Shown piece after piece: positions 1 through 64,000 of a stretch of 64,000 nucleotides of DNA. The DNA lies in NCBI RefSeq assembly GCF_018598185.1, contig NZ_JAHESC010000041.1:1-64000 (forward strand), read 5' to 3'. The first letter of the stretch is position 1. Each line of letters starts with the position of its first letter. The position numbers were made by a program, and so were the translations under genes. The notes under the pieces are model-generated. The model was given only the letters and a program-made list of their open reading frames with translations, searched no databases and had not been told where the DNA came from. Source of the stretch: Dawidia soli (GTDB lineage Bacteria; Bacteroidota; Bacteroidia; Cytophagales; Cyclobacteriaceae).

Positions 1-43
1 TTGCAGGCTTTTTGTTTTTAGTACGTTCAGATAATTCATCTAA

Positions 44-100
44 ACTCAACCTGTTTGAGTGAAATCGGTGAGTTATTGGAAAGTTGCAAAAAGACTCACC
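44..100. promoter_or_regulatory. paired dyads upstream of the integrase
   Basis: Two short inverted repeats lie 100-160 bp before the integrase start: ACTCAA (44-49) with TTGAGT (55-60), and GGTGAGT (67-73) with ACTCACC (94-100). Their place next to an integrase fits integrase or excisionase binding sites or an operator. Nothing else ties them to a known site, so this is a weak call. The rest of bases 1-204 shows no gene. Confidence 0.3.
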
Positions 101-204
101 AACTCTCTCGCAATGGATTGACGATCAACCTGTTCAGTATATGAACATCTTGATTTGGCGGTGGCTGTAAGCATACATTTAAACCATGCTTAAATACCAT
201 CGTT

Positions 205-1422
205 ATGAAGAACAGTCGATTTGGCTTACAATTCGTTTTCCGGAAACCTAAGGGTGAAACGAGATCATTGCTCCCTCTTTATCTGCGTATCAGCGCCGGC
301 GGGCAACGCACAGAAGTTTCGACGCGTCGTTCCTGGCAGCCCGACCGTTGGGATACTATCACGGGCAGAGCCGTAGGCACGCGTGAAGATGCTCGGACAC
401 TCAATGCGTATCTTAGCGCGTTACAGGCACGCGTGTACGAGGTATACCTGCAATTGGTGAACAACCATCAGGATGTAACAGCCGAGGCGCTAAAAGACGG
501 CCTGAGCGGGGATAAGAAGAGCGGTCGGACATTGGTCCCAATCTTCCAGCGGCATAATGAACAACTGGCGAAGTTGGTGGGAGCGGAATTTGCGTCGGCC
601 ACGTTGAGCCGATACCAAACTGCGTTGGATCATACCGTCGCTTTTCTCCGATCAAGATATCAGACGGACGACATTAGTATCGACAAACTGGATTACGAGT
701 TTGTGACAGAATATGAATTCTGGCTGAAGTCAGCTCGCAAGTGTGGGCACAATACAGCGGTTAAGTATATCAGCAACCTGCGGAAGGTGGTCAACATCTG
801 TTTGAAAAACGGCTGGCTTGCGCGTGACCCCTTTCTGGGGTACAAGATGACAAAGCGGGAGGTAGTGCGGGCCGTGCTGACGCAGAATGAAGTCGACGTA
901 TTGACTAAAAAAGAGTTCGCTATAGAGCGACTGGCGATTGTTCGGGATTTGTTTCTGTTCAGTTGCTACACGGGGCTGGCTTATGCCGATATAAAGAAAC
1001 TGAAGCGATCTGAAGTTGCTATTGGGATCGACGGTGAGAAGTGGATCTTTACCAGTCGTCAAAAAACAGACACGGCGTCGCGGATTCCGTTGCTACCGCA
1101 GGCTATGACAATCATTGAGCGTTACGCAGACAACCCGATTTGTGCAAATAAAGATACCCTGCTGCCGGTGCCAAGCAACCAGAAAATGAATGCCTATTTA
1201 AAGGAGATTGCGGATGTATGCGGAATCTTAAAACCGATGACTTGTCATACTGCACGGCATACCTTTGCTACTACCATAACGCTTACAAATGGCGTACCGA
1301 TTGAGACTGTTAGTAAGATGTTGGGCCACCGCAGCCTAAAAACAACGCAGCTTTATGCCAAGATATTGGATACAAAGGTAAGCGACGATATGTTGAAACT
1401 TCGAAGCAAACTAACGTCGTAA
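205..1422 (+). CDS. tyrosine recombinase/integrase, Bacteroidetes (IntDOT-like) type
   Basis: Site-specific tyrosine recombinase that would insert and excise the element at the left of the window. It has an N-terminal arm-type domain (about 1-95), a SAM-like core-binding domain (about 110-205) and a C-terminal catalytic domain. The catalytic part shows HTARHTF (second Arg and His), LGHRSLKTTQLYAKI with the Tyr nucleophile and the usual His, and a conserved Lys in the beta hairpin region. The place of the first catalytic Arg reads TGLAYADI, so that Arg is absent, as it is in IntDOT of the CTnDOT family. The length of 405 aa is normal for the family. The ATG start agrees with the conserved N-terminus. 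Which att site it uses cannot be told from this sequence. Confidence 0.93.
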   Translation: MKNSRFGLQFVFRKPKGETRSLLPLYLRISAGGQRTEVSTRRSWQPDRWDTITGRAVGTREDARTLNAYLSALQARVYEVYLQLVNNHQDVTAEALKDGLSGDKKSGRTLVPIFQRHNEQLAKLVGAEFASATLSRYQTALDHTVAFLRSRYQTDDISIDKLDYEFVTEYEFWLKSARKCGHNTAVKYISNLRKVVNICLKNGWLARDPFLGYKMTKREVVRAVLTQNEVDVLTKKEFAIERLAIVRDLFLFSCYTGLAYADIKKLKRSEVAIGIDGEKWIFTSRQKTDTASRIPLLPQAMTIIERYADNPICANKDTLLPVPSNQKMNAYLKEIADVCGILKPMTCHTARHTFATTITLTNGVPIETVSKMLGHRSLKTTQLYAKILDTKVSDDMLKLRSKLTS

Positions 1423-1511
1423 ACTGGAATGAGTTAGGAGCGCCAATAAGGTTCGACTATAGAAAACGCGAATCGCCAAATTTTCCTATTTTTGATAGAG
1501 AATTATATGTA

Positions 1512-2384
1512 ATGAAGACAACGTTGAACCATCTACCCGCCGATAAGCAACAAGAGATTCTGGCCATAACCGACATAATTAAAGAAGTAGCCAAACCAGA
1601 AAAAATACTCCTGTTTGGGAGCTATGCAACAGGGGAATACGTTGATAGCGACCGATACGTTGAGAACAACGCTGTATACGAGTACCAAAGCGACTATGAT
1701 TTCCTGGTAGTTACAGCGCAAAAATCCGGTCCTGAATATGTCCTTAAAAACAAAATAAAGAATCGGTGCCGAGAATTCAGAACACCAATCAATCCTATTA
1801 TTCACGACATCGACTACATTAACGAAGGCCTGTCCTACGGACAATATTTCTTTGCCGACATCATTAAAGAGGGTGTGCTACTGTATGACACCCAAGTGAC
1901 CGAATTCGCTAAACAAAAGGAATTGACATCAGCGGAAAAACGTACCGTAGCCCAAGACTATTATGATCACTGGTTTCAAAGCGCAAGTCGATTTTTGGAT
2001 TTCGCACATTTCGGATATGAGTCTGCCTTGGCAAATAACTACAAACTGAACGACACGGCGTTCCAACTACATCAGGCTGCGGAGCGGTTCTATGCTGCGA
2101 TACTTTTGGTTTTCACCGGGTACAAACCAAAAACGCATAACTTAGAGGAACTACGTGTACTAGCAAAGCACCTGTCCACCACACTTTATCAGTTGTTTGC
2201 GTTCCCACCGGACAACAAAGGTGAGGAACATCTCTTCGAACTTTTAATAAAGGCATATGTCGATGCCCGTTACAAGAAAGACTACGTGATCACGTCCGAA
2301 GAGACAAACGATTTGATCAAACGCATTGAAAAGATGAAGGAGATAGTTGGCCGCGCCTGCACTGACCATATCAGCTCTTTGTAG
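1512..2384 (+). CDS. nucleotidyltransferase-HEPN fusion protein
   Basis: A single protein joins an MNT-type nucleotidyltransferase domain (about 20-125) to a HEPN domain (about 145-285). The NTase motif is visible as G36-S37 followed by D61 and D63 (YDFLVV), with further acidic residues near 98-100. The HEPN half has the helical QLHQAAERFYAAIL and KTHNLEEL signatures, but the RNase motif R-x4-6-H is not clear, so RNase activity is doubtful. In MNT/HEPN toxin-antitoxin pairs these two domains are separate proteins, and the NTase silences the HEPN toxin by adding AMP. The fused form may be self-contained or may modify another target. It follows the integrase by 89 bp and converges on an XRE gene. 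Confidence 0.8.
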   Translation: MKTTLNHLPADKQQEILAITDIIKEVAKPEKILLFGSYATGEYVDSDRYVENNAVYEYQSDYDFLVVTAQKSGPEYVLKNKIKNRCREFRTPINPIIHDIDYINEGLSYGQYFFADIIKEGVLLYDTQVTEFAKQKELTSAEKRTVAQDYYDHWFQSASRFLDFAHFGYESALANNYKLNDTAFQLHQAAERFYAAILLVFTGYKPKTHNLEELRVLAKHLSTTLYQLFAFPPDNKGEEHLFELLIKAYVDARYKKDYVITSEETNDLIKRIEKMKEIVGRACTDHISSL

Positions 2385-2391
2385 AGGAAGG

Positions 2392-2898
2392 TTATTTCCC
2401 CCGCTTCTTGTAAAGAAAACCTCGACTGCTTATATCCTTGTTGCGGATAAGCTTCTTGCGATCCACAAGATCTTTCAAGATTGCCGATATAGCCGGTTTC
2501 AGCAATTCAATTTGAAATACTTTTTTACATTGGTGGGAAACGGCGTCAACCGAACGGGGTATCTCAAAAAAATCCGTCTCCATAAGTTTAAAAAGAACCT
2601 CTTTTGTTTTCGGCCGCCTTTTACCTTTTGGGGTGCTACCAACATTGAGATCCAGCGACACGCCAATATTGAAAAGGTCGCGGGGTTGTTTTCCTAATGC
2701 TTTAGATATAGCCAATATGGTCCGCAGCGTCGGCGAGTGCTTACCTATCTCGACACGCGAAATCTGATTACCCTCACTTCCGACTAAATACGCGAGATCT
2801 TCCTGAGACCAGTTTTTCTCTTCTCGAAGACTTCGAATATTTCGACCGAACGCAAGCTCGAATTCCTTCTCTTTTGTAGTCACAGAGTGAAGGTTCAA
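2392..2898 (-). CDS. XRE-family transcriptional regulator with C-terminal extension
   Basis: DNA-binding protein of 168 aa. The helix-turn-helix lies at about 15-75 (RNIRSLREEKNWSQEDLAYLVG, then ISRVEIGKHSPTL), a typical Cro/C1 fold. The C-terminal half (about 105-165) looks like a second small helical or winged-helix unit of unknown role. There is no ATG at the N-terminus: the longest frame starts with TTG at 2898, and GTG at 2883 is an alternative. It is convergent with the NTase-HEPN gene, with only 7 bp between the stops. It probably controls element genes or its own promoter. The inverted-repeat region upstream at 2979-3110 could be its operator, but this is inference. Confidence 0.85.
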   Translation of the reverse strand: MNLHSVTTKEKEFELAFGRNIRSLREEKNWSQEDLAYLVGSEGNQISRVEIGKHSPTLRTILAISKALGKQPRDLFNIGVSLDLNVGSTPKGKRRPKTKEVLFKLMETDFFEIPRSVDAVSHQCKKVFQIELLKPAISAILKDLVDRKKLIRNKDISSRGFLYKKRGK

Positions 2899-2978
2899 CT
2901 ATGTTATAATAATTCTATCATCAAATTTGTAGAACATAATTATTTTAGTATTTTTGGTATACAATAATGTAACAACAA

Positions 2979-3110
2979 GTCTTGACACTGAGGATTGAGA
3001 ACCCGCAGTAACTCAAGACTATGAAAGATAATATACTTATATTCAACGCATTAAGTGCGGGCACTCTCTTAACTGACTCAGGAAGGTTCTCAATCCTCAA
3101 AGCCGTTAAG
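2979..3110. repeat. nested inverted-repeat block in the intergenic region 2899-3406
   Basis: A perfect 15-bp inverted repeat has arms at 2989-3003 (TGAGGATTGAGAACC) and 3085-3099. Smaller perfect dyads lie inside or across it: AGTCTTGA (2979-2986) with TCAAGACT (3013-3020), CCCGCA (3003-3008) with TGCGGG (about 3056-3061), and CTTAAC (3069-3074) with GTTAAG (3105-3110). The competing pairings could form a structured RNA or a cruciform, or mark a recombination or operator site. From 3111 to 3406 I see no convincing gene. Confidence 0.6.
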
Positions 3111-3406
3111 TGGAGTCCCGCATTTTTTATTGATCTGTCTATCTCCCGTCACCGACCGCGCGGCAATCCTTCAGCGCACTCTCCTCCGCAGCCACCACCC
3201 GGCTTTCCCCTCGTAGGCCAGGTCGCTAAAGGCACCTCCATGCTTTCCGAACTTAGCGCCATCGTGCCACGGTAACCCCAGGCGCGAGTTTCCCCAAAAA
3301 TAGGAAAGCTTCGCTGGTCTCTTTCTCACGCCACCCGCTGAAACCAGCGGGACCAGAATACTCATGCCCAAAAACTGACCCTTTTCAACCCACAAACTAA
3401 AGCACC

Positions 3407-3955
3407 ATGAAAACAGATATAGACCAAGACGTATACGATCCCCAACGCCTCCTGGAGGCCATTACCACGCTTATCGAAGCCCGCCCTGTCCAGCAGCTCC
3501 AGCACACAATCGAGACACTCTACGGCTTCTACGATAGCCACAAACAGCCGATAAGTGGCGCCATTAGATGTGCCATCGAAATCCTCACAGTTTTCCTGAA
3601 GACTCTTGAAACGATCACCACAACCCTCGGCCCGGTGAACGGACCCTTCGAGCGCGAGTTCAATGCCCTCGGCAAGAAATTACTCGCCTTGCGCCTGGAA
3701 GCAGGCACAGACCAGCAGACCGTCGCTGACGCGATCGGCATCGAGCTAAGCCTGCTCCATCGCTTCGAGCAAGGGCAATGCGGTGACATCAGGCTTGGAC
3801 TGGTGGCGGAATTCGCCGACCATTTTGGCGTACCGCTGAAAACGCTCTTCATGGGAATAAGCTCTGAAAAGTTTAGCGGACCTACGGACGAACCCCTACC
3901 AGCAGACCCGTCACCGGAAGCAAGCGACAACGACGAAGGTTCCCCCAACCCTTAA
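3407..3955 (+). CDS. XRE-type helix-turn-helix protein
   Basis: A 182-aa protein with an N-terminal helical part (about 1-75) that I do not recognise. A Cro/C1-type helix-turn-helix follows at about 85-145 (LGKKLLALRLEAGTDQQTVA, then LHRFEQGQCGDIRL). The tail is acidic and proline-rich and probably disordered. It is the first of four small plus-strand genes for DNA-binding-like proteins between 3407 and 5507. The stop is 10 bp before the next start, so they may be co-transcribed. The ATG start fits the end of the intergenic block. No enzymatic domain is visible. Confidence 0.8.
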   Translation: MKTDIDQDVYDPQRLLEAITTLIEARPVQQLQHTIETLYGFYDSHKQPISGAIRCAIEILTVFLKTLETITTTLGPVNGPFEREFNALGKKLLALRLEAGTDQQTVADAIGIELSLLHRFEQGQCGDIRLGLVAEFADHFGVPLKTLFMGISSEKFSGPTDEPLPADPSPEASDNDEGSPNP

Positions 3956-3965
3956 ACGCACCGCT

Positions 3966-4475
3966 ATGACAAGCCTGGAATCGATCACCGAGCATCAGAT
4001 GATGATCCGCGAACTCGCCCATGGTAACGAAGAGGCCTTCCGGTTTTACTATAAGAAATACTGGGACGTCGTCTACCACTTCATTTTCAAGTGCTACAGG
4101 TCCGGCCATATCGCCGAACACGGCAGCCAGCAGGTCTTTGCCTGTGTCTGGCAGCGCCGGGCATCCATTACAAGCATCTATATCCTCCAACGCATCATCG
4201 CCCTTGGCTGTACCAGCGTCGTTTTAAAGGGCCTGAAGTCAGGCCGTTTGCCGGAGGTGGATATTTTTCCGAAGGCCCGGAAAACAGCCGTAAGCGACCT
4301 CGTACGGTATACGCCGAACCTACAGGAACACCTCCAACAGATCGGGCTCATGGCCAATGACCTGAGTAAGATGGACCAGAAGTCTACCGAGCAGTTTCAG
4401 GCGGAGCTTGATTTCTTGGGAACGTTCCTGCGGGAAGCAAGACAGCTTAGCGATGACCGCGCTGGAAAGGCGTAA
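3966..4475 (+). CDS. sigma-70 region 2-like protein without region 4
   Basis: The first 60 residues match the start of ECF sigma factors: IRELAHGNEEAFRFYYKKYW followed by a hydrophobic helix and an HIAEHGSQQVFACVW segment, which corresponds to the core-binding/-10 region with its usual EDIVQEVF-like helix changed. The rest (about 65-169) does not look like the region 4 helix-turn-helix needed for -35 recognition. The protein is therefore a degenerate or specialised sigma relative that might bind core RNA polymerase without directing normal initiation. It sits among XRE-type genes, which suggests a role in regulating the element. Function is not established. Confidence 0.6.
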   Translation: MTSLESITEHQMMIRELAHGNEEAFRFYYKKYWDVVYHFIFKCYRSGHIAEHGSQQVFACVWQRRASITSIYILQRIIALGCTSVVLKGLKSGRLPEVDIFPKARKTAVSDLVRYTPNLQEHLQQIGLMANDLSKMDQKSTEQFQAELDFLGTFLREARQLSDDRAGKA

Positions 4476-4580
4476 AGAATCCCGGCTGTCGGACGCGTAC
4501 CCTGAGTGGGCGAACCAAACTATGAAACCGGGGACCCGTTCCCCGGCTATCTCTTTTCCAAGAACACTAAAAAATCGATC

Positions 4581-4916
4581 ATGCCCAACCATAAAAACAA
4601 AGATACCGAGGTAACGACCCCAGAGGCGGAAAAGCACATACTCAGGCAACTGTCCGAGCCTGTATCAAGAGTATTCATTGCTATGCGAAAAGAAAAGGGT
4701 TACACGAGCTACGAGTCGTTTGCCTTCGACGTCGATTTTCCGAGAGCGCAGTACTGGCGGGTTGAGACCGGACGCCACAACCTGACCTTGCGCACGCTGG
4801 CCAGGCTTCTGGCTATTCATGACGTGCCTGTCGTGCAATTCCTTCGGCATGTAATTGCAGAACATGAAGCCATGTATCCGCCGTCAAAAATGGCTGGACG
4901 CCCTTCAAAAGAGTAA
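4581..4916 (+). CDS. small XRE-like helix-turn-helix protein
   Basis: A 111-aa protein from the ATG at 4581. The frame is open from 4506, but the segment before 4581 reads poorly as protein. The helix-turn-helix covers about 30-90: VFIAMRKEKGYTSYESFAFD, the recognition part RAQYWRVETGRHNLTLRTL, then LARLLAIHDVPVVQFL. This pattern fits the Cro/C1 family, with a longer first turn. It lies 105 bp after the sigma-like gene. Likely a regulator of the mobile element; the target is unknown. Confidence 0.75.
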   Translation: MPNHKNKDTEVTTPEAEKHILRQLSEPVSRVFIAMRKEKGYTSYESFAFDVDFPRAQYWRVETGRHNLTLRTLARLLAIHDVPVVQFLRHVIAEHEAMYPPSKMAGRPSKE

Positions 4917-5012
4917 GCATTTTCGCTGTAGACAAATTCTTATGGAAATGAATAATACACCACAGCCTTTCCACAAGATGTATTCACCGATTTTTCACCA
5001 GCGACCGACAAT

Positions 5013-5507
5013 ATGAAAACAGATCCGAGCCAGCGAGCAACTGAGATTCACCACGGTGAGAATATCCGCAAGGTGCGGACGCTCCTCAATGAGAAGCAAG
5101 ACCAACTCGCGAAAAAAATGGGCGCCGCCTGGAGTCAAACAAGATTATCGAAACTCGAACGTACTGCCACGATCGACAAAAAAACAATTCACCTGGTTGC
5201 GCAGGTGCTCGCCGTAAGCCCTGACATCATTGAGAGATCAACGCCGGAATCCTTCCTGCTTGTTCTCGAGATGGTTAGATTGATAGCAATCGAAAAAGCA
5301 ACAACTCTTTCCCAGAATTTAAATAGGCTGATACGACTTTCTCCGCTCGTGGATGCACTAAATGACCAAATTCATCTAACCGAACTGTTATTGAAAGGCC
5401 AGCAAGACAATCAAAAACTGCTCGCAGGAATATTGCAAGATGATTTGCCGACAGCGGATTCACATTGTGAGATGGTAAAAGTCAAAGCTTCGCCGGGAGG
5501 ACCCTGA
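5013..5507 (+). CDS. XRE-family helix-turn-helix protein
   Basis: A 164-aa protein with a Cro/C1-like domain at about 14-75 (GENIRKVRTLLNEKQDQLAKK, then WSQTRLSKLERTATIDKKTI). A C-terminal helical segment (about 80-145), rich in Leu, Ile and Gln, could mediate dimerisation. It is the last gene of the small regulatory row on the plus strand and converges on the excisionase-type gene at 5542-5853, with 34 bp between the ends. No other domain is recognised. Confidence 0.8.
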   Translation: MKTDPSQRATEIHHGENIRKVRTLLNEKQDQLAKKMGAAWSQTRLSKLERTATIDKKTIHLVAQVLAVSPDIIERSTPESFLLVLEMVRLIAIEKATTLSQNLNRLIRLSPLVDALNDQIHLTELLLKGQQDNQKLLAGILQDDLPTADSHCEMVKVKASPGGP

Positions 5508-5541
5508 GATGGCTATCTCATGCACCAGTGTGCGAAAAAAA

Positions 5542-5853
5542 TTACAAGACAGACGGACCGAACAAGGCTGTAATGTCGGCCGCCCTGTATGTAAAGGATT
5601 GCCTATATTTTCCCGTCGGAACAAGTCTACGTTCACGTACCAGGCGGCAAAGGGTCGAACGGCTACGGCCCCACCGACGGCATGCCTCGGCGGTGGTAAC
5701 TAACTGGTCTGCACCGCCGCGCTCTGCGCCGCGAATATCCTCCTTATCGGCCTGCGTCCTGAAAATCTCTTCCCGGAATACGGCCAATTCCACGCTGACA
5801 ACTTGCCGAATTATCACCGTCAGCTGGTCCACATCAATCTTAATGCTAGCCAT
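5542..5853 (-). CDS. excisionase-type helix-turn-helix protein
   Basis: A small DNA-binding protein of 103 aa. The C-terminal half is a MerR-like/HTH_17 excisionase fold (LVTTAEACRRWGRSRSTLCR, then LVRERRLVPTGKYRQSFTY), and the N-terminal half is a helical region that may form a coiled coil. Such proteins bend DNA and steer a tyrosine recombinase toward excision, or act as regulators in Bacteroidetes mobile elements. It is the last gene of a minus-strand trio (6443 to 5542), 9 bp after the gene at 5863-6144. The partner is probably the integrase at 205-1422, but this is inferred from context only. Confidence 0.8.
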   Translation of the reverse strand: MASIKIDVDQLTVIIRQVVSVELAVFREEIFRTQADKEDIRGAERGGADQLVTTAEACRRWGRSRSTLCRLVRERRLVPTGKYRQSFTYRAADITALFGPSVL

Positions 5854-5862
5854 GCCATCATG

Positions 5863-6144
5863 TTAAAGTAAACTGACCTTGCTCCCGAACTTGGGATGAT
5901 ACGACGGTTCATAGGCGATATACTTAAATTCCACCAGACGGCCCATGACACGGTGATATGTGACAATCGAGCGGATCTTCGCCAACTCCATGACCTTCTT
6001 GCGCGATATACTAAAACTACACTGACACTGACTTGCCAACCAAAGATTGCACAAGGCCGTGTAAAGGCTGATGTGAATAGCCTGCATTCTTCCGTCGTGG
6101 CAAACCTTATGCAGCAAAGATTTTAATCGGAATATCGTTTCCAT
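5863..6144 (-). CDS. conserved mobile-element winged-helix-like protein
   Basis: A 93-aa protein of a type often found next to excisionase genes in Bacteroidetes mobilisable elements. Recognisable features are RMQAIHISLYTALCNLW, a helix containing SISRKKVMELAKI, TYHRVMGRLVEFKYI, and a C-terminal PSYHPKFGSKVSL. The pattern of helix, recognition helix and short wing suggests a winged helix that binds DNA. The biochemical role is not known to me. The gene is in line with excisionase-type genes on both sides (gaps of 9 and 11 bp), so it is part of the element's excision or regulation cassette. Confidence 0.7.
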   Translation of the reverse strand: METIFRLKSLLHKVCHDGRMQAIHISLYTALCNLWLASQCQCSFSISRKKVMELAKIRSIVTYHRVMGRLVEFKYIAYEPSYHPKFGSKVSLL

Positions 6145-6155
6145 TTATTTAACGA

Positions 6156-6443
6156 CTAACCCCTGGTATTGTCTGATAATAGCTTCTCTATGTCCTGTGA
6201 ATTGTAGAGAATGATCCTCCCTACTTTCGAAAACCTCAATATGCCCTTGATCCGGAGCGAATGTAACGTACCGAACGATATGCCTAACATTTTGCTTACC
6301 TGGGCTGACTTTAGCCACTGTACCGGTTTTCCAATGGCCTCATTACGTAGTAGTTTCGCTATCTCACTTAAAAGCTCTTCTCTTAGCAAGATCAGATCGC
6401 CAACGGTCGCGATATGGTCCCGATGCACTTTCCCCTCTATCAT
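6156..6443 (-). CDS. excisionase-type helix-turn-helix protein
   Basis: A second small HTH_17/MerR-like DNA-binding protein. The N-terminal part (about 8-38) is a heptad-like helix (LLREELLSEIAKLL). The C-terminal part holds LKSAQVSKMLGISFGTLHSL and KVGRIILYNSQDIEKLL, a typical excisionase recognition unit. The chosen ATG is at 6443; the frame also allows a GTG two codons earlier (6449). It is the first gene of the minus-strand trio. Two excisionase-like proteins in one cassette is a usual layout for elements related to CTnDOT/NBU, but no mobilisation or exc genes follow here. Confidence 0.8.
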   Translation of the reverse strand: MIEGKVHRDHIATVGDLILLREELLSEIAKLLRNEAIGKPVQWLKSAQVSKMLGISFGTLHSLRIKGILRFSKVGRIILYNSQDIEKLLSDNTRG

Positions 6444-6817
6444 AATCACGTTTTTTCTGAATACAACGTAATATATAATGCTCAGTTCGTCGTATCTCAG
6501 GGCTTTAACGATTTTTTCTGATTATTTAAGATTATTTCGGATTTTACACTCTTTCGTGAATCAACCGATCGAGCCCATGCATCCCAATCCATTTGAGCAC
6601 TTACTTTAGCAGTAATCAACCAAAATCAACAAGATCCAACAGTTGTGAACAGTTTTAAACCTTGGAATCTGTCTTTTAGAAGGACCCGAAAGAGCCGACT
6701 CCAGAGTCAGAACACTACTATAAACCGCGCTCCTTGATCGTGGGCTGTAGATATAGCTGACGTGCCTTCTCAGCAGGGACGATCATAGTCTGGAGGCTTT
6801 ATTACGGCAGCCGAGCC
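6444..6817. other. intergenic region between excisionase cassette and toxin module
   Basis: No gene is visible in these 374 bases. The part near 6444-6540 is A+T-rich and is the likely promoter area of the excisionase trio. The middle holds the 44-bp repeat copy at 6624-6667. The last 150 bases show neither a clear terminator nor coding sense. Confidence 0.5.
6624..6667. repeat. 44-bp repeat, left copy
   Basis: This copy matches the one at 15867-15910 at 36 of 44 positions by hand alignment. Shared blocks are AATCAACAA, CAACA, TGAACAGTTTT and TTGGAA. The two copies are in the same orientation and bracket the 9.2-kb RHS toxin module. They may be att-like or recombination sites, or a widespread intergenic repeat. 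Confidence 0.65.
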
Positions 6818-7303
6818 TCATTTTTGCGCGGCCTTCTGCTGCAAATATTTTTGATCGTTATATAAATTAGTGAACTTGTAATCTCCGGCTGATGATACAT
6901 AATATATTTTTCGAAGCCTGCCTTCCGATTTTATTTCCAAGAGAAGCCGATCACTTTCCTCGGAAACAACAAATTCTGATCTTTTATATAAGTTGACAGA
7001 ATCAGGGGGAAAATACTGCAAATTTATAAAGTAGTACACATTCTTAAGACGCCGCTTTCTGGCATTTATCTTTTCATAACGTATGGGGTTGGGTTCAGAA
7101 GCATAAGTTTGGATCAAAATATCATTCCCCGACGTGATAAATCCATTTACAGGAATCAATAGATTATCAATATTGCTGGTGTCGCCCTTGAGCGATGCTT
7201 CAACGTACTTCTCGGGGAACCAGTATTTTGCATCTTTTCTCAATTGCTGAGCACAACAAGACAAATGCACGAAAGTCAAAGCGATCAAGATCGTAGTTTT
7301 CAT
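6818..7303 (-). CDS. probable periplasmic immunity protein for the Tae4-like toxin
   Basis: A 161-aa exported protein. The N-terminus (about 1-20) is a signal peptide ending near LSCCAQQ; the Cys residues leave a lipoprotein signal possible. The rest is a charged soluble domain with no name I recognise. It starts 8 bp after the stop of the RHS protein whose C-terminus looks like a peptidoglycan amidase. In polymorphic toxin systems this is the immunity gene position, and export fits protection against an amidase that acts in the periplasm, as Tai4 does for Tae4. Sequence relation to Tai4 could not be tested, so the immunity call rests on position and signal peptide. Confidence 0.6.
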   Translation of the reverse strand: MKTTILIALTFVHLSCCAQQLRKDAKYWFPEKYVEASLKGDTSNIDNLLIPVNGFITSGNDILIQTYASEPNPIRYEKINARKRRLKNVYYFINLQYFPPDSVNLYKRSEFVVSEESDRLLLEIKSEGRLRKIYYVSSAGDYKFTNLYNDQKYLQQKAAQK

Positions 7304-7311
7304 TTTTCTAA

Positions 7312-10300
7312 TTATTTAATCTCCCAAAACCAAATGTAATTACCCGCATAGTAGCCAGACCCCGTCTTACCCTTATTAAAAACATCAATATGATGAATCC
7401 CCCCAGGCGCAGCTTGAATAAATATTATCCCGGTCTTGTTCCAATACTTTTTTTCAAATTCCGCCTGCGTCACCACCACGTAATCAGGATAATTTGTTTT
7501 AAGATAGTGTTTTAATCGATTGGCTGTCAAGGCCCATTTTTTAAAGTCTTTGTCTAGATCATCCTCTGGATAACCGGCTAGTGAGACCCCAGATTTAATT
7601 AAAGCATCGGACAACCTAATGGCACATTGGTTAACGTACAACGGATTATCGCTGGGATGTTGTGTAGGTGTGATGCCGTGAGGATAATTAGACCAAAGTG
7701 TCTGAAAATCAGGGAATTTATTTGCTTGAGGTTTAAATATGCGATTAAAAAAACCTTTCCCTTCCTTGAAAGAGATGTTGTTTCCATTCCGGTCTTTCCG
7801 CCAGGTAATATCCTTCGCATGGCCGGCCCAGGCAGTGTGACCCTGAAACGTTGACCCCGGCCCAGACATTTCAGCCCCTGCACTATTGTAATAGTGATAC
7901 CCCCCTGTTGGCTCCCATGTTGCTGTACCACCGGTAGGAGTTCCGAGCCACAATGTCTGGATGATACTCCAGGTGGCGGCAGTAAAACCCGGGTTCGAAA
8001 TTCCGTAACCAGAAGAGTTGGCCCCGGCAAGCCAATTCAAATAACCATTTCCATAACTGCCCTGATAGGACGTCCCGCCCCCGCCGGTGAAGTTTGGATC
8101 ACCATAGTTGGCGGTACTGCCATCATCACTACCCCAGCTCGAAGCGCCGGTGGGATCATTGAAAGAAATGGGGTTGTTATAAGCATAACTATAAGGACTC
8201 CAGCTGCCAAATTGATCTGCCAGGGGATCCACTTCGTTAAATCGCCCGGTCACAGGATCGTACCCACGAAAATATGTCTCGTACAAACCCGTGGTACTAT
8301 TGAGTTCATTTTGCTGATTATACAGGTAATTGTTGGGTGTGGCATTCGTGCGTGTCCACGAGTTGGTGGTCGACATCCCAAAGGGATAATATTCCGTATA
8401 TTGAACAACGTTGGTCGGCGTGAGCGCTATCGTTAGATCGTCAAAATAAACCCAATTATTGGACGCTCCTTCATAACTTAGGTATACAAAAAGATATCCG
8501 GGTTCCTCAATGCTCAGTGTATTGAACGATAGCTTTTGTTTATTAAACGTTGTCGCTGGCGCGAGCTGCCAGCCCATATCGACCATCTCGTATTTTTTAT
8601 TAAAAAGTATATAATTCAGATAGGCGGCAGGTCTCGTATTTCCCTGGCTGCCCCCCGACCCGACGGCATTGAGCGCGTCATTGACCCCTGTGAATATCTG
8701 ACCGCTTTCCCCGGGGGAACCGCTTACACCGCCAAAAGCAGCAGCGATTGCCGTGACGAGATTTGTCAGCGGAGTGCCGCTTGTGCCATATCCCGAAGTA
8801 GCCTCATGGTATTCCCAGGCTTCAATATTCACCTGGTCGCCAGGATATACGGCCAGACTTTTCGATGGACCGATCTTATAACTTTGATTCATTCGAACAA
8901 CCTTACTGCCCGAGGCTGTGTGGTTTGCTGCTGCAAACGTCACTACGTTAGCAGCGTTAACGTTTTGATACTGGGTACTGCCATCAGCCGCGTTTCCTTC
9001 GAAAGAAGCAGCCATTTGTGTGGTCGTGGCCGGGCTGGAACTAAAAACCAGCCTGGAGTTACCCTGGTGGTCGTTGATAGAATATTGATACTCCAGATTA
9101 TTACCATTTTTAACAACCCGTCCCTCGGCCGTGGGGAAGAAAGCGAGAATACCGTTATCGTATACGAAACCATTGACATAGTCCGTCGTCTGCACCAGCG
9201 TTGTTCCCTGGAAAGTCTTCATCGTCAGTTTCTCCCCTGCGGCAGAGTAGAGATATTCCACCTTTCGGCCATCACCAAATGTAATGCTTTCAGGAGTTCC
9301 TGTTAGGCTTCGCACGATCGTCGTTACTCCTTTGTTGTTATCGGAAGCAAGGCTACCATTGCTATCGTAAGTATATTCATTGGTGGTATGTATTCCGTCC
9401 TTAAATCCCTCTGTCAAAGAAGCTCCGTCTTCGATTTTATTCAGTTGATTTCCGGTGCCATATTGATAGATTAGATTGTCGATAGTACTGACCATACCGT
9501 CGGGGTTGGCAGCATTCCTGGTGAGTCCATTGCGCTGAAGCTCCAATATATTACCATTTACGTCGTATCGAAGTGATTCATTGAATCCATTTACCTCTTT
9601 ATTCCATGCCGTCTCGAACGCCTGGTACTGTGCCTGTTTTTTTCGGTTAATTTTATCGTAGGTAAACCTATAACTTCTCGGATTATTATGTTCACCGCTC
9701 GCTGCACCTTTCCACTTGACCGCCGCGATATTTCCGTTATAACGAACAGCACCAGGCGCGTCCGTCAGACCTGTCTCAACCTCGTTATATAATAACTCTA
9801 AACCAAACAGATCGTTTGCATCATCATTGTTGCTCGAATTGGCCTGCAGACTCGCATTGTTAATACTGGACAACCAGCCTCGTATCGTGTAACGGTAGTC
9901 TATCGACTGTAGGAAAACTGATGATACAGTTCCATGAAGCTTCTTATCAGTTAGCTGACCGAGCTCATTGTAGTCGTATTGTGCCAATAACTGATAGTCA
10001 ATCTCCGCATTATGCTTCTGAAAGAGTTTTTTCAGCCTCCCCTGATTATCGTACTCCAGTTTATTGAACACCGTGCAGGTTCGCCCATTACCTGCATTGT
10101 GATAAGTCTTTGCGGAGCTCATTGAGCCGTCAAAATTGTATTGGAGTGTAGCCAGGTTGTCCACAGCACTGGACAGATGGTTATTGCTACGGATTTGAAT
10201 GAGTCTCCCATAAGTATCGTAAAATCGATACTCTGTAAGCCAAACGGAAGAACCGAGGACCAATCGCTTCGAACCGGTGAGTTTATCGAATCCGGTACCA

Positions 10301-11598
10301 GGAGGATTAGTCGATTCTTCCGGCAGGCCCTGACTAGTGTATGACCAATCGGGAGTTCCATCAGAATTAAAGTCATAGTCATCGTAGTAATTAATAATCA
10401 ACAATGTCGTTCCAGCTGTTGGGAACACGAGGTTCGTATACCCCGAACTCGTAGAACTCCTGTTTTCATGCTGCGACGAAGGATTGACTGGAACTGATTT
10501 CAGGTAGTTTTGAAGTTTCTCGTGCGGAGTAGATCCCGCCGTTCCCGGATCAGTGTATGCGTAAAGTCCTTGCAGGATCACACGATCCTTTACATCGTAT
10601 TTCACAAAATACCACTTGTCCTGGGCCCGGGATATACCGTCCTGAAAAAGAACAGGGCGGTCGTATTGGTCGTAACAGTAGTATACAACCTGCTTGTCGG
10701 GCGTCTTTTTTGAGATGAGACGGTTTAAATTATCGTAGGTGTATACGAATATCCAGGAATCTCTGAAGGTGGTACTCCAAACAGTACCGGTTTTTAGTTT
10801 TTGGACTGCTTTGGGAGGAACCTGAAAAATTAAGTTCCCGCGAAGATCGTACACATTGTAGGTATCGATATACTCGACGTGGTCCGTAACATTATTCTCT
10901 GTGACATCCTCATTAAAATATGACCTTGTCAGTATGACTCTACCAAACTTGTCGGTAAATATCCATATATCATTGTTATTCTCATCTGTCGTTTTAAGTG
11001 TAGATAACTCGCCAGCCGAGTATTCGCCGGATGGTCCACTGGCTGTCCACTGAAAGACGTGATCGGCGACCGTATTAGAACGCCTTTCATAACGTGTGGT
11101 GTGTCCGGTGCCGGGCTGCCACGCACTACCTTGCGCGCCTACTTCGGTAGCACGTTTCAACGGCGAATCTTCAATCAACATCTGGGCGAAGGGCGATTGG
11201 TCATTCGCTATCTGATCTCCATTGGCCTGGTAAAATGCAAGCAGTGAGGGGTAGGCATCGCTTTTCCATTCGCCTGTCGCCGTGGAAGCTACAAAGGGAA
11301 GAAACTGTTTTGTTTGTTGTCCATATTTGTCATATTCCTGATGAAGTATGATATCGTACCCTTGGGGACTGGCCTTTCGTTGTACAGTCTGAATGTCACG
11401 ACCAAGGCCATCTCGATAGTCAATGAAGATGTTTTTCTCCTGATCGGTAGCGTTTAAGACATCAAGCTCTGTCAACTTTCCTGCCTTTTTTAACACAGTC
11501 GTTTTCGCATAATTGTCCGATGGAAGTAGTTGCGCAGGAAGACAGACTGGCAGGGACAAAGCGAAGATCGTTAGGAGAATTCTTGATAATGATTTCAT
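7312..11598 (-). CDS. RHS-repeat (DUF6443) polymorphic toxin with C-terminal Tae4-like amidase
   Basis: A 1428-aa exported protein. A signal peptide (about 1-23) is followed by a DUF6443-type N-terminal region (about 28-130), then many YD/RHS repeats forming the shell. The RHS-associated core ends near residue 1150 (YDPVTGRFNEVDPLADQFG, then YSYAYNNPISFNDPTG). After a glycine-rich linker, the last 150 residues form a toxin domain like the type VI amidase Tae4: the nucleophile C1325 in NQCAIRLSDALIKSG and the catalytic H1403-x-D1405 in GIHHIDVF. Tae4 enzymes cut the D-Glu-mDAP bond of peptidoglycan. The signal peptide implies Sec export, unlike classical T6SS cargo. The upstream partner gene ends 13 bp before this start, and the likely immunity gene follows by 8 bp. 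Confidence 0.85.
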   Translation of the reverse strand: MKSLSRILLTIFALSLPVCLPAQLLPSDNYAKTTVLKKAGKLTELDVLNATDQEKNIFIDYRDGLGRDIQTVQRKASPQGYDIILHQEYDKYGQQTKQFLPFVASTATGEWKSDAYPSLLAFYQANGDQIANDQSPFAQMLIEDSPLKRATEVGAQGSAWQPGTGHTTRYERRSNTVADHVFQWTASGPSGEYSAGELSTLKTTDENNNDIWIFTDKFGRVILTRSYFNEDVTENNVTDHVEYIDTYNVYDLRGNLIFQVPPKAVQKLKTGTVWSTTFRDSWIFVYTYDNLNRLISKKTPDKQVVYYCYDQYDRPVLFQDGISRAQDKWYFVKYDVKDRVILQGLYAYTDPGTAGSTPHEKLQNYLKSVPVNPSSQHENRSSTSSGYTNLVFPTAGTTLLIINYYDDYDFNSDGTPDWSYTSQGLPEESTNPPGTGFDKLTGSKRLVLGSSVWLTEYRFYDTYGRLIQIRSNNHLSSAVDNLATLQYNFDGSMSSAKTYHNAGNGRTCTVFNKLEYDNQGRLKKLFQKHNAEIDYQLLAQYDYNELGQLTDKKLHGTVSSVFLQSIDYRYTIRGWLSSINNASLQANSSNNDDANDLFGLELLYNEVETGLTDAPGAVRYNGNIAAVKWKGAASGEHNNPRSYRFTYDKINRKKQAQYQAFETAWNKEVNGFNESLRYDVNGNILELQRNGLTRNAANPDGMVSTIDNLIYQYGTGNQLNKIEDGASLTEGFKDGIHTTNEYTYDSNGSLASDNNKGVTTIVRSLTGTPESITFGDGRKVEYLYSAAGEKLTMKTFQGTTLVQTTDYVNGFVYDNGILAFFPTAEGRVVKNGNNLEYQYSINDHQGNSRLVFSSSPATTTQMAASFEGNAADGSTQYQNVNAANVVTFAAANHTASGSKVVRMNQSYKIGPSKSLAVYPGDQVNIEAWEYHEATSGYGTSGTPLTNLVTAIAAAFGGVSGSPGESGQIFTGVNDALNAVGSGGSQGNTRPAAYLNYILFNKKYEMVDMGWQLAPATTFNKQKLSFNTLSIEEPGYLFVYLSYEGASNNWVYFDDLTIALTPTNVVQYTEYYPFGMSTTNSWTRTNATPNNYLYNQQNELNSTTGLYETYFRGYDPVTGRFNEVDPLADQFGSWSPYSYAYNNPISFNDPTGASSWGSDDGSTANYGDPNFTGGGGTSYQGSYGNGYLNWLAGANSSGYGISNPGFTAATWSIIQTLWLGTPTGGTATWEPTGGYHYYNSAGAEMSGPGSTFQGHTAWAGHAKDITWRKDRNGNNISFKEGKGFFNRIFKPQANKFPDFQTLWSNYPHGITPTQHPSDNPLYVNQCAIRLSDALIKSGVSLAGYPEDDLDKDFKKWALTANRLKHYLKTNYPDYVVVTQAEFEKKYWNKTGIIFIQAAPGGIHHIDVFNKGKTGSGYYAGNYIWFWEIK

Positions 11599-11611
11599 GG
11601 CGTGCAGCGGT

Positions 11612-14600
11612 TCAATTACATTTAGCGGGGTCTATCGAACAATTACTGGTATTGTAGGTAACCGTTATTGCATTCGTGATGCCAGTGACGCCAAAGCCAG
11701 ACACTTTGCAACGTATTGTGAAGTCGAACGGCTGACAAAAATCTACCGCGTAAGAGGCACCGGGCAGAATTTGTATCCAAGTACCCTGACTAAACCTCTC
11801 CCAAATAAATGTGAGATCTTCCGGCGCGTAACCTGGAAAGTCAACCCGGAAGGTCTCTTTATAGTCAGGGCTACAGGCGTCGATTTGAGGCTGAGCCAAT
11901 GACACAAGCGTAAGTTTTGGCATAATTGTCCGCTGCTCCACTTTAAGCGATTTGACGGTTTCGCTTGAACCGAAAACCGCATGGGTAACGATATGCTTTA
12001 CCTCATAGTTACCCGGGGAAGAGAAAACATGTGAGAAACTGGCAGCAGTGGAGACTGGTACTCCGTCAATAAGCCATTGATGTGATACCGGCTGAATACA
12101 GGTTTCTCCCCCTGTTATGACAAGCTGGTCGTTGGCAAACAATCTGCTTTCTTGTGGATAAGGCGTTTTCGTGTATGAAAAATCGGAATAGGGAGCAGTT
12201 GAGGGATCTCCTTGAAACTTATAATCTACTTTCCGCGTGATATTCCTTTTATGGTCGCGATAAACACTGGGGCGGCCCATAAAGTCATACTCGACTATTT
12301 CACACAATCCGTTTGACGTGCTTATCGAAGTCCGCCCAAAGGCTGGGTCATACGTATAGGAGGTGAGCGAAGATGTGCTGGGATAAAAGGATACGTCATC
12401 CATGGCAACGGAAGTTGATGTCGTAACCTCAATCCAAAAACTCGTTCCTGTGATCCCGCTGGTGCCTACTTGTCCTTCTATGAGATCCCACTGATTTGCA
12501 GCCGAAAATGGAAGAGTCAAGAGCATCATGTAAGCACCGTCGGGAACAATGAAAGGATGGATACCAACGGTTTTGACTTTGTATATTTTCACCAAAACAT
12601 TCCCGGAAGTGGATGATTTAACACGCGCGGTAAACCGGAACACCTTGTTTGCAGATTGGGTAACAATTTGATTGAGATCTACTCCTGTGGGCATAATGAG
12701 CGCCTTTTTGCCCGTGTAACCTTCACCATACGATACAGTTCCATTGAGTTTGAATTCATGCCCGGTGATTGTCTCAAACCCGGAGAACACTACCTGGTCA
12801 GGCGTTGCATTGTTGAACTCGGCCACAGCAAGCCGGTCCTCGTATCCCCAATGATGAGAGAACAACCGACCCTTGCCGTTCGTCGTTGTAAGTGGCTTTC
12901 CATTTGAATAATTTAAGAATTCTTCCGAAGTGATATATTGTTCATCCTCAGAGAACTTCTGAGCACCATTAATTGTCTGGAGCGACGACTCCATGAAGCT
13001 TACTGAATACGCTAAGTTTTTTGTAACTGAGGGGAGGGGGAAAGAGGTTTCGTATGTCTTATACTTTGTCAGGGTCGCGGACACAACACCCGATGCACCA
13101 TCCTTTGTTATCGTGGAGAATGTCTCTACAGGTAATCCATGCATGTTGTTTTCGTTGAGTGCTTTTAGTCCGGCGGTGTATTCATCAGCGGCAGTAGAAA
13201 TACCGGCGTAGTCTTTAGCATACTTGTACCGAGTTTGGTAGACCGCACCATCGCTATTCAACATGCTTGTTCTGCTCAGTAAGGGATGTGTGGGCGTATC
13301 ATAATAATATGACTTTACAGTCTCAATGGGTGTTGTCTGACCAGACGGATCAAAAATCTTTTCACGTTCCGTCATAGTCACCTTTCCCGTATTTGTGATT
13401 AATTTATACTCACCAAGTACAACCATATAATCATAGCTCTCGACCTTAAATGCCCTTATTTCGATGGGCGTAGGTGAAATAATTTGATAATCATACGACG
13501 TCGTTTTAACTTGCGCACCTAATTCGTTGTATTCCGATTTAAGGGAAAGCAGCCCTCGTACGAAATCATACTCTCTATTCGGCGGAAATGGATATGCGTA
13601 ATTACCCGTTTGAATGAGCCCGGGGTTGATGCAGCTACCTCTTAATAAACGCACTTGCGTGACATCCCAGTTGAATATGCTGCCGGATTGTTCGATATAT
13701 GATGTTGCAGGATAAACTCCAGGCATCTTATATTCATAAACTATTTTTCCTTTGCCGGGTTCTCGAACACTAACACAGCTATAGCCAATTTCCTGATCTT
13801 GCGACAGATTGTCTTTGACACGATAGGTAATGTTCTGATGAGATCCAAATGTAAACACCGGCGGATATGTAAATGCACCACTGGATTGCCCATTGGATAG
13901 CTTGTACTCATATTCCGTAAGAATGTCATTGTCATGACTAAGACCATCATAAATAGACACTTTCTTCACGCGAACGCCACCGCCCTTGTACGATACGTTT
14001 GCATATGTATCTAAATATTCTTTAGGTTCATATTCCAGGGTCGCACTACCCCCCGGAGGAAAAGTGACTTTTGTAAGCGCCCCGCGACTAATGACCTGGT
14101 CATTAACTTGACGATTTCCCCCTGATAGCGTTGTATTCGGTGAAACGCCAGGCAGCATATTAATACGGTATTTTTCAGGCCCATTGCCAGAATTATAGAC
14201 ATAGATAGTGGGCGCAAGGGTACTGTTGGGTTGATTATTGAAATAGCCCCAATAATCCTGGCTTTTACTTTCAAACACCGGAAGGTTATTTTGCTTAGCC
14301 GCCCAGTTCACGCCTTCGTAGTCAAAGTAGAATGGCGGGTAGCGGTAACATCCGGTGCTTTCTTGTACCGATCGGAGAAAAGACCGCGTTTGAGGACTTC
14401 CCAAGGCGTTATTAATATTCTGAATGTCGATTAGAAAGGATCGGACTTCTCTGCCTAACTTCTCGCTGAATACAATTTTTGATTTTGAGATTGATGCGGC
14501 ATTCGACTCCGCCCGCACAACTTTAAGTTCCCGTTCCTCTATTTCCAACCTCACCTCATTCAGCGTTGTAGCTACATTAGTCTCATTAATGACTTCTACG

Positions 14601-15439
14601 GGGACAGCGTAGTATTTAGTCACAGGTGTGGTGTATCCGAACTCAATCAGACCGCCTAACGGCGACGTGATTTTGCTTAAATGCCAAGTCGATTTGTAGT
14701 TTATCGCAATCGTTCCTTCTTTCATGTAAGTATTGTATTGCCGGCGATAAACTACCACAGGAGATCCGGAGGTGGCGACAGTTTGAATATATTTTACTGT
14801 CTTATCGGCGTCCGAATTCTCGAAGGTATAGCGTGTACCTGTATTTGTGATAATCTCAAACTTTATGAGACCGCTAAACTCCTGTGGGTTGATAAAGTAA
14901 GGAATAATCTTGACATCGAGGTATGGAACCATCCTGATCTGTTTATTTGAGTCGAAGAAGAATTTTCCCGATAATCCAGGAATGCTAAACGAGAATTCGT
15001 CCGGCTCGGTGTCTGTATACGCAAAAGTACCGCTATAAAATGCGGTCCAGTTGGTAGTCTCATCTGTACAGGTTGCTGTGCTATTATCGGCAGTGATCGC
15101 GTAATTTGCTATATCCTGCCCGGTAGTACCAATAAGCCATCCTTTTCTCTGAGTGGATTTATAATCGTCGGGCAAATCCCTCACTTCGCGAACAATTTCC
15201 CCTTGCCCAAGAAGTCGCCAGCCAATTCCATAGTCTTCCGCTTCTTTTCCAGTCTCCGATACCCGTACAGATGCTTTGTTATAAAACAAGCTTAGCGGTA
15301 CCGATAAGTCCTTATCGGTAACACTGGATAACGGGATTTCAATATAAGGATCACCTGTCCGTAGATTAATGGGGATATCGATCTGTGCACAGGCAGGGGA
15401 GCCCATAAGCAGGCACCAGAGGATGCTACGTATTCTCAT
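11612..15439 (-). CDS. large RHS-like surface protein with PKD domain, partner of the toxin
   Basis: The product is 1275 aa from the ATG at 15439, where a signal peptide (MRIRSILWCLLMGSPACAQ) begins. The open frame extends 30 codons further up, but that segment reads like noncoding sequence. The N-terminal part resembles the start of RHS/SpvB-like proteins in Bacteroidetes (DYGIGWRLLGQGEIVREVRD). The middle has scattered YD-type repeats (YEYKLSNGQ, TSYDYQ, YTYDPAFGRTSISTSNGL, YDFMGRPSVYRDH). Near the C-terminus (about 1120-1190) there is a PKD-type domain (SFSHVFSSPGNYEVKHIVTH). No toxin tip is seen. It is the first gene of the three-gene minus-strand module and probably helps display or assemble the toxin at the surface, which is inference. 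Confidence 0.75.
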   Translation of the reverse strand: MRIRSILWCLLMGSPACAQIDIPINLRTGDPYIEIPLSSVTDKDLSVPLSLFYNKASVRVSETGKEAEDYGIGWRLLGQGEIVREVRDLPDDYKSTQRKGWLIGTTGQDIANYAITADNSTATCTDETTNWTAFYSGTFAYTDTEPDEFSFSIPGLSGKFFFDSNKQIRMVPYLDVKIIPYFINPQEFSGLIKFEIITNTGTRYTFENSDADKTVKYIQTVATSGSPVVVYRRQYNTYMKEGTIAINYKSTWHLSKITSPLGGLIEFGYTTPVTKYYAVPVEVINETNVATTLNEVRLEIEERELKVVRAESNAASISKSKIVFSEKLGREVRSFLIDIQNINNALGSPQTRSFLRSVQESTGCYRYPPFYFDYEGVNWAAKQNNLPVFESKSQDYWGYFNNQPNSTLAPTIYVYNSGNGPEKYRINMLPGVSPNTTLSGGNRQVNDQVISRGALTKVTFPPGGSATLEYEPKEYLDTYANVSYKGGGVRVKKVSIYDGLSHDNDILTEYEYKLSNGQSSGAFTYPPVFTFGSHQNITYRVKDNLSQDQEIGYSCVSVREPGKGKIVYEYKMPGVYPATSYIEQSGSIFNWDVTQVRLLRGSCINPGLIQTGNYAYPFPPNREYDFVRGLLSLKSEYNELGAQVKTTSYDYQIISPTPIEIRAFKVESYDYMVVLGEYKLITNTGKVTMTEREKIFDPSGQTTPIETVKSYYYDTPTHPLLSRTSMLNSDGAVYQTRYKYAKDYAGISTAADEYTAGLKALNENNMHGLPVETFSTITKDGASGVVSATLTKYKTYETSFPLPSVTKNLAYSVSFMESSLQTINGAQKFSEDEQYITSEEFLNYSNGKPLTTTNGKGRLFSHHWGYEDRLAVAEFNNATPDQVVFSGFETITGHEFKLNGTVSYGEGYTGKKALIMPTGVDLNQIVTQSANKVFRFTARVKSSTSGNVLVKIYKVKTVGIHPFIVPDGAYMMLLTLPFSAANQWDLIEGQVGTSGITGTSFWIEVTTSTSVAMDDVSFYPSTSSLTSYTYDPAFGRTSISTSNGLCEIVEYDFMGRPSVYRDHKRNITRKVDYKFQGDPSTAPYSDFSYTKTPYPQESRLFANDQLVITGGETCIQPVSHQWLIDGVPVSTAASFSHVFSSPGNYEVKHIVTHAVFGSSETVKSLKVEQRTIMPKLTLVSLAQPQIDACSPDYKETFRVDFPGYAPEDLTFIWERFSQGTWIQILPGASYAVDFCQPFDFTIRCKVSGFGVTGITNAITVTYNTSNCSIDPAKCN

Positions 15440-15610
15440 GAACAATGAATAAGGAAACTGGCTATTTGGATACTTTTTTCTTAGGTATGTCAGATGCCAA
15501 CGGTAATAACCCACAAAATCACAAACCAACAGAGCGTTTCAGCATCGTTGTTACAAACTGCAAATTATTAGCGTAAAAAACAAGATATTAACACTTATAA
15601 ATTCTTATCA

Positions 15611-15792
15611 GTCAGCGTTGACAAGAGCGCACACCTGCTGCTTTACCCGACCTTTGGCAAACGCGGTATGCTGTTAGAGACGTTCGACTATACCGACCTT
15701 GTCGGCCATGACAAAAACTCCTCGACATCGCACAGGTTTTCACCGTTGGCGAGGCGCCCTGGTCGCGCGACCTCATCGGGCAGAAAGTATAA
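15611..15792 (+). pseudogene. C-terminal remnant of an unidentified gene
   Basis: Read on the plus strand, this stretch encodes a protein-like tail, DKSAHLLLYPTFGKRGMLLE up to TDLVGHDKN. After a one-base shift near an A5 run at about 15711-15715 it continues as LLDIAQVFTVGEAPWSRDLI and stops at 15792. The composition reads as real protein broken by a frameshift and missing its 5' part. I do not recognise the family. The rest of 15440-16070 holds the 44-bp repeat and the A+T-rich leader of the WYL gene. Confidence 0.4.
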
Positions 15793-15866
15793 CCCAACTA
15801 CGCTGTGAGTGAGGGAATAAGACCAAAATAGGATCGAATTTCAGGTGACCGGACAAAATCTATTAT

Positions 15867-15910
15867 AATCAACAAATTTCAACAACTCTGAACAGTTTTG
15901 AACGTTGGAA
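15867..15910. repeat. 44-bp repeat, right copy
   Basis: Counterpart of 6624-6667 in the same orientation, with 36 of 44 positions matching. It lies downstream of the gene remnant and 160 bp before the WYL regulator. The site therefore marks the junction between the toxin module and the defence island. Confidence 0.65.
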
Positions 15911-16070
15911 ACGTCCGAGCAGTAGCGGGGCGGAATAGTGCAAAGTATCAACACGTTGGAAGGGATGATGGTGAATTGCTTCAGCAGATCAGCTAAAATC
16001 TTTCAAATCAAGCTATTTTTAGGTTTTTTTAGCTATAATGGCTCCAATTTAGTCATTAAACTGCCTGGCT

Positions 16071-17066
16071 ATGCCGAAGACCCGAAAACCCCAAGAAAGG
16101 GCTGAAATTCTGGATGAACTGCTGGCTCATCGAAACTGGACCGGGAATGAATTGTTGGAACAGGTAAATCAAAAACTCCAGAATTTAGATGAAAAGCCCG
16201 TAGATATGCGTACACTCAGGAGAGATCTGAACTATCTGGAATTGAAAGGCGCACCGCTTCACAGGCCAAAGAAAGGTGATATGACATATTCGTATGAATA
16301 TAAATTTTCCTTAAAGGATGTACCACTCGATAGCGATGATTTGCGGGCTTTAAAACAGGCGATAAATATTTTACGAAAGGTTGAGAACTTTCAAATGATG
16401 GATGAATTGGATTTAATAATTGGGAAGCTTGCCAACCGGATACACACTAATGTACCGGACAATCAAACAATTGTTCAGTTTGAAAATCATACCAGTGCGA
16501 AAGGAGCCCAATGGTTCAATGAACTGTTTGACTCTATCCGTGAGCAAACTACACTGGATATTTTATATCATTCCTATAGACACGCGGAACCAAAAGAGCA
16601 CGTTGTCCATCCTTATCTATTGAAAGAGTATCGTAACCGATGGTGGCTTATTGGCCGCGAAGACAAGTCAAATAAAGTTTTGACACTTGGTCTCGATCGA
16701 ATTCAGAAAGTAAAAGTATCCAAGCAAAAATTTAAGTTTAATGATCTATTCCACCCGGACACGTTTTTTGATAAGGTGATTGGTGTGTCCATGGACTACG
16801 ACAAAAGCCCAGAGGATATCACTTTAAGAGTCAATCCAGTATCAGTTCGGCACGTTGAGTCGAAACCTATTCATAAATGCCAGGAACCAGTTAGAATGGA
16901 ACGTGATGGAAGTCTTGTAATAAAACTCAATTTGATCATCAACTATGAATTGAAGGCAACAATACTTGGGTTTGGCGATGGAATTGAAGTCCTTGAACCT
17001 TTGACATTAAGAGACGAAATTAAATCCATCCTTGAGCGATCTCATAGCCAATACCGACAGACGTGA
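16071..17066 (+). CDS. WYL-domain transcriptional regulator
   Basis: A 331-aa regulator. The N-terminal part (about 1-70) is a winged helix (ERAEILDELLAHRNWTGNEL, then DMRTLRRDLNYLELKGAPL). A helical linker follows. The WYL domain lies at about 155-235 (LDILYHSYRHAEPKEHVVHP, then YRNRWWLIGRED), and a WCX-like C-terminus ends near 325. Proteins with this layout (BrxR, CapW) repress phage-defence operons and are thought to be released by a nucleic-acid ligand. It is the first gene of the defence island on the plus strand, 48 bp before the methylase-kinase gene. The dyad GTGAC-N7-GTCAC at its 3' end and the copy before CBASS are candidate binding sites. A TATAAT-like box at 16034-16039 and AGCTA repeats lie upstream. 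Confidence 0.88.
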   Translation: MPKTRKPQERAEILDELLAHRNWTGNELLEQVNQKLQNLDEKPVDMRTLRRDLNYLELKGAPLHRPKKGDMTYSYEYKFSLKDVPLDSDDLRALKQAINILRKVENFQMMDELDLIIGKLANRIHTNVPDNQTIVQFENHTSAKGAQWFNELFDSIREQTTLDILYHSYRHAEPKEHVVHPYLLKEYRNRWWLIGREDKSNKVLTLGLDRIQKVKVSKQKFKFNDLFHPDTFFDKVIGVSMDYDKSPEDITLRVNPVSVRHVESKPIHKCQEPVRMERDGSLVIKLNLIINYELKATILGFGDGIEVLEPLTLRDEIKSILERSHSQYRQT

Positions 17067-17079
17067 CCTAAAATGTCAC
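17063..17079. promoter_or_regulatory. operator-like dyad GTGAC-N7-GTCAC (methylase-kinase copy)
   Basis: The 17-base site GTGACCTAAAATGTCAC overlaps the WYL stop codon and lies 35 bp before the methylase-kinase start. A site with identical arms and spacing lies in front of the CBASS operon at 27041-27057. It is a likely regulator binding site; the WYL protein is the nearest candidate. Confidence 0.6.
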
Positions 17080-17114
17080 AGATCGAAGATTAATTAGCAT
17101 AGTATTTAGAGCGG

Positions 17115-19937
17115 ATGACATTACACGAAGCAATCGAGCGGGTTTTGATGGAATATGGACGACCAATGACAACTGGAGAAATTGTTCGTGCAATAAAAGA
17201 TAGGAATCTCTATGAAAGGGAGGATGCCGAAAATCTTTCGACTTTTCAGGTTTCGGCTAGGATAAGCAGTTACCCTGAGTTGTTTGATAGAATTGGCGAT
17301 GAAATCGTTATGCGCAATAGGTCTTCTGATTCCTTGTTGAGCCTGCTATTTCACATATCCGATAGGTTAAGACCCAAGACCATTTACAACCTTGATTTAG
17401 TCATAGGATATTTACTGTTTTATTTCCGAGCCTCTGGGAATTATCTGGGTGAAGAGTATTTTAGTGGCTATAGGTTCGATAGAAATATTGACTTCGCCCA
17501 TGGGTATAACGAACATTTGAAGTCAAAAATCCTCGATTCGATTAAAAGATTTACAAGGCATGTCAATTTTTTAGATTTGGATGAAGAGTTAATGTCAACA
17601 TTCAAGAAGTTATCGCACAACAATCTAATCGAGATTGTTGGCGAACTTCAATATTTTGATTTTGAATACAGTTCAATAAGCGAGAGCGAGTTTGCTGATA
17701 CTTTCAATAATTTTCTTAATTCCTTTTCAGGATGGGGACGCGATAGTGGAGAGTCCATCACACCAACAAACATTGCCAGGTTCATTTCTACAATTGTTCA
17801 TGTTGCTCCCTATGAGAATTTGTGCGACCCGTTTGCTGGAAACGGAGGACTAGCAAGCGAAATACTAAAGGGACATTCTGGATATGGGTGTGTATTTCAA
17901 GACATCAATCCGGTGAGTGTCATGCTGGGACGCATGAACTTGATCCTCCATGGGGTTAAGGAAGTCAGCTACCATATAGGTAACACACTTGATTTATTTT
18001 CTAATCATCTAAATGACAGGAAATTTGACTACGTGGTTACACATCCTCCATATGGAGTAAGATACCACCAACATGACTTCTATAAGCTTCCTCCTAATTT
18101 TTTACCTTCCAATTCGAGAGGCGAGAATGTGCATATTCAGCTAGCTGTTCATCTATTGGCTGATTATGGTAAGGCCGTAATACTGATACCTGATGGTTTC
18201 TTATTTACGAATGATAAAGGGTCAAAAGAAATCAAATATTGGCTACTTCATAACGATTGGATCGAAGCAGTTTATTCGCTGCCCGTTGGCAGCCTTAAAC
18301 CATACTCTGCAGCCAACACATCAATTCTTGTAATCAACAAAAATAAAACACCGCAGCAAGCTAGGCAGATTCTTTTCAAAGAAGTAAGTGAAAATGAATT
18401 AGAGTCAGGTCAAGTGCGCAACACCGGAATGGCGACACTGTTCGAGCCCTATGAATTCTATGATAACTCAAAGAGTAATCGAACGACAGTGATCGACTTG
18501 AATGAGGTTTTTGATAATGATCTCTTACTAAACGTCAACAGATACCTTGACAGGATTGAACTTGGGCCGGAATATCAACCCATCCACACTGTACTGGCAA
18601 ATCATTCAATTGGAGTTGCTGTACCAAAAAAGCATCTTGATTCGAAAGAGGGAATTCCTTACATAACAATTAAAGATCTATCAAGTTCCGATGAGGATTT
18701 CTTACTTCCCCAGGAAAGCATCACAACTTTCATCAATAAGATGTCAATAATTAAACCGCACTATATTGTGCGCGGAGGGGCAATATTAATTGCAAAAGTT
18801 GGCACTAAACTAAAACCAACATTATTTGCTGGGAGCTCCGCAGCGTTTAGTTCAAATATTATAGCGCTTTATCCGAATGAAGATTTGGTGATTAGCGAAT
18901 ATCTCATTACTCAATTCAATGAACCATATTTTCGACAACAGTTGAATCAAATAAGGGGCGGTGCAGTACAGGTTTTTGTTCGATTAGAAGACTTTCTTCG
19001 ACTGAAAATCAAAGTACCAACGCTCGAAAGCCAGGAGAAAGAACTTCTTCAAATTTTTAGGCTGCGGGAACATTCAATAAAATCCATTAAAGGAGAACGG
19101 GAGCAGGATGAAAAATCGGCACAGCGTGTCCTTTTCTCAGCTATTAAACATGAGTTTTCTAATCTGCATGTTGTTCTGTCCGGCGGTATTACCTCAATTA
19201 AGCTTTACCTTGATGGAAAAGCCAAGAGCGGAGGTATAGCTTGGGACGATAAAATTGTTAATCTTCCAGACTCTCGTACAATTCAACAGCTCATTTTCCA
19301 ACAAGAATTGGTTCTTCAGGAAATGGGGTCATTGTTTGATGACGTACAGGCGCTATTAGCGCTTGACCGATCACAACTAAGAAAGGAAAGAGTTGTTCTT
19401 AGATCATTTATTCAGGATCAGGTTGACCTAATGAAAGGTCAACTAAGAGATGTTGAAGTAACCGTTGGATTGACGGAGAAGTCGAGGAAGGACCGGCTCG
19501 TAGTGAACATTGATAAACCACTCTTCGCCAAGGTCATTAAGAATTTTTTAACGAACAGCGTCAAGCATGGATTCGCAAATACAACGTTTGATCAAAGATT
19601 GATTGCATTTGATGTTTCTGTTTCAGAGGATGAACTATCGGTGGAATTAACCATGATGAACAATGGCAACAAATTCCCAGATGGCTTTACGTTTGAAGAT
19701 TTTATCTCATTCGGGGTTAAAACGGGCAGTAATAAGGGTGCAGGCATTGGCGGTTTCCTGATAAATGAGGTGGTTAAATTTCACGATGGAACATTTGAAG
19801 AATTGAAATTTCCAGAGGGAGCAACTTTGTATATTGCAACCCACTCAGTTTCAACAGGTAAAGAAGCCAACGCTGTATTATCAAAGGCCTTCATTCCGGG
19901 CGTAGGATTTAAAATAAGGCTTCCATATAACGACTAA
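17115..19937 (+). CDS. fusion: HARE-HTH, N6-adenine methylase, target-recognition-like region and histidine kinase
   Basis: A 940-aa protein with an unusual order of domains. Residues 1-67 are a HARE/HB1-type winged helix (TLHEAIERVLMEYGRPMTTG, then EIVRAI). Residues about 205-470 are a type I/HsdM-like N6-adenine methylase: the SAM motif DPFAGNGG lies at 238-245, and motif IV is HPPYG at 310-314, with His where Asn, Asp or Ser is usual. Residues about 490-660 look like half an HsdS recognition unit (IPYITIKDLS, LIAKVGTKLKP, KIKVPTLESQEKEL). Residues 665-940 form a histidine kinase: phosphoacceptor-like H679 in KHEFSN, N-box NFLTNSVKHG (about 811-820) and G-box GAGIGGFLINEVV (about 875-887). 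The response regulator starts 1 bp after its stop, then hsdM. It probably marks or senses DNA and signals by phosphorylation. That is inference; I know no characterised protein of this form. Confidence 0.8.
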   Translation: MTLHEAIERVLMEYGRPMTTGEIVRAIKDRNLYEREDAENLSTFQVSARISSYPELFDRIGDEIVMRNRSSDSLLSLLFHISDRLRPKTIYNLDLVIGYLLFYFRASGNYLGEEYFSGYRFDRNIDFAHGYNEHLKSKILDSIKRFTRHVNFLDLDEELMSTFKKLSHNNLIEIVGELQYFDFEYSSISESEFADTFNNFLNSFSGWGRDSGESITPTNIARFISTIVHVAPYENLCDPFAGNGGLASEILKGHSGYGCVFQDINPVSVMLGRMNLILHGVKEVSYHIGNTLDLFSNHLNDRKFDYVVTHPPYGVRYHQHDFYKLPPNFLPSNSRGENVHIQLAVHLLADYGKAVILIPDGFLFTNDKGSKEIKYWLLHNDWIEAVYSLPVGSLKPYSAANTSILVINKNKTPQQARQILFKEVSENELESGQVRNTGMATLFEPYEFYDNSKSNRTTVIDLNEVFDNDLLLNVNRYLDRIELGPEYQPIHTVLANHSIGVAVPKKHLDSKEGIPYITIKDLSSSDEDFLLPQESITTFINKMSIIKPHYIVRGGAILIAKVGTKLKPTLFAGSSAAFSSNIIALYPNEDLVISEYLITQFNEPYFRQQLNQIRGGAVQVFVRLEDFLRLKIKVPTLESQEKELLQIFRLREHSIKSIKGEREQDEKSAQRVLFSAIKHEFSNLHVVLSGGITSIKLYLDGKAKSGGIAWDDKIVNLPDSRTIQQLIFQQELVLQEMGSLFDDVQALLALDRSQLRKERVVLRSFIQDQVDLMKGQLRDVEVTVGLTEKSRKDRLVVNIDKPLFAKVIKNFLTNSVKHGFANTTFDQRLIAFDVSVSEDELSVELTMMNNGNKFPDGFTFEDFISFGVKTGSNKGAGIGGFLINEVVKFHDGTFEELKFPEGATLYIATHSVSTGKEANAVLSKAFIPGVGFKIRLPYND

Positions 19938-19938
19938 C

Positions 19939-20862
19939 ATGATCAAGATTTTATTAAGTGATGACAACGAGGCATTCCGGACGTCCAGCCGGGAGATTGG
20001 AGCTGCGCTCGACTGTGACTTAAATTGTTATGATGACTGGGAAAGCGCCCAAGTAGAATTGGACACTAACTTTAATACATATCATGCTGTTGTTATAGAT
20101 GGCAAAGGGCGGTTACGTGATAGTTCGAAAGGGGAAGATCCCAGACACCTGCTGGAGGCAGTAATATGGTTACGCGAGCAGCGGGCAAAAGGAAGATTCG
20201 TGCCCGTTGTTGTTTATACCGGATTCCATCCAGACATTGAACCGGTAACGACTCTCAACGATCAAATTCTCAAAGTCTTTGATAAATCAAAAACGAAATT
20301 TGAGGATGTTCTTAAGTTTCTTAAAACGGAAGCCTCTAAACTCCCATCAGAAAGACTTAAAAATAGCTATCCAGCTGTATTTAACTTTTCTGCCAAGTAC
20401 TTCAATAAAGAGAAGCACGAGCTTTTAATTGAGCTGTTGGACGGATTAAATAATGGTCTTCATGACTTTGTCAGGAAGAAGACGACCTTAGACGCGCTTC
20501 GGTTACTAAATGAGGCCCTGGTTGACACCATTCCTCTACATTATTATAGCGCACCGTTTGAGCTGAGAACTTACATTGAAAAAATAAACCGAGAAAATCC
20601 ACCAAAGCGCCCAGCAAATATGGGTAATCGAACTGTCGCTATTGTGGATTTCTTTGTCGTTGATTTTAAAGCAAAAACTCATACTGAATTTCCCTCATAC
20701 TTAGTCAATACCATTAAAAATATTTACTACACGGCATCCACCTATGCTTCACACAATCCTGAAACAGTGGGTGCCGACTACCCTTCCTCTGAAATGATCT
20801 TGGGATTAGTATATTCCCATTTTGGATGTTATCATTGGTTCAACTCTATTATTACAGACTAA
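19939..20862 (+). CDS. response-regulator protein paired with the methylase-kinase
   Basis: A 307-aa protein. Residues 1-125 form a receiver-like domain: acidic pair D8-D9, phosphoacceptor D54 in VVIDGKG, a Thr in VVVYTG and a Lys in VFDKSK. About 180 C-terminal residues follow that are mostly helical and match no DNA-binding output domain I can name. The effector action is therefore unknown; it could bind the restriction enzyme, act as a toxin-like output, or be a scaffold. The gene sits 1 bp after the methylase-kinase and 1 bp before hsdM. Such close spacing suggests translation coupled to the restriction genes. Confidence 0.75.
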   Translation: MIKILLSDDNEAFRTSSREIGAALDCDLNCYDDWESAQVELDTNFNTYHAVVIDGKGRLRDSSKGEDPRHLLEAVIWLREQRAKGRFVPVVVYTGFHPDIEPVTTLNDQILKVFDKSKTKFEDVLKFLKTEASKLPSERLKNSYPAVFNFSAKYFNKEKHELLIELLDGLNNGLHDFVRKKTTLDALRLLNEALVDTIPLHYYSAPFELRTYIEKINRENPPKRPANMGNRTVAIVDFFVVDFKAKTHTEFPSYLVNTIKNIYYTASTYASHNPETVGADYPSSEMILGLVYSHFGCYHWFNSIITD

Positions 20863-20863
20863 C

Positions 20864-22399
20864 ATGCTAACAGGCGAACTACGTTCACAAATCGATAAAG
20901 TATGGGACACCTTCTGGTCGGGAGGTTTGGCCAACCCATTGCTGGTAATGGAACAAATTACCTACCTCCTTTTCATTAAAAGACTTGATGAGATTCAAAC
21001 GCTAAAAGAGAAGAAAGCTAATGATCTTGGCAAGCCCATTGAAGAACCCGTTTTTACAAAAAAACAGTATGAGCTAAGGTGGAGTAAGTTCAAGGACAAG
21101 GATGCCGAAACCATGTACCAACTCTTTACAAAAGATGAAGGTGTCTTTGCATTCATCCGTTCATTGGGTTCAAAATCGAATAGTACTTTTAGTCGCTACA
21201 TGAAGGGCGCTACGTTCATGATCCCAACGCCCCGCTTGCTTTCACTCGTCGTGGATTTGCTCAATAAGATCGACATGAGCAACCGCGACACGAAAGGAGA
21301 TGTGTATGAGTATCTTTTGAGTAAGATCGCAAGTGCAGGGCAGAACGGACAATTCCGCACGCCACGTCACATCATCAAATTGATGGTAGCGATGATGGAG
21401 CCGTCACTCGATGACATTGTCTGCGACCCCAGCGCGGGTTCATGCGGGTTTCTGGTAACAGCGAGCGAATACGTTCGCGAAAAGCAAACTAAAGATTTGC
21501 TGAAGACGGAAAACAAAAGACATTTTGAGAACAAGATGTTCATGGGTATGGAGTTCGACCCAACGATGTTGCGTATTGGTGCCATGAACATGATGCTGCA
21601 CGGCATAGAGGGCGTTCAATTGAAAGATGTGGATGCGTTAAGCCAGGCGAATGCCGGGTTCTTTGATGCCTGTACGCTTGTGCTTGCTAACCCGCCATTC
21701 AAAGGAAGCCTCGATGAAGATGTGATCTACGCCGAGCTGACGAAAACAGTGAAGACCAAGAAGACCGAGTTGCTGTTCCTGGCATTAATGCTACGTGGAC
21801 TAAAAAGTGGTGGACGCGCTGCCGTGATAGTGCCCGATGGCGTACTCTTTGGAAGTAACAAAGCCAATGTAGATCTGCGGAAAGAAATTGTCGAACGCCA
21901 TCATTTACAAGCGGTGATCTCGATGCCGAGTGGAGTTTTCAGACCTTATGCTGGAGTGAGTACCGCTATCCTGATATTCACGAAGACTGGCAACGGAGGA
22001 ACCAAAGATGTGTGGTTCTACGAAATGAAAACTGATGGCTACTCACTCGATGACAAGCGTACGCCTCAGGCACCCGAGTTTGAAACATTCAAACAATTAG
22101 AGGACAATACAGAGATGAATGACACTGATCTGCCACACATTTTGCACATCTGGAAAAATCTAAAAGCACATCACAAAATGCTGGATAAACTTCCCGAAAA
22201 GGGCAGGAATACGAAAAGCTTTTTTGTTACTAAGGACGAGATAGCTCAAAATAGATATGATTTAAGCATGAATCGATATCGAGTCATCGATCATGTGGAG
22301 GTAAAGTATGATAAGCCAACGAACATCATTAAAGCAATTCGCAAACTCGACGAACAACGAAGTAAAGAATTGTTACAACTTGAACTGCTGTTGAAATGA
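20864..22399 (+). CDS. hsdM: type I restriction-modification methylase subunit M
   Basis: N6-adenine DNA methyltransferase of a type I restriction system, which forms M2S with HsdS and joins HsdR. The product is 511 aa from the ATG at 20864, where the typical start MLTGELRSQIDKVWDTFW begins; the open frame reaches 14 codons further up into the response-regulator gene. An HsdM N-terminal helical bundle (1-140) precedes SNRDTKGDVYEYLLSKIA and FRTPRHIIKLMV, the SAM motif DPSAGSCGF at 188-196 and the catalytic NPPF at 276-279. All key residues are present, unlike the odd motif IV of the neighbouring methylase-kinase. The stop overlaps the hsdS start by 4 bp. Confidence 0.96.
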   Translation: MLTGELRSQIDKVWDTFWSGGLANPLLVMEQITYLLFIKRLDEIQTLKEKKANDLGKPIEEPVFTKKQYELRWSKFKDKDAETMYQLFTKDEGVFAFIRSLGSKSNSTFSRYMKGATFMIPTPRLLSLVVDLLNKIDMSNRDTKGDVYEYLLSKIASAGQNGQFRTPRHIIKLMVAMMEPSLDDIVCDPSAGSCGFLVTASEYVREKQTKDLLKTENKRHFENKMFMGMEFDPTMLRIGAMNMMLHGIEGVQLKDVDALSQANAGFFDACTLVLANPPFKGSLDEDVIYAELTKTVKTKKTELLFLALMLRGLKSGGRAAVIVPDGVLFGSNKANVDLRKEIVERHHLQAVISMPSGVFRPYAGVSTAILIFTKTGNGGTKDVWFYEMKTDGYSLDDKRTPQAPEFETFKQLEDNTEMNDTDLPHILHIWKNLKAHHKMLDKLPEKGRNTKSFFVTKDEIAQNRYDLSMNRYRVIDHVEVKYDKPTNIIKAIRKLDEQRSKELLQLELLLK

Positions 22400-23556
22400 A
22401 TTGGAAACTCACTTCTTTGTCATCAGTAGCAGAAATAATTTCCGGGCAATCGCCCGAATCGAAGTATTACAATACTTCTGGTGAAGGAATGCCGTTCTTT
22501 CAAGGCAAGGCAGACTTTAATGACACCCATCCTACAGTACGTTACTATACAAATAAGGCAACTAAGATTGCAATTCCAAATGACATTTTGCTGTCAGTTA
22601 GGGCCCCAGTAGGACCAACTAATATCTGCAATATTGAATCGTGTATTGGAAGAGGGCTCGCAGCAATTAGACCTGGAAAAGAATTACATTTCAAATATGC
22701 CTACTATTTTTTTAAATCTATAGAAGAAAAATTAGCAGCATTGGGAAATGGCTCTACTTTTTCCGCAATAACTAGCGGTGTTGTTCGAGATATTCAGATT
22801 CCTGTACCTTCTTTAACTATTCAAAAAAAGATTACCAACATACTTGATGCGGCCGATCGCCTTTGTCATAAGGATAAACTGCTCCTTGAGCATTACGACC
22901 AACTATCCCAAAGTATCTTTCATGACATGTTTGGTAATATCACAATAAATGAACGGAACTGGCCATTAAAGAAATCTGAGGACTATCTGACCAAACTAAC
23001 AGTTGGAGTGGTGGTAAAACCCGCATCATATTATACCGAAAAGGGTGTCATTGCATTACGGTCATTGAATATTAAACCCAATAGAATTGATCTTGGAAAT
23101 TTAGCCTATTTTTCCAAGGAGGATAACGAGAAGCTACTTTCAAAATCAATTCTACGTGAGGGTGATGTTGTTTTTGTGAGGACAGGGATTCCTGGAACTG
23201 CTGCTGTTATTCCAAAAGAGCTTGATGGTTGCAATTGTATAGATTTAATCATATCTCGGCCCAAAGACAATGTAATCCATCCAATCTATTTAGCATACTT
23301 GTTCAATTCTGAAGAGGGTAAAATGATTGTCTCATCAAAAAAAGTTGGTGGAATTCAAAAACATTTCAATATTGGTGAATTCAGAAAACTTAAAATTCCG
23401 ATACCAGATTTCAATCTTCAAAAAAAATTTGCTCAGATTATGAAGGTTATTCATTTGGAAAAGAGCCTAGCTGCGCACTCCTCAATTAAATCCGGGGAAC
23501 TTTTTCAGAATCTTCTCCAACAAGTCTTCAAAGGTGAATTTGTAAAAGAACACTAA
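22396..23556 (+). CDS. hsdS: type I restriction specificity subunit S
   Basis: A 386-aa specificity subunit with two target-recognition domains. TRD1 (about 1-150) starts with WKLTSLSSVAEIISGQSPES and ends with a conserved region around IQKKITNILDAADRL. TRD2 (about 190-340) begins near KSEDYLTKLTVGVVVKP and ends with LQKKFAQIMKVIHLEKSL. The two helical conserved regions act as spacers that set the distance between the half-sites of the recognition sequence. The start codon lies within the end of hsdM (ATGA overlap). The length is normal for the family. The recognised sequence cannot be predicted from this. Confidence 0.95.
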   Translation: MNWKLTSLSSVAEIISGQSPESKYYNTSGEGMPFFQGKADFNDTHPTVRYYTNKATKIAIPNDILLSVRAPVGPTNICNIESCIGRGLAAIRPGKELHFKYAYYFFKSIEEKLAALGNGSTFSAITSGVVRDIQIPVPSLTIQKKITNILDAADRLCHKDKLLLEHYDQLSQSIFHDMFGNITINERNWPLKKSEDYLTKLTVGVVVKPASYYTEKGVIALRSLNIKPNRIDLGNLAYFSKEDNEKLLSKSILREGDVVFVRTGIPGTAAVIPKELDGCNCIDLIISRPKDNVIHPIYLAYLFNSEEGKMIVSSKKVGGIQKHFNIGEFRKLKIPIPDFNLQKKFAQIMKVIHLEKSLAAHSSIKSGELFQNLLQQVFKGEFVKEH

Positions 23557-23562
23557 ACTCTT

Positions 23563-23593
23563 ATCTTGGTAAGATGTAGCTAACCCTTGGTTA
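23563..23593. promoter_or_regulatory. two adjacent small dyads between hsdS and hsdR
   Basis: The 41-base gap holds ATCTT-GGT-AAGAT (23563-23575) and TAACC-CTT-GGTTA (23581-23593), both perfect with 3-base loops. The second ends 4 bases before the hsdR ATG. They could form small hairpins that slow hsdR translation, so that methylation is set up before restriction. This is suggestive only. Confidence 0.35.
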
Positions 23594-23597
23594 ACAG

Positions 23598-26500
23598 ATG
23601 GCCTCTAATTTCTCATTCTTCCAACAGGATTTCCCTGGTCTTTACGAACTCTGCACTGAAGCAGAGAAGGTTGCCATTAGTCAGGCCGATGTGTCGCTTA
23701 TTTTGTCGCGCAAATGCCTGGAGGCAATGGTGAAGTCGGTTTATAAAATAGAAAACCTGGCATACCCTGCTCTGCGTGATGAAAAAGCGAAGCCAACACT
23801 TGGCGTACTCCTTTTCAATGGGAGCTTTCTCAATCATACCCAACTAGCTCGATACATTATTACCGACAGTTATGGCAAAAGACACAATACCGGTCTCATG
23901 CAAAGTGCAGACATCGTGTTACATGCAGGTAACGATACCATTCATTTGGATCATGATTTCGACCCACGACAAAGCATAGGCAAATCAAAGTCAAATAAGG
24001 CCAAAGTCATTTTGCGTAACTTACACAATGTGGCCACTTGGTTTTACTATCGATATGCCGGTGCTGATGGTCAGCAAGTGAATGCCTTTGATCCCACGCT
24101 TGTCAAACCCGTTAGCCCCACTGTGCCAGTTGCCGAACTTGAGAAGCTTGATCTTGACAACCTCAAGGTTCGCAAGTCCAACAAAGAGCTTAAAAAGCAG
24201 TTGCTCTCCAGCAAGCCTCATGTGTTGGTCATTGACGAAAAGCAAACACGCAAAGACTATATTGATCTTGCATTGATGGATGCCGGTTGGGATCTGGATG
24301 CCGCCAATGTAAAAGAGTATCCGCTTGTCAGCGGCAAACGCGCAGATTATGTGCTGTGGGGTGATGACGGTAAACCACTTGCTGTTGTAGAAGCCAAGCG
24401 CACCATGCATGATCCTCAAGTTGGCCAAGGCCAGGCCGAAGGGTATGCTAATGAACTGGAGCAGCAATTCGGCCAGCGCCCGGTTATTTTCTTCACCAAT
24501 GGTTTAACCATCTGGTTGTGGGATGATCACCCTTCGTTGACCTACGTGCCACGGCCCGTGCAAGGGTTTTATCGAAGAGAAGAACTTGAACGCCTGATAA
24601 GTCGCAGGGAGCGAAAGCCGTTGCTGATCTCGAATATCAACAACACCATCATCGACCGGCTCTACCAGACCAAAGCACTCGAGAGTATTGCCGAGGCATT
24701 TTCGAAAGAGAAAACTAGAGCAGCATTGTTAGTGATGGCTACCGGGTCAGGTAAAACACGTACAGCCGCTGCGCTGGCAGATTTCCTCAGCAAAGCACAT
24801 TGGGTGAAGAACGTTTTGTTCCTTGCCGATCGAGACTTCCTTGTAACGCAAGCCAAGGCAGACTTTACACAGTATCTCACCGAATATTCATTAAGTGATC
24901 TGCGCGATGATAAGGACCCATTGCGAAGTCGTATAGTATTCTCAACCTATCAAACACTACATAACGTGATTGATGGTGCGAGAGAAAAAGATGGCAGCCG
25001 CACTCTCGGTCCTGGTTTTTTCGATCTGATTGTATTTGATGAAATCCACCGTAGCGTGTACAACAAATACAAAGCGATCTTTTATTATTTCGATGGATTC
25101 AAAGTTGGGTTGACTGCGACACCAAAAAAAGATAAAGACAAAAATACCTATCGGATTTTTGGCCTTGAAGATAAAGATCCGACCTACTCATTCGAGTTAG
25201 AAGATGGCGTTGCTCTTGGAGTTTTGAAGCCATTCAAGCGAGTTCCGGTTCAAACAAAGTTTTATTCGGAAGGCATTACATATAAAGACCTGAAGAATGA
25301 TGAGGAGAAGGCGCACTATGAGGAGAAGTTTACTGATCCTGACACGGGAGAAATACCTGATGCCGTTGCAGCCTCTCAGGTTCATCAATGGATCATGAAT
25401 AAAGATACCGTTCGCATGATTCTTGAAAAATTGATGGAAAAGGGATTACGCGTGGCTGGTGGTCAACGTATTGGAAAGACGATCATTTTTGTAAGCAGGC
25501 GTGAACATGCGCTGTTTATGATGGATGTCTTCAATGAGATGGAGCCTAAAGATGGCGGAAAATTGCTACGTGTAATTGATGGGAAAGATAAATCACGCTA
25601 TGATGATTTCCGCACCGCAGAGAAGCTTCCACAGATTGCCATAACCGAAGACTTGTTGGAAACCGGGGTCAATATTCCGGAGATTGTAAATTTAGTTTTC
25701 TGTAAACCAGTGCGTTCATACACTAAGTTCTGGCAGATGTTGGGACGCGGTACCAGGCCAGTTAAAGACCTTTTTGGCCCGGGTCTTGATAAACACCATT
25801 TTCTGGTATTTGATTGGTGTCATAATTTTGAATTCTTCGATGAAAATCCGGAAATAGATAGCAGCAGTAGAAACAAAACGTTAGGTGAGCGCTATTTCAA
25901 TAGCAGACTGAAGTTGGGGCGAGCTCTTATTGAACAAAAGGAAAATTCCCTCCATCAATTAGGATGCATATTAGTGGATGAGCTTCAAAGCGAGGTAAGA
26001 ACCCTCGATATTAAAAGTTATGCAGTAAAAGCTGAACTCTCATATGTCGAGAAATACAAGAGCATTGAGAATTGGTATGCTCTTGCCAAGCCTGCGGTAC
26101 GCGACATTATCGAACACATCAGTCCATTGGTGAGACAAACCACAGAGGCGGACAATGAAGAAGATGCACTCCGTTTCGACACTAACGTGATGACTTTGCA
26201 AGAGCAACTGTTGACCAAAGATCCGGAGCAGGAATTGAGCACAACGCGGATTAAGCGAATTGCAGAAGGATTATTAAAAAAACGAACAATGCCATCTGTT
26301 CTTCAGAAAGAACCGTTGATTCGTTCTCTTTTAAAGGATGAATACTGGGCAAATGTCACTCTACCTCAGTTGGAAGAAGTTCGTAAGGAACTACGGGATC
26401 TTGTCCGCCATGTTGATAAAGAATATCGTACTGTCATTTACACCAACTTCACGGATACGTTTACGGGGAATCTTGCCGAGGAAGAAGTCCAAACCTATGC

Positions 26501-26975
26501 CAGCTTTACGTCAGCTGATTACAAACGAAGAATGGAGAGTTTGATCTATCAACACAAAAATGATCTCGTTATTCAAAAGATAAGAACTGCTCAACCGATC
26601 ACTGTTGATGAAGCGAACAGACTTAGCGACATTTTTTTTGCAGAGAGCAGGATACAGGACAAAGAAGCATATTTGAAAGCATTGGATGGCAAACCTTTGA
26701 CAGAACTCATCAGGCGCTCACTCGGTCTCGATCAGGGAGCCGCCAATGAAATTTTCAATTCTTTCGCAAAAACTCATAATGCCACGACAGAGCAATTTTC
26801 CGTACTCGAACTCTTGATTAATTCCTACATCTCAAACGGAATCGTTGAAAAGGATATGTTATATGAGTCGCCATTTATCGATGACGGCAAGGGACTGGAC
26901 AACTTTCCGGACAAAGACCGGAAGGAACTTCTTCAGCTTATCGACCGGATAAACCAAAGCATACAGGTAGCATAA
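23598..26975 (+). CDS. hsdR: type I restriction endonuclease subunit R
   Basis: The ATP-driven translocase and nuclease of the type I system, 1125 aa. It starts with a DUF4145-like region (about 10-135). A nuclease domain at about 215-300 has D250 in ADYVLW and E265-x-K267 in AVVEAKR. SF2 motor motifs are MATGSGKT (380-387) for ATP binding and DEIHR (481-485), with VGLTATPK following. Helicase C-terminal motifs include ITEDLLETGVNIPE and QMLGRGTRP. A C-terminal helical region (about 800-1120) should bind the M2S complex, as in the EcoEI-like group. Nothing is missing, so the set hsdM-hsdS-hsdR looks functional. The end is followed by a 124-base gap holding a short hairpin and the CBASS-side dyad. 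Confidence 0.96.
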   Translation: MASNFSFFQQDFPGLYELCTEAEKVAISQADVSLILSRKCLEAMVKSVYKIENLAYPALRDEKAKPTLGVLLFNGSFLNHTQLARYIITDSYGKRHNTGLMQSADIVLHAGNDTIHLDHDFDPRQSIGKSKSNKAKVILRNLHNVATWFYYRYAGADGQQVNAFDPTLVKPVSPTVPVAELEKLDLDNLKVRKSNKELKKQLLSSKPHVLVIDEKQTRKDYIDLALMDAGWDLDAANVKEYPLVSGKRADYVLWGDDGKPLAVVEAKRTMHDPQVGQGQAEGYANELEQQFGQRPVIFFTNGLTIWLWDDHPSLTYVPRPVQGFYRREELERLISRRERKPLLISNINNTIIDRLYQTKALESIAEAFSKEKTRAALLVMATGSGKTRTAAALADFLSKAHWVKNVLFLADRDFLVTQAKADFTQYLTEYSLSDLRDDKDPLRSRIVFSTYQTLHNVIDGAREKDGSRTLGPGFFDLIVFDEIHRSVYNKYKAIFYYFDGFKVGLTATPKKDKDKNTYRIFGLEDKDPTYSFELEDGVALGVLKPFKRVPVQTKFYSEGITYKDLKNDEEKAHYEEKFTDPDTGEIPDAVAASQVHQWIMNKDTVRMILEKLMEKGLRVAGGQRIGKTIIFVSRREHALFMMDVFNEMEPKDGGKLLRVIDGKDKSRYDDFRTAEKLPQIAITEDLLETGVNIPEIVNLVFCKPVRSYTKFWQMLGRGTRPVKDLFGPGLDKHHFLVFDWCHNFEFFDENPEIDSSSRNKTLGERYFNSRLKLGRALIEQKENSLHQLGCILVDELQSEVRTLDIKSYAVKAELSYVEKYKSIENWYALAKPAVRDIIEHISPLVRQTTEADNEEDALRFDTNVMTLQEQLLTKDPEQELSTTRIKRIAEGLLKKRTMPSVLQKEPLIRSLLKDEYWANVTLPQLEEVRKELRDLVRHVDKEYRTVIYTNFTDTFTGNLAEEEVQTYASFTSADYKRRMESLIYQHKNDLVIQKIRTAQPITVDEANRLSDIFFAESRIQDKEAYLKALDGKPLTELIRRSLGLDQGAANEIFNSFAKTHNATTEQFSVLELLINSYISNGIVEKDMLYESPFIDDGKGLDNFPDKDRKELLQLIDRINQSIQVA

Positions 26976-27040
26976 CGTTGTTTCAGCCAGACAAAAATGG
27001 CGATTTTTGGCCGTTTTAAGCCTTTTCAGGCTTTGAGCGA

Positions 27041-27057
27041 GTGACAATAGATGTCAC
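27041..27057. promoter_or_regulatory. operator-like dyad GTGACA-N5-TGTCAC (CBASS copy)
   Basis: The 17-base site GTGACAATAGATGTCAC lies 43 bp before the CBASS nucleotidyltransferase ATG. It matches the site at 17063-17079 in both arms, spacing and the central A/AT (13 of 17 positions). It is the best candidate in the window for joint control of two defence operons. Confidence 0.6.
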
Positions 27058-27099
27058 ACTTGGTGAGTTATTTTGAATATTCAAAGTAATCAAATCTAT

Positions 27100-28092
27100 A
27101 TGCGGCTTAATAACGGACAACTGGAAAACTTTATCACCCGAATCAAACTGAAGCGGGATGATATGCCCAAGTTTAGAACTCAGATTAACAATCTGCGAGA
27201 AAAACTTGAAGAAAAAATTAAGAATGACAAGAGAACCGGGTTAAAAGTAACAAGGTTCATTATTGCGGGTTCCTGGAAAAAAGGTACCATACTTCGACCA
27301 ACAGGAGAACATCCAATCGATGTTGATCTCGTTCTTTACGTTGAAGGTGATGAGAACATACAGGGTGACCTAAAGAAACTGCACGATTTCGTAGTTGAGT
27401 ATCTCAAGGAAATATACCCAACGAAAGACATTAACCGGGACGTGGATGCTGAGGGTAATACAAAGTCCATCAAGATCACCTTCACAGGAACCGGATTGGA
27501 GATGGATATTGTTCCAGTTGTTCCATTATCATCGCATAAAGAATATGTGGTTCAGCCTCAGCGTGGTGGTGGTGGAAAGAAATACATCACGAGCGTAACA
27601 AAACAGCTTGACTTTGCTCAGGGAAGAAGATCGAAGAATTCATCCTACACAGCAATAGTTCGAGCGATCAAGTGGTGGCGTAATTACAAAGAACTAAAGC
27701 CGGTTGATGATGAATCTGGCATTTCTTCCTTCGCGATTGAACTTATTGCTGCCCATCTTGAAATTACGAAAGGGTGTGCACAGAGCATTGAAGATGGATT
27801 GCTTCGCTTCTTCAAGTTTGTAAGCGATCCCGGATTTCCTGTCATCACTTTCAAAGATGCCATTGGGAAAGTACCCTCATACGATACTCCGATATTCGTA
27901 TCGGATCCCACTAATAACGAAAATAATGCTGCAAAAAAGCTAGATGATAAAATCTGGAAAGAGGTGGTAGCGGAGGCTAATGATGCTTTCGAATCACTAT
28001 GCATCGCCCAATCTAAAAACTTCGAGGGCGAAACAATTGAGGAGTGGAACCGGGTATTTGGATCATCTTTTAACATCGAACCAACGGAATAA
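27100..28092 (+). CDS. CBASS CD-NTase (cyclic oligonucleotide synthase)
   Basis: First enzyme of the CBASS operon; on phage infection it would make a cyclic nucleotide that activates the effector. The nucleotidyltransferase motif is clear: IAGSWKKGT with G66-S67, D83 and D85 in IDVDLVLYV, and third acid D145 in EMDIVPVVP (numbered from the TTG at 27073). A helical C-terminal domain follows. The start is set at the ATG at 27100, since related proteins begin near LNNGQLENFI; the frame is open from TTG 27073. HORMA and TRIP13-like genes follow within a few bases, which defines a type III CBASS. The clade, and thus the product, cannot be read off with certainty. Confidence 0.92.
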   Translation: MRLNNGQLENFITRIKLKRDDMPKFRTQINNLREKLEEKIKNDKRTGLKVTRFIIAGSWKKGTILRPTGEHPIDVDLVLYVEGDENIQGDLKKLHDFVVEYLKEIYPTKDINRDVDAEGNTKSIKITFTGTGLEMDIVPVVPLSSHKEYVVQPQRGGGGKKYITSVTKQLDFAQGRRSKNSSYTAIVRAIKWWRNYKELKPVDDESGISSFAIELIAAHLEITKGCAQSIEDGLLRFFKFVSDPGFPVITFKDAIGKVPSYDTPIFVSDPTNNENNAAKKLDDKIWKEVVAEANDAFESLCIAQSKNFEGETIEEWNRVFGSSFNIEPTE

Positions 28093-28094
28093 CC

Positions 28095-28604
28095 ATGTAC
28101 AGTACTTATACAAACACATCAACTTATACAGTTGTTGATATCAGAAGAACTTTCGAAGGTTTCAGTGCCGACTTCCGGATGATCGCTGCGCGCACTGAGA
28201 AGATGTCTGTCCAGGATGTTGAAAACACTTTGCATGACATCATGGCCTGGGCTGAATCCAAATACCTTGATTATGTTGATATTACCCTCCTTGATCAGAA
28301 TAACAAACCGGCACGTGCCACACGCTATACGGTTGATGAAAAGGGTAAAGCTATACAAAGTGACAGAGCAGGAAGCAACAACTGGCCAAACATAGCCAAT
28401 ACGCACCTTACAGTGATTGTGAAAAATAACAAAGCTTGGGATGGGCTTACGCAAGAGCAACAATCAAAATTTGAAAGGGACAATGGCTTTAAGCGAAATT
28501 GGGGGCCTTCCTCCATCGATAACTCCTATTCGCATTTGTCGAAATCGGGCGCTCAACTATACGGAAGCAATGGTTACGAACTTAGAAAAGACAATTTTCA
28601 ATAA
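28095..28604 (+). CDS. cap7: CBASS bacterial HORMA-domain protein
   Basis: A 169-aa HORMA protein. The N-terminus YTVVDIRRTFEGFSADFRMI and the following TEKMSVQDVENTLHDIMAWAE are typical of bacterial HORMA proteins in CBASS. The rest forms the core sheet and a C-terminal safety-belt-like segment (about 115-169). Known HORMA proteins bind a peptide, probably from phage, close around it and then switch on the CD-NTase. The gene starts 2 bp after the CD-NTase stop and overlaps the ATPase gene by one base (TAATG), so translation is coupled. Confidence 0.88.
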   Translation: MYSTYTNTSTYTVVDIRRTFEGFSADFRMIAARTEKMSVQDVENTLHDIMAWAESKYLDYVDITLLDQNNKPARATRYTVDEKGKAIQSDRAGSNNWPNIANTHLTVIVKNNKAWDGLTQEQQSKFERDNGFKRNWGPSSIDNSYSHLSKSGAQLYGSNGYELRKDNFQ

Positions 28605-29491
28605 TGGCAACCTCCATATTTGACAACACGATAGAATTACCAAGCACAGCCGTGAAGGAAAGAGCAAGCCATTTGATTGGCTTCGAATCCAGGTTTCAAC
28701 GCATCCACGGCAACCTTAAACTTCTACTTGATCAGGAAGGTCTTGTGAAATGGAGTAAGCAGTTTTATAAAGCAGAGCTTCCAATAATCAGCCAATTAAC
28801 GGACCGACATCCTTTGATAATTTTAGCGGGAGACGCGGGTACCGGCAAGACAGTTTCAGCTGAGGCAATCGCTGATAGAATGGTTCGGGAACTTGGCAAA
28901 GAAGGTTTTTTCCTTAAGCTTAGTACCAGAGTGCGGGGTGAAGGTCTGCACGGTCAAATGGGCAACTTGGTAAATGATGCATTTGATAAGCTCAAGACCG
29001 AGGCTGGCAAAAAGAGACTCGCATTTCTGTTCATTGACGAAGCCGATGCGATCGCAACTACACGTTCAACGATGCAGATGCACCAGGAGGAAAAGGCTGC
29101 GGTTAACACACTTATCCAAAAAATTGATGAGATCCGAGAGCTAAAAGGAAGAGCTGTTGTATTTATGTCTACCAACCGGCTTCATTTTATCGATGAAGCA
29201 ATCGTAAGACGCGCGGCGGTAGTTCTTGAATTTCAAAGGCCATCCGGAGAAGAACGGGTTGAGTTATTCTCCAAAAGTCTCGAGGGCGTTTCACTAAGCA
29301 ATCGGGACTTACAGGAATTGGCAGATCTAACTGGACCCGAGAATAATGATGGGTTAGGTTATTCATTTTCGGATATCCGACTGAGGATACTTCCGGAATC
29401 AATCGCTAAATGTTTTCCTAAAGAAGAACTTACTTTCAAGATCCTGAAAGAAACCATATCACACGTTAAGCCAAGCCCCAAAATCATATGA
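28604..29491 (+). CDS. cap6: CBASS TRIP13/Pch2-like AAA+ ATPase
   Basis: A 295-aa AAA+ ATPase that in type III CBASS pulls apart the active HORMA-CD-NTase complex and keeps the system off. Walker A is GDAGTGKT (about 83-90) and Walker B is FLFIDEAD (about 141-148). A sensor-1 segment FMSTNRLHFID and a C-terminal lid with an Arg pair (IVRRAA) follow. The N-terminal part binds HORMA in known members. The one-base overlap with the HORMA gene and the 4-base overlap with the effector gene fit a single operon. Confidence 0.92.
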   Translation: MATSIFDNTIELPSTAVKERASHLIGFESRFQRIHGNLKLLLDQEGLVKWSKQFYKAELPIISQLTDRHPLIILAGDAGTGKTVSAEAIADRMVRELGKEGFFLKLSTRVRGEGLHGQMGNLVNDAFDKLKTEAGKKRLAFLFIDEADAIATTRSTMQMHQEEKAAVNTLIQKIDEIRELKGRAVVFMSTNRLHFIDEAIVRRAAVVLEFQRPSGEERVELFSKSLEGVSLSNRDLQELADLTGPENNDGLGYSFSDIRLRILPESIAKCFPKEELTFKILKETISHVKPSPKII

Positions 29492-30324
29492 AGTATCTAT
29501 TACAGGTTATAGCAGCTACAATCCTTATTGTCGTCGGAAGATATTTTCTAAGCGATGAACTACGACCGGAATTTGTTGGAAATGGTTTGGGCATGTTTGT
29601 CCTTCTGTTTACGGTTGAACTGGTGTATGACGCGTATACGAACTGGCATCGGCTTTGGTTGGTTATAAGGTGCTGGTGGTTGGGTCTGTTCGGTGGTCAC
29701 GTTCGTTTCTCTATGTCTTATCTCTACCGAATAAAAGTAAACGATAAGTACCTACTGGTGAAGAATTCTAATTGGGATCACTATCAGCTCGTTGGTGGTA
29801 AGTATAAGCGATTAGCATTAACGCAAAAAATACTGAACGACTTCGATGCTATTGATGATCTACAGATGCCTACAAATGGATTAAAGAAGGATGATCTTGC
29901 CGTTTTTGTTCCTGCAAAGAATGCGATTAAGTTCATTGACTGGTTTAATACAGGCAAGGACAGAGAGGTCTCGCATTGGCGTGAATTTTATGAGGAGTTG
30001 ATTGATGGTAAGGGAAAGCTTTTGGACCAGAAAGCTTTCTCTTACGTGAATTATAACTTTAGAAAGACGGTATGTACACCGCTAAAGCGCGCATCAAACT
30101 GGGATTGTTGGGAAATCCTGCAATACGATATTCTTGACTTTGTTCCGAATGCAGAACAGGAAAAAAGGATGGAGGAGCTGTTCCAAAAAGGAGACTCCGA
30201 CTATGTTAAATGGGCAGATGTTTCTTTGATTCAATCGTTGGGCTTTGATGGCCGCCAAGCAAAGACGATTTATAAAATTGGACAACATACCAAGTGGGCA
30301 ATAAATCTTAAATGGTCGAAATAA
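29488..30324 (+). CDS. cap14: CBASS effector, two-transmembrane S-NUDIX type (Cap14-like)
   Basis: A 278-aa membrane protein. Two hydrophobic segments lie at about 3-22 and 33-50. After a basic, Trp-rich linker comes an S-NUDIX-like domain (about 73-185, YLYRIKVNDKYLLVKNSN, then YQLVGGKYK), which in these effectors binds the cyclic nucleotide and is not expected to be an active NUDIX hydrolase. A second soluble segment follows to the C-terminus. On activation such effectors damage the inner membrane and kill the infected cell. The ATGA overlap with the ATPase gene shows coupling. Confidence 0.82.
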   Translation: MKYLLQVIAATILIVVGRYFLSDELRPEFVGNGLGMFVLLFTVELVYDAYTNWHRLWLVIRCWWLGLFGGHVRFSMSYLYRIKVNDKYLLVKNSNWDHYQLVGGKYKRLALTQKILNDFDAIDDLQMPTNGLKKDDLAVFVPAKNAIKFIDWFNTGKDREVSHWREFYEELIDGKGKLLDQKAFSYVNYNFRKTVCTPLKRASNWDCWEILQYDILDFVPNAEQEKRMEELFQKGDSDYVKWADVSLIQSLGFDGRQAKTIYKIGQHTKWAINLKWSK

Positions 30325-31223
30325 ATATGGATATGTTCGATGAGAGGGCATATGAGAGGCGAAGCAAAGAACTCATTCCGGTGCGGATGAAGATAGCCTT
30401 GGAGGGCTTTTTCTGTGAGGTCGAAAAGTTCGAGATTGCACCTGAGCTTATGGTAAGGAGAGCTCCACTGGACGAACGTCAAGCATTTTGGTCCAGGACG
30501 AATAACCCCAAGGATGTTGAACAAAAGGCTCTTGACAATGAATTTTTTGCGGAATTTGACTTTCACATTCCCCGTGGGTTGATTCAAGGACTAGCTCCAG
30601 GTAATGGAATAAATCTTGTTTCAATTTTCTTTTCGGTGGTCTCTGCAAACATTCTCAATATCAACAGAGGAAATTTCTATTTAGTGAATGGAAAGGAATT
30701 TCAGTCAGCGGGGTTTTATACAATGCCCAATGAGTACCGCTTTGCCTCCAAAGTCAAATTCACAAGTGATGAGTTGAATTCTTTGCGTGTATTTTGGCCG
30801 TCTTTTAAAGGTGAATTTGAAGGTAACTTCAGTTTTGCACTTGTTGCACGAAGATATTTTTATTCTCAGCTTCGGTTAAATCTGGAGGACAGGATTATCG
30901 ACCTTATGATTACACTTGAGGCTTTATTGGTTCCTGAAAAAAGTGGAACTAAAGGAGAAAAAATAGCAACCCGGTTGGCGCAAATGATTTCACCTGAGCA
31001 CGATTCTTCTGTCGTTAGAATTCTCTCTAGCGAAGCCTATCGACTTAGAAACAAAATCATCCACGGTGGACGGGCTCACTTAGCCGAGGCGTTCGACATT
31101 GACCTCATGTCAAAGTACTGCAGGGCTGCCATCCGAAAATACCTGATTTGCTATAAAGGGCTAAGCTCGAGACAATTGATAAAGGTTTTATCACCAGGCG
31201 ACGACTGTAATTACGCTAAATGA
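30312..31223 (+). CDS. ApeA-like HEPN-domain protein attached to the CBASS operon
   Basis: A 303-aa protein whose first codons overlap the effector gene end; an ATG at 30327 is an alternative start. The N-terminal two thirds are a beta-rich domain I do not recognise. The C-terminal part (about 195-290) is an ApeA-type HEPN domain with LEDRIIDLMITLEALLVP and the RNase motif R246-N-K-I-I-H251 followed by GG. This is an intact R-x4-H motif, so tRNA or RNA cleavage is plausible. HEPN genes of this kind occur in several abortive-infection systems, but it is not a standard type III CBASS part. It may be a second effector or a neighbouring stand-alone system. Confidence 0.75.
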   Translation: MVEINMDMFDERAYERRSKELIPVRMKIALEGFFCEVEKFEIAPELMVRRAPLDERQAFWSRTNNPKDVEQKALDNEFFAEFDFHIPRGLIQGLAPGNGINLVSIFFSVVSANILNINRGNFYLVNGKEFQSAGFYTMPNEYRFASKVKFTSDELNSLRVFWPSFKGEFEGNFSFALVARRYFYSQLRLNLEDRIIDLMITLEALLVPEKSGTKGEKIATRLAQMISPEHDSSVVRILSSEAYRLRNKIIHGGRAHLAEAFDIDLMSKYCRAAIRKYLICYKGLSSRQLIKVLSPGDDCNYAK

Positions 31224-31322
31224 TTACAATGAATAAGGAATAAATGTTGATGATTGTGAATCATTAGCGAAGTGAAAGCTATGGCGACCCGTAGGTTTTC
31301 ATAAAAGTAAAAGTATCTATAG

Positions 31323-31368
31323 GGAGTTATCAACGACATTTACCGACATTTAACAAACAGATGACTCC
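31323..31368. repeat. inverted repeat enclosing a tandem 9-mer
   Basis: GGAGTTATC (31323-31331) and GATGACTCC (31360-31368) form an inverted repeat with one mismatch. Inside, CGACATTTA occurs twice with one base between (31334-31342, 31344-31352). It lies 68 bp before the orphan gene at 31436, between the CBASS block and the next genes. It could be a protein binding array or a recombination site. Confidence 0.4.
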
Positions 31369-31435
31369 AGTTCTATAAATATACAGTATTTTATACGGCT
31401 TAAATGCATAAAAGAAATAATTCAGAATAAAAAAT

Positions 31436-31984
31436 ATGAATCTTCAAATCGGAACAGGAAAGAGTAGAACGCTAAACAAGAAAAATATAGGCGATGCAAT
31501 ATCCTCCTATTTCAGATTACTGGATAGCGTGTCCCTGTCGATTTCGGCGACCAATGTTCATAGTTTCCTACTGGGCTTGAAACGTGAGACTATCAAGGCC
31601 GGTCCTTACCCTAATGTTTCAATATTCGAGGCGGCCAATCGGATAATGACGGACCTCACGATTTTGTACGGCGTGCAAGCTCTACTAAATGGAGTGTTGG
31701 AGGCTGTAAGATTTGATGAGTATGAAGTACTGTTTGGAAATGAAAATCACAATGCTTTTGACGTCATGGCCAGAAATGAAAGGAATAAATTGATCGGTGA
31801 GGCGTTTAATGTGGCTACGTCCTTTTTTCCTGGAAAGAAGGCAGCTTCCATGAAGAAGTTGCGTGCATCCAAAGACTCTGATGTAATAATCCTTCTTTTG
31901 TACAATGCAGATGCTGTCAGCGATACCTATAAGCCTAAGAAGGAAAATAACGTATTCCACTTACCTGTTCATATTCCGTTCTAA
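31436..31984 (+). CDS. hypothetical protein
   Basis: A 182-aa protein with no domain I recognise. It lacks a signal peptide and transmembrane segments. The central part (about 70-140) is predicted helical (ANRIMTDLTILYGVQALLNG). The frame has good codon use, an ATG preceded by an A-rich stretch as is common in Bacteroidota, and its own 212-bp upstream region. It lies between the CBASS operon and the cyclodeaminase-ImmA/IrrE gene, so it may belong to the defence island, but no role can be assigned. Confidence 0.65.
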   Translation: MNLQIGTGKSRTLNKKNIGDAISSYFRLLDSVSLSISATNVHSFLLGLKRETIKAGPYPNVSIFEAANRIMTDLTILYGVQALLNGVLEAVRFDEYEVLFGNENHNAFDVMARNERNKLIGEAFNVATSFFPGKKAASMKKLRASKDSDVIILLLYNADAVSDTYKPKKENNVFHLPVHIPF

Positions 31985-32190
31985 GGGAAATTCCGCCCTG
32001 CCCTTCCGTTGGAAAGCAAGAGTCAGTCGACCTGCGTGAGCGTCCATTTTAATTCGACAGCACGTCAAAATATGCCCCAATAGCCTTATATTTGACGTAC
32101 TTACAGCACTGCCACTTTTATTGAAAAAGCGGTGAGTACGAAGCAGGACTTAAATAAGTGCGTTGAATATCAGTCGGTTACGGAATAGTT

Positions 32191-32248
32191 CTACTCCCGT
32201 CCGGTCCGCATCCAGAAACAAAAAAGCACCGATCTCTCGATGCTTTTT
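32191..32248. terminator. bidirectional terminator next to a tRNA 3'-end-like stretch
   Basis: AAAAAGCA (32221-32228) and TGCTTTTT (32241-32248) form a stem with a T run on both strands, a good rho-independent terminator for the minus-strand gene ending at 32278. Just before it, 32191-32214 reads like a tRNA 3' end (TTCTACTCCCGTCC, then GGTCCGC), but no tRNA 5' half is present. It may be a remnant left by integration. The terminator is firm; the tRNA idea is weak. Confidence 0.6.
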
Positions 32249-32277
32249 TGGTTTTGCGCGGTCCTATCACAACTTAC

Positions 32278-33723
32278 TTATTCTTCCACAAGACCTAACT
32301 CTTTCAGACGAATCGCCATGGCCTTTCTAGAGACGTTAAATATTTTTGCCAATGAATTAAATGAGCGTCCATTAAAATATTCTACTGTTGCGAGATAATA
32401 AGCAAGTCCACCTATCTCTTCTATCCTCTTCCGAAAGGCGCTAGGAACACCTCCACGCAGTTTGAAAACTGTATTTTCATCGGCTACGAATCTGTCCATC
32501 CCGAACAGTTCATAAAAGTATGATGTGACAAGTGTACCTGGCATAAGAAAGAAAGCTGCAAATTTATCAGCTTGCTTTTCCCTGACATCTTTATTCTCAT
32601 CAGAACCATCTAACGGGCGATCACGATGAAGCACATTGCCACTATGAAGCAATGCATGCCCCAATTCGTGTGCCGCCGTAAAATTCCGAACTGAAGGGCG
32701 CATGTCCCCAGAAACTCTAACTACTCTCCTGCCCTTGTCAATTTCACCAGCCGCTTCATATTCCCTGCCGTCTTCTGCCACAAATCTCCCCAACGATGCG
32801 TAACCAAATTGGTAGCCCAACAGCCTGTTGATCGCCACTTCCGGCTTGAGTACATCTATATAATTTTCTGGAACATCCTTTTTCCAGATTAAGTCACGAT
32901 ACATCCATAACACATTTTGTACATCTCTCGCCAACTTCTCTATCGAACTTTCAGAAGTAGTAAGCTCTTCCCACTTACCCGAACGCAAATCAGTCACTAT
33001 TTTCAAAAATGCTTGATGATGAATATCCGCGTTTTCTTTTTCAAGTAATCCAGCACATTCTGCTGCTTTTCCCAATAACTCCCGATGCTTGATCTTCAAC
33101 ATCGAGATTTCTTCCTGAACTTCACAGCTCCATTCGTCACGGCTAGTAAAGCTGACGAGATTGAGTTCAACAATTGAAATGCATCCCGCTAATGCTGCTA
33201 TAGCACCACTAAGTGCAACAGCAGAGTCACCTCTCACATCTTTGAAGGCATTCTTAAAGATAAATTCCCCGACTTCCGCAAGTCCAACGCTAAACTGAGC
33301 AATAGCGACAGTGTTTTCCGTAGCCTCAGCCAAACGATCCAACTTTATACGATGCAAGTGCTCTCGTTTCTCAGGATTTTTTTCCGCTTCCCACTCCTTG
33401 TAAGCTCGTATGTATTCATCAAATTTATCAGAGTCTTGCTGGAATAAATTTTCAAGCTCCGGATAAATACGATCGTTGATATCCAATTCCCGCCGTCGCA
33501 GTTCGGGCAATACGTTGTCATAAGTCGGCTTGAATTTATCCTTGCCTGTGAGCTTAATGACTGTTAAAATTAATTTCGCTGACAACATCGCTTGCAAAGA
33601 CGCTGCACTGCCAGATCCAGGTGTCGGTCTTCCCGCACCAAATAATTCCAATAGATCGTTTGCCTTATGATCCAACAGTTTACCTTCCATATTATTGATA
33701 TATATTGAAACGTCAGCCTTCAT
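32278..33723 (-). CDS. fusion of cyclodeaminase-like domain and ImmA/IrrE zinc peptidase
   Basis: A 481-aa protein from the ATG at 33723 (a GTG lies three codons earlier). Residues about 15-200 match the formiminotransferase-cyclodeaminase C-terminal (FTCD_C) helical fold: GRPTPGSGSAASLQAMLSA and KDVRGDSAVALSGAIAALAG. Residues about 285-420 are an ImmA/IrrE (M78) metallopeptidase with HELGH at about 352-356 and the downstream ligand motif EKQADKFAAFFLMP. A helix-turn-helix-like tail ends the protein (SFNSLAKIFNVSRKAMAIRL). ImmA/IrrE peptidases cleave repressors after a stress signal; the FTCD-like part may act as a folate- or nucleotide-binding sensor. The latter is inference. It is transcribed away from a receiver and kinase pair. 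Confidence 0.82.
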   Translation of the reverse strand: MKADVSIYINNMEGKLLDHKANDLLELFGAGRPTPGSGSAASLQAMLSAKLILTVIKLTGKDKFKPTYDNVLPELRRRELDINDRIYPELENLFQQDSDKFDEYIRAYKEWEAEKNPEKREHLHRIKLDRLAEATENTVAIAQFSVGLAEVGEFIFKNAFKDVRGDSAVALSGAIAALAGCISIVELNLVSFTSRDEWSCEVQEEISMLKIKHRELLGKAAECAGLLEKENADIHHQAFLKIVTDLRSGKWEELTTSESSIEKLARDVQNVLWMYRDLIWKKDVPENYIDVLKPEVAINRLLGYQFGYASLGRFVAEDGREYEAAGEIDKGRRVVRVSGDMRPSVRNFTAAHELGHALLHSGNVLHRDRPLDGSDENKDVREKQADKFAAFFLMPGTLVTSYFYELFGMDRFVADENTVFKLRGGVPSAFRKRIEEIGGLAYYLATVEYFNGRSFNSLAKIFNVSRKAMAIRLKELGLVEE

Positions 33724-33840
33724 GACCAGCACTAAACACTGATTGTACGCAATAAGCGGATGGCCAAACGTGAATTAAGATACTAAAAATACCTGATATT
33801 CAATCACATAAGACCAAACACCTAGACTAGAATTAAACAT

Positions 33841-33853
33841 GACACTTAGTGTC
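33841..33853. promoter_or_regulatory. perfect palindrome in the divergent promoter region
   Basis: GACACTTAGTGTC is a 6-base dyad around one central base, 118 bp before the peptidase start and 107 bp before the receiver gene. Its position fits an operator serving both directions. The HTH tail of the peptidase fusion or another regulator could bind it. Confidence 0.5.
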
Positions 33854-33959
33854 GAAAAAAAATATTTCTCTAAATATCATTATACCTATCAAATAAAAAC
33901 ATCTCTAAATAACAGCCCTGTCTCATTATCGTTCAACTAACCGGCAGGATTTCATTAAT

Positions 33960-34604
33960 ATGTTTGGACTGTTTACTGCAAATAAGAAGCTTCCTGAACG
34001 AAGCTTAGACGAGATAAAACAGATATGCAAAGTTCTTTTTATTGATGACAAAAATTTCCCTTTAATTGAGATCCTAAAAACCGCTGGGTGGGTAAACACC
34101 CGGCGGATCAAAGATGTCGACTCTTTGGATCAGTCAGAGGTAAGAGAATCTCATATAATGTTTGTTGACATCCAAGGAGTAGGAAAACGCCTCAAATTTC
34201 ACGATGAAGGACTTGGTCTAATCGTAGCTCTTAAAACTAAATATCCAAGCAAGAAGATTATTGCTTATAGCGCCGAAGACCAAGGCCAGGTGCAAGCTTT
34301 TTCCGACGGTATCAACATGGCCGACAGCCGAATGAGTAAAAATGCAGACCCATACCAGTTTCAATTTTTGGTTGAGAAATTTGCGAAAGAGGCATTCTCG
34401 CTTAACGAATGCATAGAGAGAATTAAGCAACTTCTAATAAAAGAAATAGGACGAAGCGTGGAAAGCGATGCAATACTTAAAAAACTAACCAAAATTGCAA
34501 CCAGCAAAAATTTCTCTGTAGATGAAGTTGGAAAAGTTTTCAACCTTCAAAATGCAGCCAATGTGTCGTCAGTAATTCAACTGTTCTTAACTGGAGGCGG
34601 ATGA
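33960..34604 (+). CDS. receiver-domain protein
   Basis: A 214-aa protein with a receiver domain at about 22-150: acidic pair D29-D30 in VLFIDDKNF, phosphoacceptor D70 in IMFVDIQGVG, a Ser in IIAYSAE and a Lys in RMSKNADPYQF. The DIQGVG and KNADPYQF signatures mark a special receiver group that is often next to a kinase of the kind that follows. The C-terminal 60 residues are helical and do not form a known DNA-binding output. The stop overlaps the kinase start by 4 bases (ATGA). It presumably receives phosphate from that kinase; the output is unknown. Confidence 0.75.
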   Translation: MFGLFTANKKLPERSLDEIKQICKVLFIDDKNFPLIEILKTAGWVNTRRIKDVDSLDQSEVRESHIMFVDIQGVGKRLKFHDEGLGLIVALKTKYPSKKIIAYSAEDQGQVQAFSDGINMADSRMSKNADPYQFQFLVEKFAKEAFSLNECIERIKQLLIKEIGRSVESDAILKKLTKIATSKNFSVDEVGKVFNLQNAANVSSVIQLFLTGGG

Positions 34605-35629
34605 AAATTAAATACTATCATATCATCTATGAGGGGAAAATTATTGCATCAAATCTCCCAGAATCACATTTAAATGAATTACAGTCTTGCGACACATCTA
34701 TAAAAAAATGTGTCTGCGAAATAGAAGGATCGCACAAGCGACATGGAGCTCGGAAATACACCTCTGGCCTCGTTTATCTTGTTTCATATGACAAAAACAT
34801 AACCAATAAAATTCTCGAACACTACTTTGACGCATGTATATTTTTCATTCCGTATATAATAAAAAACAAAGAAGACATTAGAGATGGTGAAGAGAGGAAC
34901 TTCAAACGTCTCAGACACAATTTAATCAGTCACAATGCCAATATTTTACAATACATCTATAATCTTGTCCCTCAAGATTCACTAGTTTTGAATGGGAAAC
35001 GACAGACAGAGGTTATAAAAGAAATTGTCATAAAAAAACCAGACGAAACATCTCGAACAGTCTTGCGGGTACTTAAGAGCGCTAATTTCATGAAATCTGA
35101 GTTCGACGTTTTTGACATGATCAATATGGAGAATCCGTATCTGGAATTTCACAAACACTCGGCACACAAAATAACTCTTTTGAATTTAACTCCCTTTTGG
35201 CTTGACTTAATCGAAAAAGGTATCATTATAGAAATAGGTCCATGCCACGAACATGTAATAGTTGATTATAAATCAATTTCCGTTGCACTCTGTCATCTGT
35301 TTGACAATGCAACTAAATATATTCTACCTAACACCAGTTTTAGTATATACTTTCGAAGTAGCCCAAAAGAAATAGATATTAATCTGGAAATGACCAGCAT
35401 AAAAATCACCGACGCTGATATCGGAAACATTTTCAAGGAAAACTATTCTGGCGAGATAGCTACTAAAATTGGTAAATCAGGCAGTGGATTGGGGATGAAT
35501 ATTGTAAAAAAACTAATAGAACTAAATCATGGCGAAATATCAATTAGAAGAGATATTGACACGAGGCAACGCACTAAATCTATCGTCCCTTTTGAACGAA
35601 ATTTATTCCAAGTTAAACTAAGCAAGTAA
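34601..35629 (+). CDS. cytosolic histidine kinase paired with the receiver protein
   Basis: A 342-aa protein with no membrane segment. The N-terminal 90 residues are a possible sensor region of unknown type. A dimerisation helix carries the likely phosphoacceptor H106 (FKRLRHNLISHN). The ATPase domain (about 215-340) shows the N-box LCHLFDNATKYI and the G-box GKSGSGLGMNIVKKLIEL, followed by NHGEISI. A clear G1 (DxG) box is weak. The lack of a membrane part suggests an intracellular signal. It forms a two-gene operon with the receiver protein and faces the peptidase fusion. Confidence 0.8.
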   Translation: MKIKYYHIIYEGKIIASNLPESHLNELQSCDTSIKKCVCEIEGSHKRHGARKYTSGLVYLVSYDKNITNKILEHYFDACIFFIPYIIKNKEDIRDGEERNFKRLRHNLISHNANILQYIYNLVPQDSLVLNGKRQTEVIKEIVIKKPDETSRTVLRVLKSANFMKSEFDVFDMINMENPYLEFHKHSAHKITLLNLTPFWLDLIEKGIIIEIGPCHEHVIVDYKSISVALCHLFDNATKYILPNTSFSIYFRSSPKEIDINLEMTSIKITDADIGNIFKENYSGEIATKIGKSGSGLGMNIVKKLIELNHGEISIRRDIDTRQRTKSIVPFERNLFQVKLSK

Positions 35630-35712
35630 GATATAGCTGAAGAGGAAGCCGAGCACTACGAGTGGCAGGCAGCCGAGGTTACGATTTTCTTATTTTGTGC
35701 TTTGCGATATTC

Positions 35713-35733
35713 ACGTTCGGATGGGGATAGTGG
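35713..35733. repeat. 21-bp repeat, copy 1
   Basis: ACGTTCGGATGGGGATAGTGG recurs with one change (G to A) at 36441-36461. It lies just before the longer imperfect repeat at 35736-35854. The copies enclose the broken methyltransferase and TetR-like genes. Confidence 0.6.
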
Positions 35734-35735
35734 GA

Positions 35736-35854
35736 CCATAGGCTAAGTTTTAGTACGTACATGACGAGAGGTATGCAAACGTACTATTGCCGTGGGACGG
35801 ACGCATGAGAAGTTTTCCGGATTGGTTCTTTTAGTTTCCGTGTGTTATGCCGGT
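35736..35854. repeat. imperfect 119-bp repeat, left copy
   Basis: This stretch resembles 39257-39371 in the same orientation. Shared blocks in order are CCATAG, ACGTAC, GAGAGG, CAAAC, TTTTCC, a perfect 16-mer CTTTTAGTTTCCGTGT (35828-35843 and 39341-39356) and GCCGGT. The copies bracket the STAND module and may mark a past insertion. Confidence 0.5.
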
Positions 35855-35904
35855 GAGCTTGATGACAGTGAACTGACAACTGCCTGGAGCACAAACTGAT
35901 CCCC

Positions 35905-36125
35905 CTACGTCATACGTAAATTCACCCTCTTCAATATTAGACAAAACAAAAAAGTTTCGAAAACTTTCGCTTCATTGCGTTCCGCCCATATCCGATGCCG
36001 GGTATAAGAACCGACCTTACGGACTTTGAAACAAAGAGATCTTTTGCCAGTATGGCTGACGGAGCGGGCTCGAATCCCCACATTGCCCGATGTTCCAGGA
36101 ATGTCTTTTCCCAAATTTCTATCAT
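35905..36125 (-). pseudogene. 5' remnant of a class I SAM-dependent methyltransferase
   Basis: From the ATG at 36125 the minus strand reads as the start of a small-molecule methyltransferase: EIWEKTFLEHRAMWGFEP, then AKDLF, LIPGIGYGRNA (SAM-binding motif). Right after GRNA the frame is broken by about 8 extra bases, and a short piece (AKVFETF) continues in another frame before everything ends. The C-terminal three quarters are missing. It is therefore a truncated, frameshifted relic. An inactive gene next to a truncated regulator points to a recombination border. Confidence 0.6.
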
Positions 36126-36132
36126 GACCGTA

Positions 36133-36402
36133 TTATGTATTATTTACAAACCCTGTCCGGCAATATATCACATAGGTGTGGCTATGCTCGCGATGTGTAT
36201 GAAGCTTGCCCATAAATGCAAATTTAACGCCGCAGTCGATGCTGGCATGCAGCATTTCGCGAAGCTGATCCACGGGGTTTTCCGAGCTCATCATGGCCGA
36301 TTCCATCGCTTTCTTACAGCTTGACACCATCTCTTCGCTACAGCTTTTAATGAGTTCCTCACGATCCCGGAAGTAATCTTGCTTTATTATTAGAATAATT
36401 AA
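36133..36402 (-). pseudogene. remnant of a TetR-type regulator
   Basis: The minus-strand frame from 36402 lacks a good start at its front but reads QDYFRDREELIKSCSEE, then helices with ENPVDQLREML. The YFRDREELI segment matches the end of the TetR helix-turn-helix and the first linker helix. The recognition helix before it is missing and the ligand domain is cut short at about 85 residues. I call it a broken TetR-family gene with moderate confidence. From 35630 to 36552 there is otherwise no intact gene. Confidence 0.45.
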
Positions 36403-36440
36403 TCAAAAATAATGCTTCCCAGCCGTTGTTTTGTGGTAGT

Positions 36441-36461
36441 ACGTTCGGATGGAGATAGTGG
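36441..36461. repeat. 21-bp repeat, copy 2
   Basis: Matches 35713-35733 at 20 of 21 positions, same orientation. It lies 91 bp before the start of the small STAND-associated gene. Confidence 0.6.
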
Positions 36462-36552
36462 AATTTGTGATTTTTTATCTGACCGGTTATTCCTAACTTT
36501 AATTTCCGCGGATACCTGGAAGATTGCTGATTCATTTCTAAAAAATTACACC

Positions 36553-36906
36553 ATGGATCTATCTAATTTATTGTCTATTCTCTATCCTGTCATCGGCCCC
36601 TATCTGAGCAAGGGGCTGGAAGAATTTTCCGGGGAGGCTGGGAAAAGTCTTTGGGAATTGATTAAGAAGCCTTTTCAGAAAACGGAGGAGAAAGCCATTA
36701 TCGCGAAAGCTGAATCTGCGGCTAGCAGCGCGGTTGACCACGAAGCCCTCCGGACGCTGATAGCGGAGCGCCTGGCCGGAGATCTGGCCTATCGAACCGA
36801 TCTTCTGAAATTCGTCCATCAGCGCAATTCCACTGTGATTGTGAATCAGTATGGTGAAAAGTCGGTGTCGGTGATTACAAGTACAGGCACTATCAATATC
36901 GGTTGA
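36553..36906 (+). CDS. small helical protein associated with the STAND gene
   Basis: A 117-aa protein from the ATG at 36553 (the frame is open upstream but reads as noncoding). The N-terminal hydrophobic helix LSNLLSILYPVIGPYLSKGL is followed by charged helices like those at the N-terminus of many STAND proteins. The tail ends in VSVITSTGTINIG, which recurs in a similar form at the start of the next protein (VSVNTGTININV). It ends 7 bp before the NB-ARC gene. It may form the effector or membrane part of the STAND system as a separate chain. The role is inferred from position and helix pattern. Confidence 0.6.
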   Translation: MDLSNLLSILYPVIGPYLSKGLEEFSGEAGKSLWELIKKPFQKTEEKAIIAKAESAASSAVDHEALRTLIAERLAGDLAYRTDLLKFVHQRNSTVIVNQYGEKSVSVITSTGTINIG

Positions 36907-36913
36907 GTGCCCT

Positions 36914-37795
36914 ATGCTGCAGGGGATCACGCAGGTTATACAGATCGGAGGCGTTAATGTTCTGGTTTCGGTCAATACCGGTACGATCAACATCAACGTT
37001 CCCGCGAGGCCTATTCCAAAACTTCTGACGACGATACCGTTTGTTGATGAAAAAAGAGTCGTCGGACGGCTGCCGATTATGGAAAAGCTTGCCCGGACAA
37101 TCGAAGAAAACCGAGGCAGAAAAAGTATTCAGCTTGCCGGCGTTGGCGGTATTGGTAAAACTACGATTGCCGAATGCTTCCTTAACACCCATCAAGCGCT
37201 GTTCAGTCATATCTGTTACCTGGAGGTCAAGTCCACGGTAAAACATGCTCTTGTTAATAGTATACAGCTGGTGGATAGCCTGGGGCTTCACGATGAGGTT
37301 CGTGGCAAAAGCCAGACGGCCAGGTTTAATCTGATTGTAAACCGTCTTCAGCAATTAAAAGGCGATAATTTGCTGGTATTGGACAATGTTTCGGAAGAAA
37401 CTGAACATTCCGATCTCTATAGCGCACTTAGCCTTTCTGGTGGATGGAGCACGGTGGTGACCTCGCGCGATCCTTTGCTGAACTACGTTCAGGTACCGGT
37501 TGATCCATTAACTATGGAAGACGCCGTACAGTTATTTTATCAGCACTACACTTTCGAGACAGATGACCGGCTCGTGGAAGAAATCATTCGAATGATCGAT
37601 TATCATACCCTGACGATAGAGGTAGTGGCCAAGACCTCTGAGCTGCGAATTTTTAAGCTAGCGGAAGTTTTAGCGATTGTAAAAAAAAAGTCCTGGGTAT
37701 TTCAAAAGGACTTTCCCCGGGAGTTAAAATTAAACGAAACAAGTACAGGCAGTTTGACAAATACAACCGGTTCCTATCCGGAATTTTCGATTTAA
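36914..37795 (+). CDS. NB-ARC (STAND) ATPase, zero-frame product
   Basis: The product is 293 aa if read without a frame change. A short beta segment with VNTGTININV (18-29) precedes the NB-ARC domain: P-loop GVGGIGKTT (about 76-84), kinase-2 LLVLDNVSEE and RNBS-B-like VVTSRDP. At 37684-37690 the sequence A AAA AAG lies in the exact phase for -1 slippage; the shifted frame stays open through 37822 into the TPR reading frame to 39195. Without the shift the protein ends 35 codons later. STAND proteins of this kind sense phage proteins and trigger an effector. Either programmed slippage gives a 760-aa fusion, or the gene is disrupted, or an A is missing in the sequence. Confidence 0.75.
   Translation: MLQGITQVIQIGGVNVLVSVNTGTININVPARPIPKLLTTIPFVDEKRVVGRLPIMEKLARTIEENRGRKSIQLAGVGGIGKTTIAECFLNTHQALFSHICYLEVKSTVKHALVNSIQLVDSLGLHDEVRGKSQTARFNLIVNRLQQLKGDNLLVLDNVSEETEHSDLYSALSLSGGWSTVVTSRDPLLNYVQVPVDPLTMEDAVQLFYQHYTFETDDRLVEEIIRMIDYHTLTIEVVAKTSELRIFKLAEVLAIVKKKSWVFQKDFPRELKLNETSTGSLTNTTGSYPEFSI
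37684..37690 (+). other. A AAA AAG slippery site for -1 frameshifting
   Basis: The heptamer lies at the end of a run of nine A residues (37681-37689). Zero-frame codons are AAA (37685) and AAG (37688). A -1 shift continues with GTC at 37690 and runs without a stop into the TPR frame. The same heptamer directs frameshifting in dnaX and in insertion sequences. A sequencing error in the A run would give the same picture. Confidence 0.55.
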
Positions 37796-37821
37796 GTCGA
37801 TTCGACCAGGAACAACTAGAT

Positions 37822-39195
37822 TTGCTTTTTCGCCTCGCTTCGCTGCCTCCCGTGGAATTTCAGTATCGGGACGACCTGAATGCGGTGGACCTGTTAACAC
37901 TTTTTAACGTTGGAGATGAGGAGCGGTTATTTGATTTCCCCGAGAGGCTTCACCGGCTGGTGCGGGCCGGTTGGATTCAGCGTAACCGCCGGGCTTTCAG
38001 GGTGCATCCGTTACTACAAGAAATCGTCCTGAAAAAACTGCGAAGGAAATTCAACTCGGAGAGTTTGGCGATACATTTGGGCAGACGGCTGGCCGATGGA
38101 AACCAGCAGGATCCATTTGACAAACTGCCGCTGATCCCTCTGACCAGGGTAATCCTGGCGGAGCGTCTTGCAAGTGATCACACGTTATACAAGGTGGCAA
38201 ATGTAGCCAGTGCCGCATTCATGCGGGTGAAAGACTGGAAACCGGCATTGGAGTACCAGATGATCTCGTATCGGTTCAAGCGGTATGTACATCGAAGGAA
38301 TTCCATTTGGGAGGACCTTTCATACGCACATGCCAACCTGTTTCAAATCCACCGGTCGCTGGGAAACATCAGCGCCGCCAGGTACCACTCAAGAAAGGAT
38401 CTGAACGCCAAACGGGAAGCCGGCATTACGGGAATCAATCTGGCTAAATCTATGGATGCCGTTGGGCTTCTCAGCGAGGATTTGGGAAGATACAAGGATG
38501 CTCTTTCGGCTCATCAACAGAGTATCGTTATCAAGCAGGCATTGCTTGCGCAGCTCGACGAAAGGCGGCACAAACTGGAGGCAGACACGGATGGGAAACC
38601 CACCTTAACAGATCAGGAAAAGATCGAGTTAGAATTGTCTCTTGCTGTCTCATATAACAACATTGCGTTAGCCTTTCGAAAATGCAACAAGAAAGAGGAG
38701 GCTGTGCGGTATAATCTCGAAGCCATTGCTATCCGAGAGCGCAACTTACACCCCAACCACCCTGACCTGGCTCAGTCATATGGCAACTATGCGGATACCC
38801 TATTTTTTTTAATGGATTCATTGGACGCGGCGATGATCTACCAGAAAAAGGCTGTTCGCATTCATCAATCGAAAGGGAGGTACAACCCGGCGCTTGCAAT
38901 TTCCCTGAATACGTTTGCCCAGATGCTGATGCGGAAATCAACGGAAGAAGATGCTTTCCGTGCGATTAGATTAGCCATCAAAATTCGCCGGATTGAATAT
39001 CCTAAAGATCATTTTCTGTTAGCTCCCGTCTACAGAACCTTTGCTGAGATGTTGAAGGCAACGGCTGAGACAGGCAAAGCAAAGTATTACATCGACGAGG
39101 CAGTCCGGATCCTTAGCGCTTATAATCCCGATCACCCATTGCTTAAAGAATATGTCCAATTCAGTTTCGAACTCGCGGGTATATCCATTAAATGA
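37822..39195 (+). CDS. TPR sensor half of the STAND protein
   Basis: A 457-aa frame counted from a TTG at 37822. The frame is open back to the slippery site at 37690, where the protein sense continues (KYNRFLSGIFDLSRFDQEQL). No ATG or ribosome site is seen near 37822, so it is probably made only as a fusion with the NB-ARC part. The first 70 residues look like the winged helix after NB-ARC (RLHRLVRAGWIQRNRRAFRV). Then come TPR repeats (about 150-430): AYAHANLFQIHRSLGNISAA, NNIALAFRKCNKKEEAVRYN, YGNYADTLFFLMDSLDAAMI. The TPR part would bind the trigger. Confidence 0.75.
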   Translation: MLFRLASLPPVEFQYRDDLNAVDLLTLFNVGDEERLFDFPERLHRLVRAGWIQRNRRAFRVHPLLQEIVLKKLRRKFNSESLAIHLGRRLADGNQQDPFDKLPLIPLTRVILAERLASDHTLYKVANVASAAFMRVKDWKPALEYQMISYRFKRYVHRRNSIWEDLSYAHANLFQIHRSLGNISAARYHSRKDLNAKREAGITGINLAKSMDAVGLLSEDLGRYKDALSAHQQSIVIKQALLAQLDERRHKLEADTDGKPTLTDQEKIELELSLAVSYNNIALAFRKCNKKEEAVRYNLEAIAIRERNLHPNHPDLAQSYGNYADTLFFLMDSLDAAMIYQKKAVRIHQSKGRYNPALAISLNTFAQMLMRKSTEEDAFRAIRLAIKIRRIEYPKDHFLLAPVYRTFAEMLKATAETGKAKYYIDEAVRILSAYNPDHPLLKEYVQFSFELAGISIK

Positions 39196-39256
39196 TCGGA
39201 AATTCCAGGGGTGCTCACTGTCGTCGTGTACACCGTTGCATCGATGTCGTGTTCTG

Positions 39257-39371
39257 CCATAGTTTAGTTTGGCGGCGACGTACGTATAGCGTGAGAGGGT
39301 ACACAAACAGCGGCCGCGCGGCACATTTTCCTGAGTAGCACTTTTAGTTTCCGTGTCCACCGAAAGCCGGT
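39257..39371. repeat. imperfect 115-bp repeat, right copy
   Basis: Right-hand partner of 35736-35854 in the same orientation, starting 62 bp after the TPR stop codon. It carries the perfect shared 16-mer at 39341-39356. Apart from this repeat I see nothing in 39196-39609. Confidence 0.5.
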
Positions 39372-39609
39372 TTGCAGGTTTCGGAAAGAACACGTTAACG
39401 CACGGAAACCCGGTTGCCGTTGTCAACTAATCTGTCATAACTATGGCAACCAATATCCTGGACCGAAACAAGGTCAAGAGATCGGCCAAATAAATACATC
39501 ATCTTTATTATACTTATTTGATCTTGTACACTCTTTACACTAGTGAAGCTGCGACCTGTAAGTGTATATCCAGCCACCCTACAACCGAATCACGCCTAAC
39601 TTTCAACAA

Positions 39610-40122
39610 ATGAAAAGCATCATTTTACTGTTTACATTATTATTTTGGGCCATTTCAAATGAGGCGTCAGGCCAACGGATTGGCGTCGGCATAAGCTATG
39701 CTACAAGCAACGCCGTAGGCTTTGAACTCCTCTACTTAAAGGATTATCGCCACCTCTTCAAGTTGGGCGGTGCATTCCAAATGTCGGACATGCGTGGAAA
39801 GGAGGTCGAGAATCAACTGGCAAATTATGGACAAACTACCGACGGAAGTGGCGAATCCTTTTTCAGTATCGACTTAGGCTATGGACGAGTCATTAAGCAA
39901 AAATGGATCGTGGACGGTGAGTTGTCTATTGGTTCTAATAGCCATTACACTAACTTTATTGACAGAAGATTTAGCGATGACGGTTATCACATAATAACCG
40001 CTAGAGAATCTGTCGTTGGTGTTGGTGTGAATGGAAGCTACATGATTAACGAGAATTTTGTCATTTTTACCGGTTTCAATACACTGAAAAAGTTGCAGGT
40101 TGGTCTTCGGATGATCCTGTAG
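39610..40122 (+). CDS. exported beta-barrel-like hypothetical protein
   Basis: A 170-aa protein from the ATG at 39610, where a signal peptide starts (MKSIILLFTLLFWAISNEAS, cut near SGQ). The mature part has alternating beta strands ending in an aromatic or hydrophobic C-terminus (KKLQVGLRMIL), the pattern of small outer-membrane barrels of the porin/OmpW-like kind in Bacteroidota. The frame extends 16 codons upstream without sense. No partner is obvious; the next gene also encodes an exported protein. Confidence 0.7.
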   Translation: MKSIILLFTLLFWAISNEASGQRIGVGISYATSNAVGFELLYLKDYRHLFKLGGAFQMSDMRGKEVENQLANYGQTTDGSGESFFSIDLGYGRVIKQKWIVDGELSIGSNSHYTNFIDRRFSDDGYHIITARESVVGVGVNGSYMINENFVIFTGFNTLKKLQVGLRMIL

Positions 40123-40282
40123 AATAACAGAGCGCCTTGAGATTTCAGGCCGGCCCGCGTCGAAGTAACGGTGAATTTCTAAAAACAGGAATTGCAGCGC
40201 TGTAGCTTCCGTGTCGATCTGGTGAAAATTCGGAATACCCTTGCATGATGTGCGGCATTGAAAAGGAACAAACAACCGTACG

Positions 40283-40732
40283 ATGAAACAAACCATACTT
40301 TTCCTGACTTTTTGTTTTCTAATGCCTACCGTTTTCGCCCAGCAATATTTGTGGACGACACAGACAGGTGACAGTGCAATCGGTAAATTCCAAAAACAGA
40401 TCGCCCTGGCAGACGTTACCGGCGCGGTGCTGGAGTTTTACGACCAGTACCAGCTATACCACGATATGGCCGGTTACAGCAAGGAAGCGTTCATCAAGAC
40501 AGTTGACTTCGGCTTCAAAGATTGGAGTTGGCTGAATGACGTGCACGAGCTTACGGTGTTTGCCGTGCGCACGAATGCTGGGCAGGGTTCAGTCGTGATC
40601 GTGCTATGCGTGAGCAATGACAACGTGAACATGCTGGCATTTGCCAACATGGCCATCGCGGGAAACTACAATTCTCGGCCGACCCTATCGCGCGAGAAGT
40701 TCACGAGGTGGTTCCAGACGCTATTAAACTGA
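40283..40732 (+). CDS. exported hypothetical protein
   Basis: A 149-aa protein with a clear signal peptide (MKQTILFLTFCFLMPTVFA, then QQY). The mature part is a small soluble alpha/beta domain (VLEFYDQYQLYHDMAGYSKE, VVIVLCVSNDNVNMLAF). I do not recognise the family. It follows the barrel-like gene by 160 bp in the same direction. No lipoprotein Cys is seen. Confidence 0.65.
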   Translation: MKQTILFLTFCFLMPTVFAQQYLWTTQTGDSAIGKFQKQIALADVTGAVLEFYDQYQLYHDMAGYSKEAFIKTVDFGFKDWSWLNDVHELTVFAVRTNAGQGSVVIVLCVSNDNVNMLAFANMAIAGNYNSRPTLSREKFTRWFQTLLN

Positions 40733-40830
40733 TCTTTGGTCTCTTGATATGATCCACTATATATTGTGCGATTTGGAGAACAAATTCGTGCATTTGTCCG
40801 CGCGGGATCCGATGAACCTCGAATTGTTGC

Positions 40831-40925
40831 GCCCCTACAGGGCTTATACGTGGTTTGTGTGTCCGTCCGCCCCAGGCCTCCGCGGGCGCTTCAGCCTGGG
40901 CTGTGGTATTTCGCCCTTTCAGGGC
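40831..40925. repeat. hairpin-rich intergenic repeat unit
   Basis: Three inverted repeats follow each other: GCCC-CTACA-GGGC (40831-40843), CCCAGGC (40871-40877) with GCCTGGG (40894-40900), and GCCCT-TTC-AGGGC (40913-40925). Blocks with this look (GC-rich hairpins containing cccttcagggct) are scattered between genes in many Bacteroidota genomes. The region 40733-41036 holds no convincing gene. Confidence 0.5.
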
Positions 40926-41036
40926 TGGCCGGATTATTTCAATGCCATTCCAACACTCATCCCGTATGAATTCCAGCGAACCTAATTCTTCCAAAGCCGT
41001 TCTCGAAAACAATACGCAGGTATTATCGGAGAGGAC

Positions 41037-42662
41037 TTACCGGCGAGCCTGCGTGGCAGGCTTGTTATGCCCCGATGGCTGGCGCCCGGAACCTCCGGCC
41101 CAGAAGGGATACAGGGTATGGGTGCGACGTGGCACGCTTCCGCCGAAAAACATGCCGTCGGTGCCACCGGTACTGTTGCGGATGTAGTTTTTCAGTCCGT
41201 CGTATCCGTCAAATCCGGCGTAGTCGACGGCGGTGAAGTAGGTTTGTGTAGCAATGTTTGTTTTTGGTCCGCTGCCAGGAAGTGGCGTAGGAATCCTGGG
41301 AAAGATTATTTGCTGCGTGCCGGGTGGCGCGAATATCTCCCGTGTTAAAGAATATTCGTTGCTGACCATATAGCTATAATAAGCATCGACGCCGGTGCCG
41401 GTTACTGTGCCTTCGATGTCGTTGTCGGTGATGGCGAGGTTGAAGGAGGCACTCAGTGCAGTGCCGTCGGGCAAGCCGTTTAGATTATTACGGTGAAATT
41501 CTCCTTCAAACTCATAGTAGTATTCGTGGTAGTAGGAGGCAAATGCGTTGCCCGGATATGCATACTGCAAGGTATTGTTCAAAGTATTAAAGCGCCCGAT
41601 CCAGAATAATTCGTTAGGGGCGGAATTTGCGGGGACTCCCCAAAGGCCAACCGTACCGACAGGAAGTTCCGTTGTGACGGTTTGCTGCGTTGTGGGTTGG
41701 TTTACCTGGCTGAGGTCGATCGTTGGATTCAGACCGGCCGTAATGTTGGACGACGTCAGCCCATAATGCGTAGGGTACCGTACGCCCGTGACGGGATCGA
41801 TAACGTCTCGGGTAATGAATACTTTGCTGTACGGGTGGCCATAGAGACCAAATGTAGTTTGCGTGGGCGTATTGAGCTCTTGGTACGTACTGTTGATCGC
41901 TACGGAATAGTCGGCACCGGGTATGGCGTTGCTGAAGCTGACGGACGCGCTGCCATAATTGGGCGGTATATAGCTCTCCGTATGATAGCTACTGATGACC
42001 CAGGGGCCGCGTTCTACATGACAGAACGTCTGGGCGCGCGTCAACCCAAAGGTGACGATGTTGTAGAGTTCGGTTACGTAAAAAGACGCGCCATCGAACC
42101 CGGGTGCCCGCAGTCGCAGTGTGTCGCCCGGGTGATACTCCTGCACGACGATTGGTTCACCCTGCTCGTCAGAGAGCAGGATGTAGCCCTTTAGGGGAGA
42201 TTGCCCTGGCGGCGAGAAAATATCGGCGGGTATATTGATCGACAGCAGAATGTTGCGCACGGTTATCGACACCTGCCGTGCCTGTTGACCACCCAGGCTG
42301 TCCCTGGCAACGATGGTGAGTGTGTGCGGGCCGTCTTCCAGCGGCTGGGTGTCAACAGCCAGCGAAAAGGAAGGGGCGGTGTGGGTGACGATGGCTGTGC
42401 TGTCAAGGCTTACGGTCACGCTTTCAATGCCGGCGTGGGGCGGTGCTGTAATACTTAGCGTGAGGATGTTCCAGACCAGGCCGTCGCTGGGAATACCGGC
42501 TACCACGATGTCGTCAGCGGTAAACAGGGTGCTGGCGGCCGGGGCTTTCGTGTCTGCGGGGGCGATTTCCTCCTGCTCGTGGCAGGATAGAGCTGTCAGG
42601 GCGATAACCAGGGCGAAGGCAACGGTATGCGTCCATGCCCGGGGAGAATTACTGCTATACAT
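41037..42662 (-). CDS. lipoprotein with Ig-like domain
   Basis: A 541-aa surface or periplasmic lipoprotein: signal peptide with lipobox ALTALSC (Cys about 27), then an acidic linker. An Ig-like domain follows at about 60-135 (GIESVTVSLDSTAIVTH, DGPHTLTIVARDSLGG), typical of adhesive or spacer modules. The rest (about 140-520) is beta-rich and unknown to me. The last 25 residues (GGSGRQPSGHNKPATQARR) look unstructured and may come from run-on into repeat sequence. The gene stands alone on the minus strand. Confidence 0.75.
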   Translation of the reverse strand: MYSSNSPRAWTHTVAFALVIALTALSCHEQEEIAPADTKAPAASTLFTADDIVVAGIPSDGLVWNILTLSITAPPHAGIESVTVSLDSTAIVTHTAPSFSLAVDTQPLEDGPHTLTIVARDSLGGQQARQVSITVRNILLSINIPADIFSPPGQSPLKGYILLSDEQGEPIVVQEYHPGDTLRLRAPGFDGASFYVTELYNIVTFGLTRAQTFCHVERGPWVISSYHTESYIPPNYGSASVSFSNAIPGADYSVAINSTYQELNTPTQTTFGLYGHPYSKVFITRDVIDPVTGVRYPTHYGLTSSNITAGLNPTIDLSQVNQPTTQQTVTTELPVGTVGLWGVPANSAPNELFWIGRFNTLNNTLQYAYPGNAFASYYHEYYYEFEGEFHRNNLNGLPDGTALSASFNLAITDNDIEGTVTGTGVDAYYSYMVSNEYSLTREIFAPPGTQQIIFPRIPTPLPGSGPKTNIATQTYFTAVDYAGFDGYDGLKNYIRNSTGGTDGMFFGGSVPRRTHTLYPFWAGGSGRQPSGHNKPATQARR

Positions 42663-42784
42663 GGTAGAATAGATAGAACGTTTAGCAATGATACGGAATT
42701 TTTTGACGATTTATAGGCGGGCGACTATAAAGAAAACCCGGGGGTGATCCAGGGGCTCAAACGATTCTGGCTTTAAAAACGAAG

Positions 42785-42820
42785 GAGGCCGTCTCTGACT
42801 TTTGAGACGGCCTCTTTTTT
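42785..42820. terminator. strong hairpin terminator
   Basis: GAGGCCGTCTC (42785-42795) pairs perfectly with GAGACGGCCTC (42804-42814), followed by six T. It stands between two divergent genes (starts at 42662 and 43171), where no gene ends, so it may be left over from a lost gene or insulate the promoters. The rest of 42663-43170 shows no gene. Confidence 0.75.
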
Positions 42821-43170
42821 GTTTTCAAGGTTTTCTCGGAAGCCACCTGCACAACACCGGTATGCCCGGTTCCAACAGACTCACCCCGTATGCATCCATC
42901 GAACCGTATCTATACCATGAACCTGCAGATCAAATCATCGTGAGCTTCTGTTTTACCTTGTCGTAAAATCTGGAGTCAATGTGTTACGGGCTCAAAAATG
43001 TAGCGAATATCGCTAAACGGGTAAAAACTGACGAAGCACAACGCCTGGGATACTATAAATCTCCCAAAAACAACGGATTCATTACATGCGGAAGATTTTA
43101 CCCACGGTCGACCATTTACCTTTCTTTGCATCCGCTACTTTCGTTACAAACGAAATCAATAAAGATTCTC

Positions 43171-43962
43171 ATGAAAAGAAAGATTTACTTACTCCTGGCG
43201 GTATCCGCCGCTTTTATGACCTGGTCTTGCAGCGATGATGATGACACCGTTCACGTCACCGAAGTGAACGTCAGCGACGACGCTTTCACGCTTTTCCTGG
43301 ACGAAGAAAAAACCATCACCGCCGAGGTCATGCCGGCGAATGCCGGCAACCCGGCCATTGAATGGAGTACCTCTGCCGCAGACGTGGCCACGGTAGACGC
43401 CAATGGCAACGTAAAGGCCGTAGCACCCGGTACCGCTGTCATTACCGCGAAGGCGAAGGACAATGCCGTAACCGGCACCGCCAATGTTACGGTGGTCAAC
43501 GGCTTTGTATTGGGCACCGAGCGCACGGAAATTAAAGCCGCCTACTATGACGACGCCGACCTGGGCGAGACCGAGGGTGGTGGCTTGAGCTTCTACTTCT
43601 ACTCCACAACAGAGGTTGGCGACGGAGAGGATTATAGCATCTGGATCGATATCCCGACGGAAAGACTGAACACGACGTTCTCGTTGACAGAAGAAGATCC
43701 GTACAACTGGAGCTGGTGGATTGAATACCAAAAAGCTGAGCCGGCCGTGCATTACGAGGGATTTGGCTCCGAGGGGAGCATGGAAGATGTCGTGAGTGGC
43801 ACTATGAGCTCGAAAGTAGAGGGTGGTGGCAAATTCACCGTAACATTCGACATTCTCCTGACCGACGGAAAAACGCTGAAAGGCAAATACTCCGGCGTGA
43901 TGCTGGACTCGGAGACCGCCAACGGTCGTGTAAAAAGAGAAACGGTAAACAGAAATCGTTAA
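43171..43962 (+). CDS. lipoprotein with bacterial Ig-like domain 2
   Basis: A 263-aa lipoprotein from the ATG at 43171; the frame is open 64 codons further up but those read as noncoding. The lipobox is MTWSC, then an acidic stretch SDDDD, which in Bacteroidota often favours surface exposure. A BIG2 domain follows (about 25-105): TLFLDEEKTITAEVMPANAG, then VATVDANGNVKAVAPGTAVI. The C-terminal part (about 110-263) is a beta sandwich of unknown kind. The gene has its own terminator at 43985-44017. Confidence 0.8.
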   Translation: MKRKIYLLLAVSAAFMTWSCSDDDDTVHVTEVNVSDDAFTLFLDEEKTITAEVMPANAGNPAIEWSTSAADVATVDANGNVKAVAPGTAVITAKAKDNAVTGTANVTVVNGFVLGTERTEIKAAYYDDADLGETEGGGLSFYFYSTTEVGDGEDYSIWIDIPTERLNTTFSLTEEDPYNWSWWIEYQKAEPAVHYEGFGSEGSMEDVVSGTMSSKVEGGGKFTVTFDILLTDGKTLKGKYSGVMLDSETANGRVKRETVNRNR

Positions 43963-43984
43963 TACGGAGTCCGGCTTTATATCG

Positions 43985-44017
43985 ATACCTGCCCAAGGAT
44001 AGGGCAGGTATTTTTTT
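43985..44017 (+). terminator. rho-independent terminator of the BIG2 lipoprotein gene
   Basis: ATACCTGCCC (43985-43994) pairs with GGGCAGGTAT (44002-44011) and a T run follows. It lies 23 bp after the stop codon. Confidence 0.85.
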
Positions 44018-44102
44018 GCTTTCCCCTGTCCCAAATCACCCCTAAAGTCTGTATCCCCTACCTCACAAGTCTGCCTCGGAAAATAACCAGCACCGCGCGC
44101 TG

Positions 44103-44630
44103 CTATATTTCCTTTAACATCCGATCGTATATTCTTAAAAAGAATTTGTGGCTGATATACTCATGGAAAAACCAGGTAGCGATAGCTGCGCTAAGAACGA
44201 AAACCTTTAGTGCCATCGGTAATGTGGCAATGGGCATGAAAATTAACATACCTATGGCATTAACAATCATACCGCGAGCAACGCGATCACGGCTGCTGCG
44301 CATGTCCATTTGATTCTGAATATCTTTGTATTGATGTTCTATCAGTGCTTTCACTTTTTGTGATTTCCGCAAATCAAAAACATTCTCCTCCCGTCGATAA
44401 TGCATGTATTCAGCGAATTTCCTCACTACTTTCGTTTTAAACCAATACGTCAGAACGAAGGCAATGCAATCGATCAACATGCCCAATATATAAGCAACCG
44501 GGACCAGAAAAATTCCAAAAGATTGAATTTCCTGTTTGGGAAAGGTTGATGGACAAGAAATAAAAATCCAAAGCAGCGTTATCGCACCGGAGATCAGGTG
44601 CTCAATAAGTAAACCGGGTAACGAAATCAT
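44103..44630 (-). CDS. four-helix membrane protein of unknown function
   Basis: A 175-aa inner-membrane protein. Hydrophobic segments lie at about 6-24, 38-64, 118-136 and 137-153. Between the second and third there is a charged cytosolic loop (KVVRKFAEYMHYRREENVFD, then KSQKVKALIEHQYKDIQNQM). I do not recognise the family. It is a single gene on the minus strand. The 317 bases upstream up to 44947 hold no gene that I can see. Confidence 0.6.
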   Translation of the reverse strand: MISLPGLLIEHLISGAITLLWIFISCPSTFPKQEIQSFGIFLVPVAYILGMLIDCIAFVLTYWFKTKVVRKFAEYMHYRREENVFDLRKSQKVKALIEHQYKDIQNQMDMRSSRDRVARGMIVNAIGMLIFMPIATLPMALKVFVLSAAIATWFFHEYISHKFFLRIYDRMLKEI

Positions 44631-44947
44631 TTCAGGGTCATTAAAAATGTTATAAAAAGTGGATTCCTTTTTGGTCTAACTGTCGCAGCATCAGATTATT
44701 TTTTACACGTGATCAAAAAGAACGGATGCTATAATCCTGGCCGGATCTCTCACCGGTCCCTCTACCCGCAACACTGTAGCGTCGCAGCCGGAAGGTTTCC
44801 GGTCGCTGAGATCAACATTGACCCGTAGTGCCGGAAAATCCTGCTCAAGAAGCATGATGTTGGCAAATTAGACAAATTTCTCGCATTTGAGACATTAGGA
44901 TGGGACCGTTACACGACAGGAACACGTGGATGGATGGGATTTACCAA

Positions 44948-45166
44948 ATGGTAAAATCAGCACTCATTACAGGAGCCAACAAAGGCATTGGCTTCGCCAC
45001 AACCCGGGAATTATTACAACACGGCGTCATCCATAGCGCGGGGAAATATGCGTGGCCAGATGTAGCAGCGGCATTACCGCAACAGACCGTTGTGACCAAA
45101 TATAGGCCAAACAGGAAGCCGCGCCGTTACACGCGTGTTACAGAAATTTTTCCGTATGTAACATAA
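44948..45166 (+). pseudogene. 5' remnant of a short-chain dehydrogenase gene
   Basis: From ATG 44948 the first 26 residues are the NAD(P)-binding start of an SDR protein (KSALITGANKGIGFATTREL, with the TGxxxGIG motif). After LLQHG the sequence changes abruptly to an unrelated Arg-rich tail and stops at 72 residues, while SDR proteins are about 250 residues. The catalytic Ser-Tyr-Lys part is absent. It is a truncated gene fused to other sequence, probably by a deletion before the PUL regulator. Confidence 0.6.
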
Positions 45167-45176
45167 AGTCATTAAA

Positions 45177-48100
45177 TTGGTTATCAGATCATTAATTCAT
45201 AAAAACAGTACGGTGGCATTCAAGTACCCCATAGTAATTCTTCTCGTTTTTACATTTTCCCACGGCTATACGCAGCCTGGAAAGTTGTTTACAGTGGATG
45301 CCGAGCTCTCCAGCAGCATGGTGAACGATATTTACCAGGATCATCACCAGGTCATCTGGATGGCAACAGACAACGGGTTGAATCGGTATGACGGATCCAA
45401 ATTCACCGTGTACAAAAACAACAGGAATGACAGCACGTCGCTGTCGCATGACTATGTCAGGGCCGTGTCGGAAGATAGAAAGGGCCGACTATTTGTAGGC
45501 CTGGTGAATGGTTTGCAGTGCTATGACCATGCGTTCGACAGGTTTCAGGCCGTTCCGCTGCGGCTCCTGGACGGTAAGATATTTCCGGCGCATGTCACCG
45601 CCGTGCTGGAGCGGAAGAACGGCACCATTCTTATCGGGACAACAGGGCACGGGCTTTTTGTACTCCGGGAGAACACCGGAAAGCTTGAAGCGCAACAGCT
45701 GGCCACCCCGATGCCGAGCTATCTGATCAAGACGCTCTACGAGGATACGCATCAGAATTTATGGATCTGTACACAAGACAAAGGTCTTTTTCGGGTCGAC
45801 CCGCATAACCAGCTCACGCAGCCGGGCATTGCCGGAGACAATGGAAATATTTTTACGTTATGCGAAGATGCGAAAGGAAACCTGTACGCAGGAAGCGGCA
45901 CCACGGGGCTCTATACGTACGACAAAAAGTCAAATACCTTCACCCCCACCCTGGCAGCCGCGTCGCGATTGCCGATCACGAAGTTATTGCTGACGCGTGC
46001 CGGCAAAATCCTGGTCGGTACGGAAGGAAGAGGCCTCAGCCTGTTTGACCCTGAAAAACAGGAGCTCTCGAACGGCAATTTTACCGTGAGCACCATCAAC
46101 CTTTCACGAAATAAAATTCACGCGTTATGCGAAGACGATGCCGGCAACCTGTGGATCGGGGTATTTCAAAAGGGCGTGGCGTTATTACCCTCCAGGACAA
46201 AACGTTTTCAATATTATGGTCACCGCTCGGTCCAGCATGATGTGATCGGTTCCTCCAACGTAACAGCGCTCCACAAAGACCGGCTCGGCATGCTGTGGGT
46301 GGGCACAGACGGCGACGGTATTTATGGCCTCGACAGCACGGGCAATCGAAAGGTACACTTCAAACCTTCCGGGGAGGCGGAGAGTGTACCGGCTACGATC
46401 CTGGACATTTACGAAGACTCCGACCAAAACCTCTGGCTGGGATCGTACGACAATGGCATTTGTATCGTTAACCGCGCCACAGGGCGGTGCCGGTATATCA
46501 ACCCGTTGCTCATACCAGACGACGGCCAGGTGCCCAAGGTATTTGAGATGGTAGAGGATGAAGAAAAGCGTCTCTGGATCGCAACCATGGGGCTGGGACT
46601 TTATTCGCTCGACCTGAAAACATCCGAAGTACGGCACTACAGAGCGGTAGGCCCCGGCTATCGGCCTGATCTCGATGTGTTACCCAACGACTGGATCAAT
46701 GCGGTTTCTGTCAGCAATAAAGACAAGCGGGTATATATCGGCACGGCCGATGGATTGGGGTGTCTGGACTTGAAAACAGGAAAGTTTAACGCCGCGTTCC
46801 ATGGCTCCAGCCGGATCCTTCCCGGCGTCATCGTCCACACGGTGTATGAAGACGCCGCGGGCATACTTTGGCTGGGAACCTCGGAAGGTCTCATCGCGTA
46901 TCACCCGACAGAGGGCAGTTTGATGAAACTGACGGTGGAAGACGGCTTACCCAGCAACGTGGTGTCTGCCGTGCTGCACGATACCCTGGACCACCTTTGG
47001 ATCGGCACCAACTACGGACTGTCGCGGGTGCATAAGAAAACGCACAGCATCGTTAACTACTACCAGGACGACGGCTTACAGGGGAATGAATTTTCAGGTG
47101 CAGCCTATGCCGACGCGCATGAATTACTCTTCGGCGGCATCAACGGGATCACGATCTTTAATCCCGGTCATATCACCGACGAAGCGAAAAAACTGGAAGT
47201 GCACGTTACCGGCTTTTACATTCACAACCAGGCGGTGAAAAAAGGAATGAAGTCCGACGCGCGCGACATCGTAGACGCCGCCGTCATGGATGCCGACGTG
47301 TTCGAGCTTTCGCAGAAAGATAATTCTTTCACCATTGAATTTTCAGTCATGGAATTCAACAATCCAAACCGCATTGCCTACATGTACTCCTTGCAAGGAA
47401 GCCATGAGTGGATCGAGCTGCCCCCCGGAAAAAACACCGTAACGTTCAGCGATATGTCGCCCGGCACCTACGCGTTCCGCGTGCGGGCAAAAGACTACGG
47501 AACGTATTCGGAACCGAAGGTGATTTCCCTTGTCGTCCATCCCTTCTGGTATTTTTCGTTTTGGGCGAAACTGGCGTACGGATTTCTGGCGTTGGTTATT
47601 GCCGGTGTTATTGCACAACAGATCCGGCAGCGTAAAGAGACGAAGCGTAAGATACAGGAGCATATCCACGCCAAACAGCTGAACGAAGCAAAGATCCAGT
47701 TTTTCATCAACATCGCCCACGAGCTTCGTACGCCGATGACACTGATCCTCAGTCCGCTGAAAAAACTCATGACCAAAGACAAAGATCGTGATCGACAACG
47801 GTCGTACGCGGCCATGGAGAGAAATTCAGACCGCATTCTGCGTCTGGTAAATCAGCTGATGGATGTTCAGCGCGTGGATCGCGGCCAGCTGGTGCTGACC
47901 TTTCAGGAAACGGAAATGGTTGCGTTTATCACCGAGCTCTGCCGCGCATTCGATGAACAGACACGGATGAAGGAAATAGACCTCTCCTTCACCCATACTC
48001 CGAAGTGTCTTACCGCATGGGTCGATCCGTTCAATTTCGACAAAGTGATCTTGAATATATTGGCCAATGCCCTCAAGTTTACCCCCATCGGGGGAAAGAT

Positions 48101-49316
48101 CCAGGTTACATTGAGCACGTGTATAGAAGAAAATGCGGCTGCCGCACCTCGGGAATACCTGCAGGTGGACATCGCCGACACGGGAAGCGGGATCCGCGAG
48201 GGAGAATTGGAGAAGGTCTTCGAATGTTTTTACCAGGCACGCGACAGCCACCATAGCGTCAGCTCGGGCGCCGGGATCGGCCTACATTTAACGCGTTCCA
48301 TTGTAGCGTTGCACCATGGCAGAATATGGGCGGAAAACAATCAGAACGGGCAGGGCTGTCGGTTTGTTTTCCGAGTGCCATTGGGGCGGGCGCATTTGAA
48401 AGCCGAAGAGATCAGGCTTCCGGAGACAGGACAAAAACCGGCGCATGCCATCGAGATGCCCGCCCGGGCCGTGGTGGATACCCCCGGGGCAAAAGTGAAG
48501 TCCAAAAGTACCTACCGGGTGCTGGTCGTAGACGATGACGCCGAGATCCGGCAATACATACAAACAGAAATGGCCCGCGACTACCACGTGTCGACCTGTA
48601 AGAATGGAAAAGAAGCGCTGTCCTACGTATTGCAACATGCCCCGGATGTCGTCATTTCCGACATCAGGATGCCTGAAATGGATGGCATAACGTTCTGCCA
48701 GAAGATCAAGCAGAATGTGAACATCAACCATATACCGGTCATTCTGCTCACCGCCAAAATGGAAGAAGAATACACGATCGAAGGATTGGGAATCGGGGCG
48801 GACGCATACCTCCAAAAACCTTTCAACGTAGAAATCCTTCGAAAGACCGTCCAGAATGTCATCCGCACCCGCGAAATTCTGCGCAACAAATTCACGGGAA
48901 ATCAGCTTCAGAAAGATAAGGTTCAGGATATCGTGTTGGCTTCCTCGAACGAGAAGCTGCTGACGCGCATCATGGGCGCCATCAATAAGAATATATCCAA
49001 TCCGGAGCTGAACGTAGAGATGTTATCCCGCGAAGTAGGGATCAGCCGGGTACATCTGCACCGTAAGCTCAAAGAATTGACAAGCCAGTCTACCCGGGAC
49101 CTCATTCGGAACCTTCGCCTGCAGCAAGCCGCCAGATTGCTTTCCGAAAAGCAGATGAACATCACCGAGGTTGCATTTTCAACGGGCTTTGTCAACATCG
49201 GGCATTTCTCGAATTCATTCAAGGATTTCTACGGCGTGCCTCCGTCGCAGTACATGGAACATCATCTCAACGCAGCAAAAGAAAAAAAGCTGGCGGACAG
49301 AAGCATTCCCGAGTAA
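45177..49316 (+). CDS. hybrid two-component system sensor-regulator (HTCS)
   Basis: One-protein two-component system that senses a glycan fragment in the periplasm and switches on the PUL. A signal segment (about 13-33) is followed by a Reg_prop beta-propeller (about 40-690; repeats such as DVLPND and YEDAAGILWLGTSEGL), a Y_Y_Y domain (about 705-790) and a transmembrane helix (about 795-815). Then come HisKA with H848 (NIAHELRTPM), a HATPase domain (IADTGSG, GAGIGLHLTRS), a receiver domain with D1162 (VISDIRMPEMDG) and an AraC-type DNA-binding domain (VGISRVHLHRKLKELTSQS). No ATG precedes the signal segment: TTG 45177 or GTG 45213 must be used. It converges on the xylan operon and is the likely regulator of that operon. 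Confidence 0.93.
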   Translation: MVIRSLIHKNSTVAFKYPIVILLVFTFSHGYTQPGKLFTVDAELSSSMVNDIYQDHHQVIWMATDNGLNRYDGSKFTVYKNNRNDSTSLSHDYVRAVSEDRKGRLFVGLVNGLQCYDHAFDRFQAVPLRLLDGKIFPAHVTAVLERKNGTILIGTTGHGLFVLRENTGKLEAQQLATPMPSYLIKTLYEDTHQNLWICTQDKGLFRVDPHNQLTQPGIAGDNGNIFTLCEDAKGNLYAGSGTTGLYTYDKKSNTFTPTLAAASRLPITKLLLTRAGKILVGTEGRGLSLFDPEKQELSNGNFTVSTINLSRNKIHALCEDDAGNLWIGVFQKGVALLPSRTKRFQYYGHRSVQHDVIGSSNVTALHKDRLGMLWVGTDGDGIYGLDSTGNRKVHFKPSGEAESVPATILDIYEDSDQNLWLGSYDNGICIVNRATGRCRYINPLLIPDDGQVPKVFEMVEDEEKRLWIATMGLGLYSLDLKTSEVRHYRAVGPGYRPDLDVLPNDWINAVSVSNKDKRVYIGTADGLGCLDLKTGKFNAAFHGSSRILPGVIVHTVYEDAAGILWLGTSEGLIAYHPTEGSLMKLTVEDGLPSNVVSAVLHDTLDHLWIGTNYGLSRVHKKTHSIVNYYQDDGLQGNEFSGAAYADAHELLFGGINGITIFNPGHITDEAKKLEVHVTGFYIHNQAVKKGMKSDARDIVDAAVMDADVFELSQKDNSFTIEFSVMEFNNPNRIAYMYSLQGSHEWIELPPGKNTVTFSDMSPGTYAFRVRAKDYGTYSEPKVISLVVHPFWYFSFWAKLAYGFLALVIAGVIAQQIRQRKETKRKIQEHIHAKQLNEAKIQFFINIAHELRTPMTLILSPLKKLMTKDKDRDRQRSYAAMERNSDRILRLVNQLMDVQRVDRGQLVLTFQETEMVAFITELCRAFDEQTRMKEIDLSFTHTPKCLTAWVDPFNFDKVILNILANALKFTPIGGKIQVTLSTCIEENAAAAPREYLQVDIADTGSGIREGELEKVFECFYQARDSHHSVSSGAGIGLHLTRSIVALHHGRIWAENNQNGQGCRFVFRVPLGRAHLKAEEIRLPETGQKPAHAIEMPARAVVDTPGAKVKSKSTYRVLVVDDDAEIRQYIQTEMARDYHVSTCKNGKEALSYVLQHAPDVVISDIRMPEMDGITFCQKIKQNVNINHIPVILLTAKMEEEYTIEGLGIGADAYLQKPFNVEILRKTVQNVIRTREILRNKFTGNQLQKDKVQDIVLASSNEKLLTRIMGAINKNISNPELNVEMLSREVGISRVHLHRKLKELTSQSTRDLIRNLRLQQAARLLSEKQMNITEVAFSTGFVNIGHFSNSFKDFYGVPPSQYMEHHLNAAKEKKLADRSIPE

Positions 49317-49344
49317 GAGGGCATCCTTGTGAGACGCCCTCTTT
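49315..49344. terminator. terminator between the convergent HTCS and xylanase genes
   Basis: GAGGGC (49317-49322) pairs with GCCCTC (49336-49341), flanked by AA and TTT. Its position between two convergent genes fits a shared bidirectional terminator. Confidence 0.65.
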
Positions 49345-49364
49345 CAACATACGCAGGTGCCATG

Positions 49365-51509
49365 CTATTTCAAGGCATCGCTGAAGGCTCCATACGCGCG
49401 TTTGCGGGCATATCCCTCCGTCCACAACCCGATAGGCTCGCCTGCCCGCCAGGATGAACCCGCCGGACTGTCCCGCGGGCTCCAGACGGTGATGCCGTAC
49501 TGCTGCTTCACGGGAATGATCTCCAGATATTTCTCCACCACGAATTTATACAGTTCAGCCTGGGCCTGGTAATGATCATCGGTCGCTTTATCGGTTTGAA
49601 CACCAACGCCGATATCCAGTTCGGAGATCTTGATCAGCTTGCCCGTCTCCGCCAGCAGCTCGAACATGGCCACGATCTTTTCTTTGTCGGCAGCGGTACT
49701 GATGTGCATTTGCGTTCCGATGCCATCCACACGTCCGCCCTGACTTTCGATATATTCGGCATACTGGATCAACCCTTTGCACTTATCGAGGCTATACTCG
49801 AGGTTATAGTCATTGATAAAGAGCTTGTCTGTGCTATTGCCATACTGCACGGCCAGTTTGAACGCCTCCACGGCATAATCCTTACCCAGATAGTCCTGCC
49901 AGTAAAACTCGTCTTCGCCCAGCTCCCTTCCCACGCCGGTTTTTAATTCATACGGGTTTCCATCATCCATGGGCTCGTTCACGACATCCCAGGATTGTAC
50001 ATACTCCCGGGATACTTCCATCATACCGGCAATCCATCGATCCAATTCATGGCGGATAATCTCCCGCTTCTGCTCCGGCGTTTTTTCAATGACCTGCGCG
50101 CCACCGCCGTCGGGGTTGTATTTCGTTACCGCGATATTGTCGAAGTAATAGCTCGTAGCCGTATTGCCAAGATTAAAAGCAATGGCCGTTACACCCGATG
50201 TTTCTGCCGTGATCGTTATTTCCTTGACGTACGGCGCCCAGGTGGTCGTGGCGCTGATCTGACCGAAGAAATCCCAGTGTTTGTACTGATACGGAACCAC
50301 ATGCGCCTGGGTAGAGAACGTTGCGGCGGCATCGGCGCGAATGTCCAGGCGCAGTGTATATTTTTCACCCACTGCCGTAGGTTGCGGAAACGTAAAAAAG
50401 AACTGACTGTTCCAATCGTTTGCCTGCACCGCCGCGTTGGTAACTTTCAGCGCGCGCCCTGTGCCGGCAGCCCCGGGGGAAGAAAAACTTCGGGCCGCCT
50501 CGCCATTGGAGGTATAGTTAGCTTCACTGTCGGTTTCGAAGTCGTTCCCCGACATCAGATCCCACGTGGGTCCGCCACCGCCGCTTTCATTGAGCTTCTT
50601 CACGGTGACGTTGTCGAAGTAATAACTGGTCGCGGTGTTCCCGAGATTAAAGGCGATGGCCGTAACACCAGACGTTTCTGCCGTGATCGTTATTTCCCGG
50701 GTGAATGTTGCCCAGGTGGTGGTGGCGCTGACCTGACCGAAGAAATCCCAGTGTTTATACTCATAGGGGACAACGTGGGCCTGGGTGGCGAACGCTGCCG
50801 CAACATCCGCCCGAACGTCCATGCTGAGCATATACTTCTCTCCTACGGCCGTAGGCTGAGAAAACGTGACGAACAGCTGACTGTTCCAATCATTGGCCCG
50901 CACCTCGGCGTTGGTAACTTTCAAGGCCCGGCCGGTTCCATCCGCCCCCGGCGTGGAGAAGCTACGTACGGCTTCGGCGTTGGAAGTAAAGTTGGATTCG
51001 TCGTCGGTCTCGAAGGTGGCAGAGGTCACAACGTCCCACGAAGGTCCGCCGGTACCGGGGATGACAGTCGGTGCAATCGTACGGTTCAGATAGCCGGCAT
51101 TCTGATTGGCATGCCAGCACAACGTATGACCGTAAACCGATACATTGGCAGCTTTTGCTGTAGAAATAAAACTGGAGACACTGGTAAGATTGAGGCTTCC
51201 GTCATCCTGAACCACGGCGCCATGTTTCATTTCCCAACCGGCAACGACTTCATCAAAGTTCGATACAATCATGCTGTAGTCTACTCCCTTTTTTGTGAAG
51301 TCGCCGACGGAGATGCCGGCACCCAGTGTAAAATTGGGGTTGGCTCCGCGGTCCACGTATGACTTCAGCACATCGTATCCGCGGAGGTATTCCAGCTGCG
51401 CCAGGTTGGCCGGCTTATTTGCGGCGAAGAACAATTTACTCTCATCGGCGCAAGCAGCCAGCACCGAAACGGCCATCAGGGTTATCCAAAGTTTTTTCGA
51501 GCGTATCAT
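49365..51509 (-). CDS. GH10 endo-1,4-beta-xylanase with two CBMs inserted in the catalytic domain
   Basis: A 714-aa surface or periplasmic lipoprotein enzyme (lipobox VLAAC, Cys 20) that cuts xylan chains inside. The GH10 barrel starts at about 38 (GHTLCWHANQN at 127-137), is interrupted by two carbohydrate-binding modules of the CBM4/9 type (about 155-306 and 314-466), and resumes at 475. The acid/base Glu is E512 in WDVVNEP, the nucleophile is E630 in ISELDIG. CBM insertion at this loop is known for Bacteroidetes xylanases. The two CBMs are very similar, so they arose by a recent duplication. It is the last gene of the PUL operon. Confidence 0.95.
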   Translation of the reverse strand: MIRSKKLWITLMAVSVLAACADESKLFFAANKPANLAQLEYLRGYDVLKSYVDRGANPNFTLGAGISVGDFTKKGVDYSMIVSNFDEVVAGWEMKHGAVVQDDGSLNLTSVSSFISTAKAANVSVYGHTLCWHANQNAGYLNRTIAPTVIPGTGGPSWDVVTSATFETDDESNFTSNAEAVRSFSTPGADGTGRALKVTNAEVRANDWNSQLFVTFSQPTAVGEKYMLSMDVRADVAAAFATQAHVVPYEYKHWDFFGQVSATTTWATFTREITITAETSGVTAIAFNLGNTATSYYFDNVTVKKLNESGGGGPTWDLMSGNDFETDSEANYTSNGEAARSFSSPGAAGTGRALKVTNAAVQANDWNSQFFFTFPQPTAVGEKYTLRLDIRADAAATFSTQAHVVPYQYKHWDFFGQISATTTWAPYVKEITITAETSGVTAIAFNLGNTATSYYFDNIAVTKYNPDGGGAQVIEKTPEQKREIIRHELDRWIAGMMEVSREYVQSWDVVNEPMDDGNPYELKTGVGRELGEDEFYWQDYLGKDYAVEAFKLAVQYGNSTDKLFINDYNLEYSLDKCKGLIQYAEYIESQGGRVDGIGTQMHISTAADKEKIVAMFELLAETGKLIKISELDIGVGVQTDKATDDHYQAQAELYKFVVEKYLEIIPVKQQYGITVWSPRDSPAGSSWRAGEPIGLWTEGYARKRAYGAFSDALK
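50112..51047 (-). repeat. tandem CBM-coding duplication within the xylanase
   Basis: The two copies (about 50592-51047 and 50112-50570) encode about 150 residues each with a period near 158 residues. Long shared runs include AETSGVTAIAFNLGNTATSY, YKHWDFFGQ and NDWNSQ. The close match indicates recent tandem duplication. Confidence 0.85.
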
Positions 51510-51529
51510 AACATCGCTGTTTATCCGTA

Positions 51530-52639
51530 TTATTCTTTATAAAAAGGCGTTAACACCTCCACCTTGACGCCCCGGTCGCGAACGACCAACGTATCATGGG
51601 TGACATAACGAACCTGGTCAAGTCTGTCGGGAAGTCCCAAGCTAGGGTACCGGGTTTCCACCTGGTAGCTGACGTCGTATTCCAGGTATAATGCATCCCG
51701 ATCTTTGTTGCCCCAGCTCTTCTTCTCCCCCTTTTTTACAAAGACCCCGTTTCCGGTCGCAGCAATGTTGAACACGCGCACGGAATCGTTTACATCGTAT
51801 GCCGCCGTCAGGGGCGCAACAGTGCACTTTTCGCTTTCATCGAAACGGAGCTTCAACGACAAACCGAGGTTGAGCCCGGCGTACGATTTGTAGTCCTGCG
51901 GATACGCAAGCTCGTGCAACGACAACGTGCTCAACGCACGGACCTCGTCCGCTTCCACCGTAGGTTGATGACGCGTTACCGAGGACGCGGCCCCGTTAAC
52001 GGTGATCTGATCTTTACCGCGCCGGAGATAGTTGGAATGCCACGGGTTGATGAATTTAACGAAGTACAGAACGTAATCTTTCGGCTGAATATCCCAGTGT
52101 GCCGTATTCACGCGGTCGGGGCCCTCCACCTTGGCCGTGCCGGCGAGGATGGCATCGGCATGGGTGACGTTCACCATCCGCAGGGGAATGGCATAGGTGG
52201 TTCGCAGGGCATTGGGGTCGGCAAAGAAGGCGTCGGTAAACTGCACGCCGACGGCACCCTGCAGGGTATGATCCAGCGAGATCTGCTCTCCTGCCAGTGT
52301 ATAATAGTTTGCCGGCATGGCCCGAACGGCAACGGTACGGGCGTCGTCGAAAAACAGGTTATCCGCCAGGGAGTTATCCACGGCAATTTCGATGTCGATC
52401 TTTTTCCTGTTCTGATACACGCCGCCCATGGTCGCATAGATCTCGCACCGGTGCTCGTTGTCAAGCGATGTATCATAGATATCTTCGCCCAGCACAATGG
52501 TTCTGACCGGGTATTGATAGGCGAAATACACGGTGCTCTTGTCATAATCCGGGAACTCGATCTCCTGGTTTTCGCACGACATCGTCCATACGGAAAGAAG
52601 CCCGCCACACACCATCGATTGTATAGTATACCATTTCAT
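51530..52639 (-). CDS. PUL surface lipoprotein, DUF1735/DUF5627 type
   Basis: A 369-aa lipoprotein (lipobox near VWTMSC). The N-terminal half matches DUF1735-type proteins found in xylan and other PULs (EIEFPDYDKSTVYFAYQYPV, RKKIDIEIAVDNSLADN, YAIPLRMV). The C-terminal half matches the DUF5627-type partner (KCTVAPLTAAYDVNDSV). Proteins of this kind sit on the cell surface next to SusC/SusD and are thought to bind glycan. It lies 20 bp before the xylanase gene and 34 bp after the second susD, in one operon. Confidence 0.82.
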   Translation of the reverse strand: MKWYTIQSMVCGGLLSVWTMSCENQEIEFPDYDKSTVYFAYQYPVRTIVLGEDIYDTSLDNEHRCEIYATMGGVYQNRKKIDIEIAVDNSLADNLFFDDARTVAVRAMPANYYTLAGEQISLDHTLQGAVGVQFTDAFFADPNALRTTYAIPLRMVNVTHADAILAGTAKVEGPDRVNTAHWDIQPKDYVLYFVKFINPWHSNYLRRGKDQITVNGAASSVTRHQPTVEADEVRALSTLSLHELAYPQDYKSYAGLNLGLSLKLRFDESEKCTVAPLTAAYDVNDSVRVFNIAATGNGVFVKKGEKKSWGNKDRDALYLEYDVSYQVETRYPSLGLPDRLDQVRYVTHDTLVVRDRGVKVEVLTPFYKE

Positions 52640-52673
52640 ATTTTGCTATTTATCGTCTTGATGAATCCGCTAT

Positions 52674-54452
52674 TTACCAGCCTGCATTTTGTTGCAGCAA
52701 GCTCCATTTATTGATTTCGCCATACGGAACAGGACCGTGATACATATGTTCCTGGTAATTCCGCGTTTCCACCTGTACGGGGGTATAGTGCAGCGAATTG
52801 CCGGATTGGGAGATCTCAACGCCACGGACGGTTTCGTTCAACTGACCGATGTCTACTTTCCACCGGCGAATATCCCGGAAGCGATGGTTCTCAAAACAAA
52901 GCTCCAGGCGACGTTCGTTGCGGATCAGTTGTCGCATTTGCTCCTGGTCGTTCTTTACCGATTCGAGATACGCGTCGCCGCCGGTGATCCCCGCGCGTTG
53001 ACGAATGGCCCGGATTACATCATAGGCCGAATATGTATGCGTGCCGGTGCCGGTAGGGCCCCAGGCCTCGTTCGCAGCCTCCGCATACGCCAGGAAAATC
53101 TCGGTATAGCGGATGCGCGCGGTGTAGTGCTTTTGATTCGTGTTGAACGCCGGATCGGGGTTGACGTCAGACCGCAGCAGCTTTCGCAGGTAATAGCCCG
53201 TGCGGGTCGAGAATCCCTTCTCCTGGTTTATGGCATCGTTGTTTGTGCCGTACGTACCGGTAATGATCACAGCGGCTGCCGGCCCTTGCTGGCTTTCGTT
53301 GACGACAATATATTTTGTGAGCCGCGGATCGCGATTCTGATAGGGATTGTTCGCGTCATAGCCACTGGACGCATGCGTGATCGGGTAACCATTTGCCATG
53401 GGGAATGCATCGACCAAATTCTGACTGGGGTTGACCCGGCCGTTTCCAAACAACGACGGTGGGTAGTTGTCCCGTTCCAGGTCCAGGCTTTGTGTAACAT
53501 CGCTCCGCCAGAGGATCTCGGCAGGCGTTTGTCCCGAGGCCAGTTGCTCCACGCCGGAATCGGCCGTATACCACGTGCCCCCGCTCGGGGCAAGACCGCC
53601 CACGCCGCCAATGCCGTTGAGCACCTGGGCGGAATAATTCGCGGCAGCTTCCCAGGTAACATTCGTACCCGCACGGTAGGCAGGGCTGGCCGCGAGCAGC
53701 GCCGCCTGCGCGCGGATGGCCTCCACGATTCTTCCGGACATCCGGCCGCGCATATGCTCGCCGTTAACACGTTCATACTGCGTAGCCGTTAGTCCTTCGA
53801 TGCCCGCGTACCTGGGTGGAATTTCTGCCTGCGTGAATTTTTTATAGTCGCGGGGCAGAAGCTCTAGGGCCTGCTCGGCGTCTCGTAAAATCTGGTCGAT
53901 ACACTCCTGGAACGTGTTTCGGGGTTTGTTGAAATCAGAGGTCGGGGTTTCGGGTTCGTTGACAAGGGGCACGCCCAGCAATTGTCCATCCAGCGTCCAG
54001 CCGCCGTGGGCGAGCAGCAGATGATACAGCTGCAGCGCACGCAGCCCATAGGCTTCTCCCTTCAGGCGATCGCTGAACAACATGCGAATGGTTTCGTCGT
54101 TTGCCCAGGCTACCTGGTCGGCGTTCGCCAGGAACAGGTTGAGGTATTGTATGGCATTCTTTCGCCCTTGCCATTGCGACGTGGGGTCGTTGTTTGCCGA
54201 CCATGCCCCCGAGGCCATTTGCAAAAAGGCGTTATCGATATTGTTGGAGACGGCATCATCGGTTGCCACGTCGGTGGTAGGGGATGCCGAGTATGGAAGG
54301 AGAATGTACGCGTTTGCCAGGATACCCTGGGCATACCCCGGCTCCTGATACATGGCGTCGAGTCCGCGTATATTTTCCTTGGCCGGATAAAAGACATCCT
54401 CGCACGCCGTAACAAGCAGGAAGAGGGCGAGTAGTTTTATGGGATTTTTCAT
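52674..54452 (-). CDS. susD: SusD/RagB-family glycan-binding lipoprotein (second pair)
   Basis: A 592-aa surface lipoprotein (lipobox LLVTAC, Cys 17) that captures the oligosaccharide and forms the lid of its SusC partner. TPR-like helices of the SusD fold appear as RLKGEAYGLRALQLYHLLLA and the FQECIDQILRDAEQAL helix. The C-terminal region holds the usual RYTEIFLAYAEAANEA and RLELCFENHRFRDIRRW motifs. It begins 26 bp after the SusC gene that precedes it in the operon. The length is typical for the family. Confidence 0.95.
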   Translation of the reverse strand: MKNPIKLLALFLLVTACEDVFYPAKENIRGLDAMYQEPGYAQGILANAYILLPYSASPTTDVATDDAVSNNIDNAFLQMASGAWSANNDPTSQWQGRKNAIQYLNLFLANADQVAWANDETIRMLFSDRLKGEAYGLRALQLYHLLLAHGGWTLDGQLLGVPLVNEPETPTSDFNKPRNTFQECIDQILRDAEQALELLPRDYKKFTQAEIPPRYAGIEGLTATQYERVNGEHMRGRMSGRIVEAIRAQAALLAASPAYRAGTNVTWEAAANYSAQVLNGIGGVGGLAPSGGTWYTADSGVEQLASGQTPAEILWRSDVTQSLDLERDNYPPSLFGNGRVNPSQNLVDAFPMANGYPITHASSGYDANNPYQNRDPRLTKYIVVNESQQGPAAAVIITGTYGTNNDAINQEKGFSTRTGYYLRKLLRSDVNPDPAFNTNQKHYTARIRYTEIFLAYAEAANEAWGPTGTGTHTYSAYDVIRAIRQRAGITGGDAYLESVKNDQEQMRQLIRNERRLELCFENHRFRDIRRWKVDIGQLNETVRGVEISQSGNSLHYTPVQVETRNYQEHMYHGPVPYGEINKWSLLQQNAGW

Positions 54453-54478
54453 CGTGTAATGCCTGTTTTGTGAAGGTT

Positions 54479-57352
54479 CTAAAATGCTGCGCGCACACCC
54501 AGGTTGTAGAATCGTGTTTGCGGCGCGCTGGTGGTGCTCGTCTCGAGAATCTCACGTTCTTTGGAAATCGTCAGCAGGTTTGCGCCGCTGAGGTAAACCG
54601 AAATGTCTCGTACGAAAGATTTCTCCAGGACCTTACGCGGCACGGCATAGGTGATCTGGATCCGGGCAAGCGTAAAGCGGTTGGTTTTGTACAGCCAGAA
54701 ATCAGAGCTGCGAAAGTTGTTTACGCCATTCTCCGTCGTCAACCGCGGATAGGTGGCCGTTTCTTTTGTTTCTTCCGTCCACCGGCCGCGAACCACTTCC
54801 GAATATTTGCGATTACCGTACACCCAGAAGTACGAGCTGTTTTTCATGGCATATCCGCCAACATGGGCCGTGCCGAGCGCAAACACTGTAAAACCCTTCC
54901 AGCGGGCCGTGACGTTGACACCGCCGGTAAACGGGGCGCCGTTCCAATCGGCGCGTCCGAGAAAAATTTCGTCGCGCTCGTCTATTTTATTGTCGTTATT
55001 CTGATCGACATACCGGATGTCGCCGGGGCGTATGGTCCCGCCGAACTTCTGTTGTGGACTGTTGTCTATTTCCGCCTGATCCTGGAACAACCCGGCACTT
55101 TGTAAACCCCAGAGGCCATCCAGGGGTTTGCCCGCCCGGTTCCGATAAGCATCTTCAAAATTCTCATCGACGCGGGTTGCTTCGCTCTTATAATACATCC
55201 CCACCAATCCCCACGACAACCCGACCGCTCCTAGTTGTTTGTTGACATTTACAGCGAAGTCGATGCCCTTGCGCCGGTGATTGTTATAATTAGTGAAGGG
55301 CATGAAGGAAGCGCCCGGAAAGCCTGTCGCAAAATAGCTGGGGTACTGCGTCGCCGGCTGAATGATCAGACCCTCCATCGTGTTGATAAAGAACGAAGCG
55401 TTTGCCGTAATCAAATCGTTCCATAAAGATGTGCTGACGTTGGCGGCGATTTCTTTCCGGTTGACGAAATCCAGGTCGCTGTTGCTACCGCGCAGGGAGT
55501 TTGTTGAGCGCTCGACCGCGCCGTCGTACCACCCCCACCACGCGCCGTTTGCCTGCGTATAGTTTTCTTCCGAAAGGTTATACTCGCCGATGTCCATGTC
55601 GGTCTTTAAAACACTTCCGGAAATGCCCACGGTCAGATCGTTCACGACCGACGACGTAGCCAGGAAGCCTTCTTTGCTCAGCTTCCATCCCAACGTTGCG
55701 GACGAGGAAAGTCCATTGCGGTCGCCTGCCGCAAGTTTTGCAGACCGAACTAACGCCAGGGCCTCGCTGGCATAGTACTTTTCGCGATAGTTATAGTCAA
55801 CGGCCAGCCCGAGGTTGGCATTGCCGGTGCGATGATATACCTGCGAGCGGGTCTGCTGAAAGCCTGTTGCCAAAAGCTTGGATTCCAGGTGGTGCCCGCC
55901 CCGGAGCGGCGATACATAATTGAAATAACCCGTGAAAGCAATGGTTTGACGGTTGCTGCTGCCGGTAATATTCTGAACGCCCGACTTCCGGTCATTGTTA
56001 TACTTGGTGAGATCAGCGATGACATCGGCACCGTTGTAATCGGACCACAAAGGCTGGTATACGGCGTAGGAGTTGTTATACGACGACGTGTACGAGGTGG
56101 CATAGTCCACCGCATATTGGGTATGAAACGTAAGTCCCTTAGCGACATTCGACAGATCGAAGTTCAACCCGGCGTCGAACTGAAATTGGCGGCTGGTCCA
56201 TTTGCTGCTGCCCGCGGCATAATAGTCGGCGACGACATTTTGAAGATCCGTTTGGGAACCGCCCAGGAAATATTTACCGTCGATGATATTACTGCCGCCC
56301 CCGACCGTCCGGAGGGCGTTTAACGCATTCGGGTCGATGTATTCCAACGGGATCAGCGGCGCCACGCGGTTGGGACGCGCGGTGGCTGCGTACGTCCAGT
56401 ACGTATCGGTATTGTTGGCGTTGTTCGGATCGCTGTCGGCGGCATTGCCGCTGCGTGCATTGTAGAATGTGGCGTTTGCATTGACAAATGCGGTGATCTT
56501 CGTGGTGATATTCAGGTCAATATTGCCCCGGACGTTGAAACGGTCCACGTAATTGTTTTTAGCCTCTCCGAAATCAAACACATCGCCCTGGCGCAGATAA
56601 CCGAGGTTGGTATAGAAACGGGACCATCCATTTCCGCCCGCCAGCTCCGTGGTAACATCGGTGCGATTGTATACTTTTTTCAGGTAATCGGATGAATAAT
56701 AGTCGACATCCGGATAACGATACGGATTGGCACCGGACGCATAGTGATAGATCTCGTCATCCGTATATTGAATGGCCTGACCGTCGTTGATGCGCGCCTC
56801 GTTGTAGAGTGTCATGTATTCGGCCGATCCAAGATATTTCGGGTAACGCTTCGAAACATGAAAACCGGTGTTGACACGAACATTCACGTCCAACGGTTCT
56901 GCTTTGCCTCTTTTGGTAGTGATGTACACCACGCCCTTCGCGGCGCGACTGCCATAGAGCAATACAGACGACGCACTTTTCAGAAACGTGATTTGATCGA
57001 TTTCGGTAGGCATAACATTGTTTGCATCGCGGGGAACCCCGTCTACCAGCACCAGGTACTCGCCCATGCCCCACATCGAATTGCCGGTCCAACCGCCGAT
57101 CAGGCCTTCCATGTTGTCCAGGCTATAGATTGTGTAGTTCTTCTCCAGCAGGCTTGCCACGTTCACGGTAGATACCCCGTTGGGAATATCGTTTTCAGCG
57201 ACATGACGGAAGCCGCGGTGCGTGAAGGCGTCGGGCTGATGGCCGGCAATCGTCGAGTCGGCGTTGTCACCCTCGATTTCCTGCGCGACGATGACGGAGG
57301 GAAGGCACAACGCGGCGCATAAAATGAAACTTATTCGTATATAATATTTCAT
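54479..57352 (-). CDS. susC: SusC/RagA TonB-linked outer-membrane transporter (second pair, short form)
   Basis: The product is 957 aa from the ATG at 57352, where the signal peptide begins (MKYYIRISFILCAALCLPSV). The plug domain follows directly (VLVDGVPRDANNVMPTEIDQ, SSVLLYGSRAAKGVVYITTK) and then the 22-strand barrel, ending in FYNLGVRAAF. Unlike the first SusC it lacks the CarboxypepD_reg-like domain before the plug. It imports oligosaccharides with its SusD partner downstream, driven by TonB. The frame is open 26 codons further up but these overlap noncoding leader. Confidence 0.93.
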   Translation of the reverse strand: MKYYIRISFILCAALCLPSVIVAQEIEGDNADSTIAGHQPDAFTHRGFRHVAENDIPNGVSTVNVASLLEKNYTIYSLDNMEGLIGGWTGNSMWGMGEYLVLVDGVPRDANNVMPTEIDQITFLKSASSVLLYGSRAAKGVVYITTKRGKAEPLDVNVRVNTGFHVSKRYPKYLGSAEYMTLYNEARINDGQAIQYTDDEIYHYASGANPYRYPDVDYYSSDYLKKVYNRTDVTTELAGGNGWSRFYTNLGYLRQGDVFDFGEAKNNYVDRFNVRGNIDLNITTKITAFVNANATFYNARSGNAADSDPNNANNTDTYWTYAATARPNRVAPLIPLEYIDPNALNALRTVGGGSNIIDGKYFLGGSQTDLQNVVADYYAAGSSKWTSRQFQFDAGLNFDLSNVAKGLTFHTQYAVDYATSYTSSYNNSYAVYQPLWSDYNGADVIADLTKYNNDRKSGVQNITGSSNRQTIAFTGYFNYVSPLRGGHHLESKLLATGFQQTRSQVYHRTGNANLGLAVDYNYREKYYASEALALVRSAKLAAGDRNGLSSSATLGWKLSKEGFLATSSVVNDLTVGISGSVLKTDMDIGEYNLSEENYTQANGAWWGWYDGAVERSTNSLRGSNSDLDFVNRKEIAANVSTSLWNDLITANASFFINTMEGLIIQPATQYPSYFATGFPGASFMPFTNYNNHRRKGIDFAVNVNKQLGAVGLSWGLVGMYYKSEATRVDENFEDAYRNRAGKPLDGLWGLQSAGLFQDQAEIDNSPQQKFGGTIRPGDIRYVDQNNDNKIDERDEIFLGRADWNGAPFTGGVNVTARWKGFTVFALGTAHVGGYAMKNSSYFWVYGNRKYSEVVRGRWTEETKETATYPRLTTENGVNNFRSSDFWLYKTNRFTLARIQITYAVPRKVLEKSFVRDISVYLSGANLLTISKEREILETSTTSAPQTRFYNLGVRAAF

Positions 57353-57386
57353 GTGTATATTTTTGTCTTGAGGCATAGGACAGCAA

Positions 57387-59333
57387 TTACCAGCCGGGGT
57401 TCTGTGCAAACTCCGGATACATCGATACATCGGAGACTTTCAGCGGGAACCAGTAGTGACGCGTGCCGAACTGCCGCGTCAGGATGACAACCTCCCGGAA
57501 GTTGGCTACCCGCGCTTCGCGGGGATCGTTTGTCTGAAAGAAGTCGGCGTCTTCGAGCCGGTCGAACTCCTGCGAAGTCTTGACGTTGTAAGGAGGCTCC
57601 GTGAGCAGCAGCCAGCGCTGCAGGTCATTGAAGCGAAATCCTTCGAACGACAGCTCCACCGCACGTTCTCTGCGCACCTCGTCGATAAACCGGGCGCGGT
57701 CGCCCGTATACGATGCGTGGACGTGTCCGGCGCCGACGCGGTCCCGGAGGGTGTTTATAGCATCCTCCGCAGTCTTCGTGAAATTTGTTGATTTGCCGGT
57801 GGCGCCTTCGAACGCCGCGCACGCTTCGGCATACATCAGGTAGATGTCCGCCAGGCGCATGTAGGGAAGGTAGACGTGAAGATTGCCGCTCCAGTTGTAG
57901 GCGCCATCGTATTTGTTGGCCGTATGCGGAACGAGCTTTTGAATGAAATAGCCGGTACGGCTGCCGTTGGTGGCCGCCCGCATCGTGCCGTTGGTATGAA
58001 GGCCGGCATACCGCAGGTATTCCATGTCGGAAGGCATCGCGGCGTTGACATATTTAAATCCGTCAAAGACGATGTCGTGATAAAATCGCGGGTCACGGTT
58101 CCGGAAGGGATACGCCGGATCAAATCCTGAAGCAGGGTCGTTCAGCGGCAGGCCATTGGCCATGCCGTAGAAGTTTACATAATTGGCCGTCGGTTGATGA
58201 ATAATATTATCATGCTCGATGATGCCCGCTACTTTCGGACCGAATGTCTTTGTCGTATTCCAGTTGCTGCCGTTGACGTCCGTGGAAGAGCCGCGGAAAA
58301 TGGCCTCGGTAGAGCCCGGCATAAGCCAGTTCTGCCCGGTGGTATAGAATATATCGCTGAACCGCGACGTGGCATCGTCGGCCTTTTCGTGATCGTAGAC
58401 GTTTTTGTAATCGAACTGCGCAAGCGAATACTGGGTCTGACCACTCTCCACCAATGCCAGCAGCGCTCCGAAGGCTTCCGCGGCTTTTTTGCCATACTCC
58501 GCGTTATAATGATACGTATTTCCACCGCCCACAGAAGCGCCGTGCGTCATGAGCGGACTGGCCGCCCACAGATAATTTTTGCCCAGATAGCCCAGCGCCA
58601 TGATCTTGTTGATCCGCAGCTGATTTTTCCCTGCTGTGTTACCCCCCGCGGAAGTTTTATCCCAATCGATAGGCAGCAAGGCAGCAGCCTTCGCGAAATC
58701 TTCCCCGGCTTTATCCGCACATTCCTGGTAGCTGAGCCGTGGCAGCATGGGGCTCTGATCTGCGGGCAAGACCTGGTCGATGTACGGAAGGCCCCCGAAG
58801 TATTCCATCATTTCAAAGTGCCACCAGGCCCGGAAGAAATAGAGCTGGCCGGCGATGAGGTCCTTCTCTTCCTGCGAGGCTGATAAAAGCTTATCCAGGT
58901 TCGCCAGACCGATATTTACCTTGCGGATGCTATACCAGGCATGGGGCCACAACGCGTGATTAAATTTGTCCGTCGACGTCGGATCTGTCGTGGGCTTGTC
59001 CAGCCACGCGCCGGGCTGACTCAGTCGCCCCGCCTGCCACGCCCAGAAATTGCCCAGGTCGACCTGGTTGGTCATGTGCCAGTTTCCTTCCAGGTTAAAA
59101 ACCTCGTCGTCACCCCAGTTCCAGGAGGTTGTCCAGTAGTGTTTTTCCTTGTCGGGAATGCAGTTATATATTTCTTCTATATACCCCTGAAAGTTGTTGA
59201 AGTTTTTAAACGCTTCACCTTCGGCCACGATCGCGTCGGCCTCTTTATCCAGGAAGTCCTGACAGGACAAAAGCGCAACGGCGGTGGCGAAGAGCAGGTG
59301 GCCCATCCGCCGTGTGTTATAGATCTTCTTCAT
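57387..59333 (-). CDS. susD: SusD/RagB-family glycan-binding lipoprotein (first pair)
   Basis: A 648-aa lipoprotein from the ATG at 59333 (a TTG lies 3 codons earlier). Lipobox ALLSC, then QDFLDKEAD. SusD features: GQLYFFRAWWHFEMMEYFGG, YQECADKAGEDFAKAAALLP, the RLADIYLMYAEACAAFEG helix, and RRERAVELSFEGFRFNDLQR. The C-terminus YPEFAQNPGW is typical. Position 9 bp after the first SusC shows tight pairing. Both pairs differ enough in sequence to suggest that they bind different xylan oligosaccharides. Confidence 0.95.
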   Translation of the reverse strand: MKKIYNTRRMGHLLFATAVALLSCQDFLDKEADAIVAEGEAFKNFNNFQGYIEEIYNCIPDKEKHYWTTSWNWGDDEVFNLEGNWHMTNQVDLGNFWAWQAGRLSQPGAWLDKPTTDPTSTDKFNHALWPHAWYSIRKVNIGLANLDKLLSASQEEKDLIAGQLYFFRAWWHFEMMEYFGGLPYIDQVLPADQSPMLPRLSYQECADKAGEDFAKAAALLPIDWDKTSAGGNTAGKNQLRINKIMALGYLGKNYLWAASPLMTHGASVGGGNTYHYNAEYGKKAAEAFGALLALVESGQTQYSLAQFDYKNVYDHEKADDATSRFSDIFYTTGQNWLMPGSTEAIFRGSSTDVNGSNWNTTKTFGPKVAGIIEHDNIIHQPTANYVNFYGMANGLPLNDPASGFDPAYPFRNRDPRFYHDIVFDGFKYVNAAMPSDMEYLRYAGLHTNGTMRAATNGSRTGYFIQKLVPHTANKYDGAYNWSGNLHVYLPYMRLADIYLMYAEACAAFEGATGKSTNFTKTAEDAINTLRDRVGAGHVHASYTGDRARFIDEVRRERAVELSFEGFRFNDLQRWLLLTEPPYNVKTSQEFDRLEDADFFQTNDPREARVANFREVVILTRQFGTRHYWFPLKVSDVSMYPEFAQNPGW

Positions 59334-59342
59334 GGTTTTCAA

Positions 59343-62300
59343 TCAAAGTGTAAGTCTCATACCTAAGTTGTAACGCTTCACCGTGGGATACGCGCCTTGC
59401 GAGCCGGCACCGGCGAAATTGGATTCCCGGTCGTCGGGCATGCGCGACCAGACCCACAGGTTGTTACCATTGAGAAATATGCGCAAGGACGTGAGACCCG
59501 TCTTGCGAAGCTGTTTTTCACTCAGGGTATAGGCGACTTCAGCATTCTTTAACCGGACATACGAACCGTCATACAAAAACTGGGTGCCGTTGTAATAGCT
59601 GGGGGTCGACAACCAACGGGGTACGGGAACATCGGCACGAGGCACCTCTTTCGACCACCAGGTACCCATGTCGTAAACGGTGTTCAGGCCGCTGGCGAAA
59701 CTTGTCAGCGGCACTTCACGGGTAACGTTGTTCACTCCATAGAACTGCGCGAAAACGCTGAAGCCTCTCCAATCCAGGCCGATCGTGCCGCTGTATGTAT
59801 TCTGCGGAACATCGGAATAGCCATAAGGTACCCGGTCTGAGTCGTCGACAATACCATCGCCATTGAAGTCGATGATATAGAAGTTCCCCGGTAGTTTTTG
59901 CGCGTCGTTGGTATTGTGCTGCGGACTTCCGTAAACCTGGTCGTACGAGTTCAGGTATCCGGCATCTACCCATGCCCGGTGTTGGTTGATGGCATATCCG
60001 GCCTGTTTCCGATAGGCCGGATACAATTCCGGATCGTCGCGGTCGATGATCTTGTTTTTGGCATGTGTCATGTTGAGGTTCGCCCACAAACGCGCCCCGT
60101 TGGATAACGTCTTGCTTATAGTAAGCACAAGCTCGTAGCCTTGAGCCTTCACGGTGCCGAGGTTGGCCGTGGGCGGCGTGCTGCCGAAATAGGAAGGAAC
60201 GGCCCTGTCCACGCCGTTCACCAGAATGTCGATGCGTTTGTCGCGAAAGAAATCGACACTGCCCGAAAAGAGCCCGTGGAAAAATGCATAGTCCACCCCC
60301 ACGTTGAGCTTCTTTACCGTTTCCCATCGCACGTCCGGATTGCCGATAGCCGCTTCGCGGTACCACGGGTAGGGGCTCGTTCCCTGGTTTAAGTCGAGTG
60401 ACGAGTTACCGCCGTAAGCCCATTGCGTCATGTATAGCCAGCGATCGCGTACGTTGTCATCGCCAATGGCGCCGAAGGAAGATCGGACCTTCAGGAGATC
60501 CACGAATCGCAGGTTTTTCAGGAATGATTCTTCCGAGATCATCCACCCGATCGCCCCGGAGTGGAAGAAGGCATATCGATAATCTTTGCTGAATTGTTCA
60601 GAACCGTTATAGGCACCGTTGTACTCCGCGAAATATCGGCCGTCGAAGTCATACGTGGCCCGAAAAACCCAGTCTTCGCGGTAGCGCGGCATTTCACTTC
60701 CGGTGGCTCTCTCCTGCCGCATAAACATCGCCATGGCGGAGACGTTGTGTTTGCCGAAGCTTCTGGACCAGTTCGGTTGAATCTGGTAGTTCAGGTTACG
60801 CTGGGTGTCGTCGTTGCGCACCTCGCCTCCGGACGTTGTCCAGAGCACGCCCTGCATAAAATCGAAATGATTGTTCTGATCGTAATCACTCTTGTAGGTG
60901 GCGGCACCGGTGAGCGGATTGATCCATTTTTGCTGGGCATTATTGAAAAGGTCGTTGACGCCCCGGTTCCATTCGATAAAGGCATTGTCCCAGGAAATGG
61001 ATCCCCGGAAGTTCAATCCCTGGGTAATGAAATGCAGATCCTGCTGAAGGATAAAATCCGTATTGATGCGTGTGTTGGTCGTCGTCATGGCGCCCCCCAG
61101 CGCCAGGTTCGCGGCAGAATTGCTGACGTTCGATATATCGGGATAATAGCCCCAGGTACCGTCGGAATACTTTGGCAGGAACACATCGGGCGCGATGTTA
61201 TAGGCGCCGGCCCATTGCTGTGCTACCGCCCAGTCGGATGAATTGGATTGATTCCAGGGGCTTTTCCGGACACCGTTCGACCCGGCCAGGTTGATCTTGA
61301 ATACGGTGGTCTTCGTTAATTGAAAATCGAGGTTGCTGCGAACGTTCAGGCGATTATAGCCGTAGCCGGCATCATAGTTACGGCCGTTGTCCCACATCCT
61401 GAAAAGGTCGCCCTCATGCTGAAAATCGGCAGCAGTAAAGTACTTCACAAAAGAGGTACCGCCCGATATATTCAGGTTGGCGTTGTACGCCATAGCATAC
61501 TCCCGGAAGAGTTCCTTTTGCCAGTCGACGTTGGGATAACGTTCTGCCTCCTCCAGGGTGGCCGGATGCCGGTACTTCTCGATAAAGGCCTGGGGTCTGA
61601 TGTAGGCCCAGGAATTGGGCGACAATCCGAGTTCATGCTCGATCGCAACATTGCGTGCCATGAGGGCATCGTATGAATCATATTTGTTCGGAAGCTTCGA
61701 CGGCACTTTCAGGGTGGCGCTGCCGGTCACTTCGATCCGGGCGGCGCCTTCCTTGCCGCGTTTGGTCGTGATCAGGATGACGCCGTTCGCGCCCTTTACA
61801 CCGAATACGGCCGTAGCAGAGGCATCTTTCAATACCGAGATGGACTCCACGGCATGGAGGTCCAGCCCCTGCATGGGACGCTCGACGCCATCTACCAGGA
61901 TCAGCGGTTGCCGGTTGTTCCAGGAGCTCGCCGCCCGGATTAAAATCATCGGGTCTTCCTCGCCGGGCATGCCGCTGCTGGACATCGTCACGACGCCGGG
62001 CAGGTTTCCGGTGAGGGCTGCCCCCACATTGGAAACACCGCCTGCCCGCCGCAGTACAGCGCCGCTGGTTTGCGTAATCGAACCTACGATACTTTCCTTT
62101 TTTTGCTCGCCATAGCCCACCACGACGATCTCCGACAAGGTGCCGATGTCGGCCACCATCCTGATACGCAGGATCGCTAACGCGCCGGGTTCCACTTCCT
62201 GCGAGGCGTAGCCGATGGACGTGATGATCAACACCGTTTCCGCGGACGGAATTTCCAATGAAAATGCACCGTCGGCGTCGGTGACCGTGCCGGTATTGGT

Positions 62301-62543
62301 GCCCTTGATGATAATACTCACGCCGGGTATCCCTTCGTTGCTGCCGTCGTCGACCACCGTGCCTGTCAGGACCCGGCCTTGGCGAACGGCTTCGCCGAAC
62401 CCTGCCTCTTTACGTGCGGTTTCGCCGGCTGTACACTCCGTATTTACGGCATAAACGACTGTCGTAAAACAACATAGGAAGCAAAAGCCCAGGGCCAGAC
62501 ACTTTGTGAGGAAAGGGAATGCTGCTGGTAAATTTTTTTTCAT
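59343..62543 (-). CDS. susC: SusC/RagA TonB-linked outer-membrane transporter (first pair)
   Basis: A 1066-aa transporter. A long signal region (about 1-33) is followed by a CarboxypepD_reg-like domain (about 58-130; LTGTVVDDGSNEGIPGVSII, VTDADGAFSLEI). The TonB-box-like EIVVVGYGEQKKESIVGSI and the plug (LILVDGVERPMQGLDLHAVE, GVILITTKRGKEG) lead to the barrel ending in VKRYNLGMRLTL. It is the first gene of the six-gene PUL operon, so its upstream region should carry the HTCS-responsive promoter. It imports xylan fragments cut at the surface. Confidence 0.96.
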   Translation of the reverse strand: MKKNLPAAFPFLTKCLALGFCFLCCFTTVVYAVNTECTAGETARKEAGFGEAVRQGRVLTGTVVDDGSNEGIPGVSIIIKGTNTGTVTDADGAFSLEIPSAETVLIITSIGYASQEVEPGALAILRIRMVADIGTLSEIVVVGYGEQKKESIVGSITQTSGAVLRRAGGVSNVGAALTGNLPGVVTMSSSGMPGEEDPMILIRAASSWNNRQPLILVDGVERPMQGLDLHAVESISVLKDASATAVFGVKGANGVILITTKRGKEGAARIEVTGSATLKVPSKLPNKYDSYDALMARNVAIEHELGLSPNSWAYIRPQAFIEKYRHPATLEEAERYPNVDWQKELFREYAMAYNANLNISGGTSFVKYFTAADFQHEGDLFRMWDNGRNYDAGYGYNRLNVRSNLDFQLTKTTVFKINLAGSNGVRKSPWNQSNSSDWAVAQQWAGAYNIAPDVFLPKYSDGTWGYYPDISNVSNSAANLALGGAMTTTNTRINTDFILQQDLHFITQGLNFRGSISWDNAFIEWNRGVNDLFNNAQQKWINPLTGAATYKSDYDQNNHFDFMQGVLWTTSGGEVRNDDTQRNLNYQIQPNWSRSFGKHNVSAMAMFMRQERATGSEMPRYREDWVFRATYDFDGRYFAEYNGAYNGSEQFSKDYRYAFFHSGAIGWMISEESFLKNLRFVDLLKVRSSFGAIGDDNVRDRWLYMTQWAYGGNSSLDLNQGTSPYPWYREAAIGNPDVRWETVKKLNVGVDYAFFHGLFSGSVDFFRDKRIDILVNGVDRAVPSYFGSTPPTANLGTVKAQGYELVLTISKTLSNGARLWANLNMTHAKNKIIDRDDPELYPAYRKQAGYAINQHRAWVDAGYLNSYDQVYGSPQHNTNDAQKLPGNFYIIDFNGDGIVDDSDRVPYGYSDVPQNTYSGTIGLDWRGFSVFAQFYGVNNVTREVPLTSFASGLNTVYDMGTWWSKEVPRADVPVPRWLSTPSYYNGTQFLYDGSYVRLKNAEVAYTLSEKQLRKTGLTSLRIFLNGNNLWVWSRMPDDRESNFAGAGSQGAYPTVKRYNLGMRLTL

Positions 62544-63355
62544 GCTGAACGCTTGTTTAGGTTTTGGGTAATTTTTTGGTGCTGGCGGGTTGTTGCGCTT
62601 ATCGTCGTTTTCTCATGTTATCGGAGGTTAGCGTTGGAGGGGTCGTACAGATTCCTGAATAGCGGGAGCCCGGCTGTTTGGCAACAGCAGGCCGACAAAG
62701 GCGAGAGCAGCGTTAGGTCTCTTTTCATGATAGGTTAGGCAGATTTTATACAATCGATTGCCGCAAACGATTGCTAACCAAAGATGAATCGGAAAAGGCC
62801 GATGACATTTACGCCCACGTTACACGTTTTTTTGAGCACGTAACATCGAATCAAGTAATTGAATACCAGAATTTTAAAATAAACGAAGCGGTACTACGGG
62901 TAGCCCGGATGGGCAGAACCAGGCTGACTTGTTCCGACGGAACGTGGTTCCGGGGAGTCGACAAAGGCCGTTGGCACCGAACGACGTACCCGGGCCATTA
63001 TGACGATAACCCACCTGGAGACTTCGGTGGCCTTATCCGTGCCTTGTCGCGCCTGACAGGAGAATGGCGAATCCACCAACATGATCCTCCTAAACGATGC
63101 TGTCGACAAAGCCATCATGCGTCAACATGACTATTACATCGACGACTATGCTGCGCGCTATAGGATGGAAAGCATTAAGTTCCATCTGTACCGGTTTGCA
63201 CGGTCTGAACGATACTTCCACACGGCTTTAGTGCTGGCACAGCGCTCGGTAAGGCCTGTTTAATGTCGATTTAATTTCGATTTAACGTCTTTTCCCAACG
63301 CCCGGGGATCGTTTGGTTTAATCTTTGAGTTACCGTATGAAAGGCAATAAGATAG
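62544..63355. other. PUL promoter region and unassigned intergenic sequence
   Basis: This 812-base stretch upstream of the first susC should contain the PUL promoter, but I cannot point to a convincing box. Two short plus-strand frames exist. One at 62771-63130 has only a TTG start. One at 63081-63263 encodes 60 aa with an ATG and protein-like sense (DDYAARYRMESIKFHLYRFA). Neither has recognisable homology and I do not call them genes. Confidence 0.4.
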
Positions 63356-63775
63356 ATGAAAGAGCGGATTGTTATTATCGATGCTAACATTACTGATCTC
63401 ACAATGTGGGAGGATATAATTTACAGCTTGTCCCCGAATGTGCAGTGCATAAGTTTCGTGTACGCCGATGAGGCGGCGGAAGTGATTTTGCATGATATGA
63501 AGCAACAGCCTCAATTTATATTCGTCGATGCGGATACAGCACGAATGCCCGTGTCGAAATTTTTGCAGCGATTCCGCCGCCAATCGGAGTGGGATGGTTG
63601 TTGTATCGGTGTTTTTTCCAGTACAATGCCTTCGGCGGTAGTGGAAGCATATAGGGCGGATGGCGCCGACTTCGCTTTTCAAAAGCCGCTTACCAAAAAA
63701 GACGGCATGCACGTGTTTGCGTCCATCCTGGCGATCGCAAAAGGAAGTAGTAACAGAATAACGGAGGAAGTATGA
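63356..63775 (+). CDS. receiver-domain (response regulator) protein
   Basis: A 139-aa single-domain receiver. The first strand RIVIIDANITD carries only one acidic residue of the usual pair; the likely phosphoacceptor is the Asp in FIFVDADTARMP; a Ser pair in IGVFSST and the Lys in FAFQKPLTKKDG follow. There is no output domain. Its stop overlaps the start of a universal stress protein gene by 4 bases, so the two are co-expressed. Such stand-alone receivers act through protein contact. The kinase is not in this window. Confidence 0.75.
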   Translation: MKERIVIIDANITDLTMWEDIIYSLSPNVQCISFVYADEAAEVILHDMKQQPQFIFVDADTARMPVSKFLQRFRRQSEWDGCCIGVFSSTMPSAVVEAYRADGADFAFQKPLTKKDGMHVFASILAIAKGSSNRITEEV

Positions 63776-64000
63776 AACGTAGGATTCGGAATGTATTGGT
63801 GCCGGTAGACTTCTCCCCGCACGCGACGAAGACGCTGCACGCGGCCGCCGCTTTTTGCATCAGAAATGACGCGCGCCTGACATTGCTTTATGTTATGGAG
63901 ACATCGGCATTTGTGTTTCCGGAAAATAGATTGACGCCGTCGTTGCTTCCGCAGCTGGTCGGTGCCGCAGATCAAAGTTTAAAAAAACAGGCACGTTTGC
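63772..64000 (+). CDS. universal stress protein, 5' part
   Basis: The gene starts with ATG at 63772 inside the end of the receiver gene and runs off the window. The visible 76 residues show the UspA fold start: IRNVLVPVDFSPHATKTLHA, AAAFCIRNDARLTLLYVMET. Usp proteins help survival under stress, and many bind ATP through a C-terminal G-2x-G-9x-G motif that lies outside this window. The ATGA overlap shows translational coupling with the receiver protein. Confidence 0.85.
   Translation, partial: MKRRIRNVLVPVDFSPHATKTLHAAAAFCIRNDARLTLLYVMETSAFVFPENRLTPSLLPQLVGAADQSLKKQARL

Follow-up and report, generated by a model that had tools for sequence, protein, structure and literature searches.

The window analyzed here is a stretch of 64,000 nucleotides from Dawidia soli (Cyclobacteriaceae; GCF_018598185.1, contig NZ_JAHESC010000041.1, positions 1–64,000, forward strand). 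It contains an operon that begins with a WYL/WCX-domain regulator and continues with a 940-residue fusion protein, a receiver protein and the type I restriction genes hsdM, hsdS and hsdR. The genes and the domains of the fusion protein are listed below.

16071–17066, + strand: WYL/WCX-domain regulator, first gene of the operon (Pfam WYL 1.4e-13, WCX 2.6e-12)
17115–19937, + strand: 940-residue fusion, ATG start; HARE-HTH, HsdM-like methylase (probably inactive), single HsdS-like target-recognition domain and histidine kinase
Residues 1–62 of the fusion: HARE-HTH (Pfam 1.8e-7)
17688–18554, + strand: N6-methylase part, residues 192–480 (Pfam N6_Mtase 3.1e-36)
18624–19085, + strand: single target-recognition domain, residues 504–657 (Pfam Methylase_S 1.3e-5; PADLOC Specificity_I)
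19023–19358, + strand: predicted DHp, a long helix (637–704) and a second helix (723–748) in the AlphaFold2 model
19515–19802, + strand: kinase catalytic domain HATPase_c, residues 801–896, with N814, N849/G851 and G877/G879
19939–20862, + strand: 307-residue receiver, N-terminal REC and helical C-terminal part
20864–22399, + strand: hsdM (Pfam N6_Mtase 5.6e-60, HsdM_N)
22396–23556, + strand: hsdS with two recognition domains (Pfam Methylase_S, two stretches)
23598–26975, + strand: hsdR, EcoAI/EcoEI-like, with helicase, HSDR_N nuclease and EcoEI_R_C (Pfam, over gathering scores)

The frame at 17115–19937 (+) is open from the ATG, and the ORF check and Pfam bore out the original prediction that one protein joins a HARE-HTH, a methylase, an HsdS-like part and a kinase; H679 (codon 19149–19151), N814 and the G boxes also lie where it had placed them. 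The receiver gene follows after 1 bp and precedes hsdM–hsdS–hsdR, likewise as predicted. The start of hsdM was taken as the ATG at 20864, 1 bp past the receiver stop; a mechanical ORF list gives a TTG at 20822. By Pfam and PADLOC, positions 20864–26975 hold a complete type I set, namely, HsdM, with both catalytic motifs intact in the motif table (DPSAGSC and NPPF), a two-domain HsdS, and HsdR with helicase and nuclease. HsdR matched PADLOC REase_I at 6e-141 and the NCBIfam EcoAI model with 250 bits, which is below the cut-off of 550. A CBASS operon lies downstream of the restriction operon in the window (PADLOC).

The Pfam match of the fusion to HATPase_c (1.1e-5) reached 26.3 bits, just below the gathering score of 26.4, and the kinase profile matched the solved histidine kinases 3a0r (1.2e-15, profile positions 61–261) and 3dge (9.8e-14, positions 2–250 of 268). 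The AlphaFold2 model of the fusion, which is of moderate confidence (mean pLDDT 72), had its best solved matches among HsdM/MTase structures (7eew_A, 5.6e-22), and in it the helix of residues 637–704 connects the end of the HsdS-like recognition domain to and through H679.

The window receiver carries D8, D9, D54 (codon 20098–20100), T94 and K116. Its model, also of moderate confidence (mean pLDDT 75), resembled solved receiver domains in Foldseek (e.g. 1zh2_B, E 1e-4, with a TM score of 0.79 normalized to the target). The solved response regulator 3jte was matched (E 4e-5) by a profile built from 18 members of the receiver family. The Pfam matches of this receiver were two at chance level (E 0.10 and E 0.13), and in PADLOC and NCBIfam it gave no match at E ≤ 0.1; no receiver model of Pfam matched it or the other receivers scanned. 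The C-terminal part could be assigned to no family with confidence, DUF4145 being matched in 1/18 receivers (E 0.008).

Recurrence of the kinase–receiver pair

At least 34 distinct loci, the window included, were found in Bacteroidota (in the GTDB sense) and in one Oceanicaulis MAG contig. Loci were kept only where the match extended into the kinase part, so that members with a lost kinase would be missed, and long open frames with a match over the methylase only (e.g. in G141, G185, G201 and G319) lie outside the set, which is therefore not exhaustive. Also left out were two methylases without a kinase (L033 and L034) and the 60 non-fusion loci among 77 listed; L058 and L062 were merged with L049 and L029 because the contigs agree in length and in the coordinates or lengths of their genes. 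One genome search was passed by 12 of 395 genomes, among which G583 matched over the methylase part only, and one search listing 11 genomes missed G289 (locus L028, with a divergent receiver), though that genome was in the earlier genome sample. The alignments comprised 11 loci (A1 and A2), 19 (A3), 5 (A4) and 18 (A5 and A6; the window and 17 fusion loci).

A receiver gene lies directly downstream of the fusion gene on the same strand in 34/34 loci, with a median gap of 1 bp when the earliest starts are taken. All receivers except that of L028, which was assigned by motifs and alignment, fall into one BLAST cluster (33/34). A profile built from ten first-round receivers matched independently in 8/8 loci of a class search and, among the matches listed in a scan of 77 loci, in 17/17 fusion loci; at E ≤ 1e-3 it matched none of the other 60, non-fusion stretches. 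The 34 loci are related rather than independent; the pair recurs in 34 distinct loci and is therefore not due to chance.

The fusions conserve H679, N814, N849/G851 and G877/G879 in 34/34 loci. Among the matches listed, 15 of the 34 loci came from patterns that spanned the N box and G1, so that for these loci the conservation at those positions is in part a product of the search; neither H679 nor the G2 glycines belonged to the search patterns. By the histidine of the DHp, the N box and the G boxes, the predicted kinase side is in every locus that of a two-component system. The partner is a receiver by its acidic pair, aspartate, threonine or serine, and lysine in 34/34 loci and by the Foldseek matches to solved receivers: D9, D54 and K116 are invariant, position 8 is D in 31 loci and E in 3, and position 94 is T in 23 and S in 11. 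The search for homologues and their neighbors proposed in the original prediction supported a seemingly complete histidine kinase that is paired with a receiver of its own in a type I operon and that recurs in many genera. A decayed GHKL fold without a partner, named there as the finding that would speak against it, is contradicted by the conserved His, N and G boxes and the adjoining receivers; the opposite was found.

A WYL relative occurs within seven genes of the fusion in 25/34 loci, and no separate methylase was found within seven genes in 7/34, some of those on short contigs. The scan of variable neighbor genes covered 10 genes; the putative effectors encoded near the pair in other loci are GmrSD-type or other enzymes.

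Pairwise distances of the kinase and the receiver were correlated with r = 0.81 (n = 33; reached by 0/5000 permutations), compared with 0.19 for kinase and HsdM (n = 22; 42/5000) and 0.24 for kinase and WYL protein (n = 24; 26/5000); L048 was left out of these tests as a near-duplicate of L047. On 18 common loci, the values were 0.66, 0.06 and 0.12, respectively. The kinase and methylase parts of the same fusion correlated at only 0.54, and the low values elsewhere are therefore in part due to sequence that changes fast or aligns poorly. By these distances, kinase and receiver diverge in step, and the neighboring methylase follows weakly.

Decay of the methylase motifs and a proposed relay

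The motif IV consensus of such methylases is (D/N/S)PP(Y/F). In the window fusion, motif I is intact (DPFAGNGG, 238) and motif IV departs from the consensus (HPPY, with His310), so that the two motifs expected of an active N6-adenine methylase (motif I, and motif IV as (D/N/S)PP(Y/F/W)) are not both intact; HPPY or HPPF recurs in 4/34 fusions. Judged by alignment column, 7/34 fusions keep motif I and 12/34 keep motif IV, and by one regular expression the counts are 11/34 and 10/34, with only one fusion (L049) passing both. The same expression found motif I in 23/32, motif IV in 30/32 and both in 23/32 neighboring proteins that belong to the methylase cluster, where the nine missed for motif I include two proteins (605 and 628 residues) that look like HsdS rather than methylases. 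These results suggest that the methylase of the fusion is probably inactive in most members; some activity may be retained despite a decayed motif IV, given the intact motif I of the window and the case of L049. A recognition site shared by the fusion and HsdS is weakened as an explanation: in only 1/24 loci with an HsdS-like neighbor did the recognition domain of the fusion match the HsdS of its own locus best. With a probably inactive methylase and this low agreement, the idea that the fusion reads the same site is therefore unsupported.

We consider it fairly probable that a two-component relay is built into the restriction operon and runs from a sensor kinase with a probably dead methylase and half an HsdS to the receiver and on to an effector. 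Such a relay is well supported by the comparison of sequences; its signal, the phosphotransfer itself and the output are what we infer, and the ideas of the original prediction that the fusion reads methylation state and that the receiver controls restriction or kills the cell stay hypotheses. The fusion would be a soluble sensor kinase. Its input head, made up of a catalytically decayed HsdM and half an HsdS, could bind or dock on DNA or the M/S complex but would probably no longer methylate. The proposed signal is the engagement of this head with foreign DNA or a stalled restriction complex. The state of the head could travel along the continuous helix to the dimerization domain and lead to autophosphorylation on H679, from which the phosphate would pass to D54 of the adjoining receiver. 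The helical C-terminal part of the receiver might then license or boost an effector encoded nearby (HsdR in the window, GmrSD-type or other enzymes at other loci), and the WYL regulator probably sets expression. The presence of the same pair in related bacteria suggests that some bacteria gate DNA defense by an internal phosphate relay.

Alternatively, the local pair could only tune how the R-M operon is transcribed or translated, for example by delaying HsdR in a new host, and leave the restriction complex untouched. The pair does sit behind the WYL regulator, and the S1/CSD-like domain of TOTE conflict systems was matched by 6/18 receivers, OB_RNB by 5/18 and a phage ssDNA-binding-protein model by 2/18, which point to nucleic-acid binding; control of R-M systems by HEF_HK/Response_reg_2 signaling is also a speculation in the 2021 paper on those pairs (PMC8011034). 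However, a scan of the 18 receivers turned up no helix-turn-helix output domain, the receiver of the window matched nothing that binds nucleic acid, and a sensor head related to a DNA-engaging enzyme fits DNA sensing better. We regard control of expression alone as unlikely.

It seems quite unlikely that the relay serves as a second tier of defense, in which the C-terminal part of the receiver would act like a toxin and arrest the cell or attack RNA once restriction fails. The window receiver has no toxin family match in Pfam, PADLOC or NCBIfam, the three PADLOC matches in the 18 receivers are of one member each at E 0.002–0.005 (one to AbiEii), and the R-x4-6-H motif that HEPN RNases carry is not visible by eye. 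In favor of this reading are the conserved H272 (34/34), R188 (33/34) and E192 (31/34) of the C-terminal part, the S1/CSD-like additions, a Schlafen AlbA_2 match in the receiver of L028, the CBASS operon next in the window, and the precedent of Detocs, a two-component system in defense whose effector cleaves ATP (PMC11249213). Finally, an active methylase whose kinase part serves only as a structural module driven by ATP, like that of paraMORC/GHKL ATPases, and whose receiver acts as a scaffold, is highly improbable: the intact window motif I, the HPPY/HPPF variants and L049 speak for it, but the phospho-accepting histidine and the receiver aspartate are kept in 34/34 loci while the methylase motifs decay, and the kinase profile matches histidine kinases.

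One type III CRISPR operon (L143) contains a relative of the kinase–receiver pair between csm/RAMP genes and a Csx1-like gene; the CRISPR-linked kinase was found only in G066 itself (1/197 genomes of its class), with none in plasmids. Among 398 genomes of the phylum to which the Oceanicaulis MAG belongs, the MAG itself was the one positive, and its 6-kb contig could be misbinned. In viral_contigs, none of the 48, 1 and 90 pattern matches was confirmed, and the phage collection gave no nucleotide match. One phage record marked unverified contains the whole operon (L146). Tentatively, the kinase and receiver might form a modular immune phosphorelay, a cassette plugged into defense systems, with the dead methylase and half-S as a foreign-DNA receptor in R-M operons and other heads elsewhere (L143). 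This one CRISPR case gives a hint of a signaling part common to unrelated defense systems.

Restriction systems are thought to decide cutting locally, enzyme by enzyme. If the proposed relay is true, some bacteria convert DNA recognition into a phosphate signal that can gate nucleases, timing or cell fate. H679 and D54 are a concrete, testable residue pair with which to study the licensing of R-M systems in the cell. The relay also offers a reading for genes annotated as "N-6 DNA methylase" and "hypothetical protein," for example, on a Myroides plasmid.

Comparison with known defense systems

Type I R-M systems need only M, S and R, without a kinase or receiver; the operon is like them in its three downstream genes and unlike them in the added pair. 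MADS reportedly has methylase and S subunits, plus a kinase elsewhere in the system. Membership in MADS was rejected: only MADS2 (40 bits for the fusion and 103 for HsdM versus a cut-off of 720) and MADS5 (47.5 for HsdS versus 400) matched, far below the NCBIfam cut-offs, no other MADS model matched the six operon proteins at E ≤ 0.1, and PADLOC mad2 and mad5 rank below general type I models among the best 25 matches. PDC-M43, a PADLOC phage-defense candidate, also has an adjacent receiver and histidine kinase, but it has no methylase and was not matched by the profiles of the kinase and the receiver of the fusion family. One PDC-M43-type pair occurs in the same window (33960–35629).

Detocs systems consist of three genes; the effector described best, a PNP, cleaves ATP, and other effectors exist. 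They are not known to include R-M genes or a methylase-derived sensor; no PNP-type Pfam match was found among the operon proteins. The likeness lies in two-component signaling in phage defense, coupled in Detocs to an ATP-cleaving effector (PMC11249213, accessible part). CapK/CapS shares with the pair a GHKL kinase controlling defense operons, but the target of that kinase is a serine in a STAS-domain repressor, which it phosphorylates, and neither a methylase nor a receiver is described in the accessible part of PMC13373217.

The original prediction knew of no described defense system of this form. This held for the literature searched (subscription papers, preprints and supplements were outside its scope), in which no description of the fusion–receiver–type I architecture was found; as a claim of wider novelty it is limited by related published systems, namely, R-M-linked pairs (PMC8011034) and Detocs (PMC11249213), as far as the accessible parts of both sources describe them. 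The former are the HEF_HK (PF19191)/Response_reg_2 (PF19192) two-component-like pairs predicted to adjoin R-M systems (Bellieny-Rabelo 2021, PMC8011034, accessible part). We rejected membership in these families: PF19191 and PF19192 matched none of 18 fusions and 18 receivers at E ≤ 0.01 and no window protein at E ≤ 1 (in separate checks of the two models, their positive controls gave no match either), and the 15 Pfam families found in the 18 fusions do not include HATPase_c_3 and have N6_Mtase in 17/18 instead. As described in the accessible part of PMC8011034, the N-terminal part of HEF_HK is mostly HATPase_c_3 (paraMORC-like), unlike the methylase head of the window fusion, the pairs lie mostly beside type II R-M systems with C5-methylases, whereas the window system is type I, and no fusion to a methylase or recognition domain is mentioned. 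Like HEF_HK/Response_reg_2, the window pair nevertheless consists of a soluble histidine-kinase-like protein and a divergent receiver encoded by adjacent genes beside R-M genes, and the H box of the fusion even reads KHEF.

The fusion operon and its surroundings

The 940-aa fusion had been predicted to join a methylase to a histidine kinase and to be followed by a receiver and hsdM-hsdS-hsdR, and both the ORF coordinates and the Pfam domains bear this out.

16071-17066, +, WYL/WCX regulator gene, first in the operon
17115-19937, +, gene for the 940-aa fusion
19939-20862, +, gene for the 307-aa receiver
20864-22399, +, hsdM
22396-23556, +, hsdS
23598-26975, +, hsdR
Fusion aa 1-62, HARE-HTH (Pfam)
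Fusion aa 192-480, N6_Mtase (Pfam)
Fusion aa 504-657, Methylase_S, single copy (Pfam)
Fusion aa 801-896, HATPase_c (Pfam, 0.1 bit below the gathering score)

For the window receiver, Pfam returned two chance-level matches only, and PADLOC and NCBIfam returned none at E ≤ 0.1.

Immediately 3′ of hsdR (27073-30324) are CBASS genes for a CD-NTase, a bacterial HORMA protein and TRIP13 (Pfam, PADLOC), together with a two-TM effector bearing a SMODS-associated NUDIX domain. Behind them, a 303-aa protein (30312-31223) has an R-x-K-I-I-H stretch, seen by eye, and matches no Pfam, NCBIfam or PADLOC family. A protein at 32278-33732 joins FTCD_C (formiminotransferase-cyclodeaminase) to an IrrE/M78 peptidase, the latter with a PADLOC resemblance to CapP/RmrA, and this domain combination, close to defence genes, seems unusual. 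A second receiver and histidine kinase pair (33960-35629; PADLOC match to the phage-defence candidate PDC-M43 A and B) gave no match to the kinase and receiver profiles built for the fusion family. The STAND-like NTPase (GGIGKTT) and TPR-like ORF recognized by eye in adjacent frames at 36914-39195 may be a single interrupted gene. The translation of the gene at 205-1422, judged by eye, resembles a tyrosine recombinase.

Relatives and the kinase-receiver pair

The fusion was used as a query against 395 genomes of the window's phylum, the Bacteroidota of GTDB, and several matches covered both methylase and kinase. The loci compared comprise the window, 10 from this first round, 8 from a class profile search and at least 15 from a species-genome scan (15 after two duplicates were removed); the scan part consists of the matches listed, so that 34 distinct loci is a lower bound. 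Among the matches listed, the scan yielded Cloacibacterium, Weeksella, Flavobacterium, Maribacter, Gelidibacter, Parapedobacter, Chryseosolibacter, Alistipes, Sabulibacter, a Saprospiraceae MAG, Aliifodinibius, a Balneolaceae MAG and one Oceanicaulis MAG contig (L129), whose head matched the family profile at model positions 35-840 (E 8e-35) and was not recognized by Pfam. A plasmid search found Myroides pFM-G13, with WYL, fusion, "hypothetical protein", methylase, S subunit, two further genes and R subunit. MT835483, a human-faeces phage record flagged as unverified (L146:6530-17398), shares the gene order of the window (WYL, fusion, receiver, hsdM, hsdS, hsdR).

The gene directly downstream of the fusion is on the same strand in 34/34 loci, at a median distance of 1 bp (earliest start codons). 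It shares one BLAST cluster with the window receiver in 33 of them; in the remaining locus, L028, it was assigned as receiver through motifs and alignment. Profiles, the first built from the first ten relatives, found the receiver independently in 8/8 class-search loci and, among the scan matches listed, in 17/17 fusion loci and in none of the remaining 60 scan stretches. Searched against solved structures, the kinase profile matched histidine kinases. Fusion residues H679 (the predicted phospho-accepting His), N814, N849/G851 and G877/G879 are kept in all 34 loci, each locus having been retained only where the match reached the kinase, so that kinase-less members would escape, and 15 having come from patterns that span the N and G1 boxes and leave H679 and G2 outside. 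Receiver residues D9, D54 (the predicted phosphate acceptor) and K116 are likewise kept in 34/34; position 8 holds D in 31 loci and E in the other 3, and position 94 holds T in 23 loci and S in the other 11. The complete-looking histidine kinase with its own receiver, as originally predicted, is upheld by relay residues and a downstream receiver in every locus compared.

Pairwise distances correlated at r = 0.81 between kinase and receiver (33 loci; 0/5000 permutations). Between kinase and HsdM (22 loci; 42/5000) the value was 0.19, and between kinase and WYL (24 loci; 26/5000) it was 0.24, a contrast that is partly due to fast or poorly alignable sequence, since the kinase and the methylase part inside the same protein reach only 0.54. 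The receiver gave 0.26 with HsdM and 0.37 with WYL. In the 18 loci having all partners, the values were 0.66 (kinase-receiver), 0.06 (kinase-HsdM) and 0.12 (kinase-WYL). From these sequence distances, we read kinase and receiver as a jointly inherited cassette, with hsdM being swapped.

The receiver family is rare, occurring in at least 11 of the 395 phylum genomes at E ≤ 1e-12, a search that divergent members escape. Ten of the 11 found are known fusion loci, the window among them, and the eleventh (L143, in genome G066) lies in a type III CRISPR operon, putatively type III-A because Csm1 and Csm4 domains are present.

604-12187, L143 operon, in order: cas10/csm1, 134-aa gene, three RAMP-family genes (one with Csm4_C), 763-aa kinase-like protein, receiver, Csx1-CARF-like gene, cas6
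14024-16364, repeat array, 30 repeats, after cas6

The kinase-like protein has no methylase part and matched the family kinase profile at 3.6e-28, with HATPase_c below the cut-off; the receiver (4.5e-44) follows at a gap of 0 bp, and the Csx1-CARF match of the next gene is below the cut-off. Every relay residue is kept. This CRISPR-linked pair is a single case, in 1 of 197 genomes of G066's class.

Predicted sensor head and receiver output

Fusions and neighbours were scored against the consensus of the methylase motifs. By alignment columns, motif I is intact in 7/34 fusions and motif IV in 12/34; one regular expression found motif I in 11, motif IV in 10 and both in 1 of the 34. The same expression found motif I in 23, motif IV in 30 and both in 23 of 32 neighbouring methylase-cluster proteins, two of which resemble HsdS. 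In the window fusion, motif I is well preserved and motif IV reads HPPY; H recurs at that position in 4/34 fusions. A separate methylase with intact motif IV is at most seven genes away in 27/34 loci, as is a WYL gene in 25/34.

The predicted fusion structure has an HsdM-like head, with 7eew, an intact Vibrio vulnificus MTase, as top solved match (5.6e-22). In the model (mean pLDDT 72), one continuous helix (637-704) leads out of the end of the recognition part and includes H679; a second helix follows at 723-748. Because the long conserved helices of HsdS space its recognition domains and dock HsdM, helix 637-704 is a plausible signal path in this model.

The receiver model (mean pLDDT 75) shows a receiver fold of strands alternating with helices, matching the KdpE, PhoB and PorX receivers. 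Its helical C-terminal part keeps H272 in 34/34, R188 in 33/34 and E192 in 31/34 loci. Among 18 receivers scanned, we found matches to the S1/CSD-like domain of TOTE conflict systems in 6, OB_RNB in 5, a phage ssDNA-binding protein model in 2, and DUF3039 and DUF4145 (weak) in 1 each; the window receiver matched none of these models. The L028 receiver (2438-3385) has the Schlafen domain SLFN_AlbA_2 as output part. We infer that the C-terminal part acts by protein or nucleic-acid binding.

A BLASTP match to the window HsdR lies near 16/34 loci, window counted, and nearby effectors differ between loci. Ten other neighbours were scanned, giving GmrSD-type proteins in L025, L030 and L067, ATPases (AAA_5, NACHT) in L055 and L024, and no match for one L023 protein. 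The scanned neighbours also include AAA_15 ATPase and UvrD-like helicase genes, a Gabija-like pair, in L029 (12997-18806), 3′ of fusion and receiver.

Comparison with published systems

No description of a methylase-histidine kinase fusion was found in the literature searched, which did not extend to the HARE-HTH review, subscription papers or preprints. Within that literature, the original claim that no system of this form had been described stands. Among the papers found, the closest published idea is the HEF_HK/Response_reg_2 pair adjoining R-M systems (PMC8011034), whose sensor, sequence family and predominant type of R-M partner all differ from those of the fusion-receiver pair. Related themes are paraMORCs (PMC2292703) and, in BREX loci, Schlafen proteins that carry a minimal histidine kinase (PMC12839542); Cam2 is a receiver linked to type III CRISPR without a kinase (PMC11229360), and CRISPR in Marinomonas is controlled by a BarA/UvrY-like pair (PMC8523701). 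A DefensePredictor figure legend lists HATPase and REC among predicted systems, the text found adding no details (PMC13092281). The R-M-embedded pair, a predicted phosphorelay, is real, conserved and, as far as the searches reach, undescribed; it is not categorically new, because defensive or R-M-linked two-component relays are known or predicted, and its new part is the predicted methylase-derived sensor.
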